From positions 54,288 to 118,287 of IMG/VR virus record IMGVR_UViG_3300033146_002242: a stretch of 64,000 nucleotides of DNA; one strand, 5' to 3'. Source of the stretch: a virus. A model generated the notes under the pieces. The model had not been told where the DNA came from. It searched no databases and was given only the letters and a program-made list of their open reading frames with translations. Numbering within the stretch: position 1 is the first letter of the stretch; each line of letters begins with the position of its first letter. Of the stretch, positions 1 through 64,000 are shown in pieces. The translations under genes were made by a program, and so were the position numbers.

Positions 1-46
1 CAGACCACAAACATTGTAAAATGGCAATGAAAATTGTAGTGGTACG
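1..46 (+). other. 3' end of a group I-type intron in tRNA-Leu (partial)
   Basis: The tRNA-Leu 3' exon beginning at 47 is preceded by sequence that cannot form the 5' half of the tRNA. These bases fold into a hairpin (4-8 with 39-43, inner stem 12-16 with 25-29) and end in G at 46, directly before the exon. Group I introns end in a conserved G, usually just after a P9 hairpin, and the U34/A35 position of tRNA-Leu(UAA) is a classic group I site. The catalytic core lies left of the window, so the class is inferred. Confidence 0.6.
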
Positions 47-95
47 AAAATCCCTCGTTCGTAAGAACGTGCCGGTTCGATTCCGGCTCCGGGCA
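47..95 (+). tRNA. tRNA-Leu(UAA), 3' exon only
   Basis: The exon starts with AAAATCCCTCG, the 3' side of the anticodon loop and stem typical of bacterial tRNA-Leu(UAA). A long variable arm follows (57-61 pairs with 65-69), then the T arm (stem 71-75/83-87, loop TTCGATT), the acceptor strand TCCGGGC at 88-94 and discriminator A95. CCA is not encoded (TCA follows). The matching 5' strand GCCCGGA is not in the window, so the tRNA is interrupted at U34/A35. It would read UUA, a very common Leu codon here. Confidence 0.85.
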
Positions 96-120
96 TCAAT
101 TTAATTTAAAAGGAGGATGA

Positions 121-351
121 ATGGAACAACAACATATGTCGAATAGTAAACCCTTATACATACACACATCAGATGGGTGTGTATATCGGGAAGATATATC
201 GTTATATGCCTGTGATATATCATTTGAAGAAGTTATGGAAAAAGAAGTGAACTATTATATAAATAATGGATATAAAAATATCACTCCTAATGGAGTTGAT
301 GTCACTTTTTATCCTCCCAGTCAAATCCTAAAGTTTACTTATAAACGATAG
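121..351 (+). CDS. hypothetical protein, 76 aa
   Basis: The start follows an AAGGAGG ribosome binding site at 111-116. No family is recognised. The protein is soluble, tyrosine-rich and mixed-charge, with no cysteine pair or membrane segment pattern. It sits between the tRNA-Leu exon and the structured RNA region, so it may share the tRNA transcript. It ends in a TAG stop. Confidence 0.7.
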   Translation: MEQQHMSNSKPLYIHTSDGCVYREDISLYACDISFEEVMEKEVNYYINNGYKNITPNGVDVTFYPPSQILKFTYKR

Positions 352-379
352 GATTTAAAAGAATCGACAAAAACTTTTC

Positions 380-536
380 GTTGTGGTAAATTGTAGTTCG
401 CGAACACCACAACATAGGTGGGTAGATTGCACCTCTCCACCAAAAGTTACAAAACGATTGCCATTCTCGGCCAAGAATGGAAAAAGGTATTATTCGTTTA
501 TTGCTCGGAATGAATAATATGCTTCGGTGAAGGCAT
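380..536 (+). other. series of five stem-loops, probable 5' domain of a non-coding RNA
   Basis: No gene is visible from 352 to 836. Successive inverted repeats fill 380-536: 380-387/406-413 with an inner GTTCGCGAAC; 417-421/437-441; 461-467/474-480; 488-495/512-519; and 519-525/529-536 with one bulge. They lie directly upstream of the folded module at 593-764 on the same strand. They may therefore be the variable 5' half of one RNA of about 450 nt. This is a reading of pairing potential, not proof of transcription. Confidence 0.5.
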
Positions 537-592
537 CGGAGAATATAAAAAGAATTAAATAGCTTTGAAAATCAGGATTAACAAATATTGAT

Positions 593-764
593 ACTCTCAG
601 ATTGCGAAGCCTCAGAGCTCTTAGATGAGCAGCCGGAGGATAGGCTGAGAGTTGGAGTCGTCGATACAGGGAGTCCAGAGAATACTGTCAAGTCTTAAGG
701 CTTCGGTAGCAGTATTTGATGACGGACCCGGTGCAGTGTAGAAGCTAGTCTGGTAACAGAAGGC
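593..764 (+). ncRNA. structured RNA module, copy 1
   Basis: The last 113 nt (652-764) recur exactly at 1719-1831. The preceding outer helix pairs 593-600 with 645-652. Copy 2 keeps this helix with five compensatory pair changes, direct evidence for a conserved RNA fold. Inside are a hairpin 617-620/627-630, helix 657-662/718-723, hairpin 681-687/710-716 with a nested 690-694/699-703, and a crossing helix 675-679/749-753 that makes a pseudoknot. The class is not identified; large phage RNAs found near tRNAs (GOLLD, ROOL) are candidates by context only. Confidence 0.75.
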
Positions 765-791
765 AAGGCCACCGAAAGGCGCATGGCCCAT

Positions 792-817
792 GCCTCGGAT
801 TTGCTTGCGGGGCTTTT
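792..817 (+). terminator. probable terminator of structured RNA copy 1
   Basis: GCCTC at 792-796 can pair with GGGGC at 809-813 and is followed by TTTTT. A short hairpin (781-785/789-793) lies just upstream. It falls between the RNA module and the next gene's ribosome binding site. Confidence 0.4.
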
Positions 818-836
818 TATCCTAAGGAGCGAAATT

Positions 837-1016
837 ATGTTATATGAGTGTAATACCGGACTTAACTGTTCTGAGTGTAGAGGGTGTGCTACGCAACTTG
901 AAGTTTGTTCGGACTTTATCTCCCTTGAATACCTTTCAGAAGAGTGTACGCACAGAAATCTAGAAATGGAGTTGGAAGTGCCTATAACCAGAGAAAAAAC
1001 CCCGAGAATATCTTAG
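837..1016 (+). CDS. hypothetical Cys-rich small protein, 59 aa
   Basis: The start is the ATG at 837 because AAGGAG lies seven bases upstream; the open frame continues upstream only into the structured RNA. Cysteines cluster early (CNTGLNCSECRGC), which suggests metal binding, and more follow. No family is recognised. It sits in the GC-richer island between the two RNA copies, and its codon use is less A/T-biased than in the rest of the window. Confidence 0.6.
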   Translation: MLYECNTGLNCSECRGCATQLEVCSDFISLEYLSEECTHRNLEMELEVPITREKTPRIS

Positions 1017-1091
1017 CTACTTGTTAGTTTTGTGGGGCGTAGGGCAAGTTAACTCACGATGTTTTTGAAAAATTGAATAAGGAGTTAGACC

Positions 1092-1529
1092 ATGAAAGTA
1101 TATCTTACAAGACGAGTTGCTAATATGACAGATGGTATGGGGCCCATGCAAATCGACAAGTGCTTTCTTTACGAAGGGCATGCTAACAAGTATATAAATG
1201 CCCAACCAGGAATTATGGGAAGGCGAGCATGTTGGAGCAAGAGAGAGGTTGGAGACTGGGATGTTATCCCTTTAGAAGTTATTGAAGAAGATATTATTGG
1301 TAACACCCGGTCTGCTAATGAGATTAAAATAGAAGACTTGGAAGACTGGACTACGCAAATTTGGAAAGAATACGCTGCCGAATTATATCAAGGGAAATGT
1401 CTGATACTATCGGTTTCTTTGGGAAGAGGGGAATACCAGGTAACTCTTGGTAAAGAAGTTCTCTACCGAGGGTCTGATAAAAGTAAGGCTAAGTATGCGT
1501 ATGAGGAAGTCACAAAACTGGACGACTAG
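1092..1529 (+). CDS. hypothetical protein, 145 aa
   Basis: A clear AAGGAGT site precedes the ATG. The protein is soluble, with an acidic central stretch and a tryptophan-rich middle (DWTTQIWKEY). No family is recognised. It lies between the two copies of the structured RNA, and its base composition matches that island rather than the rest of the phage. Confidence 0.7.
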   Translation: MKVYLTRRVANMTDGMGPMQIDKCFLYEGHANKYINAQPGIMGRRACWSKREVGDWDVIPLEVIEEDIIGNTRSANEIKIEDLEDWTTQIWKEYAAELYQGKCLILSVSLGRGEYQVTLGKEVLYRGSDKSKAKYAYEEVTKLDD

Positions 1530-1657
1530 GGTTAAAGTTAAGGGTATCTGTGCATAATAGGGTTAAAGTTCCTCCCTGCTGGATGTGTATAAACCAGTCT
1601 ACACTTGGTATAAAGACTAAAGGTGGGGTCGACTCCCATTGCCCGCACTATTTTGAC
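1528..1657 (+). other. non-coding stretch with a T-arm-like hairpin upstream of RNA copy 2
   Basis: A 12-nt direct repeat AGGGTTAAAGTT occurs at 1528-1539 and 1559-1570. A hairpin GTGTA/TACAC follows near 1588-1607. GTGGG GTCGACT CCCAT (about 1623-1639), followed by TGCCCGCA, resembles a tRNA T arm plus acceptor strand. No matching 5' acceptor strand or anticodon arm was found, so it is not a complete tRNA. The stretch occupies the place that the hairpin series holds in copy 1. Confidence 0.4.
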
Positions 1658-1831
1658 ACCTCTGGATTGCGAAGCCTTGTACCCTTGTTTAGAGGGAGCC
1701 GAGAGGATAGGCCAGAGGTTGGAGTCGTCGATACAGGGAGTCCAGAGAATACTGTCAAGTCTTAAGGCTTCGGTAGCAGTATTTGATGACGGACCCGGTG
1801 CAGTGTAGAAGCTAGTCTGGTAACAGAAGGC
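1658..1831 (+). ncRNA. structured RNA module, copy 2
   Basis: Bases 1719-1831 are identical to 652-764. The outer helix (1658-1665/1712-1719) has a different sequence from copy 1 but is fully paired. The inner hairpin (1682-1685/1693-1696) also differs in sequence while keeping its pairing. A run of T follows at about 1841. From there to 2025 the sequence is AT-rich with no gene, probably the leader of the next operon. Confidence 0.75.
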
Positions 1832-2025
1832 GCGGGGCGTTTTTTAAAAAAATAATAAAATGTATAATGGATATTTATATCTAAGAAAAAATATTAAAAA
1901 ATTAATAAAATTATATAGGCAGTATAATAAAAGTTTTATGAAAAAGGATTGAAAGAAAATATAATAAACATCGGAATAAATATAATTGATTTTTTTTATT
2001 ACATCAAATTAGTTGAGAGGAGATT

Positions 2026-4068
2026 ATGGAGTTTATTGATTTTGTCGGGAAAATAAAAAAGAATTTTGAATATATGAAATCAAAATCTGATATTTTATTT
2101 TATACTACAAGAGATAGAAATAAAATATGGGAAACATATTTACAATCATTTCCAGAAGGATCAAATCCAATATATAAAGAAAGAACTGAACATGATTGTA
2201 ATGCATGTAAATCATTTATAAGACAATTTGGATCCATTGTTGTCATAGATCCATCTGATTTAAAGATGTTATCTATATGGGATATGGAAATAGGTGGTTC
2301 ATATCAAGATGTTGCTGATGCAATGTCACGATATGTTAAATCACATCCTATTGAAAATATTTTTATGCATAATGAAAAAAATATGGGAATTGAATGTAAT
2401 AGACAAGAAGTAGGTGGTAAAATTCTGAAATGGCATCATTTTCATTTAAAAACACCATCTAATATATTAGTCAATAAAGATGTAATAAATGAAATCAAAT
2501 CAGAATCAAGAGCCAACAAAGAAGTATTATATAGAAGTTTAACTGAATTAACAATTGAATCTGCTGAAATTGTATTAGATTTAATTGAACAAAATACATT
2601 GTATCGTGGCCGTGAGCATAAAAAAGTTGTGGAACTATTTATTGAATTAAAGAAACAGTTTAATAAAGTACCAGATAATTTAAAAGATCATTGTTGTTGG
2701 CTAACATCAGTTTCATTTAAATCATTATCAAAAATTAGAAATACTGTTATAGGTACATTATTATCTGATTTATCAGAAGGAAAAGATATTGAAGATGCTG
2801 TAAAAGCATATGAATTTAAAGTAGCTCCTTCGAATTATAAAAGACCGAAAGCTATTGTAACTAAATCAATGATTTTACAAGCTCAAAATACTCTTAAAGA
2901 TTTGGGTTTATTAGAATCATTGGAAAGAAGATATGCAACAATATCAGATATATCTGTTAATAATGTATTGTTTGCAGATAGATCTGTTAAACCAGCAATG
3001 AAAGATGTGTTTGATGAATTATTAGAACAAACACCTGAAAAAATAAAAAAATATGATAATGTTGAAAAAATTCATATTGAAAAATTTATATCTGATGTAT
3101 TACCAAAAATTAATACACTTGAATTATTTATTGATAATAAACATTTAAATAATTTAGTAAGCTTAACAACAGCTGTTAATCAGGATGCACCTTTTTTATT
3201 TAAATGGCCGAATCATTGCGCATGGTCATATACAGGTGACGTGGCAGATTCGATCAAAGAAAAAGTAAAGCAAGCTGGTGGAAAAGTTGATGGTGTTATA
3301 CGGTGTTCTTTATCATGGTATAATACAGATGATTTAGATATACATGTAATTGAACCCAATCAAAATGAGATTTATTATTTAAATAATACTTCATTCACAT
3401 CTGGAAAATTAGATGTTGATATGAATGCCTCTGCACGAAAAGCTGTGAGAGGTGCTGTTGAAAATATTACATGGAACAACAGAAATAGAATGTTGGAAGG
3501 TAATTATGATTTGATTATTCATAATTATAAAGTTCGTGAACGTAATATTGATGTTGGGTTTGAAGTTGAAATTGAACATAATGGACATGTATATAGTTTT
3601 AATTATCCAAAACATGTTAGCCATTCAAAGCCAATTAAAGTTGCAACATTTTATTATAATCCAAGAACAGATGAATTCAAATTAATATCATCCATACAAT
3701 CAACTGAAAATATAAAAGTTATAGATGAATGGAATATAAAAACAAATCATTTTCATAAAGTCCAATTATTATTGATGTCTCCCAATTTCTGGGATAATGG
3801 TAATGGATTTGGTATTGGTAATAAACATTATTTCTTTATGTTAGAAAATTGTAAAAACCCAGATAATTGTCGGGGTTTTTATAATGAATATTTAAAAGCT
3901 GATTTAACTAAGCATAGAAAAGTATTTGAGATTTTAGGGTCTAAAATGAAAGCTCCATATACTGACAATCAATTAAGTGGTATTGGATTTTCAGAGACAC
4001 AAAAAAATAGAGTTATTGTTAAAGCGAGTGGGTCTTTCAATAGGCCATTAGAATTAATTTTCCAGTAA
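2026..4068 (+). CDS. large phage protein with a YfaP-like DLDIHV segment, 680 aa
   Basis: GAGAGGAGA precedes the start. Near the N terminus is a conserved-looking HDCNACKSFIRQFG cluster (about residues 55-68). Around residues 425-440 the stretch LSWYNTDDLDIHVIEP resembles the DLDxHV motif of YfaP-type beta-sandwich domains. The C-terminal part is rich in aromatic residues and Asn. No catalytic motif is evident. The gene heads a block of small genes and is followed 36 bases later by another protein. I recognise the type from large phages but cannot assign a function; a virion or accessory role is equally possible. Confidence 0.8.
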   Translation: MEFIDFVGKIKKNFEYMKSKSDILFYTTRDRNKIWETYLQSFPEGSNPIYKERTEHDCNACKSFIRQFGSIVVIDPSDLKMLSIWDMEIGGSYQDVADAMSRYVKSHPIENIFMHNEKNMGIECNRQEVGGKILKWHHFHLKTPSNILVNKDVINEIKSESRANKEVLYRSLTELTIESAEIVLDLIEQNTLYRGREHKKVVELFIELKKQFNKVPDNLKDHCCWLTSVSFKSLSKIRNTVIGTLLSDLSEGKDIEDAVKAYEFKVAPSNYKRPKAIVTKSMILQAQNTLKDLGLLESLERRYATISDISVNNVLFADRSVKPAMKDVFDELLEQTPEKIKKYDNVEKIHIEKFISDVLPKINTLELFIDNKHLNNLVSLTTAVNQDAPFLFKWPNHCAWSYTGDVADSIKEKVKQAGGKVDGVIRCSLSWYNTDDLDIHVIEPNQNEIYYLNNTSFTSGKLDVDMNASARKAVRGAVENITWNNRNRMLEGNYDLIIHNYKVRERNIDVGFEVEIEHNGHVYSFNYPKHVSHSKPIKVATFYYNPRTDEFKLISSIQSTENIKVIDEWNIKTNHFHKVQLLLMSPNFWDNGNGFGIGNKHYFFMLENCKNPDNCRGFYNEYLKADLTKHRKVFEILGSKMKAPYTDNQLSGIGFSETQKNRVIVKASGSFNRPLELIFQ

Positions 4069-4104
4069 ATATATTTTTGTTTAATTCCAAACAAGGAGAT
4101 AAAG

Positions 4105-4488
4105 ATGAGTGATGTGAATTTGTTTGAACTTGCAAGTCGTATGAAATTTCGTTTTGATACCACAAAAGGGCAGTTATCCGTAGAAGATTTATGGGATATT
4201 CCCATGACTGGAAAAGTGTCATTAGATGCCATTGCTATTGATTTAAATAAAAAATTGAAGGACACCAATGAAAGTTTTGTAGTCCAAAAAAGCAGTGCTA
4301 ATAAAATTATTGAATATAAATTTGATTTAGTTAAATATGTAATTCAGACCCGCTTGGCTGAAATTGAAGCGCGGCAAAAAGAGAAAGAAAATAAAGAAAA
4401 GAAACAAAAGATTCTACAAATTATCGAAGAAAAGGAAAACGAATCATTGAAAAATATGTCTATTGAAGAATTGAAAAAAATGATTTAA
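4105..4488 (+). CDS. hypothetical phage protein with C-terminal coiled coil, 127 aa
   Basis: AAGGAGATAAAG precedes the start. Residues 1-45 carry the motif LSVEDLWDIPM, which I associate with a common phage protein of unknown role. Residues 70-127 are charged and heptad-like (EARQKEKENKEKK), suggesting a coiled coil and oligomerisation. It follows the 680-aa gene closely and is closed by a perfect hairpin at 4490-4540, so the two probably form one transcript. Confidence 0.75.
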   Translation: MSDVNLFELASRMKFRFDTTKGQLSVEDLWDIPMTGKVSLDAIAIDLNKKLKDTNESFVVQKSSANKIIEYKFDLVKYVIQTRLAEIEARQKEKENKEKKQKILQIIEEKENESLKNMSIEELKKMI

Positions 4489-4489
4489 T

Positions 4490-4540
4490 TTTATTTTGTC
4501 GAGAGTGGATTAATTTAATTTCCACTCTCGACAAAATAAA
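4490..4540 (+). terminator. 20-bp perfect hairpin, probable terminator
   Basis: Bases 4490-4509 pair perfectly with 4521-4540 across an 11-base loop. The arm ends are A/T-rich, giving a T-rich tract on both strands, so it could stop transcription in either direction. It separates the 2026-4488 block from the small genes that follow. Confidence 0.7.
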
Positions 4541-4554
4541 TAGGAGATTTTATA

Positions 4555-4650
4555 ATGGAATCTTTGCAATATAAATATAGTAATGATGTTAATTTTCGTA
4601 AACTTGTTGATAGTTTAGATGCAGTTATAGAGAGAAAAACAAATGAATAA
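4555..4650 (+). CDS. small protein, 31 aa
   Basis: TAGGAGATTTTATA places a good ribosome binding site before the ATG. The sequence includes YSNDVNFRKLVDSLDAVIE, which resembles short phage and bacterial proteins with an 'FRKLVDSL' core. Its stop overlaps the start of the next gene (ATGAATAA), suggesting translational coupling. Function unknown. Confidence 0.6.
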   Translation: MESLQYKYSNDVNFRKLVDSLDAVIERKTNE

Positions 4651-4894
4651 AAAATTAATTATATGTTCGGATTTTTTAAAAAATATAGATGATTTTATAT
4701 ATAATTATAATTTATCATTAAATGAATGTGTAAGAATTGTAAAATATGATTTTTATTATAAAATTCGAGGGTATAAAAATTTACCATTTATTATTATACC
4801 TCCAATAACGTTTATATGTGAATTTTATGAAATTGCTAAAATACAACAATTTTTTGAAATACAAGAAAATCAAATAGAAGAATATTTTTTTTAA
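4643..4894 (+). CDS. hypothetical protein, 83 aa
   Basis: The start overlaps the end of the 31-aa gene by eight bases. The protein is aromatic and isoleucine-rich and contains a proline-flanked hydrophobic patch (PFIIIPPITFI). No family is recognised. It is probably co-translated with its upstream neighbour. Confidence 0.6.
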   Translation: MNKKLIICSDFLKNIDDFIYNYNLSLNECVRIVKYDFYYKIRGYKNLPFIIIPPITFICEFYEIAKIQQFFEIQENQIEEYFF

Positions 4895-4902
4895 AATGTA
4901 TT

Positions 4903-4930
4903 TTGAACTATATATAATAAATAGTATTAT
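4903..4930 (+). promoter_or_regulatory. candidate sigma70-type promoter
   Basis: TTGAAC at 4903-4908, a 16-base spacer and TATTAT at 4925-4930 lie about 45 bases upstream of the gene at 4977. The spacer is bounded by CTAT and ATAG, giving partial dyad symmetry like other short palindromes in this region. In so AT-rich a genome such matches also arise by chance. Confidence 0.35.
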
Positions 4931-4976
4931 GAAGAATATATTTTTATTATTTTAAAGAACATAGGAATATATAATA

Positions 4977-5192
4977 ATGAAAATGGAACTTCCTGTTAAA
5001 ACGATTTTTAAATGCACCTCATATTGTAATTTTACAATAGAAGTTATTGAAAATGACGATCTTACATGTTCAGATTGCTTTTTTGATGATAGAAAAATAG
5101 ATTATGATTCGGACACAATGTGGTGTCATTTATTAAAATGTGCAAAAGATGAAAGAACTGATCATAAAAATGTGATATTTAAAAGAGTGTGA
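4977..5192 (+). CDS. hypothetical Cys-rich protein, 71 aa
   Basis: Six cysteines, including CTSYC and CSDC, suggest a zinc-binding or disulfide fold. Two Met codons lie at the start (MKM), and the ribosome binding site (AGGAAT) is weak, so the exact start is uncertain. The gene ends five bases before tRNA-Thr, so the two may share a transcript. Confidence 0.55.
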   Translation: MKMELPVKTIFKCTSYCNFTIEVIENDDLTCSDCFFDDRKIDYDSDTMWCHLLKCAKDERTDHKNVIFKRV

Positions 5193-5196
5193 TTAT

Positions 5197-5269
5197 GCCG
5201 GGTTAGCTCAATTGGCAGAGCAGTTGATTTGTAATCAACAGGTTGTGGGTTCGATTCCCATGCTCGGCT
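5197..5269 (+). tRNA. tRNA-Thr(UGU)
   Basis: A complete cloverleaf: acceptor GCCGGGT with GCTCGGC, D arm, anticodon stem 5223-5227/5235-5239 with loop TTTGTAA (anticodon TGT at 5230-5232), and T arm GTGGG/CCCAT. CCA is not encoded (TTTC follows). It reads ACA. Confidence 0.93.
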
Positions 5270-5292
5270 TTCAATTTAACGAGGAGTTGAAG

Positions 5293-5604
5293 ATGGATGA
5301 AACTTTAAAAAAAATTTATGGTATGATTCCAAGATTGCCACAAAGACAAGATTCATTAGCAGCACAATTTGCTGATTTAAAAATATTTGCAAATTCAATG
5401 GGAATGTATGATGCTGCTGATGCAATATCTCAATGGATTGTTAATATGCCTAAATTAAAATTTGGGTGTTATTGTGATTTGGAAGAAGGGCATAAACCTG
5501 ATGAATGTGTGATTAATTTGGGTAAAAAATCCAATTGTATATATGCAAAAAATATTGAACGCCCCGAACAATGTGAGTATTGGAGACCTATATCTAATGA
5601 GTAA
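5293..5604 (+). CDS. hypothetical protein with Cys-rich C terminus, 103 aa
   Basis: The start at 5293 is chosen because GAGGAG lies just upstream; the open frame before it runs through tRNA-Thr and is not coding. The N-terminal half looks helical. The C-terminal half carries CYCDLEEGHKPDEC, CIYAKNIERPEQCEYW and related cysteines, suggesting a metal-binding module. The stop overlaps the next start. Confidence 0.65.
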   Translation: MDETLKKIYGMIPRLPQRQDSLAAQFADLKIFANSMGMYDAADAISQWIVNMPKLKFGCYCDLEEGHKPDECVINLGKKSNCIYAKNIERPEQCEYWRPISNE

Positions 5605-5905
5605 TTGGGTATTTATAATTAAAGTTTGTATTTTATGTCAATTAGTAGTATTTTTTATATGTATGCAAATAAGTAAATATGAGGGGTATCCACCATCAGT
5701 TTGGAATGTTGCGGAATTAAAAACTAATATTATTATCTCAATTATTTTTCCAATTGGGATAGTATTTATTATATATTGGTCTTTAAATATAATTGGTGAT
5801 ATTGTTTCAGACAAAATAGAATACATAAAATCTAAATTGCGAATACATAGCAAATGGCAATATATAATTGATAATATATGGCCAAAGTTAACAAAAAAAT
5901 TATAG
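5597..5905 (+). CDS. small membrane protein, 102 aa (paralogue of 7205-7423)
   Basis: The start at 5597 (ATGAGTAA) overlaps the previous stop. Two hydrophobic segments lie at about residues 3-22 and 45-67, separated by the pattern YxGYPPSVWNVAEL. A FPIG motif sits in the second segment. The same order (YGYP..TW..RE, then FPIG) occurs in the 72-aa protein at 7205, so the two are probably paralogues. Function unknown; it may act in the host membrane. Confidence 0.65.
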   Translation: MSNWVFIIKVCILCQLVVFFICMQISKYEGYPPSVWNVAELKTNIIISIIFPIGIVFIIYWSLNIIGDIVSDKIEYIKSKLRIHSKWQYIIDNIWPKLTKKL

Positions 5906-5914
5906 GAGTGATTA

Positions 5915-6238
5915 GTGGCAGATGAAATTTTGGATAATGATTATATATTAGAATTGAAATTATTATCTAGAGTGAGAAAGCGGTGTTTTTTAGATCCAGG
6001 GTTTCTCACGAAAGTAATTCAAGCGGGAGTAGCTGGTATCCAAGAATATGCGGATACACAATCTCGCCGGGCTGCTGACATGGAAACATTCGCGTCAGCT
6101 ATGGCCTTTCTTCAAAAACAAGAAAGATTATCACCAAAATTAAAAAAACAAATGAATGATTTAGCTTTAGCTAAACTAGAAAAATGGATGGGCAAAACAT
6201 CTCTTAGATGGGATGATGATATAATAAAAAAGGAGTGA
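5915..6238 (+). CDS. hypothetical protein, 107 aa
   Basis: GTG start with TAGGAGTG upstream; no suitable ATG lies nearby. The sequence is helical and charged, with a central GIQEYADTQSRRAADMETFA segment. Its composition is a little richer in GC than its neighbours. No family is recognised. The next gene starts four bases after its stop. Confidence 0.6.
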   Translation: MADEILDNDYILELKLLSRVRKRCFLDPGFLTKVIQAGVAGIQEYADTQSRRAADMETFASAMAFLQKQERLSPKLKKQMNDLALAKLEKWMGKTSLRWDDDIIKKE

Positions 6239-6242
6239 TATT

Positions 6243-6416
6243 ATGGATAAATCCCTTAAAAATAAAAATGCTTGGGGTAAATTTTTTGAGCAAATGAAAA
6301 AAGAAGAAAATATAGAAATAACTGTTGATTCTAAAAAACATATGCGGCATATTGAAAAATCATATGAAAAAACTAATCAAGCATATTTACACGCTAGACA
6401 TATGGTGGTTAAATAA
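6243..6416 (+). CDS. small charged protein, 57 aa
   Basis: AAGGAGTGATATT precedes the ATG. The protein is rich in Lys, Glu and His and predicted helical, with no Cys or membrane segment. It lies in a tight run of small genes. Function unknown. Confidence 0.6.
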   Translation: MDKSLKNKNAWGKFFEQMKKEENIEITVDSKKHMRHIEKSYEKTNQAYLHARHMVVK

Positions 6417-6426
6417 AGGATGTAAA

Positions 6427-6690
6427 ATGGAATGGATTGATGTAAAATCAAAATTGCCTATGGAAGAATTAAAAGGTCAAAAAGTTATTGATCGTTATAT
6501 GGTTACTGTTTATCCAAAAGATATGGATCCTGTTGAAGGTCCAAGAGTATTGATTTTATGGTTTTCAGCAGAAAATATGGAATTTTCAACTGAACCTGGT
6601 GGGTTTAAATATGAAAAAATGCACGATCATTTTGTATCACATTGGGCAGAATTACCGTGTCCAGCTAAATTAAATAATGAAAAAAATTAG
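6427..6690 (+). CDS. DUF551-like protein, 87 aa
   Basis: The start at 6427 follows AAAGGA; the frame is open further upstream but overlaps the previous gene. The order WIDVKSKLP ... VLILWF ... HFVSHWAELPCP matches the DUF551 pattern (WxxVxxxLP at the start, HWxxLP at the end) common in phages and prophages. The role of DUF551 is unknown. A second, more divergent protein of this kind lies at 51170. Confidence 0.75.
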   Translation: MEWIDVKSKLPMEELKGQKVIDRYMVTVYPKDMDPVEGPRVLILWFSAENMEFSTEPGGFKYEKMHDHFVSHWAELPCPAKLNNEKN

Positions 6691-7087
6691 AAGAAAAATT
6701 AAAAGATTAGATTTAGAAAATTGGCAAAAAATGGTATGTGAAATAAATGATAATGATTATGTAGGAATGAAAGAAATAACACCTATAATAAATAAAAATG
6801 GATGTTATTTAGAGGAAAATAAGTGTTGGTTTGAATATAGTGGCAGAGCATTTACATATAACAAGGAGGATTTTTTATACACATTGAAAATTCTATCGAT
6901 GCCAAATTTTAGTGAATTACAAAAAAAATCATTAGAAGATTTTATAAAATATAATAAAAAAATTGCAAGTAAACATCAAAAAGAAATGTTATATATGATG
7001 AAACAAGAGGAAGATTTGAAAAAAGCTATTAGAGATATAAAAAAAATAAAATTCAAAATAAAAAAGATAAAAAAGATGAAAAAATAA
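6677..7087 (+). CDS. hypothetical protein with Lys-rich C terminus, 136 aa
   Basis: The start overlaps the end of the DUF551-like gene by 14 bases. Both ends are strongly basic (KKIRRKIKR at the start, repeated IKKIK at the end), which fits nucleic-acid or phospholipid contact. No domain is recognised. It ends 15 bases before tRNA-Lys. Confidence 0.6.
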   Translation: MKKIRRKIKRLDLENWQKMVCEINDNDYVGMKEITPIINKNGCYLEENKCWFEYSGRAFTYNKEDFLYTLKILSMPNFSELQKKSLEDFIKYNKKIASKHQKEMLYMMKQEEDLKKAIRDIKKIKFKIKKIKKMKK

Positions 7088-7102
7088 ATTAAATTGTAAT
7101 AT

Positions 7103-7175
7103 GGGTCATTAGCTCAGTTGGTAGAGCAACTGACTTTTAATCAGTAGGTCCGGAGTTCGATTCTCCGATGACCCA
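7103..7175 (+). tRNA. tRNA-Lys(UUU)
   Basis: Acceptor GGGTCAT pairs with ATGACCC. The anticodon stem ACTGA/TCAGT has loop CTTTTAA (anticodon TTT). The T arm CGGAG/CTCCG with loop TTCGATT is standard. TCA follows the discriminator A, so CCA is not encoded. Confidence 0.95.
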
Positions 7176-7204
7176 TCATTTATTTATAAAAAGAGAGGTG
7201 TTTT

Positions 7205-7423
7205 ATGAAAATACAAATTTGGCAGATATATTTACTGGTAGTATGCATTCAATTATTAACTTTTTTAATAATAAGTCATATAGCTCGAAAATATGGTTAT
7301 CCTATAAAGACGTGGACACTGAGAGAATGGTCATTCGCTATTTTAATGACTTTTATATTTCCCATAGGGTGGTTAGAAATATTCAGAGCTTCTATATGGC
7401 CATTTCTTATTAAAGAAAGATAA
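7205..7423 (+). CDS. small membrane protein, 72 aa (paralogue of 5597-5905)
   Basis: AGAGAGGTGTTTT lies before the ATG. Two hydrophobic segments (about residues 6-24 and 43-62) flank RKYGYPIKTWTLREW, and FPIG falls in the second. This layout mirrors the 102-aa protein at 5597. It sits between tRNA-Lys and tRNA-Ser. Function unknown; probably an inner-membrane protein. Confidence 0.6.
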   Translation: MKIQIWQIYLLVVCIQLLTFLIISHIARKYGYPIKTWTLREWSFAILMTFIFPIGWLEIFRASIWPFLIKER

Positions 7424-7447
7424 ATATTTAAAATATTAATTTAATAA

Positions 7448-7536
7448 GGAGAGGTGGTCGAGTTGGTTTAAGGCACCGGTCTTGAAAACCGGCGAGGGTT
7501 TATAGCCTTCCGTGGGTTCGAATCCCACCCTCTCCG
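7448..7536 (+). tRNA. tRNA-Ser(UGA)
   Basis: A class II tRNA with a long variable arm. Acceptor GGAGAGG pairs with CCTCTCC. The anticodon arm CCGGT/ACCGG has loop CTTGAAA (anticodon TGA). The T arm is GTGGG/CCCAC and the discriminator is G7536. CCA is not encoded. It reads UCA. Confidence 0.94.
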
Positions 7537-7569
7537 TCAAAATATTAATATTATTTAAAAAGGATTAAT

Positions 7570-7743
7570 ATGATAAATACAATTTTATTAGTAATATCTA
7601 TAATTGGGTTATTGGTATTAATAGTGTTGGGTATTTTATTTATAATCGAGATAAATAAAATATTTAATCGAGGTATATCAAATGAAACAATCGAAAAAAT
7701 ATTAGATAGAAAACCAATTTTTTGGATACCTCCATTTAATTAA
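7570..7743 (+). CDS. small membrane protein, 57 aa
   Basis: AAAAAGGATTAAT precedes the ATG. Residues 4-27 form one strongly hydrophobic segment, followed by a charged cytoplasmic-type tail ending IFWIPPFN. It lies between tRNA-Ser and tRNA-Pro. Function unknown. Confidence 0.55.
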   Translation: MINTILLVISIIGLLVLIVLGILFIIEINKIFNRGISNETIEKILDRKPIFWIPPFN

Positions 7744-7747
7744 AAAA

Positions 7748-7776
7748 TTTACATTTGCATATTAAGTAAATATGAC
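7748..7776 (+). promoter_or_regulatory. TTTACA palindromic element 1
   Basis: TTTACA, 17 bases, then TATGAC, with an inverted repeat CATATT/AATATG (7758-7763/7769-7774). It lies about 30 bases upstream of tRNA-Pro. Similar elements occur at 7902, 8005, 8296, 10244 and 12050, so it is a candidate promoter or operator. Confidence 0.35.
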
Positions 7777-7807
7777 GATTTATACTTTTTATTTATAAAT
7801 TTAATGT

Positions 7808-7881
7808 GTGGGTGTGGCCTAGTCTGGTAAGGCACCTGATTTGGGATCAGGAAATCGGAGGTTCAAATCCTCTCACCCGCA
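7808..7881 (+). tRNA. tRNA-Pro(UGG)
   Basis: Acceptor GTGGGTG pairs with CACCCGC with one G-U pair. The anticodon stem CCTGA/TCAGG has loop TTTGGGA (anticodon TGG). T arm GGAGG/CCTCT, discriminator A7881, CCA not encoded. It reads CCA. Confidence 0.93.
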
Positions 7882-7901
7882 TCAATTTTGTAATTTTTAA
7901 A

Positions 7902-7930
7902 TTTGCACTATGAACAATAGTGACAAATAG
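7902..7930 (+). promoter_or_regulatory. TTTGCA palindromic element 2
   Basis: TTTGCA at 7902-7907 is followed by the dyad CACTAT/ATAGTG (7906-7911/7917-7922). It lies directly upstream of a micro-ORF at 7944 and resembles the other short palindromes here. Confidence 0.3.
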
Positions 7931-7943
7931 CAGAGGATTGTAA

Positions 7944-8021
7944 ATGAGGAGATACAGATTGATATATATTATCATTAGTATATATTCCATAATAATTTAT
8001 AAATATTACACATTATACTAA
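7944..8021 (+). CDS. possible 25-aa hydrophobic micro-peptide
   Basis: AGAGGATTG lies at the right distance from the ATG. The product would be nearly all Ile, Tyr and Leu, a single membrane segment. Its stop overlaps an ATG at 8021 that opens a nine-residue frame ending in TGA across the ATG of the gene at 8047. Such a chain could be a leader controlling 8047, or a chance effect of AT-rich sequence. Confidence 0.3.
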   Translation: MRRYRLIYIIISIYSIIIYKYYTLY

Positions 8022-8025
8022 TGTG
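8005..8025 (+). promoter_or_regulatory. ATTACA palindromic element 3
   Basis: ATTACA followed by CACATTA/TAATGTG (8009-8015/8019-8025), a perfect 7-bp dyad. It overlaps the end of the micro-ORF and lies about 20 bases before the start at 8047. Confidence 0.35.
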
Positions 8026-8046
8026 GCGGCTGGCGTTGGATTTAAT

Positions 8047-8283
8047 ATGATTATATATCGATGTGATAGATGTAATAAAAAAATGGATGAAGATGAGAAT
8101 CGTAGAATTGAAGGATTTAATAAATTTTCATCTAATGATATTATGCATTTTACAATTTCAATAAAGCCAGATAATAAACATTTTTGTCATGATTGTATCA
8201 GGCTTATGGTAATCAATGCATTAGAAGATCCCAACAATAATATATTATATGGGTGTAATACAAAATATATTAGTAATAAATAA
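8047..8283 (+). CDS. hypothetical zinc-ribbon-like protein, 78 aa
   Basis: The ATG at 8047 is preferred over a GTG at 8023 because it gives the natural N terminus MIIYRCDRCNKKM. Two cysteine pairs (CDRC and, 40 residues on, CHDC) suggest a zinc-binding treble-clef or ribbon. A comparable protein lies at 24435. It is the gene immediately upstream of the Cas12m-like effector but has its own upstream palindrome. Confidence 0.6.
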   Translation: MIIYRCDRCNKKMDEDENRRIEGFNKFSSNDIMHFTISIKPDNKHFCHDCIRLMVINALEDPNNNILYGCNTKYISNK

Positions 8284-8295
8284 ATTTATTTATGC

Positions 8296-8324
8296 ATTAC
8301 ACATTTTAAATGTGACAATATAAT
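8296..8324 (+). promoter_or_regulatory. promoter with embedded palindrome upstream of the Cas12m-like gene
   Basis: ATTACA at 8296-8301, exactly 17 bases, then a consensus TATAAT at 8319-8324. The spacer holds the dyad CACATTT/AAATGTG (8300-8306/8308-8314). The effector starts 39 bases after the -10, preceded by AAAGGAG. This is the best promoter match in the region, and the dyad could be an operator. Confidence 0.6.
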
Positions 8325-8362
8325 ATTGTATTATTTTTTAAAAAAAGTGAAAGGAGCTTTGT

Positions 8363-10117
8363 ATGAAGAAAGTTGTTGTGAGAAAATATAGATGTTGGGA
8401 GCCTTTGAATATGGGGCAGGATGTAATTACCCAGTTGTGGTTGCAAAATCAAATGTGGAATAAATTAGTAGAGATGGAACAAAATTTATATAAGAAGTAT
8501 AGAGAAGTTATGTCTACTGATACAGCAGTAGCTGAAATTGAAGAAAAATTAACTCAAAATGATACTGCTATTAAAGCATATATGGAAGAAAGAAATGAAA
8601 TAAGGAAAAAACTTAAAAAGAAGAAATGTGCTGAAACAGCATATTTTGATGAACAAATTAAAGAATTATCAGCAGAATCAAAAGAGCTTCGTAAGATAGC
8701 TCGGGAAAAAAGAAAAGAAGCAAAAGAAAAAGTTAAACCTTTACTTGATGAAATCAATCAAGAAAGAAAGGAAAGAAGAAAAAAAATATATCAAAATTCG
8801 GGGTTGTTTTGGGGTAATTATAACAGAGTCATGGCATCATTTGATATCGCTGTATCAAAATCGATGAAAACTGGCAGCACTTTACGTTTTCATCGATTTG
8901 ATGGAACTGGAATTTTTAAAAATTTCTTGTCCCCCGGCCGAACAAATGATGACATGTTAAATGGAAAGTTAAGTTACTTACATTTACAGGACATTCCTGC
9001 TGAGTCATTTAATGATTATATCGGTAGAAATAATCCATGTAAAATGGTTCTCGGTAGTCGTAGAGAAAGATCACGAAAATATGGGCTTCTCAAATTCACG
9101 ATTTATCGAGGAAAAGATGAAGAAGGAAATAGAATAAATAGAATGTTAGAAATGCCAGTGCTGCTTCACCGTCCATTGCCAGATGATGAAGATTTATTAA
9201 TTAAAGAAGCCGTTGTACGGCGGGAGTGTGTATCACCCGGTGAATATAGATGGTTTTTTATATTAACATATGTTGGTGGTGAATTTCAGCCAGTTCAACA
9301 TGTTAATACTGGTAGTGTTGCTGGTATTAACATGGGTTGGAAAACTGTCAATAATAATACATTGCGAATTGCTACTTTGGTGTCGGATAAAGAAACAGTA
9401 CATTTCATTCTACCAGAAAAAATTATGAAAACATATGATTATTTAAATCAATTAAAATCGGAAGTCGATAGCATGATTAACCATGCTATTGCTAGAATAA
9501 AAGAGATTATGAAAGATGATGATGAACTTCCTGAATCAATGGGAGTTTATTTAACCAGAATAACAAAGGCCAAACGGCCGCGATATGATTTATTAGAGAA
9601 AATGATGTGGGTATGGGATAAAGAATTGTCATATAAACCAGAAGAATTTTCTGAGGCAAAGGCTCATTTTGATTATCTTAATCGTGTTTTATCTGAGATG
9701 AATAATTTGAGAGATAAAGTCCGTGGACACCGGTTAGATTTATATCGGTGTTGGACAAAAATGATTACTCAAAAATATGAAACAATTATTGTTGATAAAT
9801 TAAATTTGGCGCAACTAAGTAAATTGGAGGCCGATGATGGCACTCCCACCAATAACTTACCAGAAGCAGCTCGTAAAAATCGAGTCATTGCATCGGTAGG
9901 TATTTTTAAAGAATGGCTTGATAAACAGGCTTTGAAAGTGGGGTCTGTAATTATTAAGAAATCAATTAAATCATCCACAATCTGCTCAGATTGTGGCGGT
10001 AAATTGATTAGAAAAGACAGTATCATATGGGCGTGCGAAAATTGTGGTAGCGTGTTTGACCAAGATGTTAACGCGGCTACTAACTTGATACGGTCGTATC
10101 AAGAAGAAGCAGCGTGA
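8363..10117 (+). CDS. Cas12m-like (type V-M) RNA-guided effector with degenerate RuvC, 584 aa
   Basis: The protein has the layout of the compact Cas12/TnpB superfamily. A long charged coiled-coil helix fills about residues 50-150. RFDGTG (178-183) and HRPLP (about 269-273) are motifs I associate with Cas12m (formerly V-U1/C2c10). RuvC-I reads GINMGW with Asn323 where Asp is expected. RuvC-II reads IIVDKLNL with Asp478 in place of Glu. A zinc ribbon follows (C541, C544, C558, C561), and RuvC-III reads DQDVNAATN (D566/D568). Cas12m binds DNA under crRNA guidance and silences without cutting; the changes here fit that. No cas1/cas2 or array is visible, so the guide source is unknown. Local GC is higher than in neighbouring genes, hinting at transfer. 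The alternative is a nuclease-dead TnpB-type repressor. Confidence 0.8.
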   Translation: MKKVVVRKYRCWEPLNMGQDVITQLWLQNQMWNKLVEMEQNLYKKYREVMSTDTAVAEIEEKLTQNDTAIKAYMEERNEIRKKLKKKKCAETAYFDEQIKELSAESKELRKIAREKRKEAKEKVKPLLDEINQERKERRKKIYQNSGLFWGNYNRVMASFDIAVSKSMKTGSTLRFHRFDGTGIFKNFLSPGRTNDDMLNGKLSYLHLQDIPAESFNDYIGRNNPCKMVLGSRRERSRKYGLLKFTIYRGKDEEGNRINRMLEMPVLLHRPLPDDEDLLIKEAVVRRECVSPGEYRWFFILTYVGGEFQPVQHVNTGSVAGINMGWKTVNNNTLRIATLVSDKETVHFILPEKIMKTYDYLNQLKSEVDSMINHAIARIKEIMKDDDELPESMGVYLTRITKAKRPRYDLLEKMMWVWDKELSYKPEEFSEAKAHFDYLNRVLSEMNNLRDKVRGHRLDLYRCWTKMITQKYETIIVDKLNLAQLSKLEADDGTPTNNLPEAARKNRVIASVGIFKEWLDKQALKVGSVIIKKSIKSSTICSDCGGKLIRKDSIIWACENCGSVFDQDVNAATNLIRSYQEEAA

Positions 10118-10121
10118 ATAT

Positions 10122-10166
10122 ATTCCCTGACATGAGAATATTTCAAAAATTCTCATGTCAGGGAAT
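10122..10166 (+). terminator. 18-bp perfect hairpin after the effector gene
   Basis: Bases 10122-10139 pair perfectly with 10149-10166 over a 9-base loop, with TTTTT starting three bases later. It lies five bases after the effector stop codon. The simplest reading is a terminator; a structured 3' RNA serving the effector is an untested alternative. Confidence 0.6.
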
Positions 10167-10243
10167 CATTTTTACACGGTAAATACATACAAATCGTGGC
10201 AACTTATCAGGTCAAATATTATTATAATATTTGAATTTTTGAA

Positions 10244-10272
10244 TTTACACATTTAATTAAATGTGATATGTC
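10244..10272 (+). promoter_or_regulatory. TTTACA palindromic element 5
   Basis: TTTACA, 17 bases, then TATGTC. The 18-base segment 10248-10265 is a perfect palindrome. It lies just ahead of the gene at 10289; the distance is short for a promoter, so an operator role is equally likely. A second dyad (CAAATATT/AATATTTG) lies at 10213-10233. Confidence 0.4.
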
Positions 10273-10288
10273 CTGGGAAGTCAATTAT

Positions 10289-10603
10289 ATGGAAACTTGT
10301 AATAAAGAATGTGATTTATACCCCATGACAATGGGGTGCATAGATTGTAAACATTATGATAATGATTTAGCTGCAAAAAATACTATTCAAAAATTTATAG
10401 ATTCATATAAAGGTGAAATAAATGGTATTCATATGATTATTGCAGCATGTGATTATATGGAATGGAGTTTAGCAATCCCAAAAGAAGAACATATAAATGA
10501 AAATGATAATATAAAAGGTTTGATTATTGGAGAAGAAAATTACGTATCATCTATTTTAGATAAAATAGATGGTGTTAAATTTAACCCAACAAATAAAAAT
10601 TAA
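10289..10603 (+). CDS. hypothetical Cys-rich protein, 104 aa, possibly frameshifted
   Basis: The ATG at 10289 has GGGAAG upstream; an in-frame ATG at 10268 lies inside the palindromic element. The N-terminal part carries CNKECDLYPMTMGCIDC, a likely zinc site of a kind common in small phage proteins. The frame ends in an A-rich tract. An open frame without its own start continues at once (10597-10764), so the true protein may be longer. Confidence 0.55.
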   Translation: METCNKECDLYPMTMGCIDCKHYDNDLAAKNTIQKFIDSYKGEINGIHMIIAACDYMEWSLAIPKEEHINENDNIKGLIIGEENYVSSILDKIDGVKFNPTNKN

Positions 10604-10764
10604 ATCTAAAAAATCCTATATCAGAAAAAACATTTTTAATAGGTAAAATATGTGGAATTAAAAAACCTGTTATAACAGGTGAATCATTTATTTTAATGAT
10701 TGAACATAAATCACATAAATCAGTTGTGTGGAATATTCCAGCAACTGATGTTGAATTAATATAA
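10597..10764 (+). pseudogene. start-less open frame continuing 10289-10603
   Basis: The frame encodes a protein-like sequence (NPISEKTFLIGKICG and, later, SVVWNIPATDVEL) but has no start codon before it. Reading AAAAA at 10595-10599 as six A, or a -1 slip there, would join it to the preceding gene. Sequencing indel, real mutation and programmed slippage cannot be told apart here. Confidence 0.4.
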
Positions 10765-10769
10765 TTATT

Positions 10770-10857
10770 GTCCAATATAAAATTGGGACCATACATACAG
10801 CAGCTATTATAACAATATAATCATTTTATTATAAATTATCCAATATTATAATTGGGT
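10770..10857 (+). repeat. two TCCAAT...ATTGGG hairpins, non-coding
   Basis: TCCAAT ATAAA ATTGGG at 10771-10787 recurs as TCCAAT ATTATA ATTGGG at 10839-10856. Otherwise 10765-10883 holds no gene. The units resemble the other short palindromes of this region and lead up to tRNA-Gln. Confidence 0.4.
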
Positions 10858-10883
10858 CAACGATACAAATAACATTTATTAAA

Positions 10884-10957
10884 TGGGGTGTCGTTCAATG
10901 GTAGGACAACAGCCTTTGGAGCTGTTTATTGGGGTTCGAATCCCTACACCCCAGCCA
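10884..10957 (+). tRNA. tRNA-Gln(UUG)
   Basis: Acceptor TGGGGTG pairs with CACCCCA. Anticodon stem ACAGC/GCTGT with loop CTTTGGA (anticodon TTG). The T arm has loop TTCGAAT. Discriminator G10954 and an encoded CCA (10955-10957). It reads CAA. Confidence 0.94.
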
Positions 10958-11027
10958 TTTGATATTTACTCTATATAATATATAATAATGGGAAATTAAT
11001 ATTTAAAATATTGATTAAATAATGGAA

Positions 11028-11043
11028 TTTACCAATTAAATTG
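11028..11043 (+). promoter_or_regulatory. TTTACC palindromic element
   Basis: TTTAC followed by CAATT A AATTG (11033-11043), the same layout as the elements at 7748, 10244 and 12050. It lies about 60 bases upstream of tRNA-Asn. Otherwise 10958-11100 is AT-rich with no gene. Confidence 0.3.
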
Positions 11044-11100
11044 TTTTAATAACAATTACTTTTTATATATATTGATAAATAAATAGGGTAATTTGTTTAA

Positions 11101-11176
11101 TCCTCGGTAGTTCAGTTGGCAGAACAAGTGGCTGTTAACCACTATGTCGCAGGTTCGAGTCCTGCCCGGGGAGCCA
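11101..11176 (+). tRNA. tRNA-Asn(GUU)
   Basis: Acceptor TCCTCGG pairs with CCGGGGA. Anticodon stem AGTGG/CCACT with loop CTGTTAA (anticodon GTT). T arm GCAGG/CCTGC. Discriminator G11173 and encoded CCA 11174-11176. Confidence 0.94.
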
Positions 11177-11197
11177 TTTTTTAGATGAAAGGAATAT

Positions 11198-11365
11198 ATG
11201 GATTTTATAACTTGGTGGTTTAATCATCATTATGTAGTATCTACTTTATTAACACCTTTTATGACACTAGCTTGGGTATTTTATAAAGGGCTAGTAATAA
11301 GAGGTATATTTACAGTTATTTGGATTATAATTGAGCTTATTATTATGACAGTCGGATCGTCATAG
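11198..11365 (+). CDS. small membrane protein, 55 aa
   Basis: GAAAGGAATAT precedes the ATG. The protein has two hydrophobic stretches (about residues 12-29 and 37-52) with an aromatic N terminus. It follows tRNA-Asn by 21 bases. Function unknown; it belongs with the other small membrane proteins of this accessory region. Confidence 0.5.
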   Translation: MDFITWWFNHHYVVSTLLTPFMTLAWVFYKGLVIRGIFTVIWIIIELIIMTVGSS

Positions 11366-11692
11366 GCGAATCACATCCGGTATTGGGGTAATTTCAAAAT
11401 TAAGAAACTCTCTGATATACGATGGAAAAAGAAACGGTGTAATTCCGTACCCGACTTTTAAAATCTCATCAACGGACACATCATTAGTATTTTCAGAATA
11501 ACAAATATTGATAAAAATTCGAAAACCCCGATATATGTAGAAGAATTTGAGTTTAGCAGGGATGAATGGAATAGTGAACCACCAGAATGCTTACAAAAAG
11601 CTATAGTTGCATGTAAAAGTAAAACACAGTGTTATCATTGCAGAACTGTGTATTATGCAGCTGAAAAAAAGGAGGATTGTGTTAATGCATGA
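11349..11692 (+). pseudogene. possible frameshifted gene without a start codon
   Basis: Two plus-strand frames abut: 11349-11501 and 11462-11692. The second ends CKSKTQCYHCRTVYYAAEKK..., a convincing Cys-containing tail whose TGA overlaps the start of the next gene. One extra T in the run near 11490 would join them. No ATG, GTG or TTG with a ribosome binding site heads either frame. It may be a decayed gene, a sequence error or a gene with an unusual start. Confidence 0.35.
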
Positions 11693-11945
11693 TTCACATG
11701 AGATTTATGAATTTATATATAATGGATTTTGTGTTGAGCGATTGAATAAAAATAAAACAGTATATACAGCTAAATTTAAAAAATGGACCCGTGATCCGGG
11801 TATTGGAATTTTTGAATGTTCTGATGGAAAAAATCGGTATATTCCAACCTGTGCAATAAAAGATTTTGATACACTACATATACATCCTAAACAAGATGTA
11901 AACGTAAAAGAAAAACTTTTGATGTGCAACTCTGCTACATCATAA
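11685..11945 (+). CDS. hypothetical protein, 86 aa
   Basis: The start at 11685 follows AAAGGAGGATTGTGTTA, a strong site; the frame is open further upstream but lacks one. The protein is soluble, with a predicted beta-rich middle (TAKFKKWTRDPGIGIFEC). No family is recognised. It ends 10 bases before the next tRNA. Confidence 0.65.
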   Translation: MHDSHEIYEFIYNGFCVERLNKNKTVYTAKFKKWTRDPGIGIFECSDGKNRYIPTCAIKDFDTLHIHPKQDVNVKEKLLMCNSATS

Positions 11946-11954
11946 GTGAAATTA

Positions 11955-12031
11955 GGGCCCTTAGCTCAGTTGGTTAGAGCTCCCGGCTCATAACCGGGCG
12001 GTCCGGGGTTCGAATCCCTGAGGGCCCACCA
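11955..12031 (+). tRNA. tRNA with CAU anticodon (Met or Ile2)
   Basis: Acceptor GGGCCCT pairs with AGGGCCC. Anticodon stem CCCGG/CCGGG with loop CTCATAA. Discriminator A12028 and encoded CCA. The acceptor and anticodon arm look more like bacterial tRNA-Ile(CAU), which after lysidine modification reads AUA, than like elongator Met. AUA is very frequent in these genes. Identity cannot be settled by eye. Confidence 0.9.
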
Positions 12032-12049
12032 TGTAAAAAATTAGTTAAA

Positions 12050-12072
12050 TTTACGCAATACAATGTTGCGGC
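12050..12072 (+). promoter_or_regulatory. TTTACG palindromic element 6
   Basis: TTTACG followed by the dyad CGCAA/TTGCG (12054-12058/12066-12070). It lies about 85 bases upstream of the gene at 12158. It is GC-richer than the other elements but has the same layout. Confidence 0.3.
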
Positions 12073-12157
12073 ATTTTATTATTGTTTTTAAATTAAAAAT
12101 AAATATGGTATTTTCAGTATGGTTTTTTATGTAACTTAAATAAAAAAGGAGATCTAT

Positions 12158-12493
12158 TTGGAGACACAATATTTAGCTACACTTAATATCAAATCAGAAT
12201 GGGATACTAGTTTGAGAAATAAATCAAAAGTGTATGAGTTATGTAGAGATATTTACTACAAGCTTTATGATGTGAGAATTAATGGTGAGCCCATTGGATT
12301 TGTTGAGCGGGACATGATTTATGAGTCTCGCCAAGAAATCTTGGATGAATTACGTGTATTAATGTATAATGAAAATGCAAATATTGAAGATCTATCCAAG
12401 ATTATGACATCCCTACATAACTGGGGAAATAAATTGATTCGTATTGACGTAATTAATCATTCTAAATTAGCCGTGTGTAATATAATTATGTGA
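12158..12493 (+). CDS. hypothetical protein, 111 aa
   Basis: TTG start with AAAAAGGAGATCTA upstream; no ATG competes. The protein is helical and charged, with no Cys or membrane segment. It closes the accessory region and is followed by a strong terminator. Function unknown. Confidence 0.6.
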   Translation: METQYLATLNIKSEWDTSLRNKSKVYELCRDIYYKLYDVRINGEPIGFVERDMIYESRQEILDELRVLMYNENANIEDLSKIMTSLHNWGNKLIRIDVINHSKLAVCNIIM

Positions 12494-12509
12494 TATATCA
12501 TTGCATATA

Positions 12510-12537
12510 AGCGAGGGCAACGCCCTCGCTTTTTTTG
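12510..12537 (+). terminator. intrinsic terminator
   Basis: AGCGAGGGC/GCCCTCGCT (12510-12518/12522-12530) with a 3-base loop, followed by seven T. A textbook rho-independent terminator between the accessory region and the DpdA-like gene. The remaining leader to 12680 shows nothing else. Confidence 0.9.
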
Positions 12538-12680
12538 TCTTTTTTTTTGTGATCATATCTTATAATCAATACATATCAAACAAGTCGATATTTTAAATTA
12601 CTGCGAACACAAAAATACACAAATCATTTCCAAAAAGAATATTCCTTTCTTTTTATTAAAATCTAGTCGAGGTAGTCGAA

Positions 12681-14093
12681 GTGAATCAGATTAAATCAGG
12701 TTATGTATGTGCAGGATTTGAATCTTTATCATCCGTATTAAATAGATTTTTAATAGGGCAATCAACCACCAAAGAAAGTAGATATGACAATCATTTTTCC
12801 CGTGAAGATATTGCAAATATGTTTTCTAAAATAATAACGGGATTTTTACATTCTTTTGGACAAGATTTTCCAGGTCGAAAAAAATATCAAAAATATGTAG
12901 ATAAAGAATATAACGTTTTTAAATTAGTTCATGATGAAATATTTCTGACAAAAAATTTATTATATGCTGATTCTGGAGGTTTCCAAGCTTCCATAGGCAA
13001 AATATCAAAAAATGAAACTGAACTGCTAATACAATTATATCATGAATTTCTTCATAAAACACATAATTTATTGGATAGAGCGTTTGTATTAGATTTACCA
13101 CCGGGTCCTGATTGTGTTATTTTTAAAAATTGGAATGATGTTTATAAATGGAATCTAAAGACATATACAATGGCAGCTGAGTTGCCAGATGAAATCAGAA
13201 AAAAAATGATTTATATTCATCATTTTCGTACACCTAATCAATGGGATATTTTTCAAAAGATAAAAAATGATAATAATTTATTTGATAAATTTGACCATTT
13301 TGCAACTGGTGGGATTGTAGCAAATTCAAAAGCAGATGTAACAATTCCATGTATTATTTATGTTATTCCCTTAGTTTGTTTATTAAATGATTGTATTAAA
13401 TATAAAAGAAAAAAATTAGAATTTCATATTCTTGGTGGTGCAAATTTTCGAGATATGCTTTTTTATGAAATGTTTACTATTCATGTTAAGGAAAAACATG
13501 ATATTGATTTAGAAATAACATTTGATAGTAGTGGATTATATAAAGCATTGATGCAAGGAAGAGTTGTACATATATTTGATGAATCATCTAAATCAATTAA
13601 AAAAACAGATATTAGAAGCAATAAAATGAAAATGAGATTTTATAATACTGATTATTTAACGGAAGAATACATTTTAAATAAATTAAATACAATGGCTGAT
13701 AAATTTAATTTAAAATCTCTTTCTTATTTAACAGAATTATATACTGATGAAACTAATACTTTATGGGATGAAGTAAGAGCTTATTTGATGCTTTATATGC
13801 TTGATTTTTATTCAGAAGTTCAAACTATAATTAGAGAATATGTTCATAATGGAGGATATGAGTTATATAAAAATGGAATGATTAATGAATTTAATCATTC
13901 CAATATTGATTTTGTTCGATATTTAAATGGAAAAAATACAAAGAAACAAGTTTTAAAAACAACTATGTTAGCTAAATCATTAGATATATTAACAGATTTA
14001 GACGAAGATTATTGTCAATATTTAGTATATACATATCTAATAAAAGATGAGATAAAAAAATTACATTCAAATTATAATGAAATATTATTTTAA
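12681..14093 (+). CDS. TGT/DpdA-family transglycosylase, 470 aa
   Basis: GTG start; upstream GAGGTAG is a modest binding site. Residues 96-102 read ADSGGFQ, the signature of tRNA-guanine transglycosylases, where the Asp acts in catalysis. A GGI segment (about 213), an LGG segment (about 254) and FDSS (about 281) follow in family order. No C-terminal zinc cluster is obvious. DpdA paralogues of TGT insert 7-deazaguanines into DNA rather than tRNA. The presence of QueE and QueD in this window favours DpdA over tRNA queuine exchange. The gene precedes the replicative helicase. Confidence 0.7.
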   Translation: MNQIKSGYVCAGFESLSSVLNRFLIGQSTTKESRYDNHFSREDIANMFSKIITGFLHSFGQDFPGRKKYQKYVDKEYNVFKLVHDEIFLTKNLLYADSGGFQASIGKISKNETELLIQLYHEFLHKTHNLLDRAFVLDLPPGPDCVIFKNWNDVYKWNLKTYTMAAELPDEIRKKMIYIHHFRTPNQWDIFQKIKNDNNLFDKFDHFATGGIVANSKADVTIPCIIYVIPLVCLLNDCIKYKRKKLEFHILGGANFRDMLFYEMFTIHVKEKHDIDLEITFDSSGLYKALMQGRVVHIFDESSKSIKKTDIRSNKMKMRFYNTDYLTEEYILNKLNTMADKFNLKSLSYLTELYTDETNTLWDEVRAYLMLYMLDFYSEVQTIIREYVHNGGYELYKNGMINEFNHSNIDFVRYLNGKNTKKQVLKTTMLAKSLDILTDLDEDYCQYLVYTYLIKDEIKKLHSNYNEILF

Positions 14094-14104
14094 GGGAGTC
14101 ATTT

Positions 14105-15676
14105 ATGATTACAAGTATTTTTATTGATACGTGTTACACTGTTTTACTTAATAAAAACTCTCAATTAAAAAAATCAAAATCTTTTTATTCAGATTTAAAA
14201 GAAATTATTGATTTTTATTTAGATAATTACGAAACACCAGTTATTTTAAAAAATAAGATAGATTGTATTAAACAAATATGTCAAATGAGTATAGATGGAA
14301 AAAATCAAGATTCTATATTTGATAGTATTTCAATGACTCCTAAATATGCTGAATTAATTGATTATATAGAATCAAAAAATGAAATTGATATGTCGATTGA
14401 AGATTTGAATAATTGTATTAAACAAGTTAGAATTCGGAAAAAATATATTCATATGATAAAAAATTATCAACAAGTAACAGAAATTTTAACTTCTATTGAT
14501 GATGGGTCATATGATTCTATAGATGATATGATTGTAAATTATGAAAATTTAGTTAAAGAATTATATTTGAATATTGTTGCATCAAATAGAATTATAGAAA
14601 TAGAATCAGCTTCGTGTATTGATATTATGCATGATGATTATGATGCATTATTAGAAACAATCAAAAGAAAATATGATAAGAAGAATAGAGTTTCAACGGG
14701 TATTGAAGTATTTGATTCTCATATTTTTTATGGTGGTTTAGAAAAATCTCGTATTTACATATTCGCTGGTGGTTCTGGTAGTGGAAAATCTACACTATTA
14801 GATAATATAATGATTCAATCAGCTTTGTCACAAAGTAAAAAGGATATACTTGAAAATTATATAGATCCACGAGTGTATTTATTAATTACTTTAGAAAATC
14901 AAATTGATGAAACTTTCATGAGAATTTATCAAAGTTTATTTAATAAAACAACTAGTGAATTTTTAGCAGATATAAATAATTCTGGTACAAATCAAATTCG
15001 AAAGAAAGTTATTGATAAAATATCAGCTAATAATATAAAATTTATTATAAAATATTTTCAAGCACAATCAATATCACCAATGGATATAGATTCTGTTATA
15101 TCAGAATGTTCTGATATGTATGGAAAAAGTAGTTTACAAATGGTAGGGGTTGATTATCTTGATTTAATGCGTAGTGATGTTTCTAGGGACGCATATAGAC
15201 ATGAATTAGGTGATATAACATTATCATTGAAAACAATTGCTGTTACACATGAAGTACCTGTATTAACGGTTACACAGCTAAATAGAGGTGTATATAGCGT
15301 TAAAACAGCAGAAGAATTGAAATTAGATATGATGGGTGAATCAATGCAAAAGGTTCATCATGCTGATTATATTTCATTACAAGCCAAAGATATTCAGGAT
15401 GATAATATTGTTCATTTTGCAGTTGGTAAAAATAGATCAGGTATATCAGATATAGGACTTGATTTTAAAGTTGATTTTTCAAAATATAAATTTATTAAAC
15501 CTATTTTTAATGCAAATAATAATAACAATAATTCAAATGGTAATTCTAAGTCACCAACATTTCATCCTCAACAACACAAATTTTCTGCAAAAAAACCACC
15601 ATCAGAAACCAATCCATTAGATTTTTCAAAAACTAAAATTATTACAAATGATATGTTCAAACCATTGAGTATCTAA
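14105..15676 (+). CDS. DnaB/gp41-like replicative helicase, 523 aa
   Basis: AAGGGAGTC precedes the ATG, 11 bases after the DpdA-like gene. The C-terminal RecA domain carries Walker A GGSGSGKS (about 222-229), Walker B as GVDYLDL (about 348) and TVTQLNR (about 385), the usual DnaB order. The N-terminal 200 residues are helical, as in DnaB-type helicases. A poly-Asn and Pro/Ser-rich tail (about 475-505) is an unusual flexible extension. It would unwind the fork with the family B polymerase encoded at 28951. Confidence 0.85.
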   Translation: MITSIFIDTCYTVLLNKNSQLKKSKSFYSDLKEIIDFYLDNYETPVILKNKIDCIKQICQMSIDGKNQDSIFDSISMTPKYAELIDYIESKNEIDMSIEDLNNCIKQVRIRKKYIHMIKNYQQVTEILTSIDDGSYDSIDDMIVNYENLVKELYLNIVASNRIIEIESASCIDIMHDDYDALLETIKRKYDKKNRVSTGIEVFDSHIFYGGLEKSRIYIFAGGSGSGKSTLLDNIMIQSALSQSKKDILENYIDPRVYLLITLENQIDETFMRIYQSLFNKTTSEFLADINNSGTNQIRKKVIDKISANNIKFIIKYFQAQSISPMDIDSVISECSDMYGKSSLQMVGVDYLDLMRSDVSRDAYRHELGDITLSLKTIAVTHEVPVLTVTQLNRGVYSVKTAEELKLDMMGESMQKVHHADYISLQAKDIQDDNIVHFAVGKNRSGISDIGLDFKVDFSKYKFIKPIFNANNNNNNSNGNSKSPTFHPQQHKFSAKKPPSETNPLDFSKTKIITNDMFKPLSI

Positions 15677-15710
15677 AAGTCATTTTTTTGAAATTTAGGA
15701 GAACACAAAA

Positions 15711-15773
15711 ATGAATACAAATACAACTTACTTTTATATTAGATATATAAAAGAAAATACAAAATTTCCGTGA
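15711..15773 (+). CDS. possible 20-aa micro-peptide
   Basis: TTAGGAGAACACAAAA gives a good ribosome binding site before the ATG. The frame encodes MNTNTTYFYIRYIKENTKFP and stops. It may be a leader or a coding accident. The next gene has its own AGGAG site. Confidence 0.3.
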   Translation: MNTNTTYFYIRYIKENTKFP

Positions 15774-15801
15774 CGATGGAAATAAATTTAGGAGAATTAT
15801 C

Positions 15802-16917
15802 ATGAAATATATTGATGTCTTAAAAGAAAGTTTGCAGGAAGCTGATGTTACAAAAACATCTGATATTTTAGGTCCTATGGTTGAACCAATTCTTGGTTAT
15901 GATGGTGATGGTGATTTAGTTACACATAAAAATGCATCTGACATTCTTAAAAAATATTATTTTGAAAATGATAGTGATGGAATTGTCACTTTAGATGATA
16001 ATACAAAAACTGTTACAGATGGTGAACCTGACCAATCTAAAATTGATAAAGTTAAAAAAACAGTTGAAGATATAATTAAATCGGATGATGAAACTAATCA
16101 ACCAACTGAAAAAACTTTAAAAGAAATGGTTTCTAATTTAGAAGATATTTTAATTGGTGATGAAGATTCTTTATCTGAGAGTGACTCTGTTGTTATAAAT
16201 GTTGAAAATTTATTAGCTGAAGATTCATCCGTTATTAATCAATTAGAATCTTTATTAGAAGAAGAATTAGATGCTGGTTCTAATGGAACAAAAGAAAATG
16301 ATGACAAATCAGTTGAAGATGAAACTAATGAAGCAAGTAAAGATGTTATTATTGATAAAGATACAAAAGTAAAAAGAGAAGCAGATGAATCAGAATCTTC
16401 TGATGAAGAAAATGATGAAGCCGATGAAAAAGAAACAACTGAAGATGGTGAAGAAAAAACACCTTTAGATGTTGATGAAAATTTAAAAGAAATGGATATC
16501 ATCGAATCAATGCTTCAAAATGAATCTGTTGAAACAGCTGATTTTATTTTGAATGATATTGAAACTATTCTTGGTGAACAAAATGAACTAGTTTCATATG
16601 AATCACCTATGACTAGTGCAATTGAAGATGAAAATGATATAGATACAAATAATCCTATGCATGGTAAGGTAACAACTGAAAGTTTGGAAGATTCTATTCT
16701 TGAATGGTTAATTATGGAAATTGAAGATAAAGCTGATAGTAATGACGAGGTTGTAACTGAATCGAATCTTGAAGAAGGTGAAATTGCTATAGAAGAAGAT
16801 ATTTTATCAGAAGCTTTATCAATTTTTGATAATGATGAAGAAATATCTTCTGATATGCCAGATGAATTAAATGATTTTAAAGTTTCAAAAATTGATAGTT
16901 CCAAAATTCGTGTTTAA
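15802..16917 (+). CDS. highly acidic head-core/internal protein, 371 aa
   Basis: Almost half the residues are Asp, Glu, Ser or Asn, with long acidic runs; no folded domain is evident. The N terminus MKYIDVLKESLQEAD resembles the T4 capsid-targeting peptide, and LQE|A at residues 11-14 fits the (L/I)xE cleavage rule of gp21-type proteases. More such sites are scattered through the protein. In the T4 head, acidic core proteins are degraded by the protease to peptides. It heads the head-gene cluster and ends at an intrinsic terminator. Confidence 0.6.
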   Translation: MKYIDVLKESLQEADVTKTSDILGPMVEPILGYDGDGDLVTHKNASDILKKYYFENDSDGIVTLDDNTKTVTDGEPDQSKIDKVKKTVEDIIKSDDETNQPTEKTLKEMVSNLEDILIGDEDSLSESDSVVINVENLLAEDSSVINQLESLLEEELDAGSNGTKENDDKSVEDETNEASKDVIIDKDTKVKREADESESSDEENDEADEKETTEDGEEKTPLDVDENLKEMDIIESMLQNESVETADFILNDIETILGEQNELVSYESPMTSAIEDENDIDTNNPMHGKVTTESLEDSILEWLIMEIEDKADSNDEVVTESNLEEGEIAIEEDILSEALSIFDNDEEISSDMPDELNDFKVSKIDSSKIRV

Positions 16918-16937
16918 GTAAATTTTTAATAAAGATG

Positions 16938-16978
16938 GGGGGTAATTATTGTGATAGATAATTACCCCCATTTTTTTA
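16938..16978 (+). terminator. intrinsic terminator
   Basis: GGGGGTAATTAT at 16938-16949 pairs with ATAATTACCCCC at 16958-16969 over an 8-base loop, followed by ATTTTTTT. It lies directly after the acidic core gene. Confidence 0.85.
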
Positions 16979-16999
16979 TTTAAGGGTGGCTATATAAAG

Positions 17000-17461
17000 A
17001 TGATTTTATATATTAGACAAGCTGGTTGTAATCTAAGATATAACGGGAAAAATTATCGAACACCTATTAAATTAGTTGTGTCAGCTGGTGAAAGATCTAC
17101 TTTAATAAATATTTTAAAATATAAATCAATTGTTGATTATGAATTTATTGAAAAGGATAAATCAATTGATAAAATTCCTAGAGATGAAAAGAATATCGCA
17201 AATGTAACACAGAGAATGAAAAAATTTTTACAAGTTACAGATGTTAAAGATAAGAAATTATTTGACACACAATCTATTAATAAAAGAAATGTTTTAACCA
17301 GTAGAGTGGTTGATAAAATCGAGGTTTTTAATGGGAAAAATATAAAAAAAGAAACACAATCACATAATAATGAATATCATAGTACAATTGAAGATGAAGT
17401 TGATATTGATATTGATTTATCAACAGATGATATTTTAAAACAACTATTAGATAATATCTAA
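17000..17461 (+). CDS. hypothetical head-cluster protein, 153 aa
   Basis: AAGGGTGGC lies upstream. The first 60 residues look like a small beta-rich fold (MILYIRQAGCNLRYNGKNY). The rest is charged and ends in an acidic tail (DEVDIDIDLSTDD). It lies between the acidic core protein and the portal, a position where head or neck proteins would be expected. No family is recognised. Confidence 0.6.
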   Translation: MILYIRQAGCNLRYNGKNYRTPIKLVVSAGERSTLINILKYKSIVDYEFIEKDKSIDKIPRDEKNIANVTQRMKKFLQVTDVKDKKLFDTQSINKRNVLTSRVVDKIEVFNGKNIKKETQSHNNEYHSTIEDEVDIDIDLSTDDILKQLLDNI

Positions 17462-17479
17462 ATAAGGGAGTTAATTAAG

Positions 17480-17881
17480 ATGAGCAAAGATGAAAAGTTA
17501 TGTCAAATAAATATTTATAGAAAAGATAGTGATACACCAATTATTTTATATGACAAAACTGAATTAACAGATGAAGAAATATTATCACATTTAGAAACAG
17601 TTTTTTCATCACCAAAAATATCAGTTATTTCTACAAGTAGTGAAACTTTGATTATAAAACCTAGTCAAATTGATGCAATTGGTGTTATTAATAATATTGA
17701 TTTGAAAAGACGAAAAAAATTAATTAAAAAAGATTCCAAAGCAGATTCATTAAAAAAAGTAACTGAACCAGTCACTGATTTAGTAACAATAGAAGTAGCA
17801 GATAATACTGATATAAAAGATGATAATGAAATAGAACAAATAGATATTGGAACAATCAATGGTGAAATAAATGATGATTGA
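17480..17881 (+). CDS. hypothetical head-cluster protein, 133 aa
   Basis: AAGGGAGTT precedes the ATG. The N-terminal 70 residues look beta-rich. A basic stretch RRKKLIKK (about 76-83) is followed by an acidic Val/Ile-rich tail. Its end overlaps the start of the next gene by about ten bases, so the two are probably coupled. Function unknown. Confidence 0.6.
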   Translation: MSKDEKLCQINIYRKDSDTPIILYDKTELTDEEILSHLETVFSSPKISVISTSSETLIIKPSQIDAIGVINNIDLKRRKKLIKKDSKADSLKKVTEPVTDLVTIEVADNTDIKDDNEIEQIDIGTINGEINDD

Positions 17882-18302
17882 TAATTATTGGTTATATATT
17901 TGTATTGTTATTATTTTGGAAATAAACGTATATACAATTATATCTATTTTTAATAAAAAAAATAATTTAAATTATTCTATTGAAAGACTAAAAATTTTTG
18001 AAAAATATGAAACTTTATTGGCTTTATATACTGAGAAAGCATACCAAGTAATATACAAAGATCATATTATGGTATATTCTGTAGAAGGAATGTCACCAAA
18101 AGAAGAAGATATTGTTGAAATTCAAAAATTATATTTATCATTATTATTAGAAATAATGGGACCTAAATTAGTAAATGAAATGTTGAATTATTATGGCAAT
18201 GATGATGCATTGTATAAAAATGCATTGATTTATTTTGATTCAGAATATGAAAATGATGCTATAAAAAAATCTGCTATTGATAGACAATTATCTCAAGATT
18301 AA
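17871..18302 (+). CDS. hypothetical protein with N-terminal membrane segment, 143 aa
   Basis: Two start codons are adjacent (17871 and 17874), inside the end of the previous gene. Residues 7-28 are strongly hydrophobic (YICIVIILEINVYTIISIF), an anchor-like segment. The rest is soluble and helical. A membrane anchor within a head cluster could serve membrane-associated prohead assembly, as in T4, but this is inference. Confidence 0.55.
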   Translation: MMIDNYWLYICIVIILEINVYTIISIFNKKNNLNYSIERLKIFEKYETLLALYTEKAYQVIYKDHIMVYSVEGMSPKEEDIVEIQKLYLSLLLEIMGPKLVNEMLNYYGNDDALYKNALIYFDSEYENDAIKKSAIDRQLSQD

Positions 18303-18304
18303 AA

Positions 18305-18547
18305 ATGAACATACAAGAATTTTTAGATATTATACAAGAATCAAAAAAAACATCGAGGCGAGTTGTTACTTATTCAAGAAAAACAAAAATTAAACGTGCA
18401 ACAGGCCAGATGTCAACAGCATTAGCAAGAAAGAAAAATGATCCAATGTATAAACGAATGATTTATCATAAAAAGCAATATCTAAAATTACGAGATGCAT
18501 TACATAGAAGATATGCATCGAAAGTCCGACAACGGGCCAGAAGATAA
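18305..18547 (+). CDS. small basic internal head protein with targeting peptide, 80 aa
   Basis: The start lies two bases after the previous stop. The N terminus MNIQEFLDIIQE|SKK resembles the T4 internal-protein targeting peptide, with IQE at residues 10-12 as a gp21-type cleavage site. The remainder is extremely basic (RRRYASKVRQRARR-like tail), suited to binding packaged DNA. T4 gp67/gp68 and the internal proteins are the nearest analogues by position and composition, not by proven homology. Confidence 0.6.
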   Translation: MNIQEFLDIIQESKKTSRRVVTYSRKTKIKRATGQMSTALARKKNDPMYKRMIYHKKQYLKLRDALHRRYASKVRQRARR

Positions 18548-18561
18548 GGAATTTATATAAT

Positions 18562-20469
18562 ATGGTTGATTTTAATAAAACATTTAATGATATAAAATCT
18601 TTATTAATTGGGGTAAAAACCACTAATATAGATAATAAACTGGATACATCTATAAAAGATATTTTATCATATAGAAGTAATTCAGGTAGAGTTGGATATA
18701 TAGATTATTTACAAACTCTTATATCTAAATCTGCTACTGGAATTGAGTCATTTAAAAATTTAAATGAGTTAAATTTTGGTGGCACAGGTATGATGGGGCG
18801 TGAACATGGTCAACGAATTGCTCGATATCAAGCATATGAATCTATAACCCAGTATATAAATTATTGCACCAGAGCGTTGGCGGTGTTAGTTGATAATATA
18901 TTATCACCAGATGATATAGATAAAATTGCTTTGAATGTAAAAGAAAAAGATGTTAGTGGTAGTGATGCAGAATCAGATGCAAAAAATAAAGAAATAAAAC
19001 AATTAATAAAAACATTAAATATAGAAAAAAATATTGAGATGCTTGTAAAAACAACATTGCATCATGGTGATTTTTTTGCAGAAATAACTGATACAAAACA
19101 TGTTTTCACGTCCAAAACTATGCTAACAGAAAGTGAAGATATAACTAATTCAAATACTGAAGTTTTTCAGGAATCGATTCAGTATGTTACTGATACTGCT
19201 ATTGATAAAAAAATATTAAATAAAGATTTAAAAGTTATTTTAGATTTTCAATCGATTGATGATATTACAATAGATGATGAAAAGAAATCAAAAGATCATA
19301 AACATATTGCTAGTCAAAATGTAAAAATAGTATACCACAGAGCTAGTCAAGTAGTAAAATTACAAAGTGAATTGTATCCAATTTGTTTTGGTTATTTAGT
19401 ATTTCCAAGATATACTCTTAGACAATCATTATCAGTAGAGGAACAATATATAAATAATATTTGTAAAAAAATATTAGAAGGTATTAAAAAAAGGGGAATT
19501 GAATTAAAAAATTTAGATGCTCAAACAAATGAAGATTTAAAAGATATTATTTCTAAATTTATTAAAAGTTCAAATCTTCATGAGAATATGACCATTCGTT
19601 ATGTGGAACCTGATAAAATGCAACATTTTATGGTTCCAAGTTTAAAATATTACCCATATGGTGAATCAATATTTGATGCATGTCAATTTACTGCAAAACT
19701 TGTTATTTCTTTAGAAACAGCTTTAACAATTCAAAGAATTAGTCGATCTACTGAAAAAAGAAAAATTGCTGTTGAAATTGGGTTGCCACGTGATGCTGCT
19801 AATCTTATTCAAAAAATGAAAGAAGCATTTAAGAAAAGAAAAATTTCAATTGATGATTTTGGAACTGTTGATACTATTCCATCAAATATATCTACATTTG
19901 AAGATGTTTATATACCACAGAAAGATGGTAAACCATTTGTTGAAATTGATTCATTTGATGGAACTGGTCGTGCTGATATATCTGGTAAAACTGATGAAAT
20001 AATGGTGTTGATTTCTCAATTAGTTGCTTCATTAGGTGTGCCTAGACAATTTATTGGAATAGAAGAAAATACAACTTGGAAAAATACATTGTCAGAAGAA
20101 AATATTTTATTTGCTAGAACTATAATTAAACATCAAAAATATTTAAATGAGCAAATAACAGAATTAATTTATAAAGTATATAAAGTAATCGATCCTGATT
20201 TTGCATTAGATTTTAAAGATAGATATGTTATAAGTTTTTCACCACCACAAAGTTTACAATTTGAAAGACAGAGTAAATATATAAGTGATTTAAGTAGTAT
20301 GGTTAGATCACTTGAAGAAATAGGTGTACCAATAGAATATTCAAGAGAAAAATTTATTAATCAGATTGATTGGGTTGAAGTAGCAAATTATAAAACTAAA
20401 TCAAAAATTAATAAATTGACTGGTGAAGAAAATGATGAAGAACAAGGTGGTATGGGAGGAAGTTTTTAA
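18562..20469 (+). CDS. portal vertex protein, T4 gp20-like, 635 aa
   Basis: AAGGAATTT precedes the ATG. The length is close to T4 gp20. The order fits portal proteins of this type: an early stretch with SITQYINYCTRALAVLVDNI (about 93-112), a central wing, the conserved segment LGVPRQFIGIEENTTWKN near 493-510 and LSEENILFARTI. The C terminus is Gly-rich. The portal nucleates the prohead and is the DNA entry channel. The neighbours (core proteins upstream, protease and capsid downstream) agree. Confidence 0.85.
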   Translation: MVDFNKTFNDIKSLLIGVKTTNIDNKLDTSIKDILSYRSNSGRVGYIDYLQTLISKSATGIESFKNLNELNFGGTGMMGREHGQRIARYQAYESITQYINYCTRALAVLVDNILSPDDIDKIALNVKEKDVSGSDAESDAKNKEIKQLIKTLNIEKNIEMLVKTTLHHGDFFAEITDTKHVFTSKTMLTESEDITNSNTEVFQESIQYVTDTAIDKKILNKDLKVILDFQSIDDITIDDEKKSKDHKHIASQNVKIVYHRASQVVKLQSELYPICFGYLVFPRYTLRQSLSVEEQYINNICKKILEGIKKRGIELKNLDAQTNEDLKDIISKFIKSSNLHENMTIRYVEPDKMQHFMVPSLKYYPYGESIFDACQFTAKLVISLETALTIQRISRSTEKRKIAVEIGLPRDAANLIQKMKEAFKKRKISIDDFGTVDTIPSNISTFEDVYIPQKDGKPFVEIDSFDGTGRADISGKTDEIMVLISQLVASLGVPRQFIGIEENTTWKNTLSEENILFARTIIKHQKYLNEQITELIYKVYKVIDPDFALDFKDRYVISFSPPQSLQFERQSKYISDLSSMVRSLEEIGVPIEYSREKFINQIDWVEVANYKTKSKINKLTGEENDEEQGGMGGSF

Positions 20470-21081
20470 ATGATTGATTTAGCAGCTAAAATTAAATATA
20501 TTTTAGAACAACAAAAACCAAAAGAAGATGAAGAAATACCAGATGATCAAATGGATGCACCGCCTAGTGAAGATGAAACTATGCAACCCACTGATAATAC
20601 TGATAATACTGAACCTGTAGAAAATCAAGAACCAATTGAACAGCCACAGCCAGATGAACAACAAATGGGTGATCCAAATCAACAATATGGTGGTGGTATG
20701 GGTGGTGAACAACCAATGTCACCAGATATGGGTGATATGAATGATCCTATGGAAGGACCATCCTTAGAACAAATAGGCAGAAGTTTTGAATTAAAAAGAA
20801 TATATGATAGATTATTATCTATTAGAACACATTTATCTATTTTTGTTGAAGATGAATTCGATGAATTAAAAAAAACAATATCAAAAGCTATTGATTTATT
20901 TGATTTAATGATAAGTAATTATAAACAATATGAAGATAAAATTGATGATATTATTTTATTATATTATAATTTTATTAATGAAATATATGAAATAGCTAAG
21001 AAGAAATATAGAAAATATACTAGAGATAAAAAAAGTCAAAAATCGCCTTTTGAATCAAATATAGATAACGAATTTAAATAA
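20470..21081 (+). CDS. head-core/scaffold-type protein, 203 aa
   Basis: The start abuts the portal stop. Residues 1-13 read MIDLAAKIKYILE, ending in a possible (I)LE cleavage site. Residues 15-95 are Pro, Gln, Asp and Met-rich and disordered. Residues 100-195 are helical and Lys-rich. This mix of cleavable peptide, disordered part and helical part fits a prohead core component, but no family is recognised. Confidence 0.55.
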   Translation: MIDLAAKIKYILEQQKPKEDEEIPDDQMDAPPSEDETMQPTDNTDNTEPVENQEPIEQPQPDEQQMGDPNQQYGGGMGGEQPMSPDMGDMNDPMEGPSLEQIGRSFELKRIYDRLLSIRTHLSIFVEDEFDELKKTISKAIDLFDLMISNYKQYEDKIDDIILLYYNFINEIYEIAKKKYRKYTRDKKSQKSPFESNIDNEFK

Positions 21082-21084
21082 AAA

Positions 21085-21717
21085 ATGATAGAATTTTCTG
21101 ATGCAAAGCAGTATTTGCGGTATCCTGGTTTTCGATTTATGAATACTAAAGGGCCGTATTATATTGTATATATGAGTGAAAGTTCTGATTTTATGAAAGA
21201 TAAACCACGATTGAATTTATATTTTTTAGATTTTAAAGATATTATTATTAGAAATACTGTTTTTCCTAGGACTTATTTAACAGGAAGAATGATACAGGAA
21301 TACCGTGAATCAAATTTAATTGCACATAAAAAAAAGAAACAAATTAATAAACAAAAAAATATTATATATGAACCTAATATTTTTTTTGATAAAATTGACA
21401 AAGAATATGAAGAATACCATACATATCGAAATCATAAAAATGGAAAGTTGGTATATAATGAAATTAGGAAAGCCTTTAGTAATATAAGAGGATATCGAAA
21501 AATATTTTTATATGCAGTTGATGTTGATAAATGTAAAAAAGTATATCAAAATAGAAAAATATTTTTGTTTTTTGATGATTTAAAAAATAAAAATATTTAT
21601 TTTGATGATATGATAATGGTTTTATTTAAAAATAATAAAACTATATATAAAATTCTTATTAAAAATAAAGAATATAATTATAATAGAATTTATGAATATA
21701 TTCGATATTTAAAATAA
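21085..21717 (+). CDS. paralogue of the RNA polymerase beta N-terminal domain, 210 aa
   Basis: The entire protein aligns by eye with the first ~210 residues of the RNA polymerase beta gene at 36135. Both begin MI.F..AK.Y with GFRF a few residues on, share SE.S.F.KD, and later NRKIFLF followed by ILIKN.EY near the end. No catalytic residues are evident. Its place between portal and protease suggests a head or portal-bound role. A shared domain could bring the polymerase to the same partner, for example for packaging into the virion; this is inference. Confidence 0.7.
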   Translation: MIEFSDAKQYLRYPGFRFMNTKGPYYIVYMSESSDFMKDKPRLNLYFLDFKDIIIRNTVFPRTYLTGRMIQEYRESNLIAHKKKKQINKQKNIIYEPNIFFDKIDKEYEEYHTYRNHKNGKLVYNEIRKAFSNIRGYRKIFLYAVDVDKCKKVYQNRKIFLFFDDLKNKNIYFDDMIMVLFKNNKTIYKILIKNKEYNYNRIYEYIRYLK

Positions 21718-21731
21718 TTGGAGTATTAATT

Positions 21732-22418
21732 ATGTCAAAATTTATTATAGAACAAGCAATTATACAAGAAGCAGAAATTGTTAAAACTGATGATAAAAAA
21801 AATAAAGCTATATTTAGGTGTATTATTCAAACAGCAGATGAACCTAATAAAAATAGGCGGGTATACCCAAGATCTGTATTAGAACAAGGTATGAATGATT
21901 GTAAAGAAAGAATGAAAGCAAGAGCTTTTTTAAGTGAATTAGACCATCCAATTCCATCTGGTAATAGACAATTTGATGCTATTAGACAAACATCAGTAAT
22001 GTTAGATGAAGTATGTCATATGATTACTGATTATCAATTTGAAGGGAATTTATTAAAAGCTGAAATGGAAACAACCTTAACACCCAAAGGATATATTTTA
22101 TATGGTCTTTTAAAAGATAGATCTGGTATAGGATTTTCTATGAGAGGTATGGGTGATTTGCAAATGGTGGCTGGTTATAAAAGTGTAAAATCACCTTTGA
22201 CTATTATATGTTATGATGCAGTTTCAAGACCATCTCATAAAGCAGCTGTGGTTGATTTTAATAATATGAAATTTGAATCTGAACAATTGTGTAATTTAAA
22301 TACTTTAACTGAATCAGATAATGGTTTAATTTGTTGTGGTAATCAATGTTATTTACCAAATTATTTTGATAAATTAGTCGAATCAAGATTAATTAAATTT
22401 TTTGATAAATGGGTGTAA
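21732..22418 (+). CDS. prohead core protease, T4 gp21-like, 228 aa
   Basis: TTGGAGTATTAAT lies before the ATG. The herpesvirus/T4-type serine protease layout is visible: NRRVYPRSVL (about 39-48), the histidine in SELDHP (about 70-75), the serine in GFSMRG (about 134-139), and DAVSRPSHKAA (about 160). The N terminus itself has IIE|Q and IQE|A sites (residues 5-8 and 11-14), fitting self-processing. It would cleave the core proteins and the capsid N terminus during maturation. The gene sits between the portal and capsid genes, as in T4. Confidence 0.85.
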   Translation: MSKFIIEQAIIQEAEIVKTDDKKNKAIFRCIIQTADEPNKNRRVYPRSVLEQGMNDCKERMKARAFLSELDHPIPSGNRQFDAIRQTSVMLDEVCHMITDYQFEGNLLKAEMETTLTPKGYILYGLLKDRSGIGFSMRGMGDLQMVAGYKSVKSPLTIICYDAVSRPSHKAAVVDFNNMKFESEQLCNLNTLTESDNGLICCGNQCYLPNYFDKLVESRLIKFFDKWV

Positions 22419-22443
22419 AATAAATTAGTCAAGGAGAATTGAA

Positions 22444-22743
22444 ATGGAAGTAAGAATAGCTAGTCAAGTGGCTGAATTTAATAAAAGTTTAGATGATAAA
22501 TACAGATTAAAAGAAATAATCAGAGAAATACATGATGTGTGCATATCTGATATTCATTTTCAAAATGATCAACTTCAAAAAATTATTGATGATTTAGAAA
22601 AATCAAAAGAAGCTATCAAATCAAAAAAGATTGTTTTAAATGAATCAATTAAAGCTGTTGATGAAATAAAAAAACGAAATACACAATTAGAAATTTTTAT
22701 AGATGAAACAAGGGAAAAATTATTAGAAGATTTAATGGGATAA
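22444..22743 (+). CDS. coiled-coil head-cluster protein, 99 aa
   Basis: AAGGAGAATTGAA precedes the ATG. The sequence is almost entirely helical with heptad-like Leu/Ile spacing (LQKIIDDLEKSKEAIKSKK). It follows the protease, where T4 has the gp22 scaffold, and could be part of the scaffold. No homology is visible. Confidence 0.55.
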   Translation: MEVRIASQVAEFNKSLDDKYRLKEIIREIHDVCISDIHFQNDQLQKIIDDLEKSKEAIKSKKIVLNESIKAVDEIKKRNTQLEIFIDETREKLLEDLMG

Positions 22744-22757
22744 ACGAGGATTAGATT

Positions 22758-23177
22758 ATGATAACCAAAATAACGAATATTAGTGATGTTAATTTATATG
22801 TTGTCGACCCAATAAAAGCAAAAGAGAATCTTGCAACAAATATTATTTCTTTAATGGGACCAATGGTAGATGAAACTATTAGAGAAAGAAAAGAAAATTT
22901 AAAAAAGAATAATCGTCAATTAAAAATGATAGTAAATAATATTGATGAAATGAAAGAGCAATTACAGAATTTAGTTAATAAGTACAAAAGATTAAAATTA
23001 AAAAAATCTTTATTAGAAATTATTGATAAATTAATTTCATCTGGTCTTATTTATCAGAGTACATTAACAGTCGAAGTTAAACAAATTTTGATGAATATTG
23101 ATAAATTGAAAGAAAAAGAATTAACAATATATTATAAAAAATTATCTCTTGTGTTAGATAAGGAGTCTAACACTTAA
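22758..23177 (+). CDS. coiled-coil head-cluster protein, 139 aa
   Basis: AACGAGGATTAG lies upstream. After a short N-terminal region, residues 40-139 are Lys/Glu/Leu-rich and predicted coiled coil. It resembles its upstream neighbour in composition. A scaffold role is suggested by position only. A strong terminator follows. Confidence 0.55.
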   Translation: MITKITNISDVNLYVVDPIKAKENLATNIISLMGPMVDETIRERKENLKKNNRQLKMIVNNIDEMKEQLQNLVNKYKRLKLKKSLLEIIDKLISSGLIYQSTLTVEVKQILMNIDKLKEKELTIYYKKLSLVLDKESNT

Positions 23178-23223
23178 AGATGGTATGCTTTAATATCATC
23201 TCCATTTTCTCTCCTTTCTCCTT

Positions 23224-23263
23224 ATCTCCCCCTTTTGATAGGTGTCAGTCAAAAGGGGGAGAT
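23224..23263 (+). terminator. 15-bp hairpin, probable terminator
   Basis: ATCTCCCCCTTTTGA (23224-23238) pairs perfectly with 23249-23263. The T-rich tail is weak (ATCTTTGTT). It closes the portal-protease block. Confidence 0.7.
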
Positions 23264-23358
23264 ATCTTTGTTATTGTAAAATCATATCTTTGCTATATAT
23301 ATCAATAATTGTTATGAGTATTTTATATATTATTTTATAAACAAAAAAGGGGGTTATA

Positions 23359-23679
23359 ATGGATGATAGTGAAAGATGGTATTATATAAAAAAAGGTAGA
23401 AGATATGAACGAGTTGAGATGTGGTGTGGATTTCCAACTGATGGAGTCTGGATTGTAAAAAATGCACCGGGTGTAAAATCATCTAGACTTATGTTGCAAT
23501 TAACATCTGATCCATATCATATACATGACATAATTAATAAAGCAATTACAAAAGATAAAATTGCTGAATTAGTTATAGATGTTTTTTCAAGAAAAGTAGA
23601 AAAAGCAAGATCCGTGGCAGATATAGCTGATGAAGTAGGGGAGAAAATATGGGATGCTTTGCAAGAGGAGAATAATTGA
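23359..23679 (+). CDS. hypothetical protein, 106 aa
   Basis: AAAAAAGGGGGTTATA supplies the binding site. The N-terminal half reads GVWIVKNAPGVKSSRLMLQL, a compact beta pattern I associate with small phage accessory proteins. The C-terminal half is helical (SVADIADEVGEKIWDAL). Its stop overlaps the Thg1-like start (TGATG), so the two are coupled. Confidence 0.6.
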   Translation: MDDSERWYYIKKGRRYERVEMWCGFPTDGVWIVKNAPGVKSSRLMLQLTSDPYHIHDIINKAITKDKIAELVIDVFSRKVEKARSVADIADEVGEKIWDALQEENN

Positions 23680-24413
23680 TGACAAGTTTGGGAGATAGAA
23701 TGAAAGGGTATGAGAAAACTTTTTCTCATAAATTAATGAAACGAAACCCAATTATTATTAGATTAGATGGTAAAGCGTTTCATACTTTTACAAATTATTT
23801 AAAAAAGCCATTTGATTATCGTTTTATTATCAGAATGATAATGGCTGCAAAAAACACATGTAATCAAATACAAGGGTTTAAATGTGCTTATGTACAAAGT
23901 GATGAAATTTCTATATTGTGTACTGATTATGATAAATTAGAAACAGAAGGATGGTTTGATTACAAAATTCAAAAAATAGCTTCTATTTCAGCTGCATTTA
24001 TGTCGGTTGAATTTATAAATAATGATTTTATAAGAAATGTTATACAAAAATACCATATTAATAATTTACCTGTTTTTGATTCAAGAGTATTTTCAATCCC
24101 AAAAGATGAAGTTGTTAATTATTTTTTATGGAGATCTAGAGATTGGAAAAGAAATAGTATTCAAATGTATGCAAGAAAATTTTTTTCACATAAGGAATTG
24201 CAAAAAAAGAAACAGGAGGATATACATGAGATGTTACATAAAATAGGAAAAAATTGGACAACTGATTTATCAAATACTATTAAAAATGGAACATTTTTTA
24301 AAAAATATGATAACATAGAAGAAAATCAAACATATCGTTCTAAATATTATACTTCTAATATAGTTATGCCAACATATGAGTCAATATCTATTTTTATGGA
24401 AGGTTTGTTTTAA
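23679..24413 (+). CDS. Thg1-like 3'-5' polymerase, 244 aa
   Basis: The ATG at 23679 is used; GAGGAG lies upstream, and the start overlaps the previous stop. The Thg1 fold motifs are present: IRLDGKAFHTFTN (about 26-38, first metal Asp), YVQSDEISIL (about 70-79, second acidic pair) and NYFLWRSRDWKRNSIQ (about 147). Thg1-like proteins add nucleotides to the 5' end of tRNA, for tRNA-His G-1 or 5'-end repair. With nine tRNAs in the window and a tRNA-Arg 230 bases downstream, tRNA repair is the likely role. Confidence 0.85.
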   Translation: MTSLGDRMKGYEKTFSHKLMKRNPIIIRLDGKAFHTFTNYLKKPFDYRFIIRMIMAAKNTCNQIQGFKCAYVQSDEISILCTDYDKLETEGWFDYKIQKIASISAAFMSVEFINNDFIRNVIQKYHINNLPVFDSRVFSIPKDEVVNYFLWRSRDWKRNSIQMYARKFFSHKELQKKKQEDIHEMLHKIGKNWTTDLSNTIKNGTFFKKYDNIEENQTYRSKYYTSNIVMPTYESISIFMEGLF

Positions 24414-24434
24414 ATAAAAAGAAGAAAATATAAA

Positions 24435-24623
24435 ATGGATAAAAATTTTGATACATCAAAATTGGGGTTTATTAAATGTTTATTTAAACCTGATTATACT
24501 ACATGTGATAAATGTAATAAATCTCATAAACAATTATATTATAGAAGAATATCATTTGAAGATGGTGAATATTACTGTTATGATTGTATATTAAAAGAAA
24601 AAGAATTATGTGAATTTGAATGA
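24435..24623 (+). CDS. hypothetical zinc-ribbon-like protein, 62 aa
   Basis: A possible binding site (AAGAAG) precedes the ATG. CDKCNKSH and, 20 residues later, CYDC form a likely zinc site, much as in the 78-aa protein at 8047. Co-located with Thg1 and tRNA-Arg. Function unknown. Confidence 0.6.
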   Translation: MDKNFDTSKLGFIKCLFKPDYTTCDKCNKSHKQLYYRRISFEDGEYYCYDCILKEKELCEFE

Positions 24624-24642
24624 AAAGTAGGTAAATAGGTAT

Positions 24643-24719
<77 letters not shown>

Positions 24720-24815
24720 TAAATAAAAAGGTATTTGTTATATATAAAAATGAAGAAATTGTACATAAAAAATTGTATTATTTTAATAACCGAAAAATAT
24801 ATAGGAGATTCCTAA

Positions 24816-25025
24816 ATGTTTAACTCAACACCATATATATTTTCAAGTTTGAAAGCAACTGATTTTATTTGTAAAGGATATTCAATTGAAACGGGAAAAA
24901 AATGGGTCCCTGTTGTAAAAACATTGACTGATGATAATGGTATGAAAAAAATATATCGCCCTTGTTGTGTAGATGATCTGGACGAAGCTTCAAAAGATTT
25001 TCAATACCATCAAGTAAATTTATAA
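24816..25025 (+). CDS. hypothetical protein, 69 aa
   Basis: TAGGAGATTCCTAA precedes the ATG. The sequence contains WVPVVKTL, IYRPCCVDDLDEA and few other features. No family is recognised. Two long hairpins follow it. Confidence 0.6.
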   Translation: MFNSTPYIFSSLKATDFICKGYSIETGKKWVPVVKTLTDDNGMKKIYRPCCVDDLDEASKDFQYHQVNL

Positions 25026-25033
25026 TAACAAAA

Positions 25034-25080
25034 ACATGCCAAAACACCTTATATATATTATATAAGGTGTTTTGGCATGT
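25034..25080 (+). terminator. 22-bp perfect hairpin
   Basis: Bases 25034-25055 pair perfectly with 25059-25080 with only three loop bases. It could act in both directions. It stands between the small-gene block and the capsid gene. Confidence 0.6.
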
Positions 25081-25103
25081 AGATGAACTATATTATTTTT
25101 TTT

Positions 25104-25138
25104 ATTTATTATTTAAGATCACATCTTAAATAATAAAT
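25104..25138 (+). other. second perfect hairpin upstream of the capsid gene
   Basis: ATTTATTATTTAAGAT (25104-25119) pairs with 25123-25138 around CAC. It lies 23 bases after the first hairpin. The following 130 bases up to 25269 are AT-rich and must hold the capsid leader and promoter. The pair may insulate or stabilise the capsid transcript. Confidence 0.45.
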
Positions 25139-25269
25139 GTACTTTGTATATAATAATTTTTATATAACTTCATTTTTTATTTTTTCTGGGAACATAAAAT
25201 TGAATAGAAATATTGAGTGTAGAAAAGTTCTACTTTTATTTAATTTTATATGTTTTTGGAGGAAATAAA

Positions 25270-26724
25270 ATGATGAAACATATCTTAACAGAAGCATATA
25301 AGACCACTCGTAAGTTAACGGGTATCGATCCATCGAAGCCTGGTAACATCAAGCAGGTCTTATATAATGATGATGCCTTCAATATTTTCGTTGAAGGTTT
25401 ATCAGAAAGTATTGAAAACGTGAATCAGAAGGAAGGTTTTAAAACTCTGTGTGAAAACACTCGTATTAACCTTCTGGAAAATTCAATGTTCCAAATTAAC
25501 CCTTATGAATCACTGACTCTTCCAGTTCTTCGTGTTTTTTATCCGAAACTCGTAGCCAAAGAAGCTGTTACTGTTTCACCTATTGATAAGCCAGAGTGCA
25601 TTAAGCCATATCTGACTGCTACATTTGAAAAACACGGTTCTGCTACTAAATATGCTGCTCCGTCTATCACCGAAGATATTTCAAATGGTCCCGGTCTTTC
25701 AACACCTACTTCTGCTAATATTCCTGTTCCGCAGCAAAGTTTTGATTTACTGGCTCTTCTGTCATTAACTTCTGATGAAGTTCATGTCGAAAGAGATTTT
25801 ACTATTGTTGCTGTGCATGATGGTAGTGGTAATGTTGTTAATGTTAATGTTGAACCCGCTGTTGAAGGTCACTTTTCATTTTCAGTTACCGTTAATGGTG
25901 CTGATGATGTTATTTCTGGTCATGTGGACTATCTGAATGGTACTGTCACCGTTGCTTCTGCTACTGGTGTTGTTACTGCTGTCGATGCTGATTTTACATG
26001 TTCACTGGAAGAAAATATGGTCAATCCAAAAGTCAACTTAAAAGTTGATAAGGTTCGTCTGTATGCCAAAGACCGTGAAATCTCGGCCAATTGGTCAATC
26101 CATATGGAACAGGATATGAAAGCTTTATTCGATCTTTCGATGCAAGCTGAGATTGTTTCTGTTCTTGGTCAGCAGATTGCCCTTGATATTGACCGTGAAA
26201 TTATCACATCTCTGATTACTGCTAACTCAAGTCTGAACCCTGCTTCCCATACCCGGACATTCAATAGAACTGCACCGGCTTCTTTCACATGGGGTCAGAA
26301 AGCTTGGCATGAAAACATTCTTGTTGATATGAACTTACTGTCAGCTCAGGTTTACACTGATACCAACATTGACCAAGCTAATACTGTTTTAGCTAATCCG
26401 GTTGATGTTGCCATTCTTGAAGATATCAATACTTTCCGCTATTCTGGTACTTCGAGTGAAAATGGTGAACTTGGTTTCCGTGAAGCTACTGTCAATGGTG
26501 GAAAATGGAAAGTTCTGACTAGTTCAGTTGTTCCTGCTGGTGAAATGGTTATGGTTTATAAGCCTGTCGAAGAGATTAAATGTATTTATCTCTACTGTCC
26601 ATATGTGCCAGTTGTTCTTAGCCCCTATCCTCTGGGTGCAACTCCTTCACTGACCATTCTTAGCCGTAATGCTAATGCAATGGTTAGAAGTGCTGGTATT
26701 GCCTCACTCAAGATTGGACCCTAG
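25270..26724 (+). CDS. major capsid protein, T4 gp23-like, 484 aa
   Basis: The start at 25270 follows TTGGAGGAAATAAA; an upstream in-frame ATG at 25213 lacks a binding site. The gene order portal-protease-capsid and the sequence pattern (LLENSMFQINPYESLTLPVL near 75-94, ending in SIASLKIG-like residues) fit the HK97-fold gp23 group. The N terminus MMKHILTE|AYK has the cleavable (L/I)xE motif. Codon use differs sharply from that of its neighbours, with many C- and G-ending codons (CTG, GGT, AAC), as expected for the most highly expressed gene. A strong intrinsic terminator follows. Confidence 0.85.
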   Translation: MMKHILTEAYKTTRKLTGIDPSKPGNIKQVLYNDDAFNIFVEGLSESIENVNQKEGFKTLCENTRINLLENSMFQINPYESLTLPVLRVFYPKLVAKEAVTVSPIDKPECIKPYLTATFEKHGSATKYAAPSITEDISNGPGLSTPTSANIPVPQQSFDLLALLSLTSDEVHVERDFTIVAVHDGSGNVVNVNVEPAVEGHFSFSVTVNGADDVISGHVDYLNGTVTVASATGVVTAVDADFTCSLEENMVNPKVNLKVDKVRLYAKDREISANWSIHMEQDMKALFDLSMQAEIVSVLGQQIALDIDREIITSLITANSSLNPASHTRTFNRTAPASFTWGQKAWHENILVDMNLLSAQVYTDTNIDQANTVLANPVDVAILEDINTFRYSGTSSENGELGFREATVNGGKWKVLTSSVVPAGEMVMVYKPVEEIKCIYLYCPYVPVVLSPYPLGATPSLTILSRNANAMVRSAGIASLKIGP

Positions 26725-26772
26725 TATTTAATTAAGCCTCCCCACAATCCTCCTTGTTTGGTTGGTGGTTGA

Positions 26773-26816
26773 GCCCCTCATTCCCTATTAGCCGGGGAAT
26801 GAGGGGCGCTTTTTTC
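26773..26816 (+). terminator. strong intrinsic terminator after the capsid gene
   Basis: GCCCCTCATTCCC (26773-26785) pairs with 26795-26807, followed by GC and a run of T. The GC-rich stem is the strongest in the window and fits high transcription of the capsid gene. Confidence 0.92.
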
Positions 26817-26820
26817 GTCC

Positions 26821-26863
26821 AAAAAAAAAGAAAAATGATAGCGGTTTTATTATCCGCTATCAT
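26821..26863 (-). terminator. terminator of the minus-strand gene
   Basis: ATGATAGCGG/CCGCTATCAT (26835-26844/26854-26863) with an A-run at 26821-26834. Read on the minus strand this is a stem followed by a T-run, just after the stop of the minus-strand gene. Confidence 0.8.
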
Positions 26864-26871
26864 GTTTAATT

Positions 26872-27084
26872 TTAGTAGATGATATAGGGAGTAGCTCCCA
26901 ATACCTTAACACAATAGAAGTTGATTAATTTCACTGCCCAAATGGCAATGTCCCATGACCATATTGGAAGATCTGGGATATGATTGTACAATACCCCCAC
27001 ACTTTTGATTAACATTACATCCCATACCATCGATGCAATGATAATCAAAAGACCACTTTTCCACCCTAAGTTATGTCCTTTCAT
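26872..27084 (-). CDS. minus-strand small membrane protein, 70 aa
   Basis: Read on the minus strand, AAAAGGAGGTGTC precedes the ATG, a near-perfect ribosome binding site, and its own terminator lies downstream. Residues 10-28 (LLIIIASMVWDVMLIKSVG) and 42-60 look like membrane segments. It is the only convincing minus-strand gene in 64 kb. Its position behind the capsid terminator and independent signals are those of an inserted moron-type gene. Function unknown. Confidence 0.75.
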   Translation of the reverse strand: MKGHNLGWKSGLLIIIASMVWDVMLIKSVGVLYNHIPDLPIWSWDIAIWAVKLINFYCVKVLGATPYIIY

Positions 27085-27224
27085 GACACCTCCTTTTAAG
27101 GGTTTAAAATGTAGTCTTCTCTATAAATCAATATATATAGTTTTATGTGATATTTTAAAAAATAAAACGAGTTATATATATTTATTTGCAGTAAACAAGT
27201 TTAATTTTTAGTTAAGGAGGATAT

Positions 27225-27521
27225 ATGGAAACCAGAATAAAAAGAAGAAGCAGGTTTGAATATAGGCGGTGGTCGGGAGGGAAGAATCCTGAAATTCTTT
27301 CCGATGATTTGTTAGCTTGTCCACATTTGGCAGCTCAAAAAGGGTGGCTGGATAATGAAAAAGTTGATCGGAGGAATCATCTTTTTCTGGATGTTTATCA
27401 ATTGATTGTTAAGGCTGGTATGCTGGATCATGAAAATGGTCCGTGTAGTGGCAACATCCAGTCGTTGGATCTTATTTGGACTCTGTTCACCAATATGAGG
27501 TTTAACCCGAATAGTAAGTAA
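27225..27521 (+). CDS. hypothetical protein, 98 aa
   Basis: AAGGAGGATAT precedes the ATG. The N terminus is basic (RIKRRSRFEYRRW) and the rest soluble, with one Cys near each end. The GC content is higher than in the phage core, like its downstream neighbour. No family is recognised. Two hairpins (27524-27541 and 27552-27571) lie in the gap that follows. Confidence 0.65.
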   Translation: METRIKRRSRFEYRRWSGGKNPEILSDDLLACPHLAAQKGWLDNEKVDRRNHLFLDVYQLIVKAGMLDHENGPCSGNIQSLDLIWTLFTNMRFNPNSK

Positions 27522-27654
27522 TAACCGCACACCAACGCGGTATAAAAGAGGTCGCAGAACTAAAACTGCGAAAACAAATTTAGATTTCCGAAAAAGGGTT
27601 AGGAAATAAAAGAAATACCCTATATAACTCTTTCTTAATAGAAGGAGCATTATT

Positions 27655-28338
27655 ATGGCCGATATAATTAATGAAAAGAACCAAAAACAAGAGTACAACA
27701 AAGAAGATTTCCCTGTTTTCTTTAAAGGGGCATCTTCCTACGTATTTCCTGCTATTGGTGGTGGTATTGAAGAAATTGCCACCATCACAGAAGTATGGAG
27801 AGGGGCTGATTATGAGGCCAAGAAAGCGATGGCCGAAACATGGGAAAATGTATTTAAATGGGCTGCAGAAATTGCAGCCAAACATAATCTGGTATTTGGG
27901 CGGTTGTTTGGAAAACCGTCTGAAGATGATTTTGTATGTGAAACCTGTCACGGGACAGGGTTTTATCTCAGGTGGGAAATTGCACCACCTGCTGAAAGGG
28001 AATGCCCCGAATGCCGAGGCACCGGGTATCAAATTTCTCGGTGCAATAGATGTGGTGGCACGGGGGACAATGGCGAATGTCCCACCTGCCGTGGTACTGG
28101 TTTTTTCATTTATTGGAAGAGGCCATGTAAAGTGTGTGGCATTGTATCCCCGTCTGGTAACAGAATTCGAGGAATTGGTAAAATTTATATCCCTCAACGA
28201 AGGGTGAAATTTATTACAACCTGTTCAAAGTGTGGGGGATGGGGGTCCCGCCACATCACTAAAAATCCGTTTATGTCAGAGGGTGTGTTGACAGCACGCC
28301 CCCGCATTAAAACGGAAATGGAAACGGAAACGGATTAA
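27655..28338 (+). CDS. DnaJ-type CxxCxGxG zinc-repeat protein, 227 aa
   Basis: AGAAGGAGCATTATT precedes the ATG. From about residue 95 the protein carries CETCHGTG, CPECRGTG, CNRCGGTG and CPTCRGTG, then a CKVC and a CSKCGGWG, as in the DnaJ central zinc domain. No J domain (HPD) and no DnaJ C-terminal domain is present. The N-terminal 90 residues are helical and unassigned. Such domains bind unfolded protein; a chaperone role for the nearby capsid is possible but unproven. The GC content is well above that of its neighbours. Confidence 0.75.
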   Translation: MADIINEKNQKQEYNKEDFPVFFKGASSYVFPAIGGGIEEIATITEVWRGADYEAKKAMAETWENVFKWAAEIAAKHNLVFGRLFGKPSEDDFVCETCHGTGFYLRWEIAPPAERECPECRGTGYQISRCNRCGGTGDNGECPTCRGTGFFIYWKRPCKVCGIVSPSGNRIRGIGKIYIPQRRVKFITTCSKCGGWGSRHITKNPFMSEGVLTARPRIKTEMETETD

Positions 28339-28345
28339 AACTTTA

Positions 28346-28386
28346 AAATGAAGGGAGAATATATTTATTATATTCTCCCTTCATTT
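28346..28386 (+). terminator. 18-bp hairpin, terminator
   Basis: Bases 28346-28363 pair with 28369-28386 over a 5-base loop, followed by ATTTTTC. It lies eight bases after the zinc-repeat gene. Confidence 0.8.
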
Positions 28387-28406
28387 ATTTTTCATGGAGG
28401 GTACAT

Positions 28407-28835
28407 ATGAAAAGTACCATTGAGTATATTCACCATACAGGATCGAGGGATGATATGTTGTATATCAAGAAATATATCGCCAATTATATTGATGATATTG
28501 ATGAGGCGCTATATTTCGCGGTATATAAATGGTATCAGATATCGAACAAATTAACGTTGAAAAAAATCCAATGGTTAGTGGGAAATAAAAATATAGATCT
28601 GAAATATGTCAAAAATAGATTTAAAATGTTTGGCATATTTGAGCATTTTGATGGGGAGGTTCTTTTCCTTAAATCTTGGAAAAAAAACGGGAAGCCGATC
28701 ATCCCTAGGAATTTTATCAGGGATATTAACCATATTCGATCCATGTACAATCATGGGTTCGAAAAATTTAAATTAACCAATGCCATTACTCTAGTGGATA
28801 AACTGAAAAATGCTCCTATGCTATTTGTGGCATAA
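28407..28835 (+). CDS. hypothetical protein, 142 aa
   Basis: ATGGAGGGTACAT precedes the ATG. The protein is basic, aromatic and helical and might form a winged-helix-type fold (LTLKKIQWLVGNKNIDLKYV), but this is only a pattern impression. It stands alone between two terminators. Confidence 0.6.
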   Translation: MKSTIEYIHHTGSRDDMLYIKKYIANYIDDIDEALYFAVYKWYQISNKLTLKKIQWLVGNKNIDLKYVKNRFKMFGIFEHFDGEVLFLKSWKKNGKPIIPRNFIRDINHIRSMYNHGFEKFKLTNAITLVDKLKNAPMLFVA

Positions 28836-28849
28836 GGGCATTTAAATTA

Positions 28850-28884
28850 GTGGGGTTGGAATCAAATCAACCCCACTTTTTTTT
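28850..28884 (+). terminator. intrinsic terminator
   Basis: GTGGGGTTG (28850-28858) pairs with CAACCCCAC (28868-28876), followed by eight T. It isolates the replication gene block that begins at 28951. Confidence 0.92.
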
Positions 28885-28950
28885 AAAGATGAATTTCTTT
28901 TTTTTTCCAACATAGAAATACCATAAATATATTAATCATAGGAGGGTTGT

Positions 28951-31900
28951 ATGAATATTAAGAAATCTCAAGGTAATTGTACTGAATGTGTGTTAACTAA
29001 ATACGAATCTTTATTTCCAAATACAAATTCTAAAAAGAATATTACAAAAGTTGATATTTTATTTGTAATAGATTCGTTTTCAAAAAAAGATTTAAAAAAT
29101 AATAAAATTTTATCAGAACAAGATAATAAAGAATTTTATGAAATTTTTGAAAAATATGGATTGAAGAAATTAAAATATATGATAACTTCATTATCATATT
29201 GTGATTGTAATCATATTGAAGATGAAGAACAATTGGATAAAGTATTTGAATGTTGTAAAGAAAATTTATATCACATGATTGATATTGTCAAACCTAAATT
29301 AATTGTTGCAATGGGTTATAATGTTTGTAAATATTTAAAAATAACAAAACCATCTTTAAATAATATTAATTTATTAAGAGGTAAATTTTTTGAATATAAT
29401 AAATCTAATGTTTTAGCTACAATATCTCATAAAAGTTTGAAAGAAAATAAAAACTATGTTAAATTATTAGATAATGATTTTTATAAAATTGCTGAATATT
29501 TTAATTTAACAAATAATATTCATAAGAAAAATAATACTGGTGCTGATATTAAATTTGTAGGAAAAGGTTTACAGTTTTATAATATTCCTGAAAAATATTA
29601 TACTGAACAATATAGATTAGTTGATATTCAATTTTTATATAAAACATCTGAGGTATTATATATTTTTAGAGATAAAAATAATAATAAAGAATACTATAAA
29701 CATAATGATGATTACTATTTTTATAAATCTTCTAATTCAATTGATAAAAAGATAATCGAACAAGATAACGCTTCTGCTTTTATTACTTCTTGGAAGAATA
29801 GATATGATATTGAACCAGACACAACATATGAAGCTGATGTTCGATTACCTATCAAACACGCGATTGATTATGGTATTAAAAATAAAGAAGATTGTTTTGT
29901 TGATTATTTAAATAATTGGTTTTTTGATATTGAATTAGATATGAAAAATACAGAAGCTTTTCCTTCTATTGAGGATGCTAAATTTCCAATCAATATGATT
30001 TCAGTATCTTTTAATGGAAATAATATTATTTACATATTAGATAATAAAACCAAGCCAATAGAAAAAGATGATAAAAATTATGAATATAAAATTTTTGATA
30101 AAGAAATTCCCTTATTAAAAGAATTTATTAATGACTTCAAAAATGCAGATCCTGATACAATTTCAGGTTGGAATACAAATACATTTGACTTACCATATTT
30201 GTATTTTAGATTAAAAAGATTAAATATTGAACCAAGTACATTATCAAAATTTGGTGTATTTGATGTGGATATGCAATGGGGGAGGGTGACTATTGCAGGG
30301 GTAGCTTGTGTTGACCAATTAGAAATTTATAAATTATTTGAATTTGGTAAAAAACCAAGTTATAAATTAGATAGTATTGCGAATTATGAATTGGGAGTTA
30401 AAAAAATTGAATTAGGAGAATCTATTAGTACAATCTATAATACAGATATTAATAAACTTATTCGATACAATATTCGTGATACAGATTTATTGGTTCAATT
30501 AGAAGATAAAATTGGACAAATTAATTTAGTTCACGAAATTAGAAAAGTTTGTTCATCAACAATTTCTGCTATCATGTCAACTTTTGGGCAAGTTGATCCT
30601 TTGATGATTTCTTTTATGAAGAAAAAAGGTTTTGTTGTTAAAAATGCAATTAGAACTGGAAAAGAAAAATTAGTAGGTGCGTTTGTCAAGGAACCAAATC
30701 CGGGTATATATAAATGGTTTGTTGATTTTGATTTCACTTCACTTTATCCAAGTATAATTCGGACATATAATATTGGGGTTAATACATTTGTTTTTAGATT
30801 TATAGATCCACATTTAGGATATGATATAACTTATAATCCAGATAATTTACCAGATGAAATTCCTATTATTTTTGATCCTAACTATAAAGCAAAAGAAACA
30901 ATTGTAAAGAAAGAAAAATTATTAGAACGCATTAAAGAAATGAATTTGGTGTGGACAATTAATGGTTGTTTTTATTTAAATCACAAAGATGAGATATCTG
31001 AACTAAGTGAAATTTTGGATTATTTAATGTCATCAAGAAAAGTATATAAAGATAAGAAATTTGAGGCAAAGGTAAATAAAGATGATTTAATGACTCGTGT
31101 ATATGATACACGGCAATTAGTATATAAAGTTTTAGCTAATAGTTTTTATGGTGTTATTGCAAATGAAAATTTTAGATTTTTTAATATTCATTCTGCTGGC
31201 GCTATTACTGCATCTGGTCAAGAAGCGATTAAAACTTGTGTTATAAATGCACATAATAAAATAGAATCAATGTATGAAGAATCTGATTTTATTCAACCGA
31301 ATATTTTATCTAAAAAAGAAATGTATAGTGATACTTTAGATAAATCAAGAAATACTGATAATGTTATTACAAGTGACACAGATTCTATTTTTTGTTGTTT
31401 TGAAAAATTTGAAAAAACTTCAATGGAAGATATTAGAAAATATTGTGATGAAATACAAACTTTTTTAAATACAGAAGTGATTATAGAATTGTTAAAAAAA
31501 CATAATCATTTTAATAATGAATTCAATTTTCTTAATATGAAAAATGAATTGATTTGTAAAAAAGGTTTATTTGTTTCAAAGAAACATTATGTTATTCATG
31601 TTATTGAACAAGAAGGTAAAAAAGTTGATGATATTGTACATGTGGGAATTGACACCAAACGGTCTGATATTTCTGAAAAAACAAAAGAATTTTTAAATGA
31701 GTTGATTAATATTATTTTTGATGATGATAATATCACAATTAAAAAATTAGTTAATCATATTAAAATGAAAGAAATCGAATTTATTGAATTGTTGAAAAAA
31801 GGTGATAAAACATTAGCTAAGTCAGTTTCATTTACTAAAGATATATCTAAATATAAACGTACAATTCCACAACATATAAATGCTATGTTAAATTGGAATA

Positions 31901-32196
31901 CCCTTGTTTATGAATCTTTTCAAGTTGGTGATAGGGGCAATTTATTTAATATTACGGGTATTGATGAAACAATTGCACCACCAGAAATTGTTCAAAAATA
32001 TCATACACATTTTTTGAAAAAAGGTAGAAAATTAGAAGTAATTGCTGTACCTGAAACAGAACCGTGTTTACCAAAATATTTTATAGTAAATATTAAAGAA
32101 ATGATGCGGGTTGGATTTCATGATAGATATGATATTTTATTAAAACCGATTTTAAAAGTTCAACAACAAACTAAAAATAAAGTTTTAACATTTTAA
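28951..32196 (+). CDS. family B DNA polymerase with N-terminal UDG-like domain, 1081 aa
   Basis: TAGGAGGGTTGT precedes the ATG. Residues 1-180 resemble a uracil-DNA-glycosylase fold: CTECVLTKY at the start, MITSLSYC, VKPKLIVAMGYNVCKYL (about 111-127) and VLATISHKS (about 150). The expected catalytic motifs are altered, so activity is doubtful. The polymerase follows: exonuclease FDIE (about 325), GWNTNTFDLPY (about 405), YNIRDTDLL (about 506), motif A DFTSLYPS (about 594), motif B KVLANSFYG (about 725) and motif C TSDTDSIF (about 806). It is T4 gp43-like and should be the replicative enzyme. The gene is followed at once by thyX. Confidence 0.9.
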   Translation: MNIKKSQGNCTECVLTKYESLFPNTNSKKNITKVDILFVIDSFSKKDLKNNKILSEQDNKEFYEIFEKYGLKKLKYMITSLSYCDCNHIEDEEQLDKVFECCKENLYHMIDIVKPKLIVAMGYNVCKYLKITKPSLNNINLLRGKFFEYNKSNVLATISHKSLKENKNYVKLLDNDFYKIAEYFNLTNNIHKKNNTGADIKFVGKGLQFYNIPEKYYTEQYRLVDIQFLYKTSEVLYIFRDKNNNKEYYKHNDDYYFYKSSNSIDKKIIEQDNASAFITSWKNRYDIEPDTTYEADVRLPIKHAIDYGIKNKEDCFVDYLNNWFFDIELDMKNTEAFPSIEDAKFPINMISVSFNGNNIIYILDNKTKPIEKDDKNYEYKIFDKEIPLLKEFINDFKNADPDTISGWNTNTFDLPYLYFRLKRLNIEPSTLSKFGVFDVDMQWGRVTIAGVACVDQLEIYKLFEFGKKPSYKLDSIANYELGVKKIELGESISTIYNTDINKLIRYNIRDTDLLVQLEDKIGQINLVHEIRKVCSSTISAIMSTFGQVDPLMISFMKKKGFVVKNAIRTGKEKLVGAFVKEPNPGIYKWFVDFDFTSLYPSIIRTYNIGVNTFVFRFIDPHLGYDITYNPDNLPDEIPIIFDPNYKAKETIVKKEKLLERIKEMNLVWTINGCFYLNHKDEISELSEILDYLMSSRKVYKDKKFEAKVNKDDLMTRVYDTRQLVYKVLANSFYGVIANENFRFFNIHSAGAITASGQEAIKTCVINAHNKIESMYEESDFIQPNILSKKEMYSDTLDKSRNTDNVITSDTDSIFCCFEKFEKTSMEDIRKYCDEIQTFLNTEVIIELLKKHNHFNNEFNFLNMKNELICKKGLFVSKKHYVIHVIEQEGKKVDDIVHVGIDTKRSDISEKTKEFLNELINIIFDDDNITIKKLVNHIKMKEIEFIELLKKGDKTLAKSVSFTKDISKYKRTIPQHINAMLNWNTLVYESFQVGDRGNLFNITGIDETIAPPEIVQKYHTHFLKKGRKLEVIAVPETEPCLPKYFIVNIKEMMRVGFHDRYDILLKPILKVQQQTKNKVLTF

Positions 32197-32206
32197 GGAG
32201 ATTAAA

Positions 32207-32854
32207 ATGGTTGTAGATGTCGAAATTTTAGATTTCAACGAAACTGATATGATTAATAAAGTGGCATTAGCCTGTTATACATGCACACATTCTGATTTAT
32301 CAAAATTTGTTGATTTAACACTTGATGAAAAAAAGCAATTAATTAAACGAGTTGTATCAAGAGGGCATTTATCTGTTTTAAGACATGCTAATTTTACTAT
32401 TGCTATAATTGGTGGATCCAGAGCTATGACCCATCAACTTGTTCGACACCAAGCTGGATTTAATTTTTCACAACAATCATTGAGATACACTAAAATAAAT
32501 GAAGAAAATGATGATTTTTATAATTTACCAGAAATATTGAAAAAAAGTAGATACAGTAAAAATATTGAAAATGTATTACATGAAATTAAATCATTGTATA
32601 TTGAATTAATTAATGATGGTATAAAAGCTGAGGATGCTAGATATATATTACCAATAGGCACAAAATCAAATATTATTGTAACTGCTAATGGAGAATCATT
32701 ATATAATTTATTTAAATCAAGATGTTGTTCTAGGGCACAATTAGAAATTAGAAAAATAACTCAAACTATTCAAAAATATATGGAAGAAAATTTTCCTTAT
32801 ATGTTTTTTAACACAGGGCCAGATTGTAAAAATTGTAAGGAAAAATGTAAATAA
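32207..32854 (+). CDS. thyX: flavin-dependent thymidylate synthase
   Basis: AAGGAGATTAAA precedes the ATG, 11 bases after the polymerase gene. The ThyX signature RHQxGFxFSQQSLRY is present at about residues 79-93, with RGHLSVLRHANFT upstream and a C-terminal SRCCSRAQLEIR segment that binds dUMP in the family. ThyX makes dTMP from dUMP with FAD, NADPH and methylene-tetrahydrofolate. At 215 residues it has the usual length. It would supply thymidine for an AT-rich genome. Confidence 0.93.
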   Translation: MVVDVEILDFNETDMINKVALACYTCTHSDLSKFVDLTLDEKKQLIKRVVSRGHLSVLRHANFTIAIIGGSRAMTHQLVRHQAGFNFSQQSLRYTKINEENDDFYNLPEILKKSRYSKNIENVLHEIKSLYIELINDGIKAEDARYILPIGTKSNIIVTANGESLYNLFKSRCCSRAQLEIRKITQTIQKYMEENFPYMFFNTGPDCKNCKEKCK

Positions 32855-32904
32855 ACAAGGAACATATAATTGATACATATTTTATTAGAAGGAGATTATA
32901 TTAA

Positions 32905-33555
32905 ATGAAGTCGATTAGATTAATTGAGTGTATGTCTACTTGGCAAGGAGAAGGGCCGGATACAGGCAGATATATGGTATTATGCCGATTTAAAAAATGT
33001 CAATTAAATTGTTCGTTTTGTGATACAATGGTATTAATGAAAAATGCTGTTGAAGGTGAATATACGTTTGATAGTATTCAGTCAAAAATAAATTCTGTTA
33101 ATGGTGGGTTATTGATTACAGGTGGTGAACCAACTTTATATTTAGATGAAACTGCTAGCTTATTAACAGAATTAGAATATTCAGTGGCTAATGTAGAAAC
33201 CAATGGTCATAAATTAAAAGAATTAATTTTACAAACACCTAAACATTTAAATGTTAAATTCATTTATTCCCCAAAAATATCATTAAATGATGATGAAGTT
33301 AAATCTTTTATTAATAATGAGAAAATTTATTTTAAATTTGTTATTGATAAATACGATGGTGCTGGCCCAACTATTACAACTAGATCATTAAATAAATTAC
33401 AAATTATGGGTTTTGATATGAGTCATGTTTATTTAATGCCAAAAGGTATTAATTATGGTGAATTAAAACAAAATTCAAAAACAGTTTGTGATTTAGCAGA
33501 ATATTATAATTGTAATATTTCAACTAGGATGCATTTAATTTATAATTTTTATTAG
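32905..33555 (+). CDS. queE: QueE-like 7-carboxy-7-deazaguanine synthase
   Basis: AAGGAGATTATATTAA precedes the ATG. GEGPDTGRYMVLCRFKKC leads into the radical SAM cluster C32-x3-C36-x2-C39 followed by DT, as in QueE. TGGEPTLY (about 72) and the ETNG segment (about 97) follow in order. QueE converts carboxy-tetrahydropterin to CDG on the way to preQ0. With QueD (48829) and the DpdA-like protein (12681) it points to deazaguanine synthesis. FolE and QueC are not in the window. Confidence 0.88.
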   Translation: MKSIRLIECMSTWQGEGPDTGRYMVLCRFKKCQLNCSFCDTMVLMKNAVEGEYTFDSIQSKINSVNGGLLITGGEPTLYLDETASLLTELEYSVANVETNGHKLKELILQTPKHLNVKFIYSPKISLNDDEVKSFINNEKIYFKFVIDKYDGAGPTITTRSLNKLQIMGFDMSHVYLMPKGINYGELKQNSKTVCDLAEYYNCNISTRMHLIYNFY

Positions 33556-33570
33556 AAAAGGAGAGTCGAA

Positions 33571-33882
33571 ATGGAAAAACCTGTTGTAGAGGCATTAGAA
33601 ACAAGAGTTGCCGGAATTCCATTTGAAATTGCTGTACAAACTGCAAGTGGCATTATATGTGATCCACAACAATTGCCACAAGCATATGTAAAAGTTTTAT
33701 CAGTTGGCCCCGAGGTTAAAGGTATTAAGGTAGGAGATATTATTATGGGTCCGAAACATGGTGGACAAACAGTTGTGCATCAAGGAACCATATATAGAAT
33801 ATATGATAAAAATGAAATTTTTGGTATTTTAAATGATGACAATATCAAAATTGATGAAAAACCAATTCTCCATACAGTTTAA
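33571..33882 (+). CDS. GroES-like co-chaperonin, 103 aa
   Basis: AAAGGAGAGTCGAA precedes the ATG. The pattern YVKVLSVGPEVKGIKVGDII followed by HGGQ and IYRIYDKNEIFGIL is that of the Cpn10 fold; length and layout recall T4 gp31. The mobile-loop region (VAGIPFEIAVQ) is divergent. Phage co-chaperonins pair with host GroEL to fold the major capsid protein. No GroEL is visible here. A hairpin terminator follows. Confidence 0.8.
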   Translation: MEKPVVEALETRVAGIPFEIAVQTASGIICDPQQLPQAYVKVLSVGPEVKGIKVGDIIMGPKHGGQTVVHQGTIYRIYDKNEIFGILNDDNIKIDEKPILHTV

Positions 33883-33886
33883 TTTT

Positions 33887-33935
33887 AAAAAATGGATGTG
33901 GCATATATTTTATTAATGTGGCACATCCATTTTTT
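33887..33935 (+). terminator. 14-bp hairpin, terminator
   Basis: AAAAAATGGATGTG (33887-33900) pairs with CACATCCATTTTTT (33922-33935). The A- and T-rich arm ends give a T-run on both strands. Confidence 0.75.
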
Positions 33936-33947
33936 CACATATTTATT

Positions 33948-34112
33948 ATGAAAAAAATATTAGCACCTTTTATTATTTTTGGTTATTGTATAGGATTGAT
34001 AGTAACAATTTTATTTTGTTTAATATTATCCATATTTACAATTCCTTTTAAATATTTATCTAAATTATATTTTCAATATAAATTTAAAATGAATAAGGTA
34101 AAAAATGAATAA
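33948..34112 (+). CDS. small membrane protein, 54 aa
   Basis: ATG at 33948 begins MKKILAPFIIFGYC, one long hydrophobic segment (residues 5-32) followed by a basic tail. No good binding site is present. Its end overlaps the start of the beta-prime fragment by eight bases (ATGAATAA), so it may couple to it. Function unknown. Confidence 0.45.
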   Translation: MKKILAPFIIFGYCIGLIVTILFCLILSIFTIPFKYLSKLYFQYKFKMNKVKNE

Positions 34113-36138
34113 AAATATTGAATTGATTCCAGTATCAGAAATAAAAATAGAATATGACCCATCTATGACAACTGCATATGATTTTACTGTAGAAGATTAT
34201 TTTACTTTTTGTACAGATGATGGTATTTTTGTACAGGATTCAATGTCAATTATACATCCTCTTTCTGATGAATCACAAGAAGAAATCAGAGAGAAAATGA
34301 ACTCTCCAAAATCTTTAAAATCATTAGATGGTTCAACTACATCATTATCAAAGGATATGTATGTTGGATTATATATTTTAACAAAACCAAAAAAGAAAAA
34401 ATCATCTCCAATTATTATCACAAGTCCAGAGCAATTAAATGATATAACAGACCCATATATTTTAGTTAAATTTAGAGGGCATGTTTGTACCGCAGGATTT
34501 GCAATATATAATTCATGTTTTCCAAGAGATTTTGAATTTCAAACAAAACAAGCAACAAAATCAGAATTAAATCGAGTCACAACAATTTGTTTAGAAAAAT
34601 ATGATAAAAATATTTTTAATGAAATTTTAGATAGATTATGTAAAATAGGATTTAAATGGGCTACAATAGCTGGATCCAGTTTTACTTTAAAAAATTTAGA
34701 TGTTCCACCAGAAATTGAAAAACTAAAAAAAGAAATGGTTGGGAAGGATCCTGAAACTGTATCAGCTTTATTAAATAAAGCTCAAAAAATAATTGAAAAA
34801 TATTTACACGATACTGGGTTAGGTGATATTATTGAAAGTGGATGTGCAAAAGGATATGGGCAATCCATGCAAATTTTGGTGGCAAAGGGATTGATTTCAT
34901 CTATGGAAGGTGGAATTTTACCCGGTATAGGTACATCATTTATCGATGGATTGCCTCCAGATATATTTTTTACAGCCGGTAGTGGTGCTAGACATGGAAT
35001 GGTTGGTAGAGCAATTAATACTGCTGACACAGGTTATTTGGCGAGAAAATTAGTTTATTTTTTAAACAGTGTGGAACTTCATCCTTCATTAGCTGATTGT
35101 AAAACAAATCGTACTTTAAAATTATCTATTATAGATAATAAACAAATCCAAAAATTAAAATTTAGATTTATTGAAAAAAACGGTAAAATAATTCCAATTG
35201 AACAAGCGGGTGTTAAAATTGGGGATGTTATTAATTTGAGATCACCAATTTTTTGTAAATCGCAAAAAATTTGTCATACTTGTCATGGAAAATCTTTTTT
35301 ACGTAAAGCTACACCATATATAGGTGTGACATATGGGCTGATATTAGGTGAGTCAGCAACACAAGCATCAATGGAAAAATTTCATACTGGCGGTGCTATT
35401 AAAATTAAAAAGAAAAACTTGGTTAATGATTTAATATCAAATGTACCTGTTTTGAATAAATCTATAATAAATCAATTTTTTACAACATCAGAAAATTCAT
35501 TAATTACCAAACAAGATTGTAAATTAGAAATTGATGTTGTTGATCTAAAAATGTCTGATGATGGTGATTATTATTATAATGAAGATAGTAAAAAATTGGT
35601 ATTTAAAAATTTAATTTCTACATATACATCTGGAACAACAACATTTCCTGTATTATTTGATTATGTTACTGAATTTGATATTGTTCATGTTATAAATCAA
35701 AATAAAGAAAAAATTGTATTAGAATTTATTAAAGGTGATGTTTTATTAATATCCCCATTAGAAGATACTGAGATGACAGAACTATCACGTTATTTAGATA
35801 GACTGATTGGTGGTAGAATTAAATTTTTTGATGTAGAACATTTGTTTTCAAAAATATATCAACAATATAAAGATTTATCACCTTTACCAATGGTATCGTA
35901 TGAAGTATTATTATCGCAAATTTTAAGATATAAAAAGGATCCTCAATATCCAGCTAGATTAGCTAAAGAATGGGATCCTATTTTATTAAATATGCGTAAA
36001 ACTATTTTTAATGAAGGTTTTATTCAGGGACTTGCTTTTGAAAATATAAATGAAGCAATTAGATCTGGATTAACTAAGAATACAGATGATAATTTGAATA
36101 TTCTGGAAAAAGTATTTACCGGAGAACAATTAAAATGA
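34105..36138 (+). CDS. RNA polymerase beta-prime, C-terminal part, led by a C-intein-like segment, 677 aa
   Basis: From residue 46 the protein follows bacterial RpoC just after the catalytic NADFDGD motif: HPLSDESQEEI (for VPLxxEAQxEA), DMYVGLYILT, GARHGMVGR (about 293), a zinc site CxxxxxxCHTCHG (about 387-397) and GESATQASMEKFHTGG (about 415), the bridge-helix/trigger-loop region. The DFDGD triad itself is missing. Residues 1-45 instead read like an intein C terminus: AYDFTVEDYFTFCTDDGIF then VQD|S. The gene has its own start, so this looks like the C half of a split intein. The N half of beta-prime must lie elsewhere. The last four bases overlap the beta gene. Confidence 0.85.
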   Translation: MNKNIELIPVSEIKIEYDPSMTTAYDFTVEDYFTFCTDDGIFVQDSMSIIHPLSDESQEEIREKMNSPKSLKSLDGSTTSLSKDMYVGLYILTKPKKKKSSPIIITSPEQLNDITDPYILVKFRGHVCTAGFAIYNSCFPRDFEFQTKQATKSELNRVTTICLEKYDKNIFNEILDRLCKIGFKWATIAGSSFTLKNLDVPPEIEKLKKEMVGKDPETVSALLNKAQKIIEKYLHDTGLGDIIESGCAKGYGQSMQILVAKGLISSMEGGILPGIGTSFIDGLPPDIFFTAGSGARHGMVGRAINTADTGYLARKLVYFLNSVELHPSLADCKTNRTLKLSIIDNKQIQKLKFRFIEKNGKIIPIEQAGVKIGDVINLRSPIFCKSQKICHTCHGKSFLRKATPYIGVTYGLILGESATQASMEKFHTGGAIKIKKKNLVNDLISNVPVLNKSIINQFFTTSENSLITKQDCKLEIDVVDLKMSDDGDYYYNEDSKKLVFKNLISTYTSGTTTFPVLFDYVTEFDIVHVINQNKEKIVLEFIKGDVLLISPLEDTEMTELSRYLDRLIGGRIKFFDVEHLFSKIYQQYKDLSPLPMVSYEVLLSQILRYKKDPQYPARLAKEWDPILLNMRKTIFNEGFIQGLAFENINEAIRSGLTKNTDDNLNILEKVFTGEQLK

Positions 36139-39100
36139 TATCTTTTGATAACGCAAAAATATATAAAATATATAATGGGTTTAGATTTTATCAGCATCCT
36201 AAAAATCCATATTTTATTACATATTTATCTGAAAATTCATCTTTTTTAAAAGATTATCATAATTTAAATATTTCCAGAATTGATGTAAAAAATATAGTCA
36301 TGCCTATAACAAAAATACCAAGATCATATCCTTCTTCACAAGATAGGCAATTATATAAAAAATATAAATTATATTTATCATCCCCTAGAAAATTACCAAC
36401 TGGAAAAAATGTTATTTTTGATATATCTAAATATTTGTATTTGATTGATAGTACATATAAACCAATGACATATCGGCAAAAAGCTGGTAAAATGATTCAA
36501 AATATTGTTAGAGATGCATTTTATCAAGTACCTTCTAATTATGAAAAAATTCTGATGTATTCAGTTAGAGTTGATAAAGATTTTAATCCTAGTTATATTA
36601 ATAGAAAGATTTTTTTATTTTTAGAAGAAATACATGATAATAATTTTCCATATGATCATTTTATTTTATGTTTAATTTCTGAAAACAATGTATATTATCG
36701 TATTCTGATTAAAAACAGAGAATATTTTTTTAATAGATTGAAACAATATATTAAAAATATTAGAGAAATTGATGTTGAAAAAGAAAGTGAAGAAAATGAA
36801 GAACGTGAAAAATTATCACAAGATATTATAAAGAAAATTACTAACAATATTGAACCTAAAAATAAAGACGTTATAAAAAATGTATTAGCTGATTTTATTG
36901 AACAACATCCAGAAGAAGTAGAAAAAATTGTTAAAGATGATGTAGAAAATAATAAATCAGTGTCAGCATCAACAGCATATGATTTGGTATCAATAGCCAT
37001 TTTAGTTCAGAATAATAGAAATATAGAGAAATCGAAAAAAATAGTTCAAAACACTAATAAAAATCCTCTTGAAAAATTCAAAAAAATTGAAAAACAATTT
37101 GTTGATGAAATAATACCTATTCAAAAACCAACTGTTGATAATGATAGTGTTTTATATGAAAAAGTTAAAATAGCTGATTCAGTAGATAATATAGGACCAG
37201 ATCATATTTTTGAAAAACGTAAAAAAGATTTTACACAAAATCTTAAAAAAGATATTGCTTTAACTTTTAAAAGTTTAGATAATAGAGATGTGCCATTAAA
37301 AATACAATCTGTTAAATTTGAAAATTCACCTGACCAGTCACATAATTTAAATAAATCAGATATAACTGTAGCAGTAATTACACTTTTTGATAAAAAAGGA
37401 AAAAATCATACTGTTAGAATACAAATACCAAAAATTAATAAAGATGGTACATTTTTTATTAATGGTAAACGGAAGTGTTTAATTAATCAAATTTATCAAT
37501 TACCTATTCAATTTCCAAAACCATTTGAAGCTAAATTTGAAAGTTCATATTCAATGTTTTATATTTATAGTAAACATTTGGCAAAGGTAAATTATTTACA
37601 AATTTTTATGGGTACTTATAAATTACCACTGTCTATTGTTATGTTTTATGGTTTTGGATTTGATATTGTTCTAAAAAAGTTTGATATTAAGTATATGGTA
37701 CAAGATGAAGCACCACCTAAAGATACCAAATATGTTTTAAAAATTGATGGGAAATATTATATTTTTCATAATATTCATAAAGAAGTACAGATTCAATTTA
37801 TTAATTCATTGTTACGTGAAGATTTGAATGGAATAGCGAATGATTCTATTGAATTATTTTCTAAAGCATTTTTTAGTAAATTTATAATTAAAGATACTGG
37901 CCGTGTTAATTCAGTATATTTAATTCAAAATAACTTTGATAATATTGTTGATAATATTTCTAAAAGTATTTTGGCTTCTAAAGGTTATCCAACTAAACTA
38001 GCAGATATTATGTATTATATGTCTGTTGGGGCGGTAGAAGGATATACTATAAAAAGAAATGATTTAGATAATCAAAGAATTAGAAGTTCTGAAATTATTT
38101 CCCATTTATTACAGAAAGAAGTTTTGACAGCATATACTATTTATAAAGAAAAATATTTAGCAGGAAATGAAGATGCTAAATTTGAAATGGCTGAAACAAA
38201 ATTGTTATCTGAATTTAGTATGGCTGAAATTGTTGCTAATATGGAATATGCTAATCCAATTGAAGAATTATCTGTTATGACAAGGGTCAGCCCAATTGGT
38301 AAAAATATTGGTGGTGTTCCAAATAAAGATACTATTACTTTAGAAGGTAGAAGTTTACATAAAACATATTTTGGTAATATAGATCCTGTTGATACACCAG
38401 AAGGGCCAGGTGTTGGTGTGACACAACATTTAGCTATCGGTGCGGCTATTTCTACTTCTAGAGGATTATTTTCTGAGCAAAAAGATGCTATGAAAAAACC
38501 AACTACTACAATTTCAACAACAACTGCAATGATACCATTTATGCAAAATAATGATGGTAATAGAGTCATGTTTGGTTCTGGTCAAATGAAACAAGCAGTT
38601 CCGTTAAAAAATCCAGAACCACCTATTGTTCAAACTGGTTATGAATCTATTTTAACTCATAATTTATCTGATAATTTTATTAAAAGATCTGAATGTAGTG
38701 GAAAAGTTTTAAAGATAACAGATTCACAAATTTTCATTCAATGTAAAGATAGTAAAAAAATTGAAAAAATTGATTTAACACCTGTTCATTTATCATCTGG
38801 TTCTGGTAGAGATACTTTAAGTGAATTTAATGTAGTTGTTAAAGAAGGGCAAACAGTAAAACAAAATCAAAGAATAGCCGAAGGTGCATCTATAAAAGAT
38901 GGTTTTCTTTCATTAGGAAGAAATTTATGTGCAGCTTTTATGTCATGGAAAGGGTATAATTTTGAAGATGGGATTGTTGTAAACGAATCAGTTATTAAAA
39001 ATGAAAAATTAAAATCTTTGCATGGTATGGTGGAAGAAGTTCAATTATCAAAAAAAGATAAAATTTTAGATATAATTAAGATTGGTACACATACTAAGCA

Positions 39101-40262
39101 TGGAGATGTTTTATTAAAAAAATCTATTGGTGATTTAGATGAATTATTGGGAATTGATGATAGTGATGATGAAGATTTATTAACTGATTTTGCTGATGGT
39201 AAAATGATAAAAAAATCACCCGGTGGTGTTATAGCAAATATAGAAATTTTTTCAAATGATAAACCAGATAAATTTCCTGAATATGTACAAGAAATAATTA
39301 AAAAAACAAATAAAAGATATGGTAATCCAAAATTATCATATCGAAATAAAAAAGGACCTATTCAAGGAACTTTGATTAAATTTTATATTAATCAAGAAAT
39401 GAATCTGATGCACGGCGATAAAATGACAAATCGACATGGTGCAAAAGGTGTTATATCATTAATTGAAAAAGAAGAAAATATGCCTTTAACACCGTGGGGC
39501 GATAAAGTTGAAATTATTCTAAATCCGGTTGGTGTTATCAATAGAATGAATGTTGGTCAATTATTAGAAATGAATATGGGACTTGTTTCTAAAGTTTTAG
39601 CTTTACAAATTTTAAAAAATAAAAACAGTAAATCAACGGTAATTAAAATTATTAAAAATGTATTAAAATTAATTGATAAAACTAATAAACAAGTAATTGT
39701 ATCATCAATAATATCAACCTTAAATGCAATGAGTAGTACTAAATATAAACAATTTATTGAAGAATTAGAATCATATACATTTTTTCCTATTATTATTCCA
39801 CCTTATAAATCTCCTAAAATTGAAGATATTTATAAAGTTTATTCATATTTAAAATTACCAAAAACTTATCATTTATATTTACCAGAATATAAATCAAAAA
39901 CAATTGAGGATGTTGCAGTTGGTTATATTTATTATGAAAAATTAGAACACATAGGTAATTTAAAATTACATAGTAGAAGTACAGGTCCTGTTATAGCTAA
40001 AACAGGTCAACCAACAGCTGGGAAAAGGAAAGGTGGCGGTGTACGTGTTGGTGAATCAGATGTTTATGCATTATTAGCCCATAATAGTACAACTGTTGTT
40101 AATGAATTGTTTGGGGCAATGTCTGATGGGGCACAGTCTAAAAACGAAGAAATTTCCAACATATTAATGAATGGGCATACTAAATATGTTCATCAAAAAT
40201 CATCACCAACTGGTAATTTATTAAGAGCTTATTTAGTTGCTATGATGATTGAAAAGGGATAA
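36135..40262 (+). CDS. RNA polymerase beta subunit with extra N-terminal domain, 1375 aa
   Basis: The start overlaps the beta-prime stop (ATGA). Residues 1-210 form a domain shared with the head-cluster protein at 21085. A charged linker follows (210-330). The bacterial RpoB core comes next: DPVDTPEGPGVG (about 751), GQMKQAVPL (about 816), WKGYNFEDGIVVNES (about 937), GDKMTNRHGAKGVIS (about 1093), NPVGVINRMNVGQ (about 1135) and GKRKGGGVRVGESDVYAL near the C terminus. With beta-prime it should form a phage multisubunit polymerase. No alpha or omega equivalents are recognised here. Confidence 0.92.
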   Translation: MISFDNAKIYKIYNGFRFYQHPKNPYFITYLSENSSFLKDYHNLNISRIDVKNIVMPITKIPRSYPSSQDRQLYKKYKLYLSSPRKLPTGKNVIFDISKYLYLIDSTYKPMTYRQKAGKMIQNIVRDAFYQVPSNYEKILMYSVRVDKDFNPSYINRKIFLFLEEIHDNNFPYDHFILCLISENNVYYRILIKNREYFFNRLKQYIKNIREIDVEKESEENEEREKLSQDIIKKITNNIEPKNKDVIKNVLADFIEQHPEEVEKIVKDDVENNKSVSASTAYDLVSIAILVQNNRNIEKSKKIVQNTNKNPLEKFKKIEKQFVDEIIPIQKPTVDNDSVLYEKVKIADSVDNIGPDHIFEKRKKDFTQNLKKDIALTFKSLDNRDVPLKIQSVKFENSPDQSHNLNKSDITVAVITLFDKKGKNHTVRIQIPKINKDGTFFINGKRKCLINQIYQLPIQFPKPFEAKFESSYSMFYIYSKHLAKVNYLQIFMGTYKLPLSIVMFYGFGFDIVLKKFDIKYMVQDEAPPKDTKYVLKIDGKYYIFHNIHKEVQIQFINSLLREDLNGIANDSIELFSKAFFSKFIIKDTGRVNSVYLIQNNFDNIVDNISKSILASKGYPTKLADIMYYMSVGAVEGYTIKRNDLDNQRIRSSEIISHLLQKEVLTAYTIYKEKYLAGNEDAKFEMAETKLLSEFSMAEIVANMEYANPIEELSVMTRVSPIGKNIGGVPNKDTITLEGRSLHKTYFGNIDPVDTPEGPGVGVTQHLAIGAAISTSRGLFSEQKDAMKKPTTTISTTTAMIPFMQNNDGNRVMFGSGQMKQAVPLKNPEPPIVQTGYESILTHNLSDNFIKRSECSGKVLKITDSQIFIQCKDSKKIEKIDLTPVHLSSGSGRDTLSEFNVVVKEGQTVKQNQRIAEGASIKDGFLSLGRNLCAAFMSWKGYNFEDGIVVNESVIKNEKLKSLHGMVEEVQLSKKDKILDIIKIGTHTKHGDVLLKKSIGDLDELLGIDDSDDEDLLTDFADGKMIKKSPGGVIANIEIFSNDKPDKFPEYVQEIIKKTNKRYGNPKLSYRNKKGPIQGTLIKFYINQEMNLMHGDKMTNRHGAKGVISLIEKEENMPLTPWGDKVEIILNPVGVINRMNVGQLLEMNMGLVSKVLALQILKNKNSKSTVIKIIKNVLKLIDKTNKQVIVSSIISTLNAMSSTKYKQFIEELESYTFFPIIIPPYKSPKIEDIYKVYSYLKLPKTYHLYLPEYKSKTIEDVAVGYIYYEKLEHIGNLKLHSRSTGPVIAKTGQPTAGKRKGGGVRVGESDVYALLAHNSTTVVNELFGAMSDGAQSKNEEISNILMNGHTKYVHQKSSPTGNLLRAYLVAMMIEKG

Positions 40263-40264
40263 AA

Positions 40265-40864
40265 ATGGATACTAATAAAGAAATAGAAAATAATTTTTTT
40301 ATAAGTGGATATACACTAGGAGATGTTTCAGAAATAGATGAAGAAGATATTGAATTAAAAAGAGAAGCTGGTGTATATGCTTATGATGGTTATAATTTTA
40401 TAGATGCATTTGATGATCCAAATTTTGAATCTATTTTTTATTTAACATATGAATTAATAAAAGAATTTTCTCTTAATGATTTAAGAATTATTTGTCGGGA
40501 TTTAATAGATTTAGTTTTTAAAAAATTTGAATATCAAATAGTACCAACACCTGTATTTGGTACATTTGGTGATGTGGATGAATTTTTAGATTTTATTAAA
40601 TTTTTAAAATTTGATAATGTTAGTTTTTTATTTGATTTAATAACTGATATGAATTTAGATATAAAAAAAGTTGTTGAATTAAAAGATTTGAATTCTTTAG
40701 GACATTTACGAATTATTAATCATATTGAACATATTTCATTTAAATATAAGTATAATAAATATATTTATAATTATATAATTTCACATGCAAAAAAACCATT
40801 TATTAAATGGATAAATCAAATATTCATCGATAATAAATCAGATGTTTTATTAGAACTAATTTAA
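40265..40864 (+). CDS. hypothetical protein, 199 aa
   Basis: AAAAGGGATAAAA precedes the ATG, two bases after the beta gene, so it is probably in the polymerase operon. The protein is acidic, Phe- and Asp-rich and helical. No family is recognised. A small polymerase-associated subunit is possible from position only. Confidence 0.6.
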   Translation: MDTNKEIENNFFISGYTLGDVSEIDEEDIELKREAGVYAYDGYNFIDAFDDPNFESIFYLTYELIKEFSLNDLRIICRDLIDLVFKKFEYQIVPTPVFGTFGDVDEFLDFIKFLKFDNVSFLFDLITDMNLDIKKVVELKDLNSLGHLRIINHIEHISFKYKYNKYIYNYIISHAKKPFIKWINQIFIDNKSDVLLELI

Positions 40865-40877
40865 GTCAAGGAGAATT

Positions 40878-41159
40878 ATGATGGCTGATGTTAAAGAAGT
40901 AAATAAAGAACAAGTAATTGAAATTAATGATGCTGGATCTAGTTTTACAATTGATCGAGCTTGTATGAAAAATTGTACTGAAACACCAGATGGTTTTTCT
41001 ATTCAGTTATTAAATGGTCTAATGATTTTATATGAAAATACTAATATGCCAGCTACTTCTAGAAAAGCTGTTGTGCATGCATTGTTGCAATATGTAACTG
41101 TTAAAAAAATTACAATTAATTTGAGAGATTATATTAAACCAGTTAAAATTGTAGCTTAA
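40878..41159 (+). CDS. hypothetical protein, 93 aa
   Basis: CAAGGAGAATT precedes two adjacent ATGs (40878 and 40881). It is soluble with mixed strands and helices and two nearby cysteines (RACMKNCTE). No family is recognised. It ends the polymerase operon; a long hairpin follows. Confidence 0.6.
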   Translation: MMADVKEVNKEQVIEINDAGSSFTIDRACMKNCTETPDGFSIQLLNGLMILYENTNMPATSRKAVVHALLQYVTVKKITINLRDYIKPVKIVA

Positions 41160-41225
41160 TTTTAAAATTTACCCGTTGCTATATATATTTAATTTTAAAT
41201 AAACATCTTATTTAAAAATTATATC

Positions 41226-41270
41226 GTTTTATTTTCTATTCTGTAATATTTGCAGAATAGAAAATAAAAC
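41226..41270 (+). terminator. 18-bp perfect hairpin, terminator
   Basis: Bases 41226-41243 pair with 41253-41270 over a 9-base loop. It separates the RNA polymerase operon from the SSB gene. Confidence 0.75.
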
Positions 41271-41341
41271 AAAAACATTATTTAAAATATATTTGTAACA
41301 GGGTATTATTTTTTTCTTTTTAATTTTTTAAAGGAGTTGAA

Positions 41342-42391
41342 ATGAGTAAAGTTGATTTAGGTAAATATTTAAACATGGGTGATGTAAATCCAAACACAGA
41401 ATTACGAGAAAATGAACCTAAAAATGATGTTCCACCAGAAGAAGAATTATTTCATGCTATTTATATTAGTGGGAAAACACGTACAGAACCAACTTTAAAT
41501 AATAAGAAAATTTATGGTGGTTTTTTACAAGTACGTGGTGTGGAATATAATTTAGAAGAAGTTTATATGATGCCATATTATAAAAGAAGTTTATTGGTTA
41601 AAAATGAAAAAATTGGAAAATATGATTCCACAGTTTGTTTTTCATTTTTTGATTTTGATGAAAAAGGAAATCAAATTTCGACTAGTGGATTTCCATGTCC
41701 ACCAACTTCACCTGATAGGAAAGAAGTATCTTGGTGTAATAATTGTAAAATGCATATTGTTATTATTGGTTTTCTATGTGATGAAAATGGTAAAGTAAAA
41801 AGGGATTCAGATGGAAACCCATTCAATGTATTTCTCCGTGTTAGTGGTTCAAAAGTCGGAGATGTGATGAAATATTTATTTGAATGTAAGGAATTAGAAG
41901 TTCCTTATTTATTTCCTGATGGAAATGAAGAAGCTAAAAAACAGGAAATTGAATATTTTAATATTTTGAGAAGATGTATTAAAATTACTGTGGAAGAAAC
42001 TCCTACTTATGTAGATGGTGCATATGATCAGAATAAAATGAGATATGCATATAAGCTTGAAGGTATGAGCGAATTACCACCTGAAAGTATTTTCAAATTA
42101 CTTGATTATGCAGAAAATCTTGATGAAGAAATTAGAGAAAAATTTGATTGGTCTGAAAAAGCTAAAAAGAATGTTAAAAAAATTAAACAAAAATTGCAAT
42201 CATTTCAAGCATCTCCTATTTTTAGAGATGCAAATCCCGATTTTAAACCAAGTGGTGGAGCCCAATTTATGACATTTGATGATCCACCAGTTACACCACC
42301 ATCTAAATCAAATAAAGAATCAACATCGCAAGCATCATCATTTTCATCTGAAAATAATAATGATTTTGATCCAGATGATATTCCATTTTAA
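41342..42391 (+). CDS. ssDNA-binding protein, gp32/SSB-like, 349 aa
   Basis: AAAGGAGTTGAA precedes the ATG. The C terminus ends DPDDIPF, the acidic tip with which SSB proteins contact partner enzymes. A zinc-type site is suggested by PCPP and CNNCKMH near residues 118-140, as T4 gp32 has a zinc subdomain. The central part is beta-rich, and a Ser-rich linker joins the tip. Length and operon independence (hairpins on both sides) suit an abundant ssDNA-coating protein. Homology to gp32 itself is inferred. Confidence 0.75.
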   Translation: MSKVDLGKYLNMGDVNPNTELRENEPKNDVPPEEELFHAIYISGKTRTEPTLNNKKIYGGFLQVRGVEYNLEEVYMMPYYKRSLLVKNEKIGKYDSTVCFSFFDFDEKGNQISTSGFPCPPTSPDRKEVSWCNNCKMHIVIIGFLCDENGKVKRDSDGNPFNVFLRVSGSKVGDVMKYLFECKELEVPYLFPDGNEEAKKQEIEYFNILRRCIKITVEETPTYVDGAYDQNKMRYAYKLEGMSELPPESIFKLLDYAENLDEEIREKFDWSEKAKKNVKKIKQKLQSFQASPIFRDANPDFKPSGGAQFMTFDDPPVTPPSKSNKESTSQASSFSSENNNDFDPDDIPF

Positions 42392-42419
42392 CTAATTTAT
42401 TTAATTAGTATATTTAATT

Positions 42420-42454
42420 CCCCTCCCCTTAATCTTTAAGGGGAGGGGGTTTTT
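42420..42454 (+). terminator. intrinsic terminator
   Basis: CCCCTCCCCTTAA (42420-42432) pairs with TTAAGGGGAGGGG (42436-42448), loop three bases, followed by GTTTTT. It ends the SSB transcript. Confidence 0.92.
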
Positions 42455-42487
42455 GCGTGAAAACAAAAAACTAAAAGGGAGTTGTTA

Positions 42488-43678
42488 ATGCAAAAAACTG
42501 AAATGACCTATGCATCACGTTTGGGCATGCCTATATTACAAATTAATCAGATTAAAAAAATTATTTTTGAAGATATAAGAAGAAGTATTGAAAATAATAA
42601 ATTAGATGAAGAAAAACAATGCTTTCATATAGTAGGTCCTGCCGGGGTAGGTAAGACTCAAATTACATTTCAGATTGCAGAAGAATTGACGGAATATTTT
42701 AAAAAACCTTTTCATATAAAAAAAATTAATGCACCTGTTTTATCCAGAGATGATTTTTTGATTCCATATCCAACATCGGATTCTGATTTTAAAATGTTAT
42801 ATTCTAATTATATTCCAAAAGAAGATGAACAATATGGTATTTTTGTTATTGATGAAGCTTCACGTGGAGATCAACAATTACAACAAATGATGTGGCAAGT
42901 ACAAAATGAATGTCAGTTACACACCTATAAATTTCCAAAAGGATGGTTTGTCATATCTATTGATAATCCTGATGATGATAATTATCAATTAAATAATATG
43001 GAAGATGCCGCTGGACTTCGTAGATGTTTACATTTTTATACAAAAGTTTCTACAAAGGCATTTTTAAATCATGCTTTAAAAAATAATTTTCATAAACATG
43101 TTATTGGTTATTTGAAATCACACCCTGAAAAATTATATGACTTTGATGGTCAAAAACAAGGAAGAATTTTTGCTAATCCAGCTTCATGGGAAAAAGTGTC
43201 AAATCATTTATATAAATATGATAGTGATATGACAAATAATATTCCTTTAATAGAAGCATTATGTGCGGGATTGTTAAATATATATGAAGGTAAACAATTC
43301 TGTGATTATCTTCGTAATGCAAGTGGTGTTGTAATCAAACCTTATGATATTTATAATAAATACAAATCTGTTCAAAAATATATTAAAAATTACACCAAAG
43401 ATGGAATGAATGACAAATTGTATGAAATTCTTACATCTTTTATTAATTATCTTTGTGATGAACAACCCGAACAAACATATACTAGAGTCATCAATACATT
43501 GAATTTTTTAATGGATCTTCCAGCTGATATAGCGGCTGGATTTGTTACACATTTAAATAATCTGACATTGGGATCAAAAGAACATTTGTATATTATGAGT
43601 TTATTAGTTGCTATGAATAATGAAAGTCAAGATTTTAAAAATAACTTTTTTGACAAATTAATTAATTTAGGTAAATAA
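42488..43678 (+). CDS. MoxR/CobS-type AAA+ ATPase, 396 aa
   Basis: The ATG at 42488 fits AAAGGGAG upstream; a TTG at 42482 is too close to it. Walker A is GPAGVGKTQ (about 51-59), Walker B FVIDEASRGD (about 119-128), and an Arg-rich sensor region follows. MoxR-type ATPases usually act with a VWA-domain partner, which is encoded immediately downstream with no gap. T4-like marine phages carry similar CobS/CobT-like pairs of unknown role. The pair may remodel a protein complex during infection. Confidence 0.82.
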   Translation: MQKTEMTYASRLGMPILQINQIKKIIFEDIRRSIENNKLDEEKQCFHIVGPAGVGKTQITFQIAEELTEYFKKPFHIKKINAPVLSRDDFLIPYPTSDSDFKMLYSNYIPKEDEQYGIFVIDEASRGDQQLQQMMWQVQNECQLHTYKFPKGWFVISIDNPDDDNYQLNNMEDAAGLRRCLHFYTKVSTKAFLNHALKNNFHKHVIGYLKSHPEKLYDFDGQKQGRIFANPASWEKVSNHLYKYDSDMTNNIPLIEALCAGLLNIYEGKQFCDYLRNASGVVIKPYDIYNKYKSVQKYIKNYTKDGMNDKLYEILTSFINYLCDEQPEQTYTRVINTLNFLMDLPADIAAGFVTHLNNLTLGSKEHLYIMSLLVAMNNESQDFKNNFFDKLINLGK

Positions 43679-45085
43679 ATGTATGAATCTATAGATGATT
43701 TATTAGCATCATTAACAATGAAATCATCCTTTTGGGCAATGTGCTTGTCTAAAATAAAAAAACAAGCAAATACTCAAAAATTACCAGATTTTATTGTTGG
43801 TGTCGGTGCAGATTCAAATGGAGATTTATTTTTAGAATATGATTTTGATAATTTAAATCAATTTGATGATGTGGCTATAAATAGTTTTTTAAGACATGAA
43901 GTAGAACATTTATTAAATAATCATATTACTAGGGGAAATGAATTAAAATTAGATGCATATAATTTTGATTTATTTTCTATAGCTGCTGATATGGCTATTA
44001 ATTGTAATAACCCAGAATTGAAAGAAGAATATATATTGAATGGTAAACCTTTTAAACCATATTTTCCAAAAAATTATGGTTTTGAAAATGGTTTATTAGC
44101 GGAAGAATATTTTAATTTATTAAAACAAAAAAATCCATCTGAATTGGGTTTAAATCCACCAGATAATGAATCTGAGGAATCACAAGAAAATGGTGAAAAC
44201 TCACCATCAAACAATGGTGATGAATCTACATCAAAGGAAAATGGTGAAAACTCACCATCTAATAATGATTCATCAGATGAAAATAATAATCAAAACAATA
44301 CAGAAAATAGTAGTCAATTAAATTCTCAACAATCTCATCAAGTTTGGAAAAATTCATCTGATGATCCGACTATGGAATTTATTATTGATAATAGTATACG
44401 AAATTTGGTTGATACAACTGCAAAAGATTATCATAAAGCATTTGGTTCATTACCGGGTGATATTGAAGAAAAAATAAATCAATTATTAAAACCACCTAAA
44501 CTTCCATACTACTATTTGATTAAACGATATGTAATAGGTAGTAGGTTGGGCAAAGAAAAAATTTCATATTCAAAAATTAATAGAAAAAGAATGTTTATTT
44601 TTTCTAAAGAAAATAAATTAAAAAATATATCATACATACCCCCATTTCCAAGTCATAAAAAAGATAAAACTTTTTATATAGGGGTATTGTTAGATACATC
44701 TGCTTCAATTCCAATTGATGATGATGGTATTTATGAAGCATTGAGTGGTGTTGAAAGTATAATAAAAGATGATAAATTATCAAAAATAATATTAATTCAA
44801 AATGATACAAAAATTATAGAAGAAAAGGAAATTAAACATATTAGAGATATTAATCGAATTGTTATCAAAGGGCGGGGTGGTACTAATCTATTACCCGGTT
44901 TACATAGATTTAAAGAGTTGAAAACTGATGTTGTTATAGTATTTACTGATGGATTTTTTCAAGATTTATCACAATATATTTATTCATTACCTAAAAAAAT
45001 TATTTGGGTATTACCCGAAAATAAATCAACAACTAGAAATATTGGAAAGGTGGGTCATATAGTTGAATTTCCAGTTAAAAAATAA
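43679..45085 (+). CDS. VWA-domain/metallopeptidase-like protein (DUF2201 type), 468 aa
   Basis: The start follows the MoxR stop directly. Residues 70-80 read RHEVEHLLNNH, an HExxH zinc motif. Residues 155-215 are a low-complexity linker with a repeated ENGENSPSNN. The C-terminal VWA domain has the MIDAS motif DTSAS (about 339), the GGTNL threonine loop (about 401) and FTDGF (about 422). This order is that of the DUF2201 putative metallopeptidase family. It is the expected partner of the MoxR ATPase. Whether the HExxH is catalytic is unknown. Confidence 0.8.
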   Translation: MYESIDDLLASLTMKSSFWAMCLSKIKKQANTQKLPDFIVGVGADSNGDLFLEYDFDNLNQFDDVAINSFLRHEVEHLLNNHITRGNELKLDAYNFDLFSIAADMAINCNNPELKEEYILNGKPFKPYFPKNYGFENGLLAEEYFNLLKQKNPSELGLNPPDNESEESQENGENSPSNNGDESTSKENGENSPSNNDSSDENNNQNNTENSSQLNSQQSHQVWKNSSDDPTMEFIIDNSIRNLVDTTAKDYHKAFGSLPGDIEEKINQLLKPPKLPYYYLIKRYVIGSRLGKEKISYSKINRKRMFIFSKENKLKNISYIPPFPSHKKDKTFYIGVLLDTSASIPIDDDGIYEALSGVESIIKDDKLSKIILIQNDTKIIEEKEIKHIRDINRIVIKGRGGTNLLPGLHRFKELKTDVVIVFTDGFFQDLSQYIYSLPKKIIWVLPENKSTTRNIGKVGHIVEFPVKK

Positions 45086-45099
45086 GGATTTTAAAAATT

Positions 45100-46887
45100 A
45101 TGTCTGAATATAATTCTAATCATATTAGTGTTTTGGATGGATTGTCGCATGTACAATTAAATCCAAATATGTATATTTCAACAACTGAGAACCCCTGTCA
45201 TTTAATTGAAGAAGCATTTGATAATGCTTTAGATGAAGCATTAGCAGGATATGCTGATATTATAGGTATTGCTATTGATACTAGTACAGGTAAATGTATT
45301 ATTATTGATAATGGCAGGGGTATTCCAATTGATAATGATACACCTAAAACAATTTCTACCCAATTGTTTTCAGGTGGTAAATTTAAGGGGAAGAAATATG
45401 CTTATGAAATAAGTGCTGGTACACATGGTATAGGGTTGGTTGCTATTTTTGCATTATCAAAAAAATATATTATTGAAATTTATAGAGATAAAAAACATGT
45501 TAAATATTCAAAAAAAGGTAATGATTTTATAAAAATTGTTGAAGAAGATTTTATTGAAGATACACCATATTCTACTAAAATTGAATTCATAGCTTCAAAA
45601 AAATATTTTGCTGATATTATTCCCGATATTGATAGAATCAGAAGAAGGATGGTTACAGCATCAGTTGAATTACCCAATGTTAAGTTTTTATTACAAATAG
45701 ATAAAAATAAAGAATTGATTCATTATGATTTAAAAGATTTTTTTGAAAAAGAAGTTTTAAATAATAAATTAGATAATATATCTGATATTGTTACATTGTC
45801 TACTTCTAAAAAAAATGAAAAATTATCAATAACATTTTGTTATGATTTTGAAGGAAATTCAACACCAAAATATCTATCATCGGTAAATATTTTACCAGTT
45901 AAAAATGGTGGAAATCACATTAATTTTATTAATGAAATTATTAAAAATTATTTTGTTTCAAAAGCAAAAAATAATTATCAGTTTAATCCAACTGATACTT
46001 TATCAGGATTAAGATGTTATGTATCTTTGTATATAAAGGATCCTAAATTAAAAGGGCAATCTAAAGAAAGTTTAGAAAGCACCAAAGAAGATTTAAATCA
46101 TTTATTATCTGATTTTCAAAATCAATTTGTTTCTTATTTTAATAAAAATTCAGAATATGTAACATTTTTATTGGAGCATTTTCATAATTATCGAAAAAAG
46201 ATAAATATGAAAAAAATGAAAATATCAAATTCTAATAAAGGACGCGGCTTAAAAAAATTTACTAAATTGAGAGATTGTCAATCTAGAGTAGGAGAGTTGT
46301 TTATTGTTGAAGGTGATTCTGCCGCAGGTGGTATTATACAAGCGAGGGATCCTAAAACAGTAGCAGTTTTACCATTAAAAGGTAAAATAGCGTCAATAAC
46401 AAATAAAAAAAATATTTTAGAAAATAAAGAAATTGGTGAAATGATAAGTGCATTTGGAACTGGTATAGAACCTGATTTTAATATGGATAATTTTAGATAT
46501 GATAAAATTATTTGTTGTTGTGATGCTGATGCTGATGGTGGCCATATCGCTACCTTGTTAACAATGAATATAGCTATGTTAACCCCTGAAATAATCAAAC
46601 AGGGTCATTATTACATAGCACATACCCCATTATATGCAATCAATGAAAAGAAGGTATTTATTCCTCTATGGACACCTGAAGAGTTGGAAAAAGCCATAAA
46701 AGATAATAGAAAAATAACGAGATACAAAGGATTGGGTGAATTAAATACAAGTGATTTAAAAACATGTTTATTAGATAATAAAACTCGGAAATTATTTAAA
46801 GTACAATGGACTGATAAATTAGACAAATTAGTATCTTTATTAAATAATGTTGCTGATAAAAGAAAATTGTTAAAGGGGAATTTTTAA
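45100..46887 (+). CDS. type IIA DNA topoisomerase, ATPase (GyrB/ParE-type) subunit, 595 aa
   Basis: AAGGATTTTAAAA precedes the ATG. The GHKL ATPase part shows IDNGRGIPID (about 70) and SAGTHGIGLVA (about 106). The TOPRIM part shows VEGDSAAGG (about 402) and CCDADADGGH (about 473), then PLWTPEELEKA. The protein is shorter than bacterial GyrB, like T4 gp39/gp60. It pairs with the A-type subunit at 47484 to relieve supercoiling at forks. Confidence 0.92.
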   Translation: MSEYNSNHISVLDGLSHVQLNPNMYISTTENPCHLIEEAFDNALDEALAGYADIIGIAIDTSTGKCIIIDNGRGIPIDNDTPKTISTQLFSGGKFKGKKYAYEISAGTHGIGLVAIFALSKKYIIEIYRDKKHVKYSKKGNDFIKIVEEDFIEDTPYSTKIEFIASKKYFADIIPDIDRIRRRMVTASVELPNVKFLLQIDKNKELIHYDLKDFFEKEVLNNKLDNISDIVTLSTSKKNEKLSITFCYDFEGNSTPKYLSSVNILPVKNGGNHINFINEIIKNYFVSKAKNNYQFNPTDTLSGLRCYVSLYIKDPKLKGQSKESLESTKEDLNHLLSDFQNQFVSYFNKNSEYVTFLLEHFHNYRKKINMKKMKISNSNKGRGLKKFTKLRDCQSRVGELFIVEGDSAAGGIIQARDPKTVAVLPLKGKIASITNKKNILENKEIGEMISAFGTGIEPDFNMDNFRYDKIICCCDADADGGHIATLLTMNIAMLTPEIIKQGHYYIAHTPLYAINEKKVFIPLWTPEELEKAIKDNRKITRYKGLGELNTSDLKTCLLDNKTRKLFKVQWTDKLDKLVSLLNNVADKRKLLKGNF

Positions 46888-47180
46888 TGAAAAATTTTGA
46901 TATAAAAAATATATCAAAACCTGATTGGAAATTACATGAAGGTGGTATATCAGTTTGTGATGCAAATAATCAATTAGTTGCATCTTGTGGTTTTTTACCA
47001 AAAAAATCTATTTTTGAATCAAAAGCAAATGCTAAATTAATTAGCATGTCTCCAAAAATGTTTAAAGAAATTGAAAAAGCAATTGGATGGATTGAAAAAT
47101 TTCATTTACCTGATAATATGAAACCAAATTGGTATATTAGTATGAAAAAAATATGTGATGAACTTTATAAAGGAGATTGA
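46887..47180 (+). CDS. hypothetical protein, 97 aa
   Basis: The start overlaps the topoisomerase stop by one base (TAATG), indicating coupling. The protein is Lys-rich with a helical C-terminal half (MFKEIEKAIGWIEKFH). No family is recognised. It lies between the two topoisomerase subunits. Confidence 0.6.
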   Translation: MKNFDIKNISKPDWKLHEGGISVCDANNQLVASCGFLPKKSIFESKANAKLISMSPKMFKEIEKAIGWIEKFHLPDNMKPNWYISMKKICDELYKGD

Positions 47181-47181
47181 A

Positions 47182-47472
47182 ATGAAAAAATTAGATATTA
47201 AATGGGGTTGTATGATATGTTTTTTCTGTGGTGTATTGGGAAATACTTTTTTTAATTCAGCAGTAGATGCCATCACAAATCACGGATGGAAAAACTATTT
47301 GATAGGTTTTATATTTTTGGTAGTTTGTTTAATATTTGTTGGATTAAATGTTTATGTATTAACATTTCTTGATAAAAGTTATATTTCGTGGGGAGTCTTA
47401 CACGAACAAAAATTAAAACAATATGCAGGAAAAAAATTTAATGAACGATTGAGAAAATATGATAGTGATTAA
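47182..47472 (+). CDS. small membrane protein, 96 aa
   Basis: The start at 47182 follows AAAGGAGATTGAA; earlier in-frame ATGs lie within the previous gene. Residues 8-27 and 41-65 are hydrophobic, giving two membrane segments, with a charged C-terminal tail. It sits between the topoisomerase subunits. Function unknown. Confidence 0.6.
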   Translation: MKKLDIKWGCMICFFCGVLGNTFFNSAVDAITNHGWKNYLIGFIFLVVCLIFVGLNVYVLTFLDKSYISWGVLHEQKLKQYAGKKFNERLRKYDSD

Positions 47473-47483
47473 GGAGTAATTTA

Positions 47484-48836
47484 ATGACAGAAACTATTAT
47501 TGACATGTATGATTTTATAACTTCTAGTTATAAAGAATATGGCGATCAAGTAAATAAAAATAGAATGATGACTTTATCTATTGATGGGTTGAAACCTGTC
47601 GAAAGAAGAGTTTTAATGTCAGCATACAATATTGCCCGACATAAAATGGTGAAAAGTGTCCAAGTAGATGGATATTGTCTTGGACATTATCATCCACATT
47701 CTATGTGTTATGGCACAATTGTTCAAATGGTTAAACAAGGATTTTTAGAAGGGCAAGGGCAATTTGGGTCGAACATAGGTACAGATCCAACAGGTCCTGC
47801 CGCATCGAGATATACCGAATGTAAATTATCAAATGATACAGAAAAAATGGCATTTGAATTAATAAATTATGTACCGTTTTTTGATTCTGAAATATCATCT
47901 GAAATAAAAGAACCATTATACTTACCAACAAAATATCCGTTTTGCTTAATAGGCAATACACCATCTGGTGGGATTGGTTTTGGGTATGCTGCTTTAATCC
48001 CATGTTATAAAAAATCAGATTTAAAAAAACGATTGATGTGGTTATTAAAAAAGCGAAAAACAGAACCTATTATATGCCCTATTACTGATTGTGATGTTTT
48101 AAGTGATAATAAAACTTTACAACAGTTATTGACTACCGGCAAGGCTTCTTTGGAATACAAGGGTAGGTATGAAATTGATAAAATAAAATATAATATTATT
48201 TGTAAATCATTGCCACCAAAAGTTTCATTTCAAAAAATATATGAAAAATTGCAGAAAAAATATAAAGATTTAGCAATTATTGATTTATCATGTGATGAAC
48301 ATGGTACACAAGTAGTGTATTATTTAGATAGAGTTAGAAATCAATCACAATTGTTTAATGAATTAGTTGATGATTTTGATAAAATTATTTCTCGCAATGT
48401 TAGTTTTGAAAATAATCAGATAAAATATAGCGATACTGATAATATTGATGATATGTATTTATGTTGTATGGGTATTGATGAAATGATATTATCAACGTTT
48501 GAAAAATATGAAAATAATTTTGATAAAATGTTGTCGCATCAAATAACTATAAGAGAACATAAAATAAAGAATTTGATTGTATTAGCCAAAATAAAAAAAG
48601 TTCTGCCAAAATATTTAGAAAAAATTAAAATAAATCCAGATGAAGTAATTGAAAAAATATCAAAAGAAATAAATATTTCTATTGATACCCTAAATAAGAT
48701 TTTTAATAAATATACTATTATGAAATTATTGAAGATACAAGTTGATTCTGATAAATTAAAACATGAGATAAAAAATTTAAGAGATATCAAAACCAACTTA
48801 AGACAACACATAATAGAGGTGGAATATAATGATTGA
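47484..48836 (+). CDS. type IIA DNA topoisomerase, cleavage (GyrA/ParC-type) subunit, 450 aa
   Basis: AAGGAGTAATTTA precedes the ATG. DGLKPVERRVLMSA (about 29-42) and HPHSMCYGTIVQMV lead to AASRYTECKLS (about 107), where Tyr is the DNA-attacking residue. A GIGFG segment (about 155) follows. It lacks the beta-pinwheel C-terminal domain of GyrA, like T4 gp52. Partner of the subunit at 45100. Confidence 0.92.
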   Translation: MTETIIDMYDFITSSYKEYGDQVNKNRMMTLSIDGLKPVERRVLMSAYNIARHKMVKSVQVDGYCLGHYHPHSMCYGTIVQMVKQGFLEGQGQFGSNIGTDPTGPAASRYTECKLSNDTEKMAFELINYVPFFDSEISSEIKEPLYLPTKYPFCLIGNTPSGGIGFGYAALIPCYKKSDLKKRLMWLLKKRKTEPIICPITDCDVLSDNKTLQQLLTTGKASLEYKGRYEIDKIKYNIICKSLPPKVSFQKIYEKLQKKYKDLAIIDLSCDEHGTQVVYYLDRVRNQSQLFNELVDDFDKIISRNVSFENNQIKYSDTDNIDDMYLCCMGIDEMILSTFEKYENNFDKMLSHQITIREHKIKNLIVLAKIKKVLPKYLEKIKINPDEVIEKISKEINISIDTLNKIFNKYTIMKLLKIQVDSDKLKHEIKNLRDIKTNLRQHIIEVEYND

Positions 48837-49452
48837 TAAATCATTCTTTGAAAAAGAAAATGTTATTATATCAAATGAAGGTGCTGAACCTAGTTTGAAA
48901 TATATTATGGCAAAATATTATTCATTTTATTTTAATCACGATATGGAAGCAGGTTTTAAAATTGCTGAAATATATATAGAAAAATTATTACAGGAAAATA
49001 TGTTAGGAGAAAATTTTATGGATACTTTTATTTTAAGAAAAAGATTTAAATTACCAATTGGGCATAGATTATCAAAACACAATGGTCTTTGTAAAAACAT
49101 ACATGGTCACAATATTGTTTTAGAGGTGGCTCTTAAATCGTGTATATTGGATAAAAATGATATGATTATTGATTTTTCTGATGTTAAAAAATTAATGTTA
49201 GATATAATTGAATCTTTGGATCATTGTTGTTTATTAAATGAAACTGATATTGATGAAATAGAATTTATGAAAAAAAGAAATATGAAAGTTATTCCTTTTT
49301 CTGGTGATCCAACAGCAGAAAATTTATCAAAATATGTATATCAAAATTTAAAATATCAAATTGAAAACACAGAAGGATTACAACATGTTTCTGTGTATGA
49401 AGTTAGAATATGGGAAAATGAAAATTCTGATATATCATATTCTTGTAAATGA
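48829..49452 (+). CDS. queD: QueD-like 6-carboxytetrahydropterin synthase, 207 aa
   Basis: The start overlaps the topoisomerase stop. From about residue 70 the PTPS/QueD motifs appear: LPIGHRLSKHNGLCKNIHGHN, with zinc histidines and the catalytic Cys, then DFSDVKKLM, SLDHCCLL, PTAENLSKYV and YEVRIWE. The first 63 residues are an extension not usual for QueD. An internal ATG at 49018 has TAGGAGAAAATTTT upstream and would give a standard-length enzyme, so two products are possible. It supplies the step before QueE. Confidence 0.85.
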   Translation: MIDKSFFEKENVIISNEGAEPSLKYIMAKYYSFYFNHDMEAGFKIAEIYIEKLLQENMLGENFMDTFILRKRFKLPIGHRLSKHNGLCKNIHGHNIVLEVALKSCILDKNDMIIDFSDVKKLMLDIIESLDHCCLLNETDIDEIEFMKKRNMKVIPFSGDPTAENLSKYVYQNLKYQIENTEGLQHVSVYEVRIWENENSDISYSCK

Positions 49453-49465
49453 GTGAGGTGGATAA

Positions 49466-49726
49466 ATGCTAGATAAATTGAATATTTCAATATCTAGATA
49501 TAATATATCTATGTTATGTCATATTTCATATCTTTGTGGTTTTGGAGCATGTTTTTGTTTGGTTTTTGGATTATTAATTATAATACCTCAAAAATATATT
49601 ATTTTATTTTTATCACATACTTATTTATTAATTGGGTTATCTATTATTTATTCAGTATGTATTTTTATATATATAAAAATTTCCATGATATCAAAACGTT
49701 TAGAAAAAAATAAAATAATTTTTTAA
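49466..49726 (+). CDS. small membrane protein, 86 aa
   Basis: GTGAGGTGGATAA precedes the ATG. Two long hydrophobic segments (about residues 15-42 and 48-73) with aromatic residues leave little soluble sequence. It lies between queD and the UvsW-like gene. Function unknown. Confidence 0.6.
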   Translation: MLDKLNISISRYNISMLCHISYLCGFGACFCLVFGLLIIIPQKYIILFLSHTYLLIGLSIIYSVCIFIYIKISMISKRLEKNKIIF

Positions 49727-49741
49727 TCAAAGGAATGGTTG

Positions 49742-51169
49742 ATGGATAAATATTTTGTATTTCAAGATAGATTGGGTTATAGAATACCCGCTAAATTCAA
49801 AGATCAATTTTATTATCAAAATATTAAAAAACATTTAACTATTAAAAGTAGAGATTATTTTTCAAAAGAATATATCACAAATAAATATTATTATGAAACA
49901 GATAAAGCATTGTTGTTACCAAGATTATTTCCTATTAAAAAATATATTCATCCAGAATCTATAGCTCCAAAAGAAACTTATAAAGCAAAGAAAATAAAAA
50001 TAACATCTAAAATAGTACCCCGTAATGAATTACAGAAAGATTCTATTGAATATTTAATGACTCACCCAAATACTTTATTACAATTATCCCCTGGTTCTGG
50101 TAAAACTATTATTACTATTGATGTAATATGTAAATTAAAATTTAAAACTATAATTTTTATTCATCGTGATGCATTATTATCACAATGGCATGACAGATTA
50201 ATATCATTTACAGATATAACAGAAAGTCAAATTGGTGTGTTGTCATCAAATACATATCAAGAAGTAATTGAAAAAGCAGATATAATATTAGCCACAGTTC
50301 AATCATTTAATGCTATTTTAAGAAATGATAAATATAAAATTGATTTTTTGAAAAGAATGTATCATTCTGGTATTGGATTGATGGTGGGTGATGAAGTTCA
50401 TACAACAGTTGGGGCCCCAATGTTTTCTATTGCATCTTTATTGACCCCTTGCCACAGAACAATTGGTTTATCAGCGACGCCTGATAAAAATGATGGAACA
50501 TTCAAAATTATTAAATATCATTTGGGAGAAGTATACGAAAGTCCATTTGAATCTGATACAATGCCAGCAGAAGTTCATGCTATATTATTTGATTTTGATT
50601 TATTAAAAGGTCGTGAACGTTGGCTATTTTGGAATGGACAATTTCAATTATCAAGATATTTTCAAATTTTAAGAAAATCAGATAGATTTATGATTGTTTT
50701 GGGTGCTACTATAGAATATTGTATAAATGAAAATCGACATTTAATAGTGATGTGTGAGAGAATTAAATTAATAGATGAATTAAAAAAACAATTTAAAGAT
50801 TATGATTGCACTTCGTTTACAGCATCTGAAAAATCTGATGTATTGAATCATAAAATTGTTTTTACAACCCCCGGTAAAATGCGAGATGGTATTGATGCAC
50901 CGTGGAAAGATTCTATTATTTTAACATCTCCAATATCTAATATTGACCAAGCAGTTGGAAGAATAGTTAGAACCGAAAAAGATAAAAAACAACCTATTGT
51001 TTTTGATTTGGTTGATACTGGAATTGATAAAATTTCATCAACATTTGTTAAAAATAGACTGCCATATTATAAAAAGAAAAAATGGAACATATTATACTAC
51101 ACATTAGAAGGTTCGAAAGTGATAGATATATCACAAGGAAAAGCTTTAAAATTAACAGGTGCGAAATAA
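49742..51169 (+). CDS. UvsW-like SF2 helicase, 475 aa
   Basis: The ATG at 49742 is preceded by AAAGGAATGG. SF2 motifs appear in order: Q-type region NELQKDSIEYL, motif I SPGSGKT (about 115), motif Ia, motif II as GDEVHTT (about 216), motif III GLSATPDK (about 241), motif V near TTPGKMRDGID and motif VI QAVGRIVR. UvsW reverses stalled forks and unwinds recombination intermediates in T4. It is followed by the gp47/gp46 pair, a recombination context. Confidence 0.85.
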   Translation: MDKYFVFQDRLGYRIPAKFKDQFYYQNIKKHLTIKSRDYFSKEYITNKYYYETDKALLLPRLFPIKKYIHPESIAPKETYKAKKIKITSKIVPRNELQKDSIEYLMTHPNTLLQLSPGSGKTIITIDVICKLKFKTIIFIHRDALLSQWHDRLISFTDITESQIGVLSSNTYQEVIEKADIILATVQSFNAILRNDKYKIDFLKRMYHSGIGLMVGDEVHTTVGAPMFSIASLLTPCHRTIGLSATPDKNDGTFKIIKYHLGEVYESPFESDTMPAEVHAILFDFDLLKGRERWLFWNGQFQLSRYFQILRKSDRFMIVLGATIEYCINENRHLIVMCERIKLIDELKKQFKDYDCTSFTASEKSDVLNHKIVFTTPGKMRDGIDAPWKDSIILTSPISNIDQAVGRIVRTEKDKKQPIVFDLVDTGIDKISSTFVKNRLPYYKKKKWNILYYTLEGSKVIDISQGKALKLTGAK

Positions 51170-51418
51170 ATGTGGAATAAAATAGAAGAAAAACCGATAC
51201 CTAAAAATCGATATGTTTTGGTATCTGATGGATTATGTGTGCCAGAAATTGTTAGATGGCAAGATAAAAGGATACATCCATATAATAATTATAATACGAA
51301 ATTTTATGATATTCCAGCAGGATGGTTTAAGACTGATAAAACTCGTCTAATCAGAATACATAGTAATGATTTAAAATATTGGATGGATATTCCAAAAACA
51401 CCGAATCAGGAGGATTGA
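51170..51418 (+). CDS. DUF551-like small protein, 82 aa
   Basis: The start abuts the helicase stop. WNKIEEKPIPKNRYVLVSDG, WFKTD and YWMDIP follow the DUF551-type pattern (W...P...VLV...W...P). It is a divergent relative of the protein at 6427. Function unknown. Confidence 0.6.
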   Translation: MWNKIEEKPIPKNRYVLVSDGLCVPEIVRWQDKRIHPYNNYNTKFYDIPAGWFKTDKTRLIRIHSNDLKYWMDIPKTPNQED

Positions 51419-51419
51419 T

Positions 51420-51677
51420 ATGGGTGGCAATGAATTTATAGATTTATATTTTAAAATCAATGTTATTGAAATGGCTAAAAAAGCATACACATCATATTGT
51501 GAATTTACTAATTTTAAATCTTTAGTCACAGGTGATGATTTACCAAAGTGGGATGTATTGCCAAATAATATTCAAGCGGCATGGAAACATTCTATATCTG
51601 AAACTATGGTAGAATGTATTAATGATATATTATGTAGTTATAATATTAATATTAAAAATAAGGATGATAACAAATGA
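51420..51677 (+). CDS. hypothetical phage protein, 85 aa
   Basis: CAGGAGGATTGAT precedes the ATG. The core KWDVLPNNIQAAWKHS is a pattern I associate with small phage proteins of unknown role. The end overlaps the gp47 start, so it is co-translated with the recombination genes. Confidence 0.65.
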   Translation: MGGNEFIDLYFKINVIEMAKKAYTSYCEFTNFKSLVTGDDLPKWDVLPNNIQAAWKHSISETMVECINDILCSYNINIKNKDDNK

Positions 51678-52693
51678 ATAGAGCTGTTGTAACAGCAGAT
51701 TTACATTTTTCATTATATGGGCAAGATTCAAAAATGGAAAATGGTATGGGTGAAACATTATATTATTTAGATAATGTAATGAGAAATTCTATTTTGAAAT
51801 ATGCTGATGATGAAAATATTTCCAATTGTATTATAGTTGGGGATATTTTCCATAATAAAAGTATTATTCATGCAAAAGCATTAGCAGTATTTATTGATAT
51901 TGTTAATGATTTTTCACATATTAATTTTATACTTCTTGATGGAAATCACGATCATTCAAAAATGTCGGGTGATGATGTTACATCATTAAAATCTTTGGAA
52001 AATACACCAAATGTTAATGTTATACATGATGCTGTACAAAAAAATAATTTATATTTTGTACCGTGGAATAATAAATTAATTGAAAATATAAAAAATCCCC
52101 CCAATGGAGTTGATTATTTATTTTCCCATTTTGGATTAAATGAAGGCACACTAAGTTCTGGTATTTCAATTATTAGTGATATTGGTTTGAAAGATTTGAA
52201 ACCATATAAATATGTTATTTTAGGCCATTATCACAAACCACAATATATAAAAAATGATTTTTTAGAACTATATTATGTTGGATCTCCTATTCAATTAGAT
52301 ATGGGAGAAAGAGATGAAGAAAAAAGATTTTTAGATATTAATTTTGAAACAAATGAAATTAAATCTATTAAAACAGATGGGTATAAAAAATATTATAAAA
52401 TTGAATTAGCAAAACAAGATGCACAAATAATCAAAGAAATTGAATTTTTACAAAAACAAGGGCATGATGTTCTTGTAGAAATAACAAATGATATTGATAC
52501 ATCATCTATTCCAGAAAATGTAAGAATTGTTAATAAAGTAGATATTGATATAACAAATCGGGGTATATCATTGGATATGTCCGAGTCAGAACGATTAGAG
52601 GCATATTTAAATATAAAAGAAATACCAGATAATAAAAAAGAAGATTATTTATCAATTGCTAAATATATAATAAATTTCTCAAAGGAGAGTTGA
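51674..52693 (+). CDS. SbcD/gp47-like recombination nuclease subunit, 339 aa
   Basis: The calcineurin-type phosphoesterase motifs are in order: ADLHFS (about 9), GDIFHNKS (about 56), GNHDHS (about 90), SHFGLNEG (about 153) and GHYHKPQ (about 183), then GSP. This is the Mre11 family. With SbcC (gp46) it resects DNA ends for recombination-dependent replication. The start overlaps the previous gene by four bases, and its stop lies one base before the SbcC start. Confidence 0.92.
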   Translation: MNRAVVTADLHFSLYGQDSKMENGMGETLYYLDNVMRNSILKYADDENISNCIIVGDIFHNKSIIHAKALAVFIDIVNDFSHINFILLDGNHDHSKMSGDDVTSLKSLENTPNVNVIHDAVQKNNLYFVPWNNKLIENIKNPPNGVDYLFSHFGLNEGTLSSGISIISDIGLKDLKPYKYVILGHYHKPQYIKNDFLELYYVGSPIQLDMGERDEEKRFLDINFETNEIKSIKTDGYKKYYKIELAKQDAQIIKEIEFLQKQGHDVLVEITNDIDTSSIPENVRIVNKVDIDITNRGISLDMSESERLEAYLNIKEIPDNKKEDYLSIAKYIINFSKES

Positions 52694-52694
52694 G

Positions 52695-55127
52695 TTGAAA
52701 TATATTAATTTTGTGTCAGTCAAATTTGAAAATTATTGTAATTATATAGATCCAATGGAATTTCAATTTGAAAATGGTAAAATAACATTGATTACTGGGC
52801 CAAATGGAATTGGTAAATCAACTATATTTGGGGCAATTCCATTTGCTTTATATGGTGTGACCCCAACAGGGCAAAGACCAGATGATGTATTGAATAATAA
52901 AACACAAAAAAATTGTAGAGTTGATTGTTTATTTGAAATAGATAATGACAAATATATGGTTAGTAGAACAGTGAAATATAAAAATGTTGGTTCTACAGCT
53001 TTTGTTTATAAAAAAGGAATTAAAGAACCTCTTGCAAAAGGGTATAGAGAAGTAACTAATTTTATTGAAAATTTATTGATTCCTAAAGATTTATTTCTTA
53101 ATACAGTATTGTTTGGACAAAAAGTAAAAACGTTTTTTACAGATTTACCAGATTCTAAACAAAAAGAAATTTTTAGAAAAATATTACAGCTTGATAATTA
53201 TGTAATGTATCAAAAGAATGTAAATTCTATAATGGATGATTTAAAAATTGAATTAAATGAATTACAACATAACAAAGATATAATTCTTTCTAAAATTGAT
53301 GTTATTAAGATTGATACTATTGATACTATAGAAGGAAAAATCAAACATAAATTAACTGAAATTGAGAATTTGAAATGGAATAACAATTTAATTAAAAAAG
53401 ATTTAGAAGAAGAAAAAGAAAAATTAATAAATTTAAAAGAATCTGAGATAAAACTAGAATTTGATAATTTAACGAATTTAATTAATTCTTGTAATAATCA
53501 ATTAGATAATTTGAATAGTTTATTAGATTCTAAAAAAAATGAACTTGAAAATGAAAAAAAATTAAAAATTTCTGAACACAAAGAAAAGATATTACAGATT
53601 GAGAAAACACAAAATGATTTAAAAAATAATATTATAAAAAAATTATCAAAAGCTGCTGAATCTAAAATTGAAATTAATCAACAAAAATTAGAAGATTTGA
53701 GAGAAAAATATCTTGAAGAAAAAAATATTATTGTTGATAATTATAATGAACAAATAAAAAAAATAAAAGATGAATTTGCACAAAAAATTGAATCTAATAA
53801 TTTTAAAATAAATGATGCCACGAATTTTATTAATGAAATAAATGTAAACCAATCAAAACTATCAACTGTTATTGATTTTGCTTCAACAAAAATAAAAGAA
53901 TATAAAAATGCAATTGATAATAAACAATCTATTTGTCCTACTTGTTTTCAGCAATGGGATGATGTTTCACATATACAAAAATTAATTGATGAACAAAATG
54001 AAATTATAATTGAAAAAACAGCTGAACTGAATAAACTATTAGATGATAAAAAACATTATCAAGAAATCATTAATCAATTAACTTCTGAAAACAATGAATA
54101 TAATAAAAATTTAGATTTGTTGATATCTGAATTAGAAGATAAATTTAATAAAGAAAAAGAAAAATTTGATTTATCTTTTAAAGAAAAGGCTGAATCAATC
54201 AAAATTTTAATTTCAGAAATTAAAGATCAATTAAAACAAGAAATTGAAAATATAGAGAAAGAATTTTCTGGTAAAATGTCTGCATTAAATGAAGATTTAG
54301 TTAGAATTGTTGATGAAATTACAATAGCACATCAAATTAATTTACAAGATGTTTTGGAAAAATTTGGTGAAAAAAGAAATAAAATTTTACTTGATATTAA
54401 AGATTATAAAGAAAAATTAAGTAATTTAAAATTAATATTAAGTCAAATAGAAGCGGTTAAAAATAAAATAACTACCTTTGAAAATGATATAGAAAAAAAT
54501 GAATATAGTATTAATGATATTAAAAAACAAATTGAGGAACATAAACAAGAAATAAATAATTGTGTGGTTAAAATAGAAAGTTTATATAATGAAATAGGGG
54601 AACATATTAATAGAATTGATGCTATTAAAGAAAATATTAAAATATGTAATTTCTGGAAGGTTGGATTTTCTTCATCAGGTATACCTTCTATGTTAATTGA
54701 TGAATCAATTCCTTTTATGAATGAAAGAATAGGAAAATATTTAGAACAGATGTCACATGGTAGATATCATGTGACATTTGATACATTAAAAGAAACAAAG
54801 AAAGGTGAATTTAGGGATAAAATATCAATTCATGTATATGACTCTGTTACTCATTCTAATTCCAGAGTTAATTTTTCTGGTGGTCAAATTAGATTAGTTG
54901 ATATAGCTACTATATTAACTTTATCTGATTTACAAGAAGATATTCACAAATTTAAAATTAATATATCATTATTTGATGAAATTTTCGATGCTCTTGATGA
55001 CCAGAATACTGTAAATGTTTCACATTTACTTAGAAAAGTTTTAATAAAAGACAAAGCTATTTGTTTAATTACGCATCGTTTAATTGACCAAATAGAAGCA
55101 GATAACATTTATGCATTAGAAAGTTAA
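52695..55127 (+). CDS. SbcC/gp46-like recombination ATPase, 810 aa
   Basis: TTG start, set by AAAGGAGAG ten bases upstream; no nearby ATG exists. Walker A GPNGIGKST lies at about 35-43. Long coiled coils fill about 170-400 and 430-660, separated by a zinc-hook CPTC (about 415). FSGGQIRLVD (signature, about 727) and LFDEIFDALD (Walker B, about 759) follow. This is the Rad50 family. Partner of the nuclease at 51674. Confidence 0.93.
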   Translation: MKYINFVSVKFENYCNYIDPMEFQFENGKITLITGPNGIGKSTIFGAIPFALYGVTPTGQRPDDVLNNKTQKNCRVDCLFEIDNDKYMVSRTVKYKNVGSTAFVYKKGIKEPLAKGYREVTNFIENLLIPKDLFLNTVLFGQKVKTFFTDLPDSKQKEIFRKILQLDNYVMYQKNVNSIMDDLKIELNELQHNKDIILSKIDVIKIDTIDTIEGKIKHKLTEIENLKWNNNLIKKDLEEEKEKLINLKESEIKLEFDNLTNLINSCNNQLDNLNSLLDSKKNELENEKKLKISEHKEKILQIEKTQNDLKNNIIKKLSKAAESKIEINQQKLEDLREKYLEEKNIIVDNYNEQIKKIKDEFAQKIESNNFKINDATNFINEINVNQSKLSTVIDFASTKIKEYKNAIDNKQSICPTCFQQWDDVSHIQKLIDEQNEIIIEKTAELNKLLDDKKHYQEIINQLTSENNEYNKNLDLLISELEDKFNKEKEKFDLSFKEKAESIKILISEIKDQLKQEIENIEKEFSGKMSALNEDLVRIVDEITIAHQINLQDVLEKFGEKRNKILLDIKDYKEKLSNLKLILSQIEAVKNKITTFENDIEKNEYSINDIKKQIEEHKQEINNCVVKIESLYNEIGEHINRIDAIKENIKICNFWKVGFSSSGIPSMLIDESIPFMNERIGKYLEQMSHGRYHVTFDTLKETKKGEFRDKISIHVYDSVTHSNSRVNFSGGQIRLVDIATILTLSDLQEDIHKFKINISLFDEIFDALDDQNTVNVSHLLRKVLIKDKAICLITHRLIDQIEADNIYALES

Positions 55128-55131
55128 AAAT

Positions 55132-55989
55132 ATGATACCCATTATTACAGTCATTGACAAAGGTTATTATGATTTATTCATGATATATTTACATAGTTTA
55201 AAACATTTGTCAAAAAATTTATATTTAATAAATGTTTTTTTAACAGATGAGCAACTAAAAAATATTGAAAAATTTAATGTTAATATTTTAAATGTTAAAG
55301 ATGAGCATGTTAGACATGCACAATATTTAAGAATACCAATTCCAATGTATTTAAAAGCACGTTTACAAGATTACATTCCACATGATGTTTTTTGTTTTAC
55401 AGATAGTGATATGTGGGTATCTAATATAAATGCATTTGAAAAATTATTGAAAAAACATATTAACACTAAAAAATTTTTAATAGTTGAATCAATACCTCAT
55501 ATTTATCAACATCAAAATTGTTTTTCAGAAAAACATCGATTAACTGTATATAATCGATTTTTTAAGAAAACAAATCATTATAATTCTTCATTTTTTATAA
55601 TAAATTCTGGATTTTTTATATCAAATAAAAATAATCCCATATTAGAAAAATGGTTTAAATATTATATAACAGAAGATTATATTGGGAAAGGTAAAGATCA
55701 ATTTGCATTAGAGACTGTTTTAAATTTAGAAAAATCATATAAATATTTTGATTTAGACAGTATAACATATCAATATAATTGGTTAATGTATTATGGTTTA
55801 CCTAAATATGATTTAGACCAAAGAAAATTTATTCACCCAATAGAAGAAAAAGAAATTTATATATTACATAATTTATTAATTAATAAGTGGAATAATATTA
55901 CTTTTCAAACTACTAATAAAAATATTACTGTAAAAACAGAGATAGATATATATGGAAAATTAAATTTAATTGAATCTAGGATTAGATAA
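55132..55989 (+). CDS. glycosyltransferase (GT-A, family 8-like), 285 aa
   Basis: FTDSDMWVSNINAF (about 90-103) gives a DxD metal site in the usual context. FIINSGFFISNK (about 156) and DQFALETVL (about 190) follow, as in GT8-type enzymes. The N terminus PIITVIDKGYYDLF starts a Rossmann-like strand. It overlaps the next gene by one base and lies near a radical SAM gene. Target unknown: modified phage DNA or a surface glycan are both possible. Confidence 0.7.
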   Translation: MIPIITVIDKGYYDLFMIYLHSLKHLSKNLYLINVFLTDEQLKNIEKFNVNILNVKDEHVRHAQYLRIPIPMYLKARLQDYIPHDVFCFTDSDMWVSNINAFEKLLKKHINTKKFLIVESIPHIYQHQNCFSEKHRLTVYNRFFKKTNHYNSSFFIINSGFFISNKNNPILEKWFKYYITEDYIGKGKDQFALETVLNLEKSYKYFDLDSITYQYNWLMYYGLPKYDLDQRKFIHPIEEKEIYILHNLLINKWNNITFQTTNKNITVKTEIDIYGKLNLIESRIR

Positions 55990-56303
55990 TGAAAAAAATT
56001 GAATATTATTTAAAACCATATTTTAAAGTTTCTGTATTTGATATGACCATTGATATAATTATTAATGGTTATATCATTTACAGAAAAAAACAATGTAATA
56101 TAAAAACTATCAAAACTCATACAGGACCAAAGTTCATTTTCGAATATTATTTAGAAACAACTGAAAATATGGAAAAACTATTGGAATTTATATCTCCAGA
56201 ATTAATTAAAATAGTCAATAATAATTTAATATCTTACAATGGTGATGGAAATGAATGGACTGGTATCATCGACACAACCGACCTTAAAACAAATATCCCC
56301 TAA
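55989..56303 (+). CDS. hypothetical protein, 104 aa
   Basis: The start overlaps the glycosyltransferase stop. The protein looks beta-rich and basic, with no Cys-rich or catalytic motif. Its end overlaps the radical SAM gene by some 65 bases. A small partner of the radical SAM enzyme is conceivable, but nothing in the sequence proves it. Confidence 0.6.
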   Translation: MKKIEYYLKPYFKVSVFDMTIDIIINGYIIYRKKQCNIKTIKTHTGPKFIFEYYLETTENMEKLLEFISPELIKIVNNNLISYNGDGNEWTGIIDTTDLKTNIP

Positions 56304-57324
56304 AAACAAATTACAGATTGTTAATTGGTTATTAACTCGTAAGTGTAATTTAAATTGTTCTTATTGTGGACTTGTCAAAAATCCATTAACAAAAAAATAT
56401 AGTGGTATAAAACATTATCATGCTAATGAAATGTCACCCTTATATATAAAAAGTTGTTTAATTGAAGCATATCGAATCAATCCACATTGTTTTCATATTT
56501 TTTATGGTGGTGAACCTTTTCTTTATCCATATTTAGATGAAGTAATTTTATTTTGTAATCAAAACAATATATATTATACAATAATAACAAATAACACCGA
56601 TAAAATTAAACCTCTTATTAAAAAGGTTTTAAATAAAGTTGAGCGATTTTTTGGGTTATCGGCATCAATAGACCCGATAATATATACCGATAATACCGAA
56701 TTAAAATTATCTGATAGATATAAAAAAAGTATTGCGGGTTTACAAAATTTAAAAGCTTTAAAACCATTTGTAGATGATTTAGTTGCTGAAATAACTATTG
56801 ATGCATCTAATATTAAATCTGTATATAAATTAGTTGAACATTTATCAGAGAATGGTATATGGGCAAGTATTACTTTTATTGATGTTCAGAAAAACAAATA
56901 TTATGATTTTTCAAATATTTCTCAATCAAAAGTTGAATTGCAAAATATAATTATTTCTCAAACTGACGAAGTTTATGATTTATTACAATCTATGATAAAT
57001 GCTGGATTTTTAATTCATATGGGAGAAGATTTACTTGATAGAATATATAATATTTTGCCATATAATTTAGATTGTAAATTAGAAGAATACAACCATAATC
57101 TAACTATTGATGCTGATGGTACTCTTAGATTATGTTTAAGAATAAAAGGGGTGGAGTCACAAAAATATAAAGCGCTTGATTATTTTTTAAATTTTGAAAC
57201 ATGTCATTCGGCCATGATAAAAGATAAAAAAAATTATTGTAATGGATGTTGTTGGACATGTCCTATTATGAGTCGATTGGCTGTTGAAGAAGATATGGTT
57301 ACAGATATTTTACACAATAGTTAA
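56239..57324 (+). CDS. radical SAM protein with SPASM-like C terminus, 361 aa
   Basis: Several ATGs (56239, 56245, 56251) compete, and the long overlap with the previous gene leaves the exact start open. CNLNCSYC at about 36-43 is the CxxxCxxC iron-sulfur site, and YGGEPFLY (about 93) the SAM-binding GGE. The C-terminal third has a Cys cluster (LDCKLEE, LRLC, ETCHS, CNGCCWTCP), like the SPASM/twitch domains of enzymes that modify peptides or other large substrates. Next to a glycosyltransferase it hints at a small modification pathway. The substrate is unknown. Confidence 0.8.
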   Translation: MVMEMNGLVSSTQPTLKQISPKNKLQIVNWLLTRKCNLNCSYCGLVKNPLTKKYSGIKHYHANEMSPLYIKSCLIEAYRINPHCFHIFYGGEPFLYPYLDEVILFCNQNNIYYTIITNNTDKIKPLIKKVLNKVERFFGLSASIDPIIYTDNTELKLSDRYKKSIAGLQNLKALKPFVDDLVAEITIDASNIKSVYKLVEHLSENGIWASITFIDVQKNKYYDFSNISQSKVELQNIIISQTDEVYDLLQSMINAGFLIHMGEDLLDRIYNILPYNLDCKLEEYNHNLTIDADGTLRLCLRIKGVESQKYKALDYFLNFETCHSAMIKDKKNYCNGCCWTCPIMSRLAVEEDMVTDILHNS

Positions 57325-57336
57325 AGGAGAAATAAA

Positions 57337-57669
57337 ATGGCTATATTAGATAAAGCTATTGATTTTTTATCAATGGTTGCAGAAGATGATTATGTTTATA
57401 TTTATTTTATTAAAAAAAATGGTGAAAAACGATTAATGAAAGCTACATTAAATTTTAAAAAAATACCAAAAGAACATCATCCAAAAGGATATAATTTAAA
57501 AGGAATTTTGAAAAAAATAAAATCATCTAAAATGTTAAGTGTGTATGATTTAGAAAAACAAGGTTGGAGAAGCATCAAATTAGAAAAAATAATTTGGGTC
57601 AAAAATAGTAAAAATAAAATATTTGAGTTTAAAATACCCATGTCATCATTTCAAAATATAGGTGTTTAA
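57337..57669 (+). CDS. WYL_2/DUF2693-like Sm-fold protein, 110 aa
   Basis: AAAGGAGAAATAAA precedes the ATG. IYFIKKNGEKRLMKATLNF in the middle and VYDLEKQGWRSIKLEKI near the C terminus match the pattern I know from WYL_2 (DUF2693) small phage proteins, a Sm-like barrel. The role is unknown; regulatory or nucleic-acid binding roles have been supposed. Confidence 0.65.
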   Translation: MAILDKAIDFLSMVAEDDYVYIYFIKKNGEKRLMKATLNFKKIPKEHHPKGYNLKGILKKIKSSKMLSVYDLEKQGWRSIKLEKIIWVKNSKNKIFEFKIPMSSFQNIGV

Positions 57670-57700
57670 TTTTATTAAATTGTTGCTAGGAGAAAATAAT

Positions 57701-57925
57701 ATGAATATTTCCACATTTGTTAAAAAACTTCGGAATATCCAAGATAATGTTTTGAACGATACTGATAAAGTTGTTTTAAAATTAGGGCAGATGGAATATG
57801 AAATTGATTATGTTTTGATTAATGAACAAGCAAATAAATGTGTTTTGAAAATTGATGATACTGCTGAATTGGATATTGTTCATCGAATTATCGAATCATA
57901 TAAAAAAACAAACGAAGATAAATAA
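57701..57925 (+). CDS. hypothetical protein, 74 aa
   Basis: The start at 57701 follows CTAGGAGAAAATAAT. The small protein has a Lys-rich helix followed by strands (VVLKLGQMEYEIDYVLI). The pattern resembles small phage proteins of unknown role. The stop overlaps the start of the RecD2-like gene. Confidence 0.6.
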   Translation: MNISTFVKKLRNIQDNVLNDTDKVVLKLGQMEYEIDYVLINEQANKCVLKIDDTAELDIVHRIIESYKKTNEDK

Positions 57926-60147
57926 TGAATGATTTGTTTAATTGGGATGATATTAAATTTAATAAGTTTGAAGAAAAAAACAGACACTGTGGATATGTAA
58001 GTATCATTTTTAAAACTACTGACACGTGGAGTGCAGGTGTTTTTTATGATACAGAACAAGAAGATACTTTTAAATTCATAGCTTATTTTAGAGTTATGTT
58101 AGATGAAGATGTTGTATTTATTGGTAAATGGCAAGATAATACGTACCGTGGAGAAACTTCCCGGCAATTTGTTGCAGAATATGTTGAAAAAAATTTGCAA
58201 TTTACACAAGATGGGTTATATAGATTTCTTAAAAATAATCCAGATATAAAAGGGATTGGTGATAAAAAAGCCAAAGCAATATCAGAAAAATATTGGAGTA
58301 ATTTTGATGATGTTATTTCAAACACACCACATTTGATAGAACATGATTTAAAAATTAAAAAAGATATAATTAATAATTTGCAAAAAATATGGATAAAAAA
58401 TAAACATGCAAATCTAGTTACAGTTGCTTTATCTGAATTTCCATTGACACAATCAATTATATCTAAAATTATTGAATCTTATGGTGCTAATTCAGTTGAT
58501 ATTGTTAAAAAAAATCCATATGCGTTGATTCCATTTATTAGTGGATATAATTTTAAAACTGCAGATGGTGTTGCCTTATTCTTAGGATGGAAACCTGAAT
58601 CCAAAGAAAGAATAGAAGCTGCTATAATTCATATTTTGTTGGATGAAATTCAAAATGGATATGATGGATCACATTGTTGGATTGAAATCAACGAATTAAT
58701 TGAATATGCGATAAAACTTCTTGATATTGATGCTTCGTATATTACTTCATATATAAAAAATGATTTAAAAGAAGATGAAATTAAACTTTTTGAACATGAT
58801 GATATATTAAAAGTATCCCATTCATATGTGTTTTATCAAGAAGATTATGCAGTGAAATATATTGTAGAAATAAAAGATAATTCATTAATTAGAAATGGTT
58901 CAGAAGTATATCAGCTATATAAAGATGACCTTGATATTTTAAATGAAAAACAAAAACAATGTATAACAAATGCTTTGAATTATGATTTTTCTATTATTAC
59001 TGGTAAAGCTGGTACTGGTAAAACATTTGTTATTAAATATTTGTTACATATATTTAAAAATTTATCATATTCAGTTTGTTTACTAGCTCCTACTGGAAAA
59101 GCTGCTAGAAGAATGACTGAATCAACGGGATATAAAGCGTCAACTATTCATAAAATATTAGGGTATAATTCATTAGAATATACCTACCATGAACATAATA
59201 AAATATATGATTATGATGTATATATTGTTGATGAATTTTCAATGATTAATAATAATTTAGCTTATAGATTATTTTGTGCATTACCTGATAATGTTAAAGT
59301 AATTATTGTTGGGGACCATAATCAATTACCACCAATTGGGCCGGGATTGTTATTTAATCATTTATTGTTTTGTAAAAAATATAATTATCATATTACTGAA
59401 TTATCTGATATTGTTAGACAAGCTGGGAATTTAAAAACTAATTCTGTTAAAATTTTAAATAGCGAAATGAATACAGAACAATCAGATGATTGGAATGTAT
59501 TAATATCAGAAAAATTTGATTCACATGAAATAATATTAGAATTGTTATTAGATAATTTAGAAAAATCAGAAGATGCATATGGTTTTCAAAATGATGATAT
59601 TCAAGTTATAACTCCTATGAAAAAAGGAGTGATTGGTGTGCATAATTTGAATATATGTATACAAGAAATGATTCAACGAACAAAATATGGAATTGATGTT
59701 GAACCAGTAAAAAATATAGAAAGACCTAAATTTTATTTACATGATAGAGTTGTTCAAATGGCAAATGATTATGATATTGATGTTATGAATGGAACTCTTG
59801 GTAAAATAATATATTATAATACACATTCTGGTTCTATGAAAATTAAGTTTGAAAATGATAAAATAGTTGAATATGAAAAAAATAGTGAAAAATTAGATAA
59901 TGTAACATTGGCTTATGCATTAACAATTCATAAAACACAGGGTTCGGAATTTCCTTGTGTTGTTGTTTTATTACACCATTCTCAATATATAATGTTAAAT
60001 AAAAATTTATTATATACAGCTGTAACCAGAGCTAAAAATAAATTATTTTTAATGGCAAATAAAAAAGCTGTTAATATAGCTTTATCTCATATTAATACTA
60101 TAAATAAAAAAACTAATTATGATTACATTATTGAAAATATTAATTAA
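57925..60147 (+). CDS. RecD2-like SF1 helicase, 740 aa
   Basis: The start overlaps the previous stop (TAATG). Residues 105-125 hold a helix-hairpin-helix GIGDKKAKAIS, as in RecD2. The helicase domain has Walker A TGKAGTGKT (about 357-365), APTGKAARRM (motif Ia), VDEFSMI (motif II, about 434), GDHNQLPPIGPG (motif III), and the C-terminal TIHKTQGSEFP and YTAVTRAK (motifs V and VI). RecD2 enzymes are 5'-3' helicases; T4 Dda is a smaller relative. A replication or repair role is expected. Confidence 0.88.
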   Translation: MNDLFNWDDIKFNKFEEKNRHCGYVSIIFKTTDTWSAGVFYDTEQEDTFKFIAYFRVMLDEDVVFIGKWQDNTYRGETSRQFVAEYVEKNLQFTQDGLYRFLKNNPDIKGIGDKKAKAISEKYWSNFDDVISNTPHLIEHDLKIKKDIINNLQKIWIKNKHANLVTVALSEFPLTQSIISKIIESYGANSVDIVKKNPYALIPFISGYNFKTADGVALFLGWKPESKERIEAAIIHILLDEIQNGYDGSHCWIEINELIEYAIKLLDIDASYITSYIKNDLKEDEIKLFEHDDILKVSHSYVFYQEDYAVKYIVEIKDNSLIRNGSEVYQLYKDDLDILNEKQKQCITNALNYDFSIITGKAGTGKTFVIKYLLHIFKNLSYSVCLLAPTGKAARRMTESTGYKASTIHKILGYNSLEYTYHEHNKIYDYDVYIVDEFSMINNNLAYRLFCALPDNVKVIIVGDHNQLPPIGPGLLFNHLLFCKKYNYHITELSDIVRQAGNLKTNSVKILNSEMNTEQSDDWNVLISEKFDSHEIILELLLDNLEKSEDAYGFQNDDIQVITPMKKGVIGVHNLNICIQEMIQRTKYGIDVEPVKNIERPKFYLHDRVVQMANDYDIDVMNGTLGKIIYYNTHSGSMKIKFENDKIVEYEKNSEKLDNVTLAYALTIHKTQGSEFPCVVVLLHHSQYIMLNKNLLYTAVTRAKNKLFLMANKKAVNIALSHINTINKKTNYDYIIENIN

Positions 60148-60178
60148 AAGATAAAGCTATATATATTTCATTATAATA

Positions 60179-60222
60179 AAACCACCTTGTTAATTTATGT
60201 TGGATTAACAAGGTGGTTTTTT
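60179..60222 (+). terminator. 16-bp hairpin, terminator
   Basis: AAACCACCTTGTTAAT (60179-60194) pairs with 60204-60219, followed by TTT. It ends the long replication and recombination transcript. Confidence 0.88.
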
Positions 60223-60242
60223 CATCGTAAGGAGGTAGTTTA

Positions 60243-60587
60243 TTGAAACACTGGATGGGAAATTGTTATTTATTTCCGTGGAAAAATAAAATAACAATTT
60301 CAACAGATCATAATTTTGAAATAATAATTAAATTAAAAAATGGTTATAAGTTTAGTTATAATAAAATTATTAATAATAAAAAGGAATATATTTTACCATG
60401 CGAGGAAATCATTATTAAGAAATTTAATAATGATTCCACTAAAATAACTGGATATGAAAATTTTATATCAAATCTGAGTATTCTTTTTAAAAAATTTATT
60501 ATTAAAAATAAAATAAAAGATGAGAAATTAAATACATTTTATAAAATGGTTTTTAATCTATGTAAAGAAATACTTAAAAATATCTAA
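60243..60587 (+). CDS. hypothetical protein, 114 aa
   Basis: TTG start, set by GTAAGGAGGTAG; there is no other start in range. The protein is very basic and Lys/Asn/Ile-rich. No family is recognised. It lies 10 bases before the large gene at 60598 and probably shares its transcript. Confidence 0.6.
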   Translation: MKHWMGNCYLFPWKNKITISTDHNFEIIIKLKNGYKFSYNKIINNKKEYILPCEEIIIKKFNNDSTKITGYENFISNLSILFKKFIIKNKIKDEKLNTFYKMVFNLCKEILKNI

Positions 60588-60597
60588 AGGAGAATCA

Positions 60598-62997
60598 ATG
60601 GAAACTGTTAGATTAAATTTTTTAGAACCAAATATAGATATAATGTTAAGATATCATAATGCAGACAATTTTAATAAATATATACAACCCATTGCCGTAG
60701 ATTATGATATAGTTTATAAAAAATTAATTAAAGACTCAACTTATACAAATACTTCTAAAATTCCATATACTTTTTTAATCGAAGAACGTTATGATCATTT
60801 ATCTTGGGACAGATATTATTTAGCTAAAAAAAAGATGTATTCTATATTGGTATCAGAAATATTTTTTAATGAATTTTTTTCTAATTTATCTAATTTTCAA
60901 GATATAAAAAATAAATGTAAAATAAAAACAAAAATATATCAAATAAAAGTATATTTACCTAATATGGTATTTATTGTCTGTAATTCACATAATAGACTCG
61001 CTGAAAAACAATTATTAAGATTACAAGTTGGAATAGTGGATAATAATTTTGATAATATATATAGAATGATTTTACCAAATTCATATGATGATGGCAATGT
61101 ATGCCACACAAACATATTATCTATTAAAAATCATTATGAAAATATAAAAACACAAAAATTAAAACCTATTGATGAAATTTGTGCTTATTATATAAATTGT
61201 TATTTTGAATCTATTTTTAATACAGATTTATTACCAACAAGATTTTTTAAAAATTTTGATTTTTCCATGAGAACATTTTATCAAAAATGTTTATTTCATG
61301 ATAAAAATTTTATAAAAAAATTAGATCACCTTTATAGTAATTTTTCTAATAGATTATCATCAGAATTAGCTTTTAAATCTTTTAAAAGAATCCATCCATT
61401 GCCATTTCCACAAAATCATTATTTTACTGCTGATAATATATTAAGAAGTGATGAAAATTGCCAAGAAGCAGTATTATATAATTTAATTGTACTTCCTAAT
61501 GGAATTGTGTTGACTAAAGGCGACAAATTTTATTTTAAAGATGAAAAATATATTATTATTAATTTTTTAAATATTTCAGAAATTAAATATGTATCTAAAT
61601 ATAATATAAGAAGTAGTAGTGCTATAGAATGTTTGCATATTAAAACTAATACTATCAAAACAATAAAAATAATAGATATTTTAGAAACTCCTATAAATTT
61701 TGATTATAAAATTGTTAAAATTGATTCTAAAAAATTTATTGATGTTGAATTTGATTATGGATCTTCATACAACCCAATTGAGTATTTTTATTTAAAATCA
61801 GATCAATATTTAAATATCAATGATATTTGTTATTTATATTCAAATGAATTGAATTATTATTTTATGAATGTAAAAAAAACTGTTTCAAATAAAAATTTAA
61901 GTGAAGAAGAGTATACATTACTTGATTCAACAATTCTAACATATCTTAATGATAATGACATTTCTTTTCCTATTGTTGTATATGATAAATCTCATAATGT
62001 TTCACATATAACAACACAATTGGATTTGAATAAATTAGCTAATTTTCATATGGATTATCCTGTATATAATAATAAAAAATCTTTTAAAATTTATAATAAT
62101 ATAGAAGAATTAAAAAAAGATTTAAATGGTATTGGAGTAAAGACAAATTTTACCTCAAAAAACTATTCTTTTTTAATAAAAAATATGTTTTACTCATTGA
62201 TTGATTTACAAATAATGAAACATATATATTATCTACATCAAGATGCACTTTTTGTATTTGACGCTGGGGATATAGTATATACGAAAGATGCATCACCTAT
62301 TGGAAAATTCGATCCATTTTCTGAATCTACTGTATCTACACATTATCCGACTCCAAAAATATGGCATAATATAGCAAAATCATATTGTGATAATGGTTAT
62401 TTAAATATAGTTACAGAACAATTTATTACTATAAATAAAGATACATTATTCATTGATTATTTTTCTAGAAATGGTTTCCAATCATTAGAAACGAGAGAAA
62501 ATTTATATGGTAAAAAATGTTATCTAAAAAAATTAATTAGTTCTACAAAAGATGAAACGATTATCGCTGAATTATATTATCCAGAAGAAAATGCAATACA
62601 TGAATTCAAAATTTCTATTAACCGCAGTATAACATTATTATTATCTTTATTTGCATCAAAAGAAAATATAGTAGAAGATTCTTCTTATAATGGTGCTTAT
62701 ATATTTTTAAAAGATGAAAATTTTACTGCCAAAAATGGTTTACCGAAAGGTGTTTATCAAATAAGATATCATATTGAAAATAATAATATACCAAAAAATA
62801 GCTACCAATTTTTATTACATAATAATGTAAATATTATTTGTCAAGATGGTGATTTTGAATTAGTTGAGAAAAAAAGATTGGTTAAAAAAATGTTTTATCC
62901 TTGGCGCAATCCTAAATTTAATGATTTCGAAGTTTCGTTAACAAGATTGTTGGGGGTATATTATGCCACAGCATCTTCATTTGAGTCTAGTTTTTAA
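60598..62997 (+). CDS. large protein of unknown function, 799 aa
   Basis: AAAGGAGAATCA precedes the ATG. An early stretch (MVFIVCNSHNRLAEKQLLRL and, soon after, LPNSYDDGNVCHTNIL, about residues 123-180) faintly recalls the PNxxxDGxVC pattern of E2-like folds in PRTRC-type systems, but the link is weak. The middle is beta-rich, and no catalytic motif is certain. With the next, partial gene it forms a tandem of big Asn/Ile-rich proteins. Confidence 0.75.
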   Translation: METVRLNFLEPNIDIMLRYHNADNFNKYIQPIAVDYDIVYKKLIKDSTYTNTSKIPYTFLIEERYDHLSWDRYYLAKKKMYSILVSEIFFNEFFSNLSNFQDIKNKCKIKTKIYQIKVYLPNMVFIVCNSHNRLAEKQLLRLQVGIVDNNFDNIYRMILPNSYDDGNVCHTNILSIKNHYENIKTQKLKPIDEICAYYINCYFESIFNTDLLPTRFFKNFDFSMRTFYQKCLFHDKNFIKKLDHLYSNFSNRLSSELAFKSFKRIHPLPFPQNHYFTADNILRSDENCQEAVLYNLIVLPNGIVLTKGDKFYFKDEKYIIINFLNISEIKYVSKYNIRSSSAIECLHIKTNTIKTIKIIDILETPINFDYKIVKIDSKKFIDVEFDYGSSYNPIEYFYLKSDQYLNINDICYLYSNELNYYFMNVKKTVSNKNLSEEEYTLLDSTILTYLNDNDISFPIVVYDKSHNVSHITTQLDLNKLANFHMDYPVYNNKKSFKIYNNIEELKKDLNGIGVKTNFTSKNYSFLIKNMFYSLIDLQIMKHIYYLHQDALFVFDAGDIVYTKDASPIGKFDPFSESTVSTHYPTPKIWHNIAKSYCDNGYLNIVTEQFITINKDTLFIDYFSRNGFQSLETRENLYGKKCYLKKLISSTKDETIIAELYYPEENAIHEFKISINRSITLLLSLFASKENIVEDSSYNGAYIFLKDENFTAKNGLPKGVYQIRYHIENNNIPKNSYQFLLHNNVNIICQDGDFELVEKKRLVKKMFYPWRNPKFNDFEVSLTRLLGVYYATASSFESSF

Positions 62998-63014
62998 TTA
63001 TTTAAAGGGTACTG

Positions 63015-64000
63015 ATGGAAAAATTTTGTTTAGAAATTAATGATAATAGAAAAAAAAGTAATTTATTAAATAATTTTTATTTTAAAATAACTCCAAATCC
63101 AAATATTACATTATTATATAAATTTTTTAATGGGATTTATTTTCATATAATTTATAAAATAAAAAAAAATTTTCATTTAATAAAAATAAATAATGATAAT
63201 AAATATTTATATCTACCTGATGTAGTAGTTGATGTTAGAATAAAAACATTTAAAAAAATTGAAGTAAAATTATATTTTGTTATTTCTGATAATATTAAAA
63301 AATCTTTTATATATGCAGAACCAGTAATAATTGATTGGTATGAAAATCAGGAAAATTTTAATTACAACATAAATAAAATAGTACATTATTTATTTAGCTA
63401 TGTTAATTTTAAATGTCATAATGACATTATGACATTATGTGGTATAAATGATATAGATTATTTATCAATTCAAAATTATAAAAATATCAAATTTAATAAA
63501 TTTTATAATTTGCCAAATGAAAAAAGTATTAATGAAATAATTAATACTTATATTTCTGAATATGAAAATGCTCAACCAGATGTACCATCACATATAATTT
63601 TAAAATACTATTCTTTATTGAATAAAAATTATCCCGCCAAAAGTGTGAAAAATACTAAGATGTTTTTTGACTCTATTTCTACAAATTGTGGAATAATAGC
63701 CAAGAATAAAATTTTAAAAATTAAAAAAGAACCATATGTAATAAATAAAATTATTTCACCTTTTAATATTTCAACAGGTGAATATAATATTGCAAAAACA
63801 AAAATAGAATTATTTAATCTTGATAATAAAACTATTAAATATATTAATTTTATGAGATATTTATTAAAGTTAGTAGATAATATAAAATTAGATGATAAAT
63901 TGAAAAATATTCACCGTTATAAATATCTATTATATAAAAATAGATATTATTTTATATATGATAGATATGTTGATGATGTTACAATTAAATTATATATTGG
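63015..64000 (+). CDS. large protein of unknown function, cut by the window edge
   Basis: The frame opens at ATG 63015 after TTTAAAGGGTACTG and stays open to the last base (over 320 codons). The protein is rich in Asn, Ile, Lys and Tyr. In composition and position it resembles the upstream 799-aa protein, but no clear alignment was seen. The C terminus lies outside the window. Confidence 0.7.
   Translation, partial: MEKFCLEINDNRKKSNLLNNFYFKITPNPNITLLYKFFNGIYFHIIYKIKKNFHLIKINNDNKYLYLPDVVVDVRIKTFKKIEVKLYFVISDNIKKSFIYAEPVIIDWYENQENFNYNINKIVHYLFSYVNFKCHNDIMTLCGINDIDYLSIQNYKNIKFNKFYNLPNEKSINEIINTYISEYENAQPDVPSHIILKYYSLLNKNYPAKSVKNTKMFFDSISTNCGIIAKNKILKIKKEPYVINKIISPFNISTGEYNIAKTKIELFNLDNKTIKYINFMRYLLKLVDNIKLDDKLKNIHRYKYLLYKNRYYFIYDRYVDDVTIKLYI

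What the first reader, a model, noticed from the sequence alone, without database searches (positions are those of the whole stretch)
8363..10117. Phage-encoded Cas12m-like effector with a disabled RuvC site
Seen: 584 aa, RFDGTG and HRPLP motifs, RuvC-I GINMGW (N323 for D), RuvC-II IIVDKLNL (D478 for E), a zinc ribbon and RuvC-III DQDVNAATN. Known: Cas12m (V-M, former V-U1) binds targets and silences without cutting, and my memory of its motifs matches these. Inferred: a phage-borne RNA-guided repressor, used against rival phages or plasmids, or to tune host or phage transcription.
Basis: partly seen in the sequence, partly recalled or inferred. Interest (0 to 1): 0.92.

Follow-up and report, generated by a model that had tools for sequence, protein, structure and literature searches.

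The report
Phage Cas12m with unusual guide repeats
A large virus of bacteria carries a CRISPR protein that should bind DNA without cutting it, plus an odd set of hairpin repeats that may supply its guides, so it may switch genes off rather than destroy DNA.

Summary
Window 8363-10117 encodes a 584-aa protein that matches Cas12m end to end: PADLOC V-U1 3e-87, PDB 23vw 2.6e-49, and Foldseek 8hhl 1.7e-27, far ahead of Cas12f or TnpB. RuvC is N323-D478-D566, the N-D-D state reported not to cleave dsDNA. The gene is sister (98/95) to an N-D-D clade of plasmid, bacterial and phage Cas12m. It is not TnpB or TldR. Its carrier is a large tailed phage (118-kb fragment).

The record has no canonical V-M repeat. 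It does have about 16 covarying G/A-[6-7 bp hairpin]-A/G-C units on one strand. Nine form a degenerate array 9.3 kb upstream of the gene, just outside the window; seven are scattered around cas12m. They were not seen in 22 related phages, which also show no Cas12m. I propose them as its guide scaffolds (about 45%). No target was found.

While placing the gene I found that many array-less Cas12m loci keep one repeat and one guide. In Methylobacteriaceae that guide matches outer-membrane porin genes, and a porin encoded beside cas12m is spared by a synonymous seed change. This resembles TldR logic and is the more surprising result.

The parts
8363..10117 (+). cas12m gene, 584 aa, N-D-D RuvC
9167..9172 (+). 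H269-R270, WED residues that in MmCas12m2 read the last repeat base C(-1) and are implicated in pre-crRNA processing
   Evidence: alignment; PMC10442227
9329..9331 (+). N323, RuvC-I catalytic position (Asp in nuclease-type Cas12)
9794..9796 (+). D478, RuvC-II catalytic position (Glu in nuclease-type Cas12)
9983..10045 (+). CxxC-CxxC zinc ribbon (target nucleic-acid-binding domain)
   Evidence: Pfam PF07282 5.4e-10
10058..10060 (+). D566, RuvC-III catalytic position
10122..10166 (+). Near-perfect 22-bp inverted repeat directly after the stop codon, followed by T run; probable terminator
7736..7776 (+). hairpin repeat h1 (TTTG-CATATTAAGTAAATATG-AC), proposed dispersed guide scaffold
   Evidence: R3 42.6 bits, E 1.8e-5 (a model-building sequence)
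7884..7924 (+). hairpin repeat h2 (TTTG-CACTATGAACAATAGTG-AC)
   Evidence: R3 41.5 bits (a model-building sequence)
7987..8027 (+). hairpin repeat h3 (ATTA-CACATTATACTAATGTG-GC)
   Evidence: R3 36.4 bits (a model-building sequence)
8277..8316 (+). hairpin repeat h4, just upstream of cas12m (ATTA-CACATTTTAAATGTG-AC)
   Evidence: R2 36.6 bits (model-building); weaker with R3, E 0.22
10226..10267 (+). hairpin repeat h5, just downstream of cas12m
   Evidence: R3 E 0.032; not used to build R3
10749..10789 (+). hairpin repeat h7 (TTG-TCCAATATAAAATTGGG-AC)
   Evidence: R3 E 0.037; fold; not used to build any model
12032..12072 (+). hairpin repeat h6 (TTTA-CGCAATACAATGTTGCG-GC)
   Evidence: R3 37.7 bits (a model-building sequence)

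Best explanation
The gene encodes a phage-borne member of the Cas12m (type V-M, former V-U1) family, in the N-D-D lineage. With a guide RNA it should bind double-stranded DNA next to a T-rich PAM and block transcription or replication without cutting. Steps shown here: full-length homology, predicted fold, loss of two of three canonical RuvC residues, retention of the residues that read the 3' end of the repeat, and a carrier that is a large tailed phage. Steps inferred: (i) the guides come from the phage's own AT-rich hairpin repeats, a degenerate nine-unit array 9.3 kb upstream plus single units around the gene, in which a purine-flanked 6-7 bp hairpin followed by A/G-C stands in for the canonical G(-23)-helix-A(-2)-C(-1) end of a V-M repeat; (ii) the targets are genes of the host or of competing elements. 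The porin-directed single guides of relatives make surface-receptor or host-gene repression a concrete candidate.
For: PADLOC Cas12u1 3e-87 over residues 13-581; PDB Cas12m 23vw 2.6e-49, UnCas12m4a 1.7e-27, MmCas12m2 4e-19; AlphaFold pLDDT 85, Foldseek Cas12m2 8hhl 1.7e-27 against 2e-11 for Cas12f and 5e-10 for TnpB; N-D-D on the catalytic columns and sister to the N-D-D clade, UFB 98 / aLRT 95. N-D-D Cas12m variants were reported to bind but not cleave dsDNA (PMC11013384). H269/R270 kept; in MmCas12m2 they contact C(-1) and G(-23):A(-2) (PMC10442227). Hairpin family: 11 units, all 66 pair cells formed, 5 of 6 pairs with compensatory changes, 0/500 shuffles as high; strong hits are all on + in two clusters; h5 and h7, not used to build R3, score E 0.03-0.04; no hit below E 0.05 in 22 relatives, which also show no Cas12m match. 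Two array units (UGCUC...GAGAC) rank 2nd and 3rd in the whole record with the independent V-M repeat model R1.
Against: No array unit is individually significant with the true V-M repeat model (E about 0.8), and the best R1 hit in the record is a coding-region match. Loops are 3-5 nt instead of 9, and the V-M pseudoknot is not conserved. The terminal C is present in only a minority of array units (a1, a3 and a6 of nine). The array is not adjacent to cas12m, unlike nearly all relatives. No spacer has a target in the record, in fetched loci, in the phage collection, or (one guide tested) in 2.9 million viral contigs. The hairpins were first noticed by eye, so the significance of their model partly reflects that choice. 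The relatives tested are distant (59-67% identical capsid), so absence there is weak evidence. The record is a fragment, so a standard array could lie in the missing part.
Confidence: 0.55

Rival explanations
1. Ordinary V-M effector whose array or single repeat is on the unsequenced part of the phage genome. The hairpins in the record are unrelated phage regulatory stem-loops.
For: The record is 118 kb while relatives reach 312 kb, so it is likely incomplete. Hairpins lie in intergenic gaps among tRNAs and ORFans, a typical place for moron-flanking stem-loops; mobile promoter/stem-loop cassettes in T4-type phages are known to me from memory (the original paper is not in the library).
Against: In nearly all relatives with a repeat it lies within about 600 nt of cas12m. 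The hairpins have no consistent -10 box or T run, and were not found in related phages.
Confidence: 0.3
2. Effector used in trans with crRNAs from a host or co-infecting V-M system.
For: H269/R270, which read the conserved repeat end, are intact; no canonical repeat in the record.
Against: Needs a host with a compatible V-M system; the host is unknown and V-M is rare (16 loci from the genome-contig scan, though that scan uses short patterns).
Confidence: 0.1
3. Domesticated TnpB (TldR-like) guided by an omega-RNA-like transcript overlapping the 3' end of the gene.
For: Same functional logic; transposase families PHROG 506 and guided_TnpB match weakly.
Against: Cas12m outscores TnpB by tens of orders of magnitude in sequence and by 17 orders in fold E-value. 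The predicted long REC2 coiled coil and full Cas12m alignment are present. The sequence after the stop codon is a plain hairpin.
Confidence: 0.03

Closest known systems
Cas12m (type V-M): MmCas12m2 (8hhl), GoCas12m (8pm4), PDB 23vw, UnCas12m4a
   Same: Full-length sequence and predicted fold, WED H269-R270, zinc ribbon, non-canonical RuvC; N-D-D is a described triad state
   Different: No canonical V-M repeat in the record; the proposed repeats have short loops and no conserved pseudoknot
N-D-D Cas12m clade found here: Pelobacter propionicus pPRO1 (L006), Geobacteraceae (L021), Deltaproteobacteria MAG (L022), phage contig IMGVR_UViG_3300035661_000409 (L013)
   Same: 34-39% identity, same triad
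   Different: They carry canonical repeats: L006 an array of four, the other three a single repeat with one guide
Virus Rctr197k (KX853510) Cas12m with CRISPR arrays
   Same: A phage record carrying Cas12m
   Different: 22.9% identical by tblastn, D-E-D triad, long canonical array next to the gene
TldR (TnpB-derived RNA-guided repressors of temperate phages, PMC13418256)
   Same: Phage-borne RNA-guided repression without cutting, as working model
   Different: Different family; no sign of an omega-RNA here

Membership tests
Cas12m / type V-M effector | Full-length homology to Cas12m proteins, above Cas12f and TnpB | tested here: met
Cas12m / type V-M effector | Cas12m fold | tested here: met
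   predicted model, Foldseek top four hits all Cas12m
Cas12m / type V-M effector | RuvC triad of a described Cas12m state (DED, HDD, NDD and others) | tested here: met
   N-D-D; PMC11013384
Cas12m / type V-M effector | Conserved His-Arg in WED that reads repeat C(-1) | tested here: met
   H269-R270; PMC10442227
Type V-M CRISPR system | CRISPR array with V-M repeat near the effector gene | tested here: inconclusive
   No canonical repeat; degenerate hairpin array 9.3 kb upstream; record probably incomplete
Type V-M CRISPR system | crRNA-guided binding of dsDNA without cleavage | not testable with these tools
   needs biochemistry
TnpB / TldR | Placement in TnpB by sequence or fold | tested here: not met

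The most novel reading that the evidence does not exclude
A large tailed phage carries a nuclease-dead Cas12m served by an exploded set of guides: about nine units in a degenerate array and seven single units scattered through its accessory region, with a reshaped, AT-rich repeat. It would work as a multi-target RNA-guided gene silencer rather than as adaptive immunity, paralleling the single-guide, porin-directed Cas12m loci found in relatives.
Probability: 0.35. Interest if true: 0.85.

Novelty: new variant of a known kind. Interest (0 to 1): 0.7.

Why it matters
Phage-borne Cas12m with arrays already exists in deposited records, so the protein alone is a new member of a known kind. Two things go further. 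First, the canonical V-M repeat is missing while a covarying hairpin family is present, which would be a new guide layout if bound by the protein. Second, relatives show that Cas12m has repeatedly kept a single repeat and guide, and in one lineage the guide is aimed at host porin genes while a co-encoded porin escapes by a synonymous seed change. That makes a directly testable claim: Cas12m, like TnpB, has been turned into a dedicated RNA-guided regulator of surface proteins.

Tried and rejected
CRISPR-array scan of the record and tandem-repeat finder on the window found no CRISPR array because the units are short and variable; the array was found only after a hairpin census. V-M pseudoknot descriptor scans gave only chance hits. 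Rfam found only tRNAs at gathering thresholds; weak hits were chance. My first pair count on A3 used a structure one column off, corrected; model R2 was built with that shifted structure, so I rely on R3. Close relatives of the protein by single-sequence scan: none. Neighbour genes of cas12m and of the array have no relatives in viral contigs by the short-pattern scan. Repeat pattern in 2.9 million viral contigs: nine lone matches, no second array. Guide targets of the phage units: none convincing. Autoregulation of cas12m by the solitary guides of relatives: no seed match near the promoter in the loci. TnpB/TldR origin rejected by profile and fold. Promoter or operator reading of the hairpins considered: no consistent -10 box, and compensatory changes in the stem favour a structure over a DNA site. 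For the N-D-D relatives L021 and L022 no PAM-flanked target was found in their own genomes.

Full report
Observation. The window is positions 54288-118287 of a 118,287-bp virus record with head, portal, DNA polymerase, topoisomerase II and RNA-polymerase-beta-like genes and eight tRNAs in the window. The host is unknown. Related records found by the major head protein (59-67% identity) run from 27 to 312 kb, so the record is probably a fragment.

Identity. PADLOC Cas12u1 matches residues 13-581 at 3e-87, against about 1e-13 for TnpB models. By sequence the PDB entries matched are Cas12m 23vw (2.6e-49), UnCas12m4a (1.7e-27) and MmCas12m2 (4e-19). The AlphaFold model (pLDDT 85) has Cas12m2 and GoCas12m structures as its four best Foldseek hits (1.7e-27 to 4e-21), ahead of Cas12f (2e-11) and TnpB (5e-10). 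It is a Cas12m, not a TnpB or TldR.

Active site. Aligned with the relatives, residues 323, 478 and 566 fall on the catalytic columns and read N-D-D. Four of the relatives are also N-D-D, and the tree puts the phage protein as their sister with 98/95 support. The literature describes N-D-D Cas12m that bind target DNA but show no dsDNA cleavage (PMC11013384). H269 and R270, which in MmCas12m2 read the last repeat base and stack on the G(-23):A(-2) pair (PMC10442227), are conserved.

Guide source, canonical form. A model of the V-M repeat (R1) was built from arrays and single repeats of relatives. The 6-bp helix and the pseudoknot are strongly supported by compensatory changes. R1 finds the known repeats of those loci mostly at 1e-7 to 1e-10 but nothing significant in this phage (best E 0.27-0.8). 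There is no canonical V-M repeat in the record.

Guide source, proposed form. A hairpin family of about 16 units is present: an AT-rich leader, TTTG or ATTA, a 6-7 bp helix starting C and ending G in most, then A/G and a final base that is C in most single units. Nine units (a1-a9) form a degenerate array at record positions 52,803-53,393 (window -1484 to -894, just outside the window; locus L005:12803-13393), spaced 56-92 nt with unique spacers of about 20-57 nt. Seven more (h1-h7) lie at window 7736-12072 around cas12m. All are on the + strand. In the 11 equal-length units every pair cell forms, five of six pairs show compensatory change, and no shuffle reaches this. Array units read UUUG-CUCACU...AGUGAG-A-C/U, the same UG-CUC...GAG-A-C frame as V-M repeats; two of them rank second and third in the whole record under R1, but not significantly. 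Related phages show no R3 hit below E 0.05 and no Cas12m match. This is suggestive, not proof: the family was first noticed by eye, the loop is shorter than in V-M repeats, the pseudoknot is not conserved, most array units do not end in C, and no spacer has an identified target. I put about 45% on these being the guides.

Mechanism. Most likely the protein binds RNA made from these units and blocks transcription or replication at PAM-flanked targets without cutting. Shown: family, fold, triad, carrier. Inferred: guide identity, silencing, target class.

What relatives show. Of the Cas12m loci examined, about half have arrays. Most of the others keep a single V-M repeat followed by one guide. 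In ten draft genomes the R1 search finds exactly one repeat per genome (only the 150 best candidates per genome are scored). Three of the four N-D-D relatives are of this kind. In the Methylobacteriaceae lineage the single guides begin TTCTAYATYCC or a variant, codons for F-Y-I-P of the GAGFFYIPGTDTC motif of Porin_2 porins. Among 30 genomic matches to that seed pattern, 16 are porins, all with a 5' TTC or TTT; the other 14 lie outside porins and only one of them has such a PAM (the codon before FYIP in the motif is itself F, so the PAM comes with the motif). In five of seven genomes a porin matches the guide seed by 8-12 nt. In all five Methylobacterium loci cas12m stands divergent to its own porin gene, which matches the guide by only two nt because of a synonymous difference at guide position 3. 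In one of these five (L031) no seed-matched porin was found, and in the Methylorubrum locus L029 the best match is only five nt. No held paper mentions Cas12m together with porin. This resembles the logic of TldR with flagellin (PMC13418256), reached from a CRISPR effector. It is a sequence inference without expression data.

Verdict. The protein is a new member of a known kind. The guide arrangement, if confirmed, makes it a new variant.

Noticed in passing
L005:12803-13393 (record 52,803-53,393; window -1484 to -894, outside the window): Degenerate nine-unit hairpin array aTATATGTTTG-CTCACTAAATAAGTGAG-A[C/T] with unique spacers; the end of the preceding ORF together with the first hairpin is duplicated inside it.
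   Followed up: yes
L025, L029, L031, L033, L034, L035, L036 (Microvirga, Methylorubrum, Methylobacterium): Array-less Cas12m loci with a single repeat whose guide matches the FYIP codons of outer-membrane porin genes (Porin_2) with a TTC/TTT PAM; in five loci a divergent neighbouring porin is spared by a synonymous difference at guide position 3. Looks like an RNA-guided porin switch.
   Followed up: partly
L007, L013, L021, L022, L026, L032: Further Cas12m loci (plasmids, MAGs, one phage contig) with a solitary V-M repeat and one guide instead of an array.
   Followed up: partly
L023:4830-4866: A V-M repeat unit upstream of cas12m in addition to the downstream array, with a different following sequence; could be a regulatory crRNA-like unit.
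   Followed up: no
L005:14025-14385: What looks by eye like a tRNA-Leu gene interrupted by a group I intron, next to an HNH endonuclease ORF (L005:13485-14015, Pfam HNH_3 1.2e-12).
   Followed up: no
window 11352-11480: Compact stretch with possible long-range pairing (GTCGG...CCCGAC) downstream of cas12m and tRNA-Asn, no convincing Rfam match.
   Followed up: no
window 4493-4537: Long inverted repeat TTTTGTCGAGAGTGGA...TCCACTCTCGACAAAA between two ORFs, probably a terminator.
   Followed up: no

What the first reader, a model, noticed from the sequence alone, without database searches (positions are those of the whole stretch)
34105..34245. Split intein predicted inside the catalytic motif of RNA polymerase beta-prime
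Seen: the first 45 residues match an intein C terminus (AYDFTVEDYFTFCTDDGIF, then VQD|S), and residue 46 onward matches RpoC just after NADFDGD. The catalytic triad is absent. The gene has its own start. Inferred: the N half of beta-prime ends in DFDGD plus an N-intein, encoded elsewhere, and the two are trans-spliced. The last intein residue would be Asp rather than Asn, an atypical but described ending.
Basis: partly seen in the sequence, partly recalled or inferred. Interest (0 to 1): 0.88.

Follow-up and report, generated by a model that had tools for sequence, protein, structure and literature searches.

The report
Split intein in phage RNA polymerase
This phage carries the largest subunit of its RNA polymerase as two separate genes 77 kb apart, each carrying one half of a self-splicing protein element (a split intein) that should join the halves exactly beside the catalytic residues; the design recurs in several related phages and to my knowledge was not reported for this enzyme.

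Summary
Window ORF 34105-36138 starts with a 45-residue intein C terminus (...YDFTVEDYFTFCTDDGIFVQD) followed by RpoC from the residue after NADFDGD. The predicted partner exists in the same 118-kb virus record, outside the window (record 10367-11890, minus strand, 77 kb away): beta-prime 1-378 ending NADFDGD, then a 129-residue N-intein. Joined, the exteins give 1010 aa with no gap against intact relatives (31 contigs uninterrupted at the motif). Five further IMG/VR phages carry the same split intein at the same site, four with a putative free-standing homing endonuclease between the halves; others carry contiguous inteins there. All with a visible end terminate in Asp. A family profile matches solved inteins (best E 1.4e-10), and the modelled N-intein matches intein structures. 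The conserved X-Y-rpoC-rpoB cluster is broken in this phage exactly between the intein halves. Splicing itself is inferred, not shown. 'Fractured gene' split inteins are known; the host gene, the catalytic-motif site, the Asp-ending clade and the dispersal in a phage make this a new variant.

The parts
34105..34239 (+). C-intein (45 aa): block F YDFTVEDYFTF, block G GIFVQD; last residue Asp45
   Evidence: aligns with C-inteins of five other phages and contiguous inteins at the same site; invariant block F Asp, Gly, Val, terminal Asp
34240..36138 (+). C-extein: RpoC (beta-prime) residues 379-1010, starting with the +1 nucleophile Ser (SMSIIHPLS...)
   Evidence: Pfam Rpb1_5 and Rpb1_3, TIGR02386 2e-36; about 39-42% to intact phage RpoC, contiguous in register with the N-extein
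34094..34104 (+). ribosome-binding-site-like stretch and spacer of the C-half gene (aaggtaaaaa before ATG); its start overlaps the end of the preceding 64-aa ORF (33918-34112)
   Evidence: read from sequence; ORF overlap
36135..40262 (+). rpoB (1375 aa), downstream partner in the conserved X-Y-rpoC-rpoB cluster
   Evidence: Rpb2_6 1.3e-47; synteny. The N-half (beta-prime 1-378 + N-intein 129 aa) lies outside the window at record 10367-11890, minus strand (L001:10367-11890; the window is record 54288-118287)

Best explanation
The phage encodes RNA polymerase beta-prime as two polypeptides joined after translation by a naturally split class-1 intein of oxyester type (Ser1, Ser+1). The N-half protein is beta-prime 1-378 (through NADFDGD) plus a 129-aa N-intein; the C-half protein is a 45-aa C-intein plus beta-prime 379-1010. 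The two intein pieces should associate and fold into one Hint domain. Ser1 makes the first acyl shift and Ser+1 takes over the N-extein; the intein's terminal Asp then cyclises to release the intein, leaving an uninterrupted ...NADFDGD-SMSIIHPLS... chain. The arrangement probably derives from an ordinary fractured gene (N-half, free-standing homing endonuclease, C-half) as still seen in related phages. In this phage no endonuclease is left and a genome rearrangement with its breakpoint between the halves moved them 77 kb apart on opposite strands, which trans-splicing tolerates. Shown here: both halves, the exact register, the intein signature residues and modelled fold, recurrence in other phages, synteny. 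Inferred: that splicing occurs, its chemistry, and the order of evolutionary steps.
For: Partner ORF found. Exteins join with no gap: the N-extein ends at residue 376 of an intact relative and the C-extein begins at 377 (L014); 1010 aa against 998-1017. Family profile (A3) matches solved inteins: MjaTFIIB mini-intein 1.4e-10, PI-PkoII, DnaE, DnaB, RadA; every hit at E<=1e-3 is an intein chain; Pfam Intein_splicing matched by 7 of 8 members, best 1.5e-9. Invariant NX-like His, block B His, block F Asp, terminal Asp. AF2 of the N-intein pLDDT 82.6; Foldseek top ten all inteins, best the Aes123 PolB1 split intein, prob 1.00. Same split intein in G001, G002, G008, G009, G010. Conserved X-Y-rpoC-rpoB order broken in G000 exactly between the halves. 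No intron in Rfam scan.
Against: No expression, peptide or splicing data. The window phage's own intein scores weakly on Pfam alone (14.7 bits, E 0.028). The terminal residue is Asp rather than Asn, the penultimate His is Gln, and the block F His is missing, all of which can slow splicing. The NX-like His is preceded by Glu, where published Ser1 inteins have Arg/Lys. The record is linear and may be incomplete, so an intact second beta-prime elsewhere cannot be excluded.
Confidence: 0.88

Rival explanations
1. The intein halves are genuine but no longer ligate; they only dock the two beta-prime fragments, which work as a non-covalent split subunit as in phiKZ/AR9-type phages.
For: PhiKZ-like phages do run on a beta-prime made of two chains. 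Asp terminus, Gln in place of the penultimate His and absence of the block F His depart from the best splicing context.
Against: In the phiKZ-like subunits checked the break lies about 55-70 residues after the catalytic motif and carries no intein. Here 174 extra residues would sit at the Mg-binding DFDGD loop. Ser1/Cys1, both His, block F Asp and terminal Asp are kept in the inteins at the site, including contiguous ones in rpoC frames that continue into the C-extein.
Confidence: 0.07
2. Assembly artefact: a chimeric contig joins pieces of two phages, and the two halves are not really 77 kb apart in one genome.
For: Among the loci compared, the ancestral order X-Y-rpoC-rpoB is broken in this record only; the record is a metagenome contig.
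Against: Both stretches have similar base composition (26% G+C overall; N-half 25.7%, C-half 27.4%). Each half ends in tidy overlaps with its neighbours (N-half stop overlaps the next ATG; C-half ATG overlaps the previous stop), not a mid-gene cut. Even if chimeric, the split intein itself stands, since other records show both halves.
Confidence: 0.03
3. The gene is interrupted by a group I or II intron, or by mRNA trans-splicing, rather than by an intein.
For: Group I introns interrupt phage RNAP genes; GenBank annotates AR9_g145 as three exons with endonucleases, one break falling inside the catalytic motif as I read it.
Against: No Rfam intron in the window, in L001 or in the relative L026. 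The inserted stretches are open frames with intein motifs, profile hits and an intein-like model.
Confidence: 0.01

Closest known systems
Fractured genes with split inteins and free-standing homing endonucleases (Dassa et al. 2009, doi 10.1093/nar/gkp095; text not held, known from citations and memory) and MIJ3 PolB (PMC6892783)
   Same: Phage gene cut in two at an intein, N-half and C-half each with an intein piece, a putative free-standing endonuclease between them in G002, G008, G009, G010
   Different: Host gene is RNAP beta-prime; the intervening proteins carry DUF7487 repeats; in the window phage no endonuclease remains and the halves are dispersed
Aes123 PolB1 cysteine-less split intein (PDB 9HTH; PMC13014065)
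   Same: Ser1 chemistry, similar fragment sizes (120 + 39 aa against 129 + 45), best fold match
   Different: Asn-ended, in a DNA polymerase B; low sequence identity (19%)
Cyanobacterial DnaE split inteins (own knowledge)
   Same: Two halves far apart in the genome, rejoined by trans-splicing, no endonuclease
   Different: Cellular replicative polymerase, Cys1, Asn-ended
RNA polymerase inteins: Mja rPol A' and A'', RPB2/RPA2/RPC2 (PMC1635734)
   Same: Inteins in multisubunit RNAP at conserved sites
   Different: Contiguous, cellular or eukaryotic-virus; whether Mja rPol A' lies at the NADFDGD site was not tested here
phiKZ/AR9-type phage RNAP with naturally split beta-prime
   Same: Beta-prime in two polypeptides; homologous enzyme
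   Different: Break about 55-70 residues after the motif, no intein

Membership tests
Class 1 intein (Hint domain) | Cys/Ser at intein position 1 (block A) | tested here: met
   Ser1 in G000, G002, G003, G008, G009; Cys1 in G010, L117, L119
Class 1 intein (Hint domain) | Block B His and block F Asp | tested here: met
   H96 and D155 invariant in A3
Class 1 intein (Hint domain) | Penultimate His and terminal Asn (block G) | tested here: not met
   Gln-Asp here, Phe/Trp-Asp in relatives; terminal Asp invariant. Asp/Gln-ended inteins using the same mechanism are accepted members (PMC4031507), so this marks a variant rather than an exclusion
Class 1 intein (Hint domain) | +1 Ser/Thr/Cys on the C-extein | tested here: met
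   Ser in G000 and G002, Thr in G001, G003 and G008, Cys in G009
Class 1 intein (Hint domain) | Sequence or fold relation to known inteins | tested here: met
   Profile vs PDB 1.4e-10, all hits at E<=1e-3 inteins; Foldseek top ten inteins, though no E-value reached 0.001 (best 0.009, prob 1.00)
Ser1 (cysteine-less) inteins | NX-motif His preceded by Arg/Lys (PMC10189870) | tested here: inconclusive
   His72 invariant; preceding residue is Glu in G000 and G002, Lys in G008, Arg in G010, Ile in G009. Equated with NX by its place before block B, not by structure superposition
Split intein | Two separate ORFs, each with one intein piece, exteins rejoining in register | tested here: met
Split intein | Trans-splicing activity | not testable with these tools
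   needs expression or mass spectrometry
Fractured gene (Dassa 2009) | Free-standing homing endonuclease gene between the halves | tested here: not met
   No relative of the G001/G002 endonuclease-like ORFs in the window record; putative endonucleases lie between the halves in G002, G008, G009, G010, so the window phage looks like a derived state
phiKZ-type split beta-prime | Break downstream of the catalytic motif without intein | tested here: not met

The most novel reading that the evidence does not exclude
The split intein acts as an assembly checkpoint. Because the junction lies directly at the Mg-binding NADFDGD loop, the phage polymerase stays inactive until both halves, now on opposite genome arms, are made and ligated; the Asp-ended chemistry kept throughout this clade may have been tuned for timing. 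The window phage's beta-prime is slightly closer to virion-type subunits, so splicing might have to precede packaging.
Probability: 0.15. Interest if true: 0.85.

Novelty: new variant of a known kind. Interest (0 to 1): 0.72.

Why it matters
It adds the catalytic subunit of a multisubunit RNA polymerase to the small set of enzymes thought to be assembled by natural protein trans-splicing, at the most conserved residues of the enzyme. It defines a clade of phage inteins that all end in Asp, which makes the unusual C-terminal chemistry testable on natural pairs. The contigs line up as a plausible series (contiguous intein, halves with an endonuclease, endonuclease lost, halves dispersed) and suggest that the element moved between the two phage RNAP paralogues. 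New Ser1 split inteins could also be useful tools.

Tried and rejected
Single-sequence scans of viral contigs with P0001 and P0002 found nothing; alignment-based scans were needed. PDB phmmer with the window's intein alone gave only chance hits, and NCBIfam had no intein hit. INPHARED phages hold RpoC homologues, but none of the listed matches covers the C-intein; the contiguous L135 intein matched only a weak stretch of a Yersinia phage helicase. A scan of bacterial/archaeal genomes for the C-intein found no relative. A pattern scan for NADFDGD + Cys/Ser in those genomes gave ordinary rpoC, chance peptides and two intein-like cases, L170 and L174. Group I/II intron rejected. PhiKZ-type split rejected. 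The small intein tree has weak support (57-77), so the transfer claim rests on identities and branch lengths, not topology.

Full report
What is in the window. ORF 34105-36138 (+) encodes 677 aa. The first 45 (nt 34105-34239) are an intein C terminus; the remaining 632 are RpoC from the residue after NADFDGD to the end. The catalytic motif does not occur in any frame of the window. The window is bases 54288-118287 of a 118,287-bp virus record.

The partner. A Pfam Rpb1_2 search of the record gave one hit, on the minus strand at 10754-11200. The ORF there, 10367-11890, starts at a TTG with a GAGGT stretch upstream and encodes 507 aa: beta-prime 1-378 ending VGGHNADFDGD, then SVLCDCTIYSVDN...DYSEHRNLKMYKI...DFWVSDDHSMIVYD...KISPIDLLQNPENKYIIKYK and a stop. 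The halves are 77 kb apart on opposite strands.

Register. The predicted product NADFDGD|SMSIIHPLSDESQEE aligns without gap to NADFDGDTVAIHLPLS of Rhizobium phage RHph_Y65 and to a Bacteroides-type RpoC. Against IMG/VR relatives (about 39-49% identity) the N-extein ends at the residue before the one where the C-extein begins, and the joined length, 1010 aa, lies within the 998-1017 aa typical of intact genes. In 31 contigs of this RpoC family the motif is uninterrupted (NADFDGD followed by Q, T, A, M or V).

It is an intein. Single-sequence Pfam evidence is weak (Intein_splicing 14.7 bits across both halves). An alignment (A3) of the joined N- and C-pieces with related inteins settles it: the profile matches solved inteins (MjaTFIIB 1.4e-10, PI-PkoII, DnaE, DnaB, RadA), with no non-intein at E<=1e-3; 7 of 8 members hit Intein_splicing, best 1.5e-9. 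Invariant columns include a His in the place of the NX motif described for Ser1 inteins (PMC10189870), the block B His, the block F Asp, Gly and Val of block G, and the terminal Asp. An AlphaFold2 model of the N-intein (pLDDT 82.6) has intein structures as its ten best PDB matches, first the Aes123 PolB1 split intein; E-values are modest (best 0.009), as expected when only part of the domain is present.

Recurrence. The same split intein at the same site occurs in five other IMG/VR records. G001: the contig begins inside the N-intein, then a 54-aa ORF, then the C-half. G002: N-half, 397-aa frame, C-half. G008: N-half, 358-aa frame, C-half; G009: N-half, 377-aa frame, C-half; G010: contig begins at FDGD|C, then a 363-aa ORF, then a C-half with a frameshift. 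The intervening proteins of G002, G008, G009 and G010 carry DUF7487 repeats; G010 has a weak HNH_3 match and G002 a weak DUF559 match; by eye G008 looks HNH-type. They are putative homing endonucleases by architecture and position, as in published fractured genes (PMC6892783, citing Dassa 2009). C-inteins are 58-69% and N-inteins 40-58% identical to the window phage's.

Same site, other forms. Pattern scans for NADFDGD followed by Cys or Ser found contiguous inteins there in L117, L126, L128/L131, L129 and L135 (357-512 aa, read through to the C-extein), and probable ones in L119, L120 and L134. G003 is split at another position: 44 residues of N-intein, a 235-aa frame, then a long C-intein ending NGLFVFD|T. 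All those with a visible C terminus end in Asp. A review states that Asp- and Gln-ended inteins use the same mechanism with cyclisation of that residue (PMC4031507).

Mobility. The window phage and G008 belong to one RpoC family, G002 and G009 to another (extein split supported at 100). Window phage and G002 exteins are 29-30% identical, their inteins 51% (N) and 71% (C); tree distance is about 3.3 for exteins against 1.0 for inteins. The element therefore probably moved between the two RNAP paralogues. The intein tree itself is poorly supported.

Dispersal. Nearly all relatives keep the order X-Y-rpoC-rpoB. In the window record X-Y-N-half lies at 10-14 kb (minus) and C-half-rpoB at 88-95 kb (plus), so a rearrangement broke the cluster exactly between the intein halves. 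Gene junctions on both sides are tidy overlaps and composition is even, which argues against a chimeric contig but does not exclude one.

Rivals. A group I/II intron is not supported by Rfam. In the phiKZ-like subunits checked the break lies about 55-70 residues after the motif and has no intein. Non-covalent use of unspliced halves is unlikely because 174 residues would remain at the Mg-binding loop, but only experiment can settle it.

Novelty. Nine full-text searches found no report of an intein, split or not, at this site of a phage beta-prime; the library is partial. Known RNAP inteins in the paper read are Mja rPol A' and A'', Nph rPol A'' and those in second-largest subunits (PMC1635734). 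I file it as a new variant of a known kind.

Noticed in passing
L028 (IMGVR_UViG_3300027896_002037), RpoC ORF from 4828: A 262-aa insertion in the trigger-loop region (FH|C...EHN|SGGAV) with Cys1, HN end and Ser+1 looks like a second intein site in the same RpoC family; no Pfam intein hit.
   Followed up: partly
L123/L149 (G003, record 30076-33235): RpoC intein split at an atypical position: 44-aa N-intein, 235-aa frame of unknown function, long C-intein ending VFD|T.
   Followed up: partly
L024, L026, L028, L054, L059, L155: In several relatives the last ~220 aa of beta-prime form a separate ORF; in G001 a 297-aa ORF with an endonuclease-like look sits in the gap. In the window phage this part is fused and its tail weakly matches a PHROG called virion structural protein (5.5e-4).
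   Followed up: no
L185/L191 (Bacillus phage AR9 g145): As read from the annotated exons, a group I intron in the virion RNAP beta-prime gene interrupts the catalytic motif itself (GGDYD|GDTVSL), so two unlike mobile elements would target the same conserved DNA.
   Followed up: partly
window 28951-32196: 1081-aa family B DNA polymerase with an N-terminal stretch matching uracil-DNA glycosylase (PF03167, 4.2e-5, just under the cut-off): possible UDG-PolB fusion.
   Followed up: no
window 5197-24716: Eight tRNA genes on the plus strand (Rfam).
   Followed up: no
window 32207-33882: ThyX, a QueE-like (by eye) and a GroES-like gene lie upstream of the C-half, where relatives have X-Y-rpoC(N).
   Followed up: no
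L170 (Spirochaetia MAG), L174 (proteobacterial MAG): RpoC-like ORFs in MAG contigs with intein-like insertions after NADFDGD[S/C]; possibly binned phage contigs.
   Followed up: no
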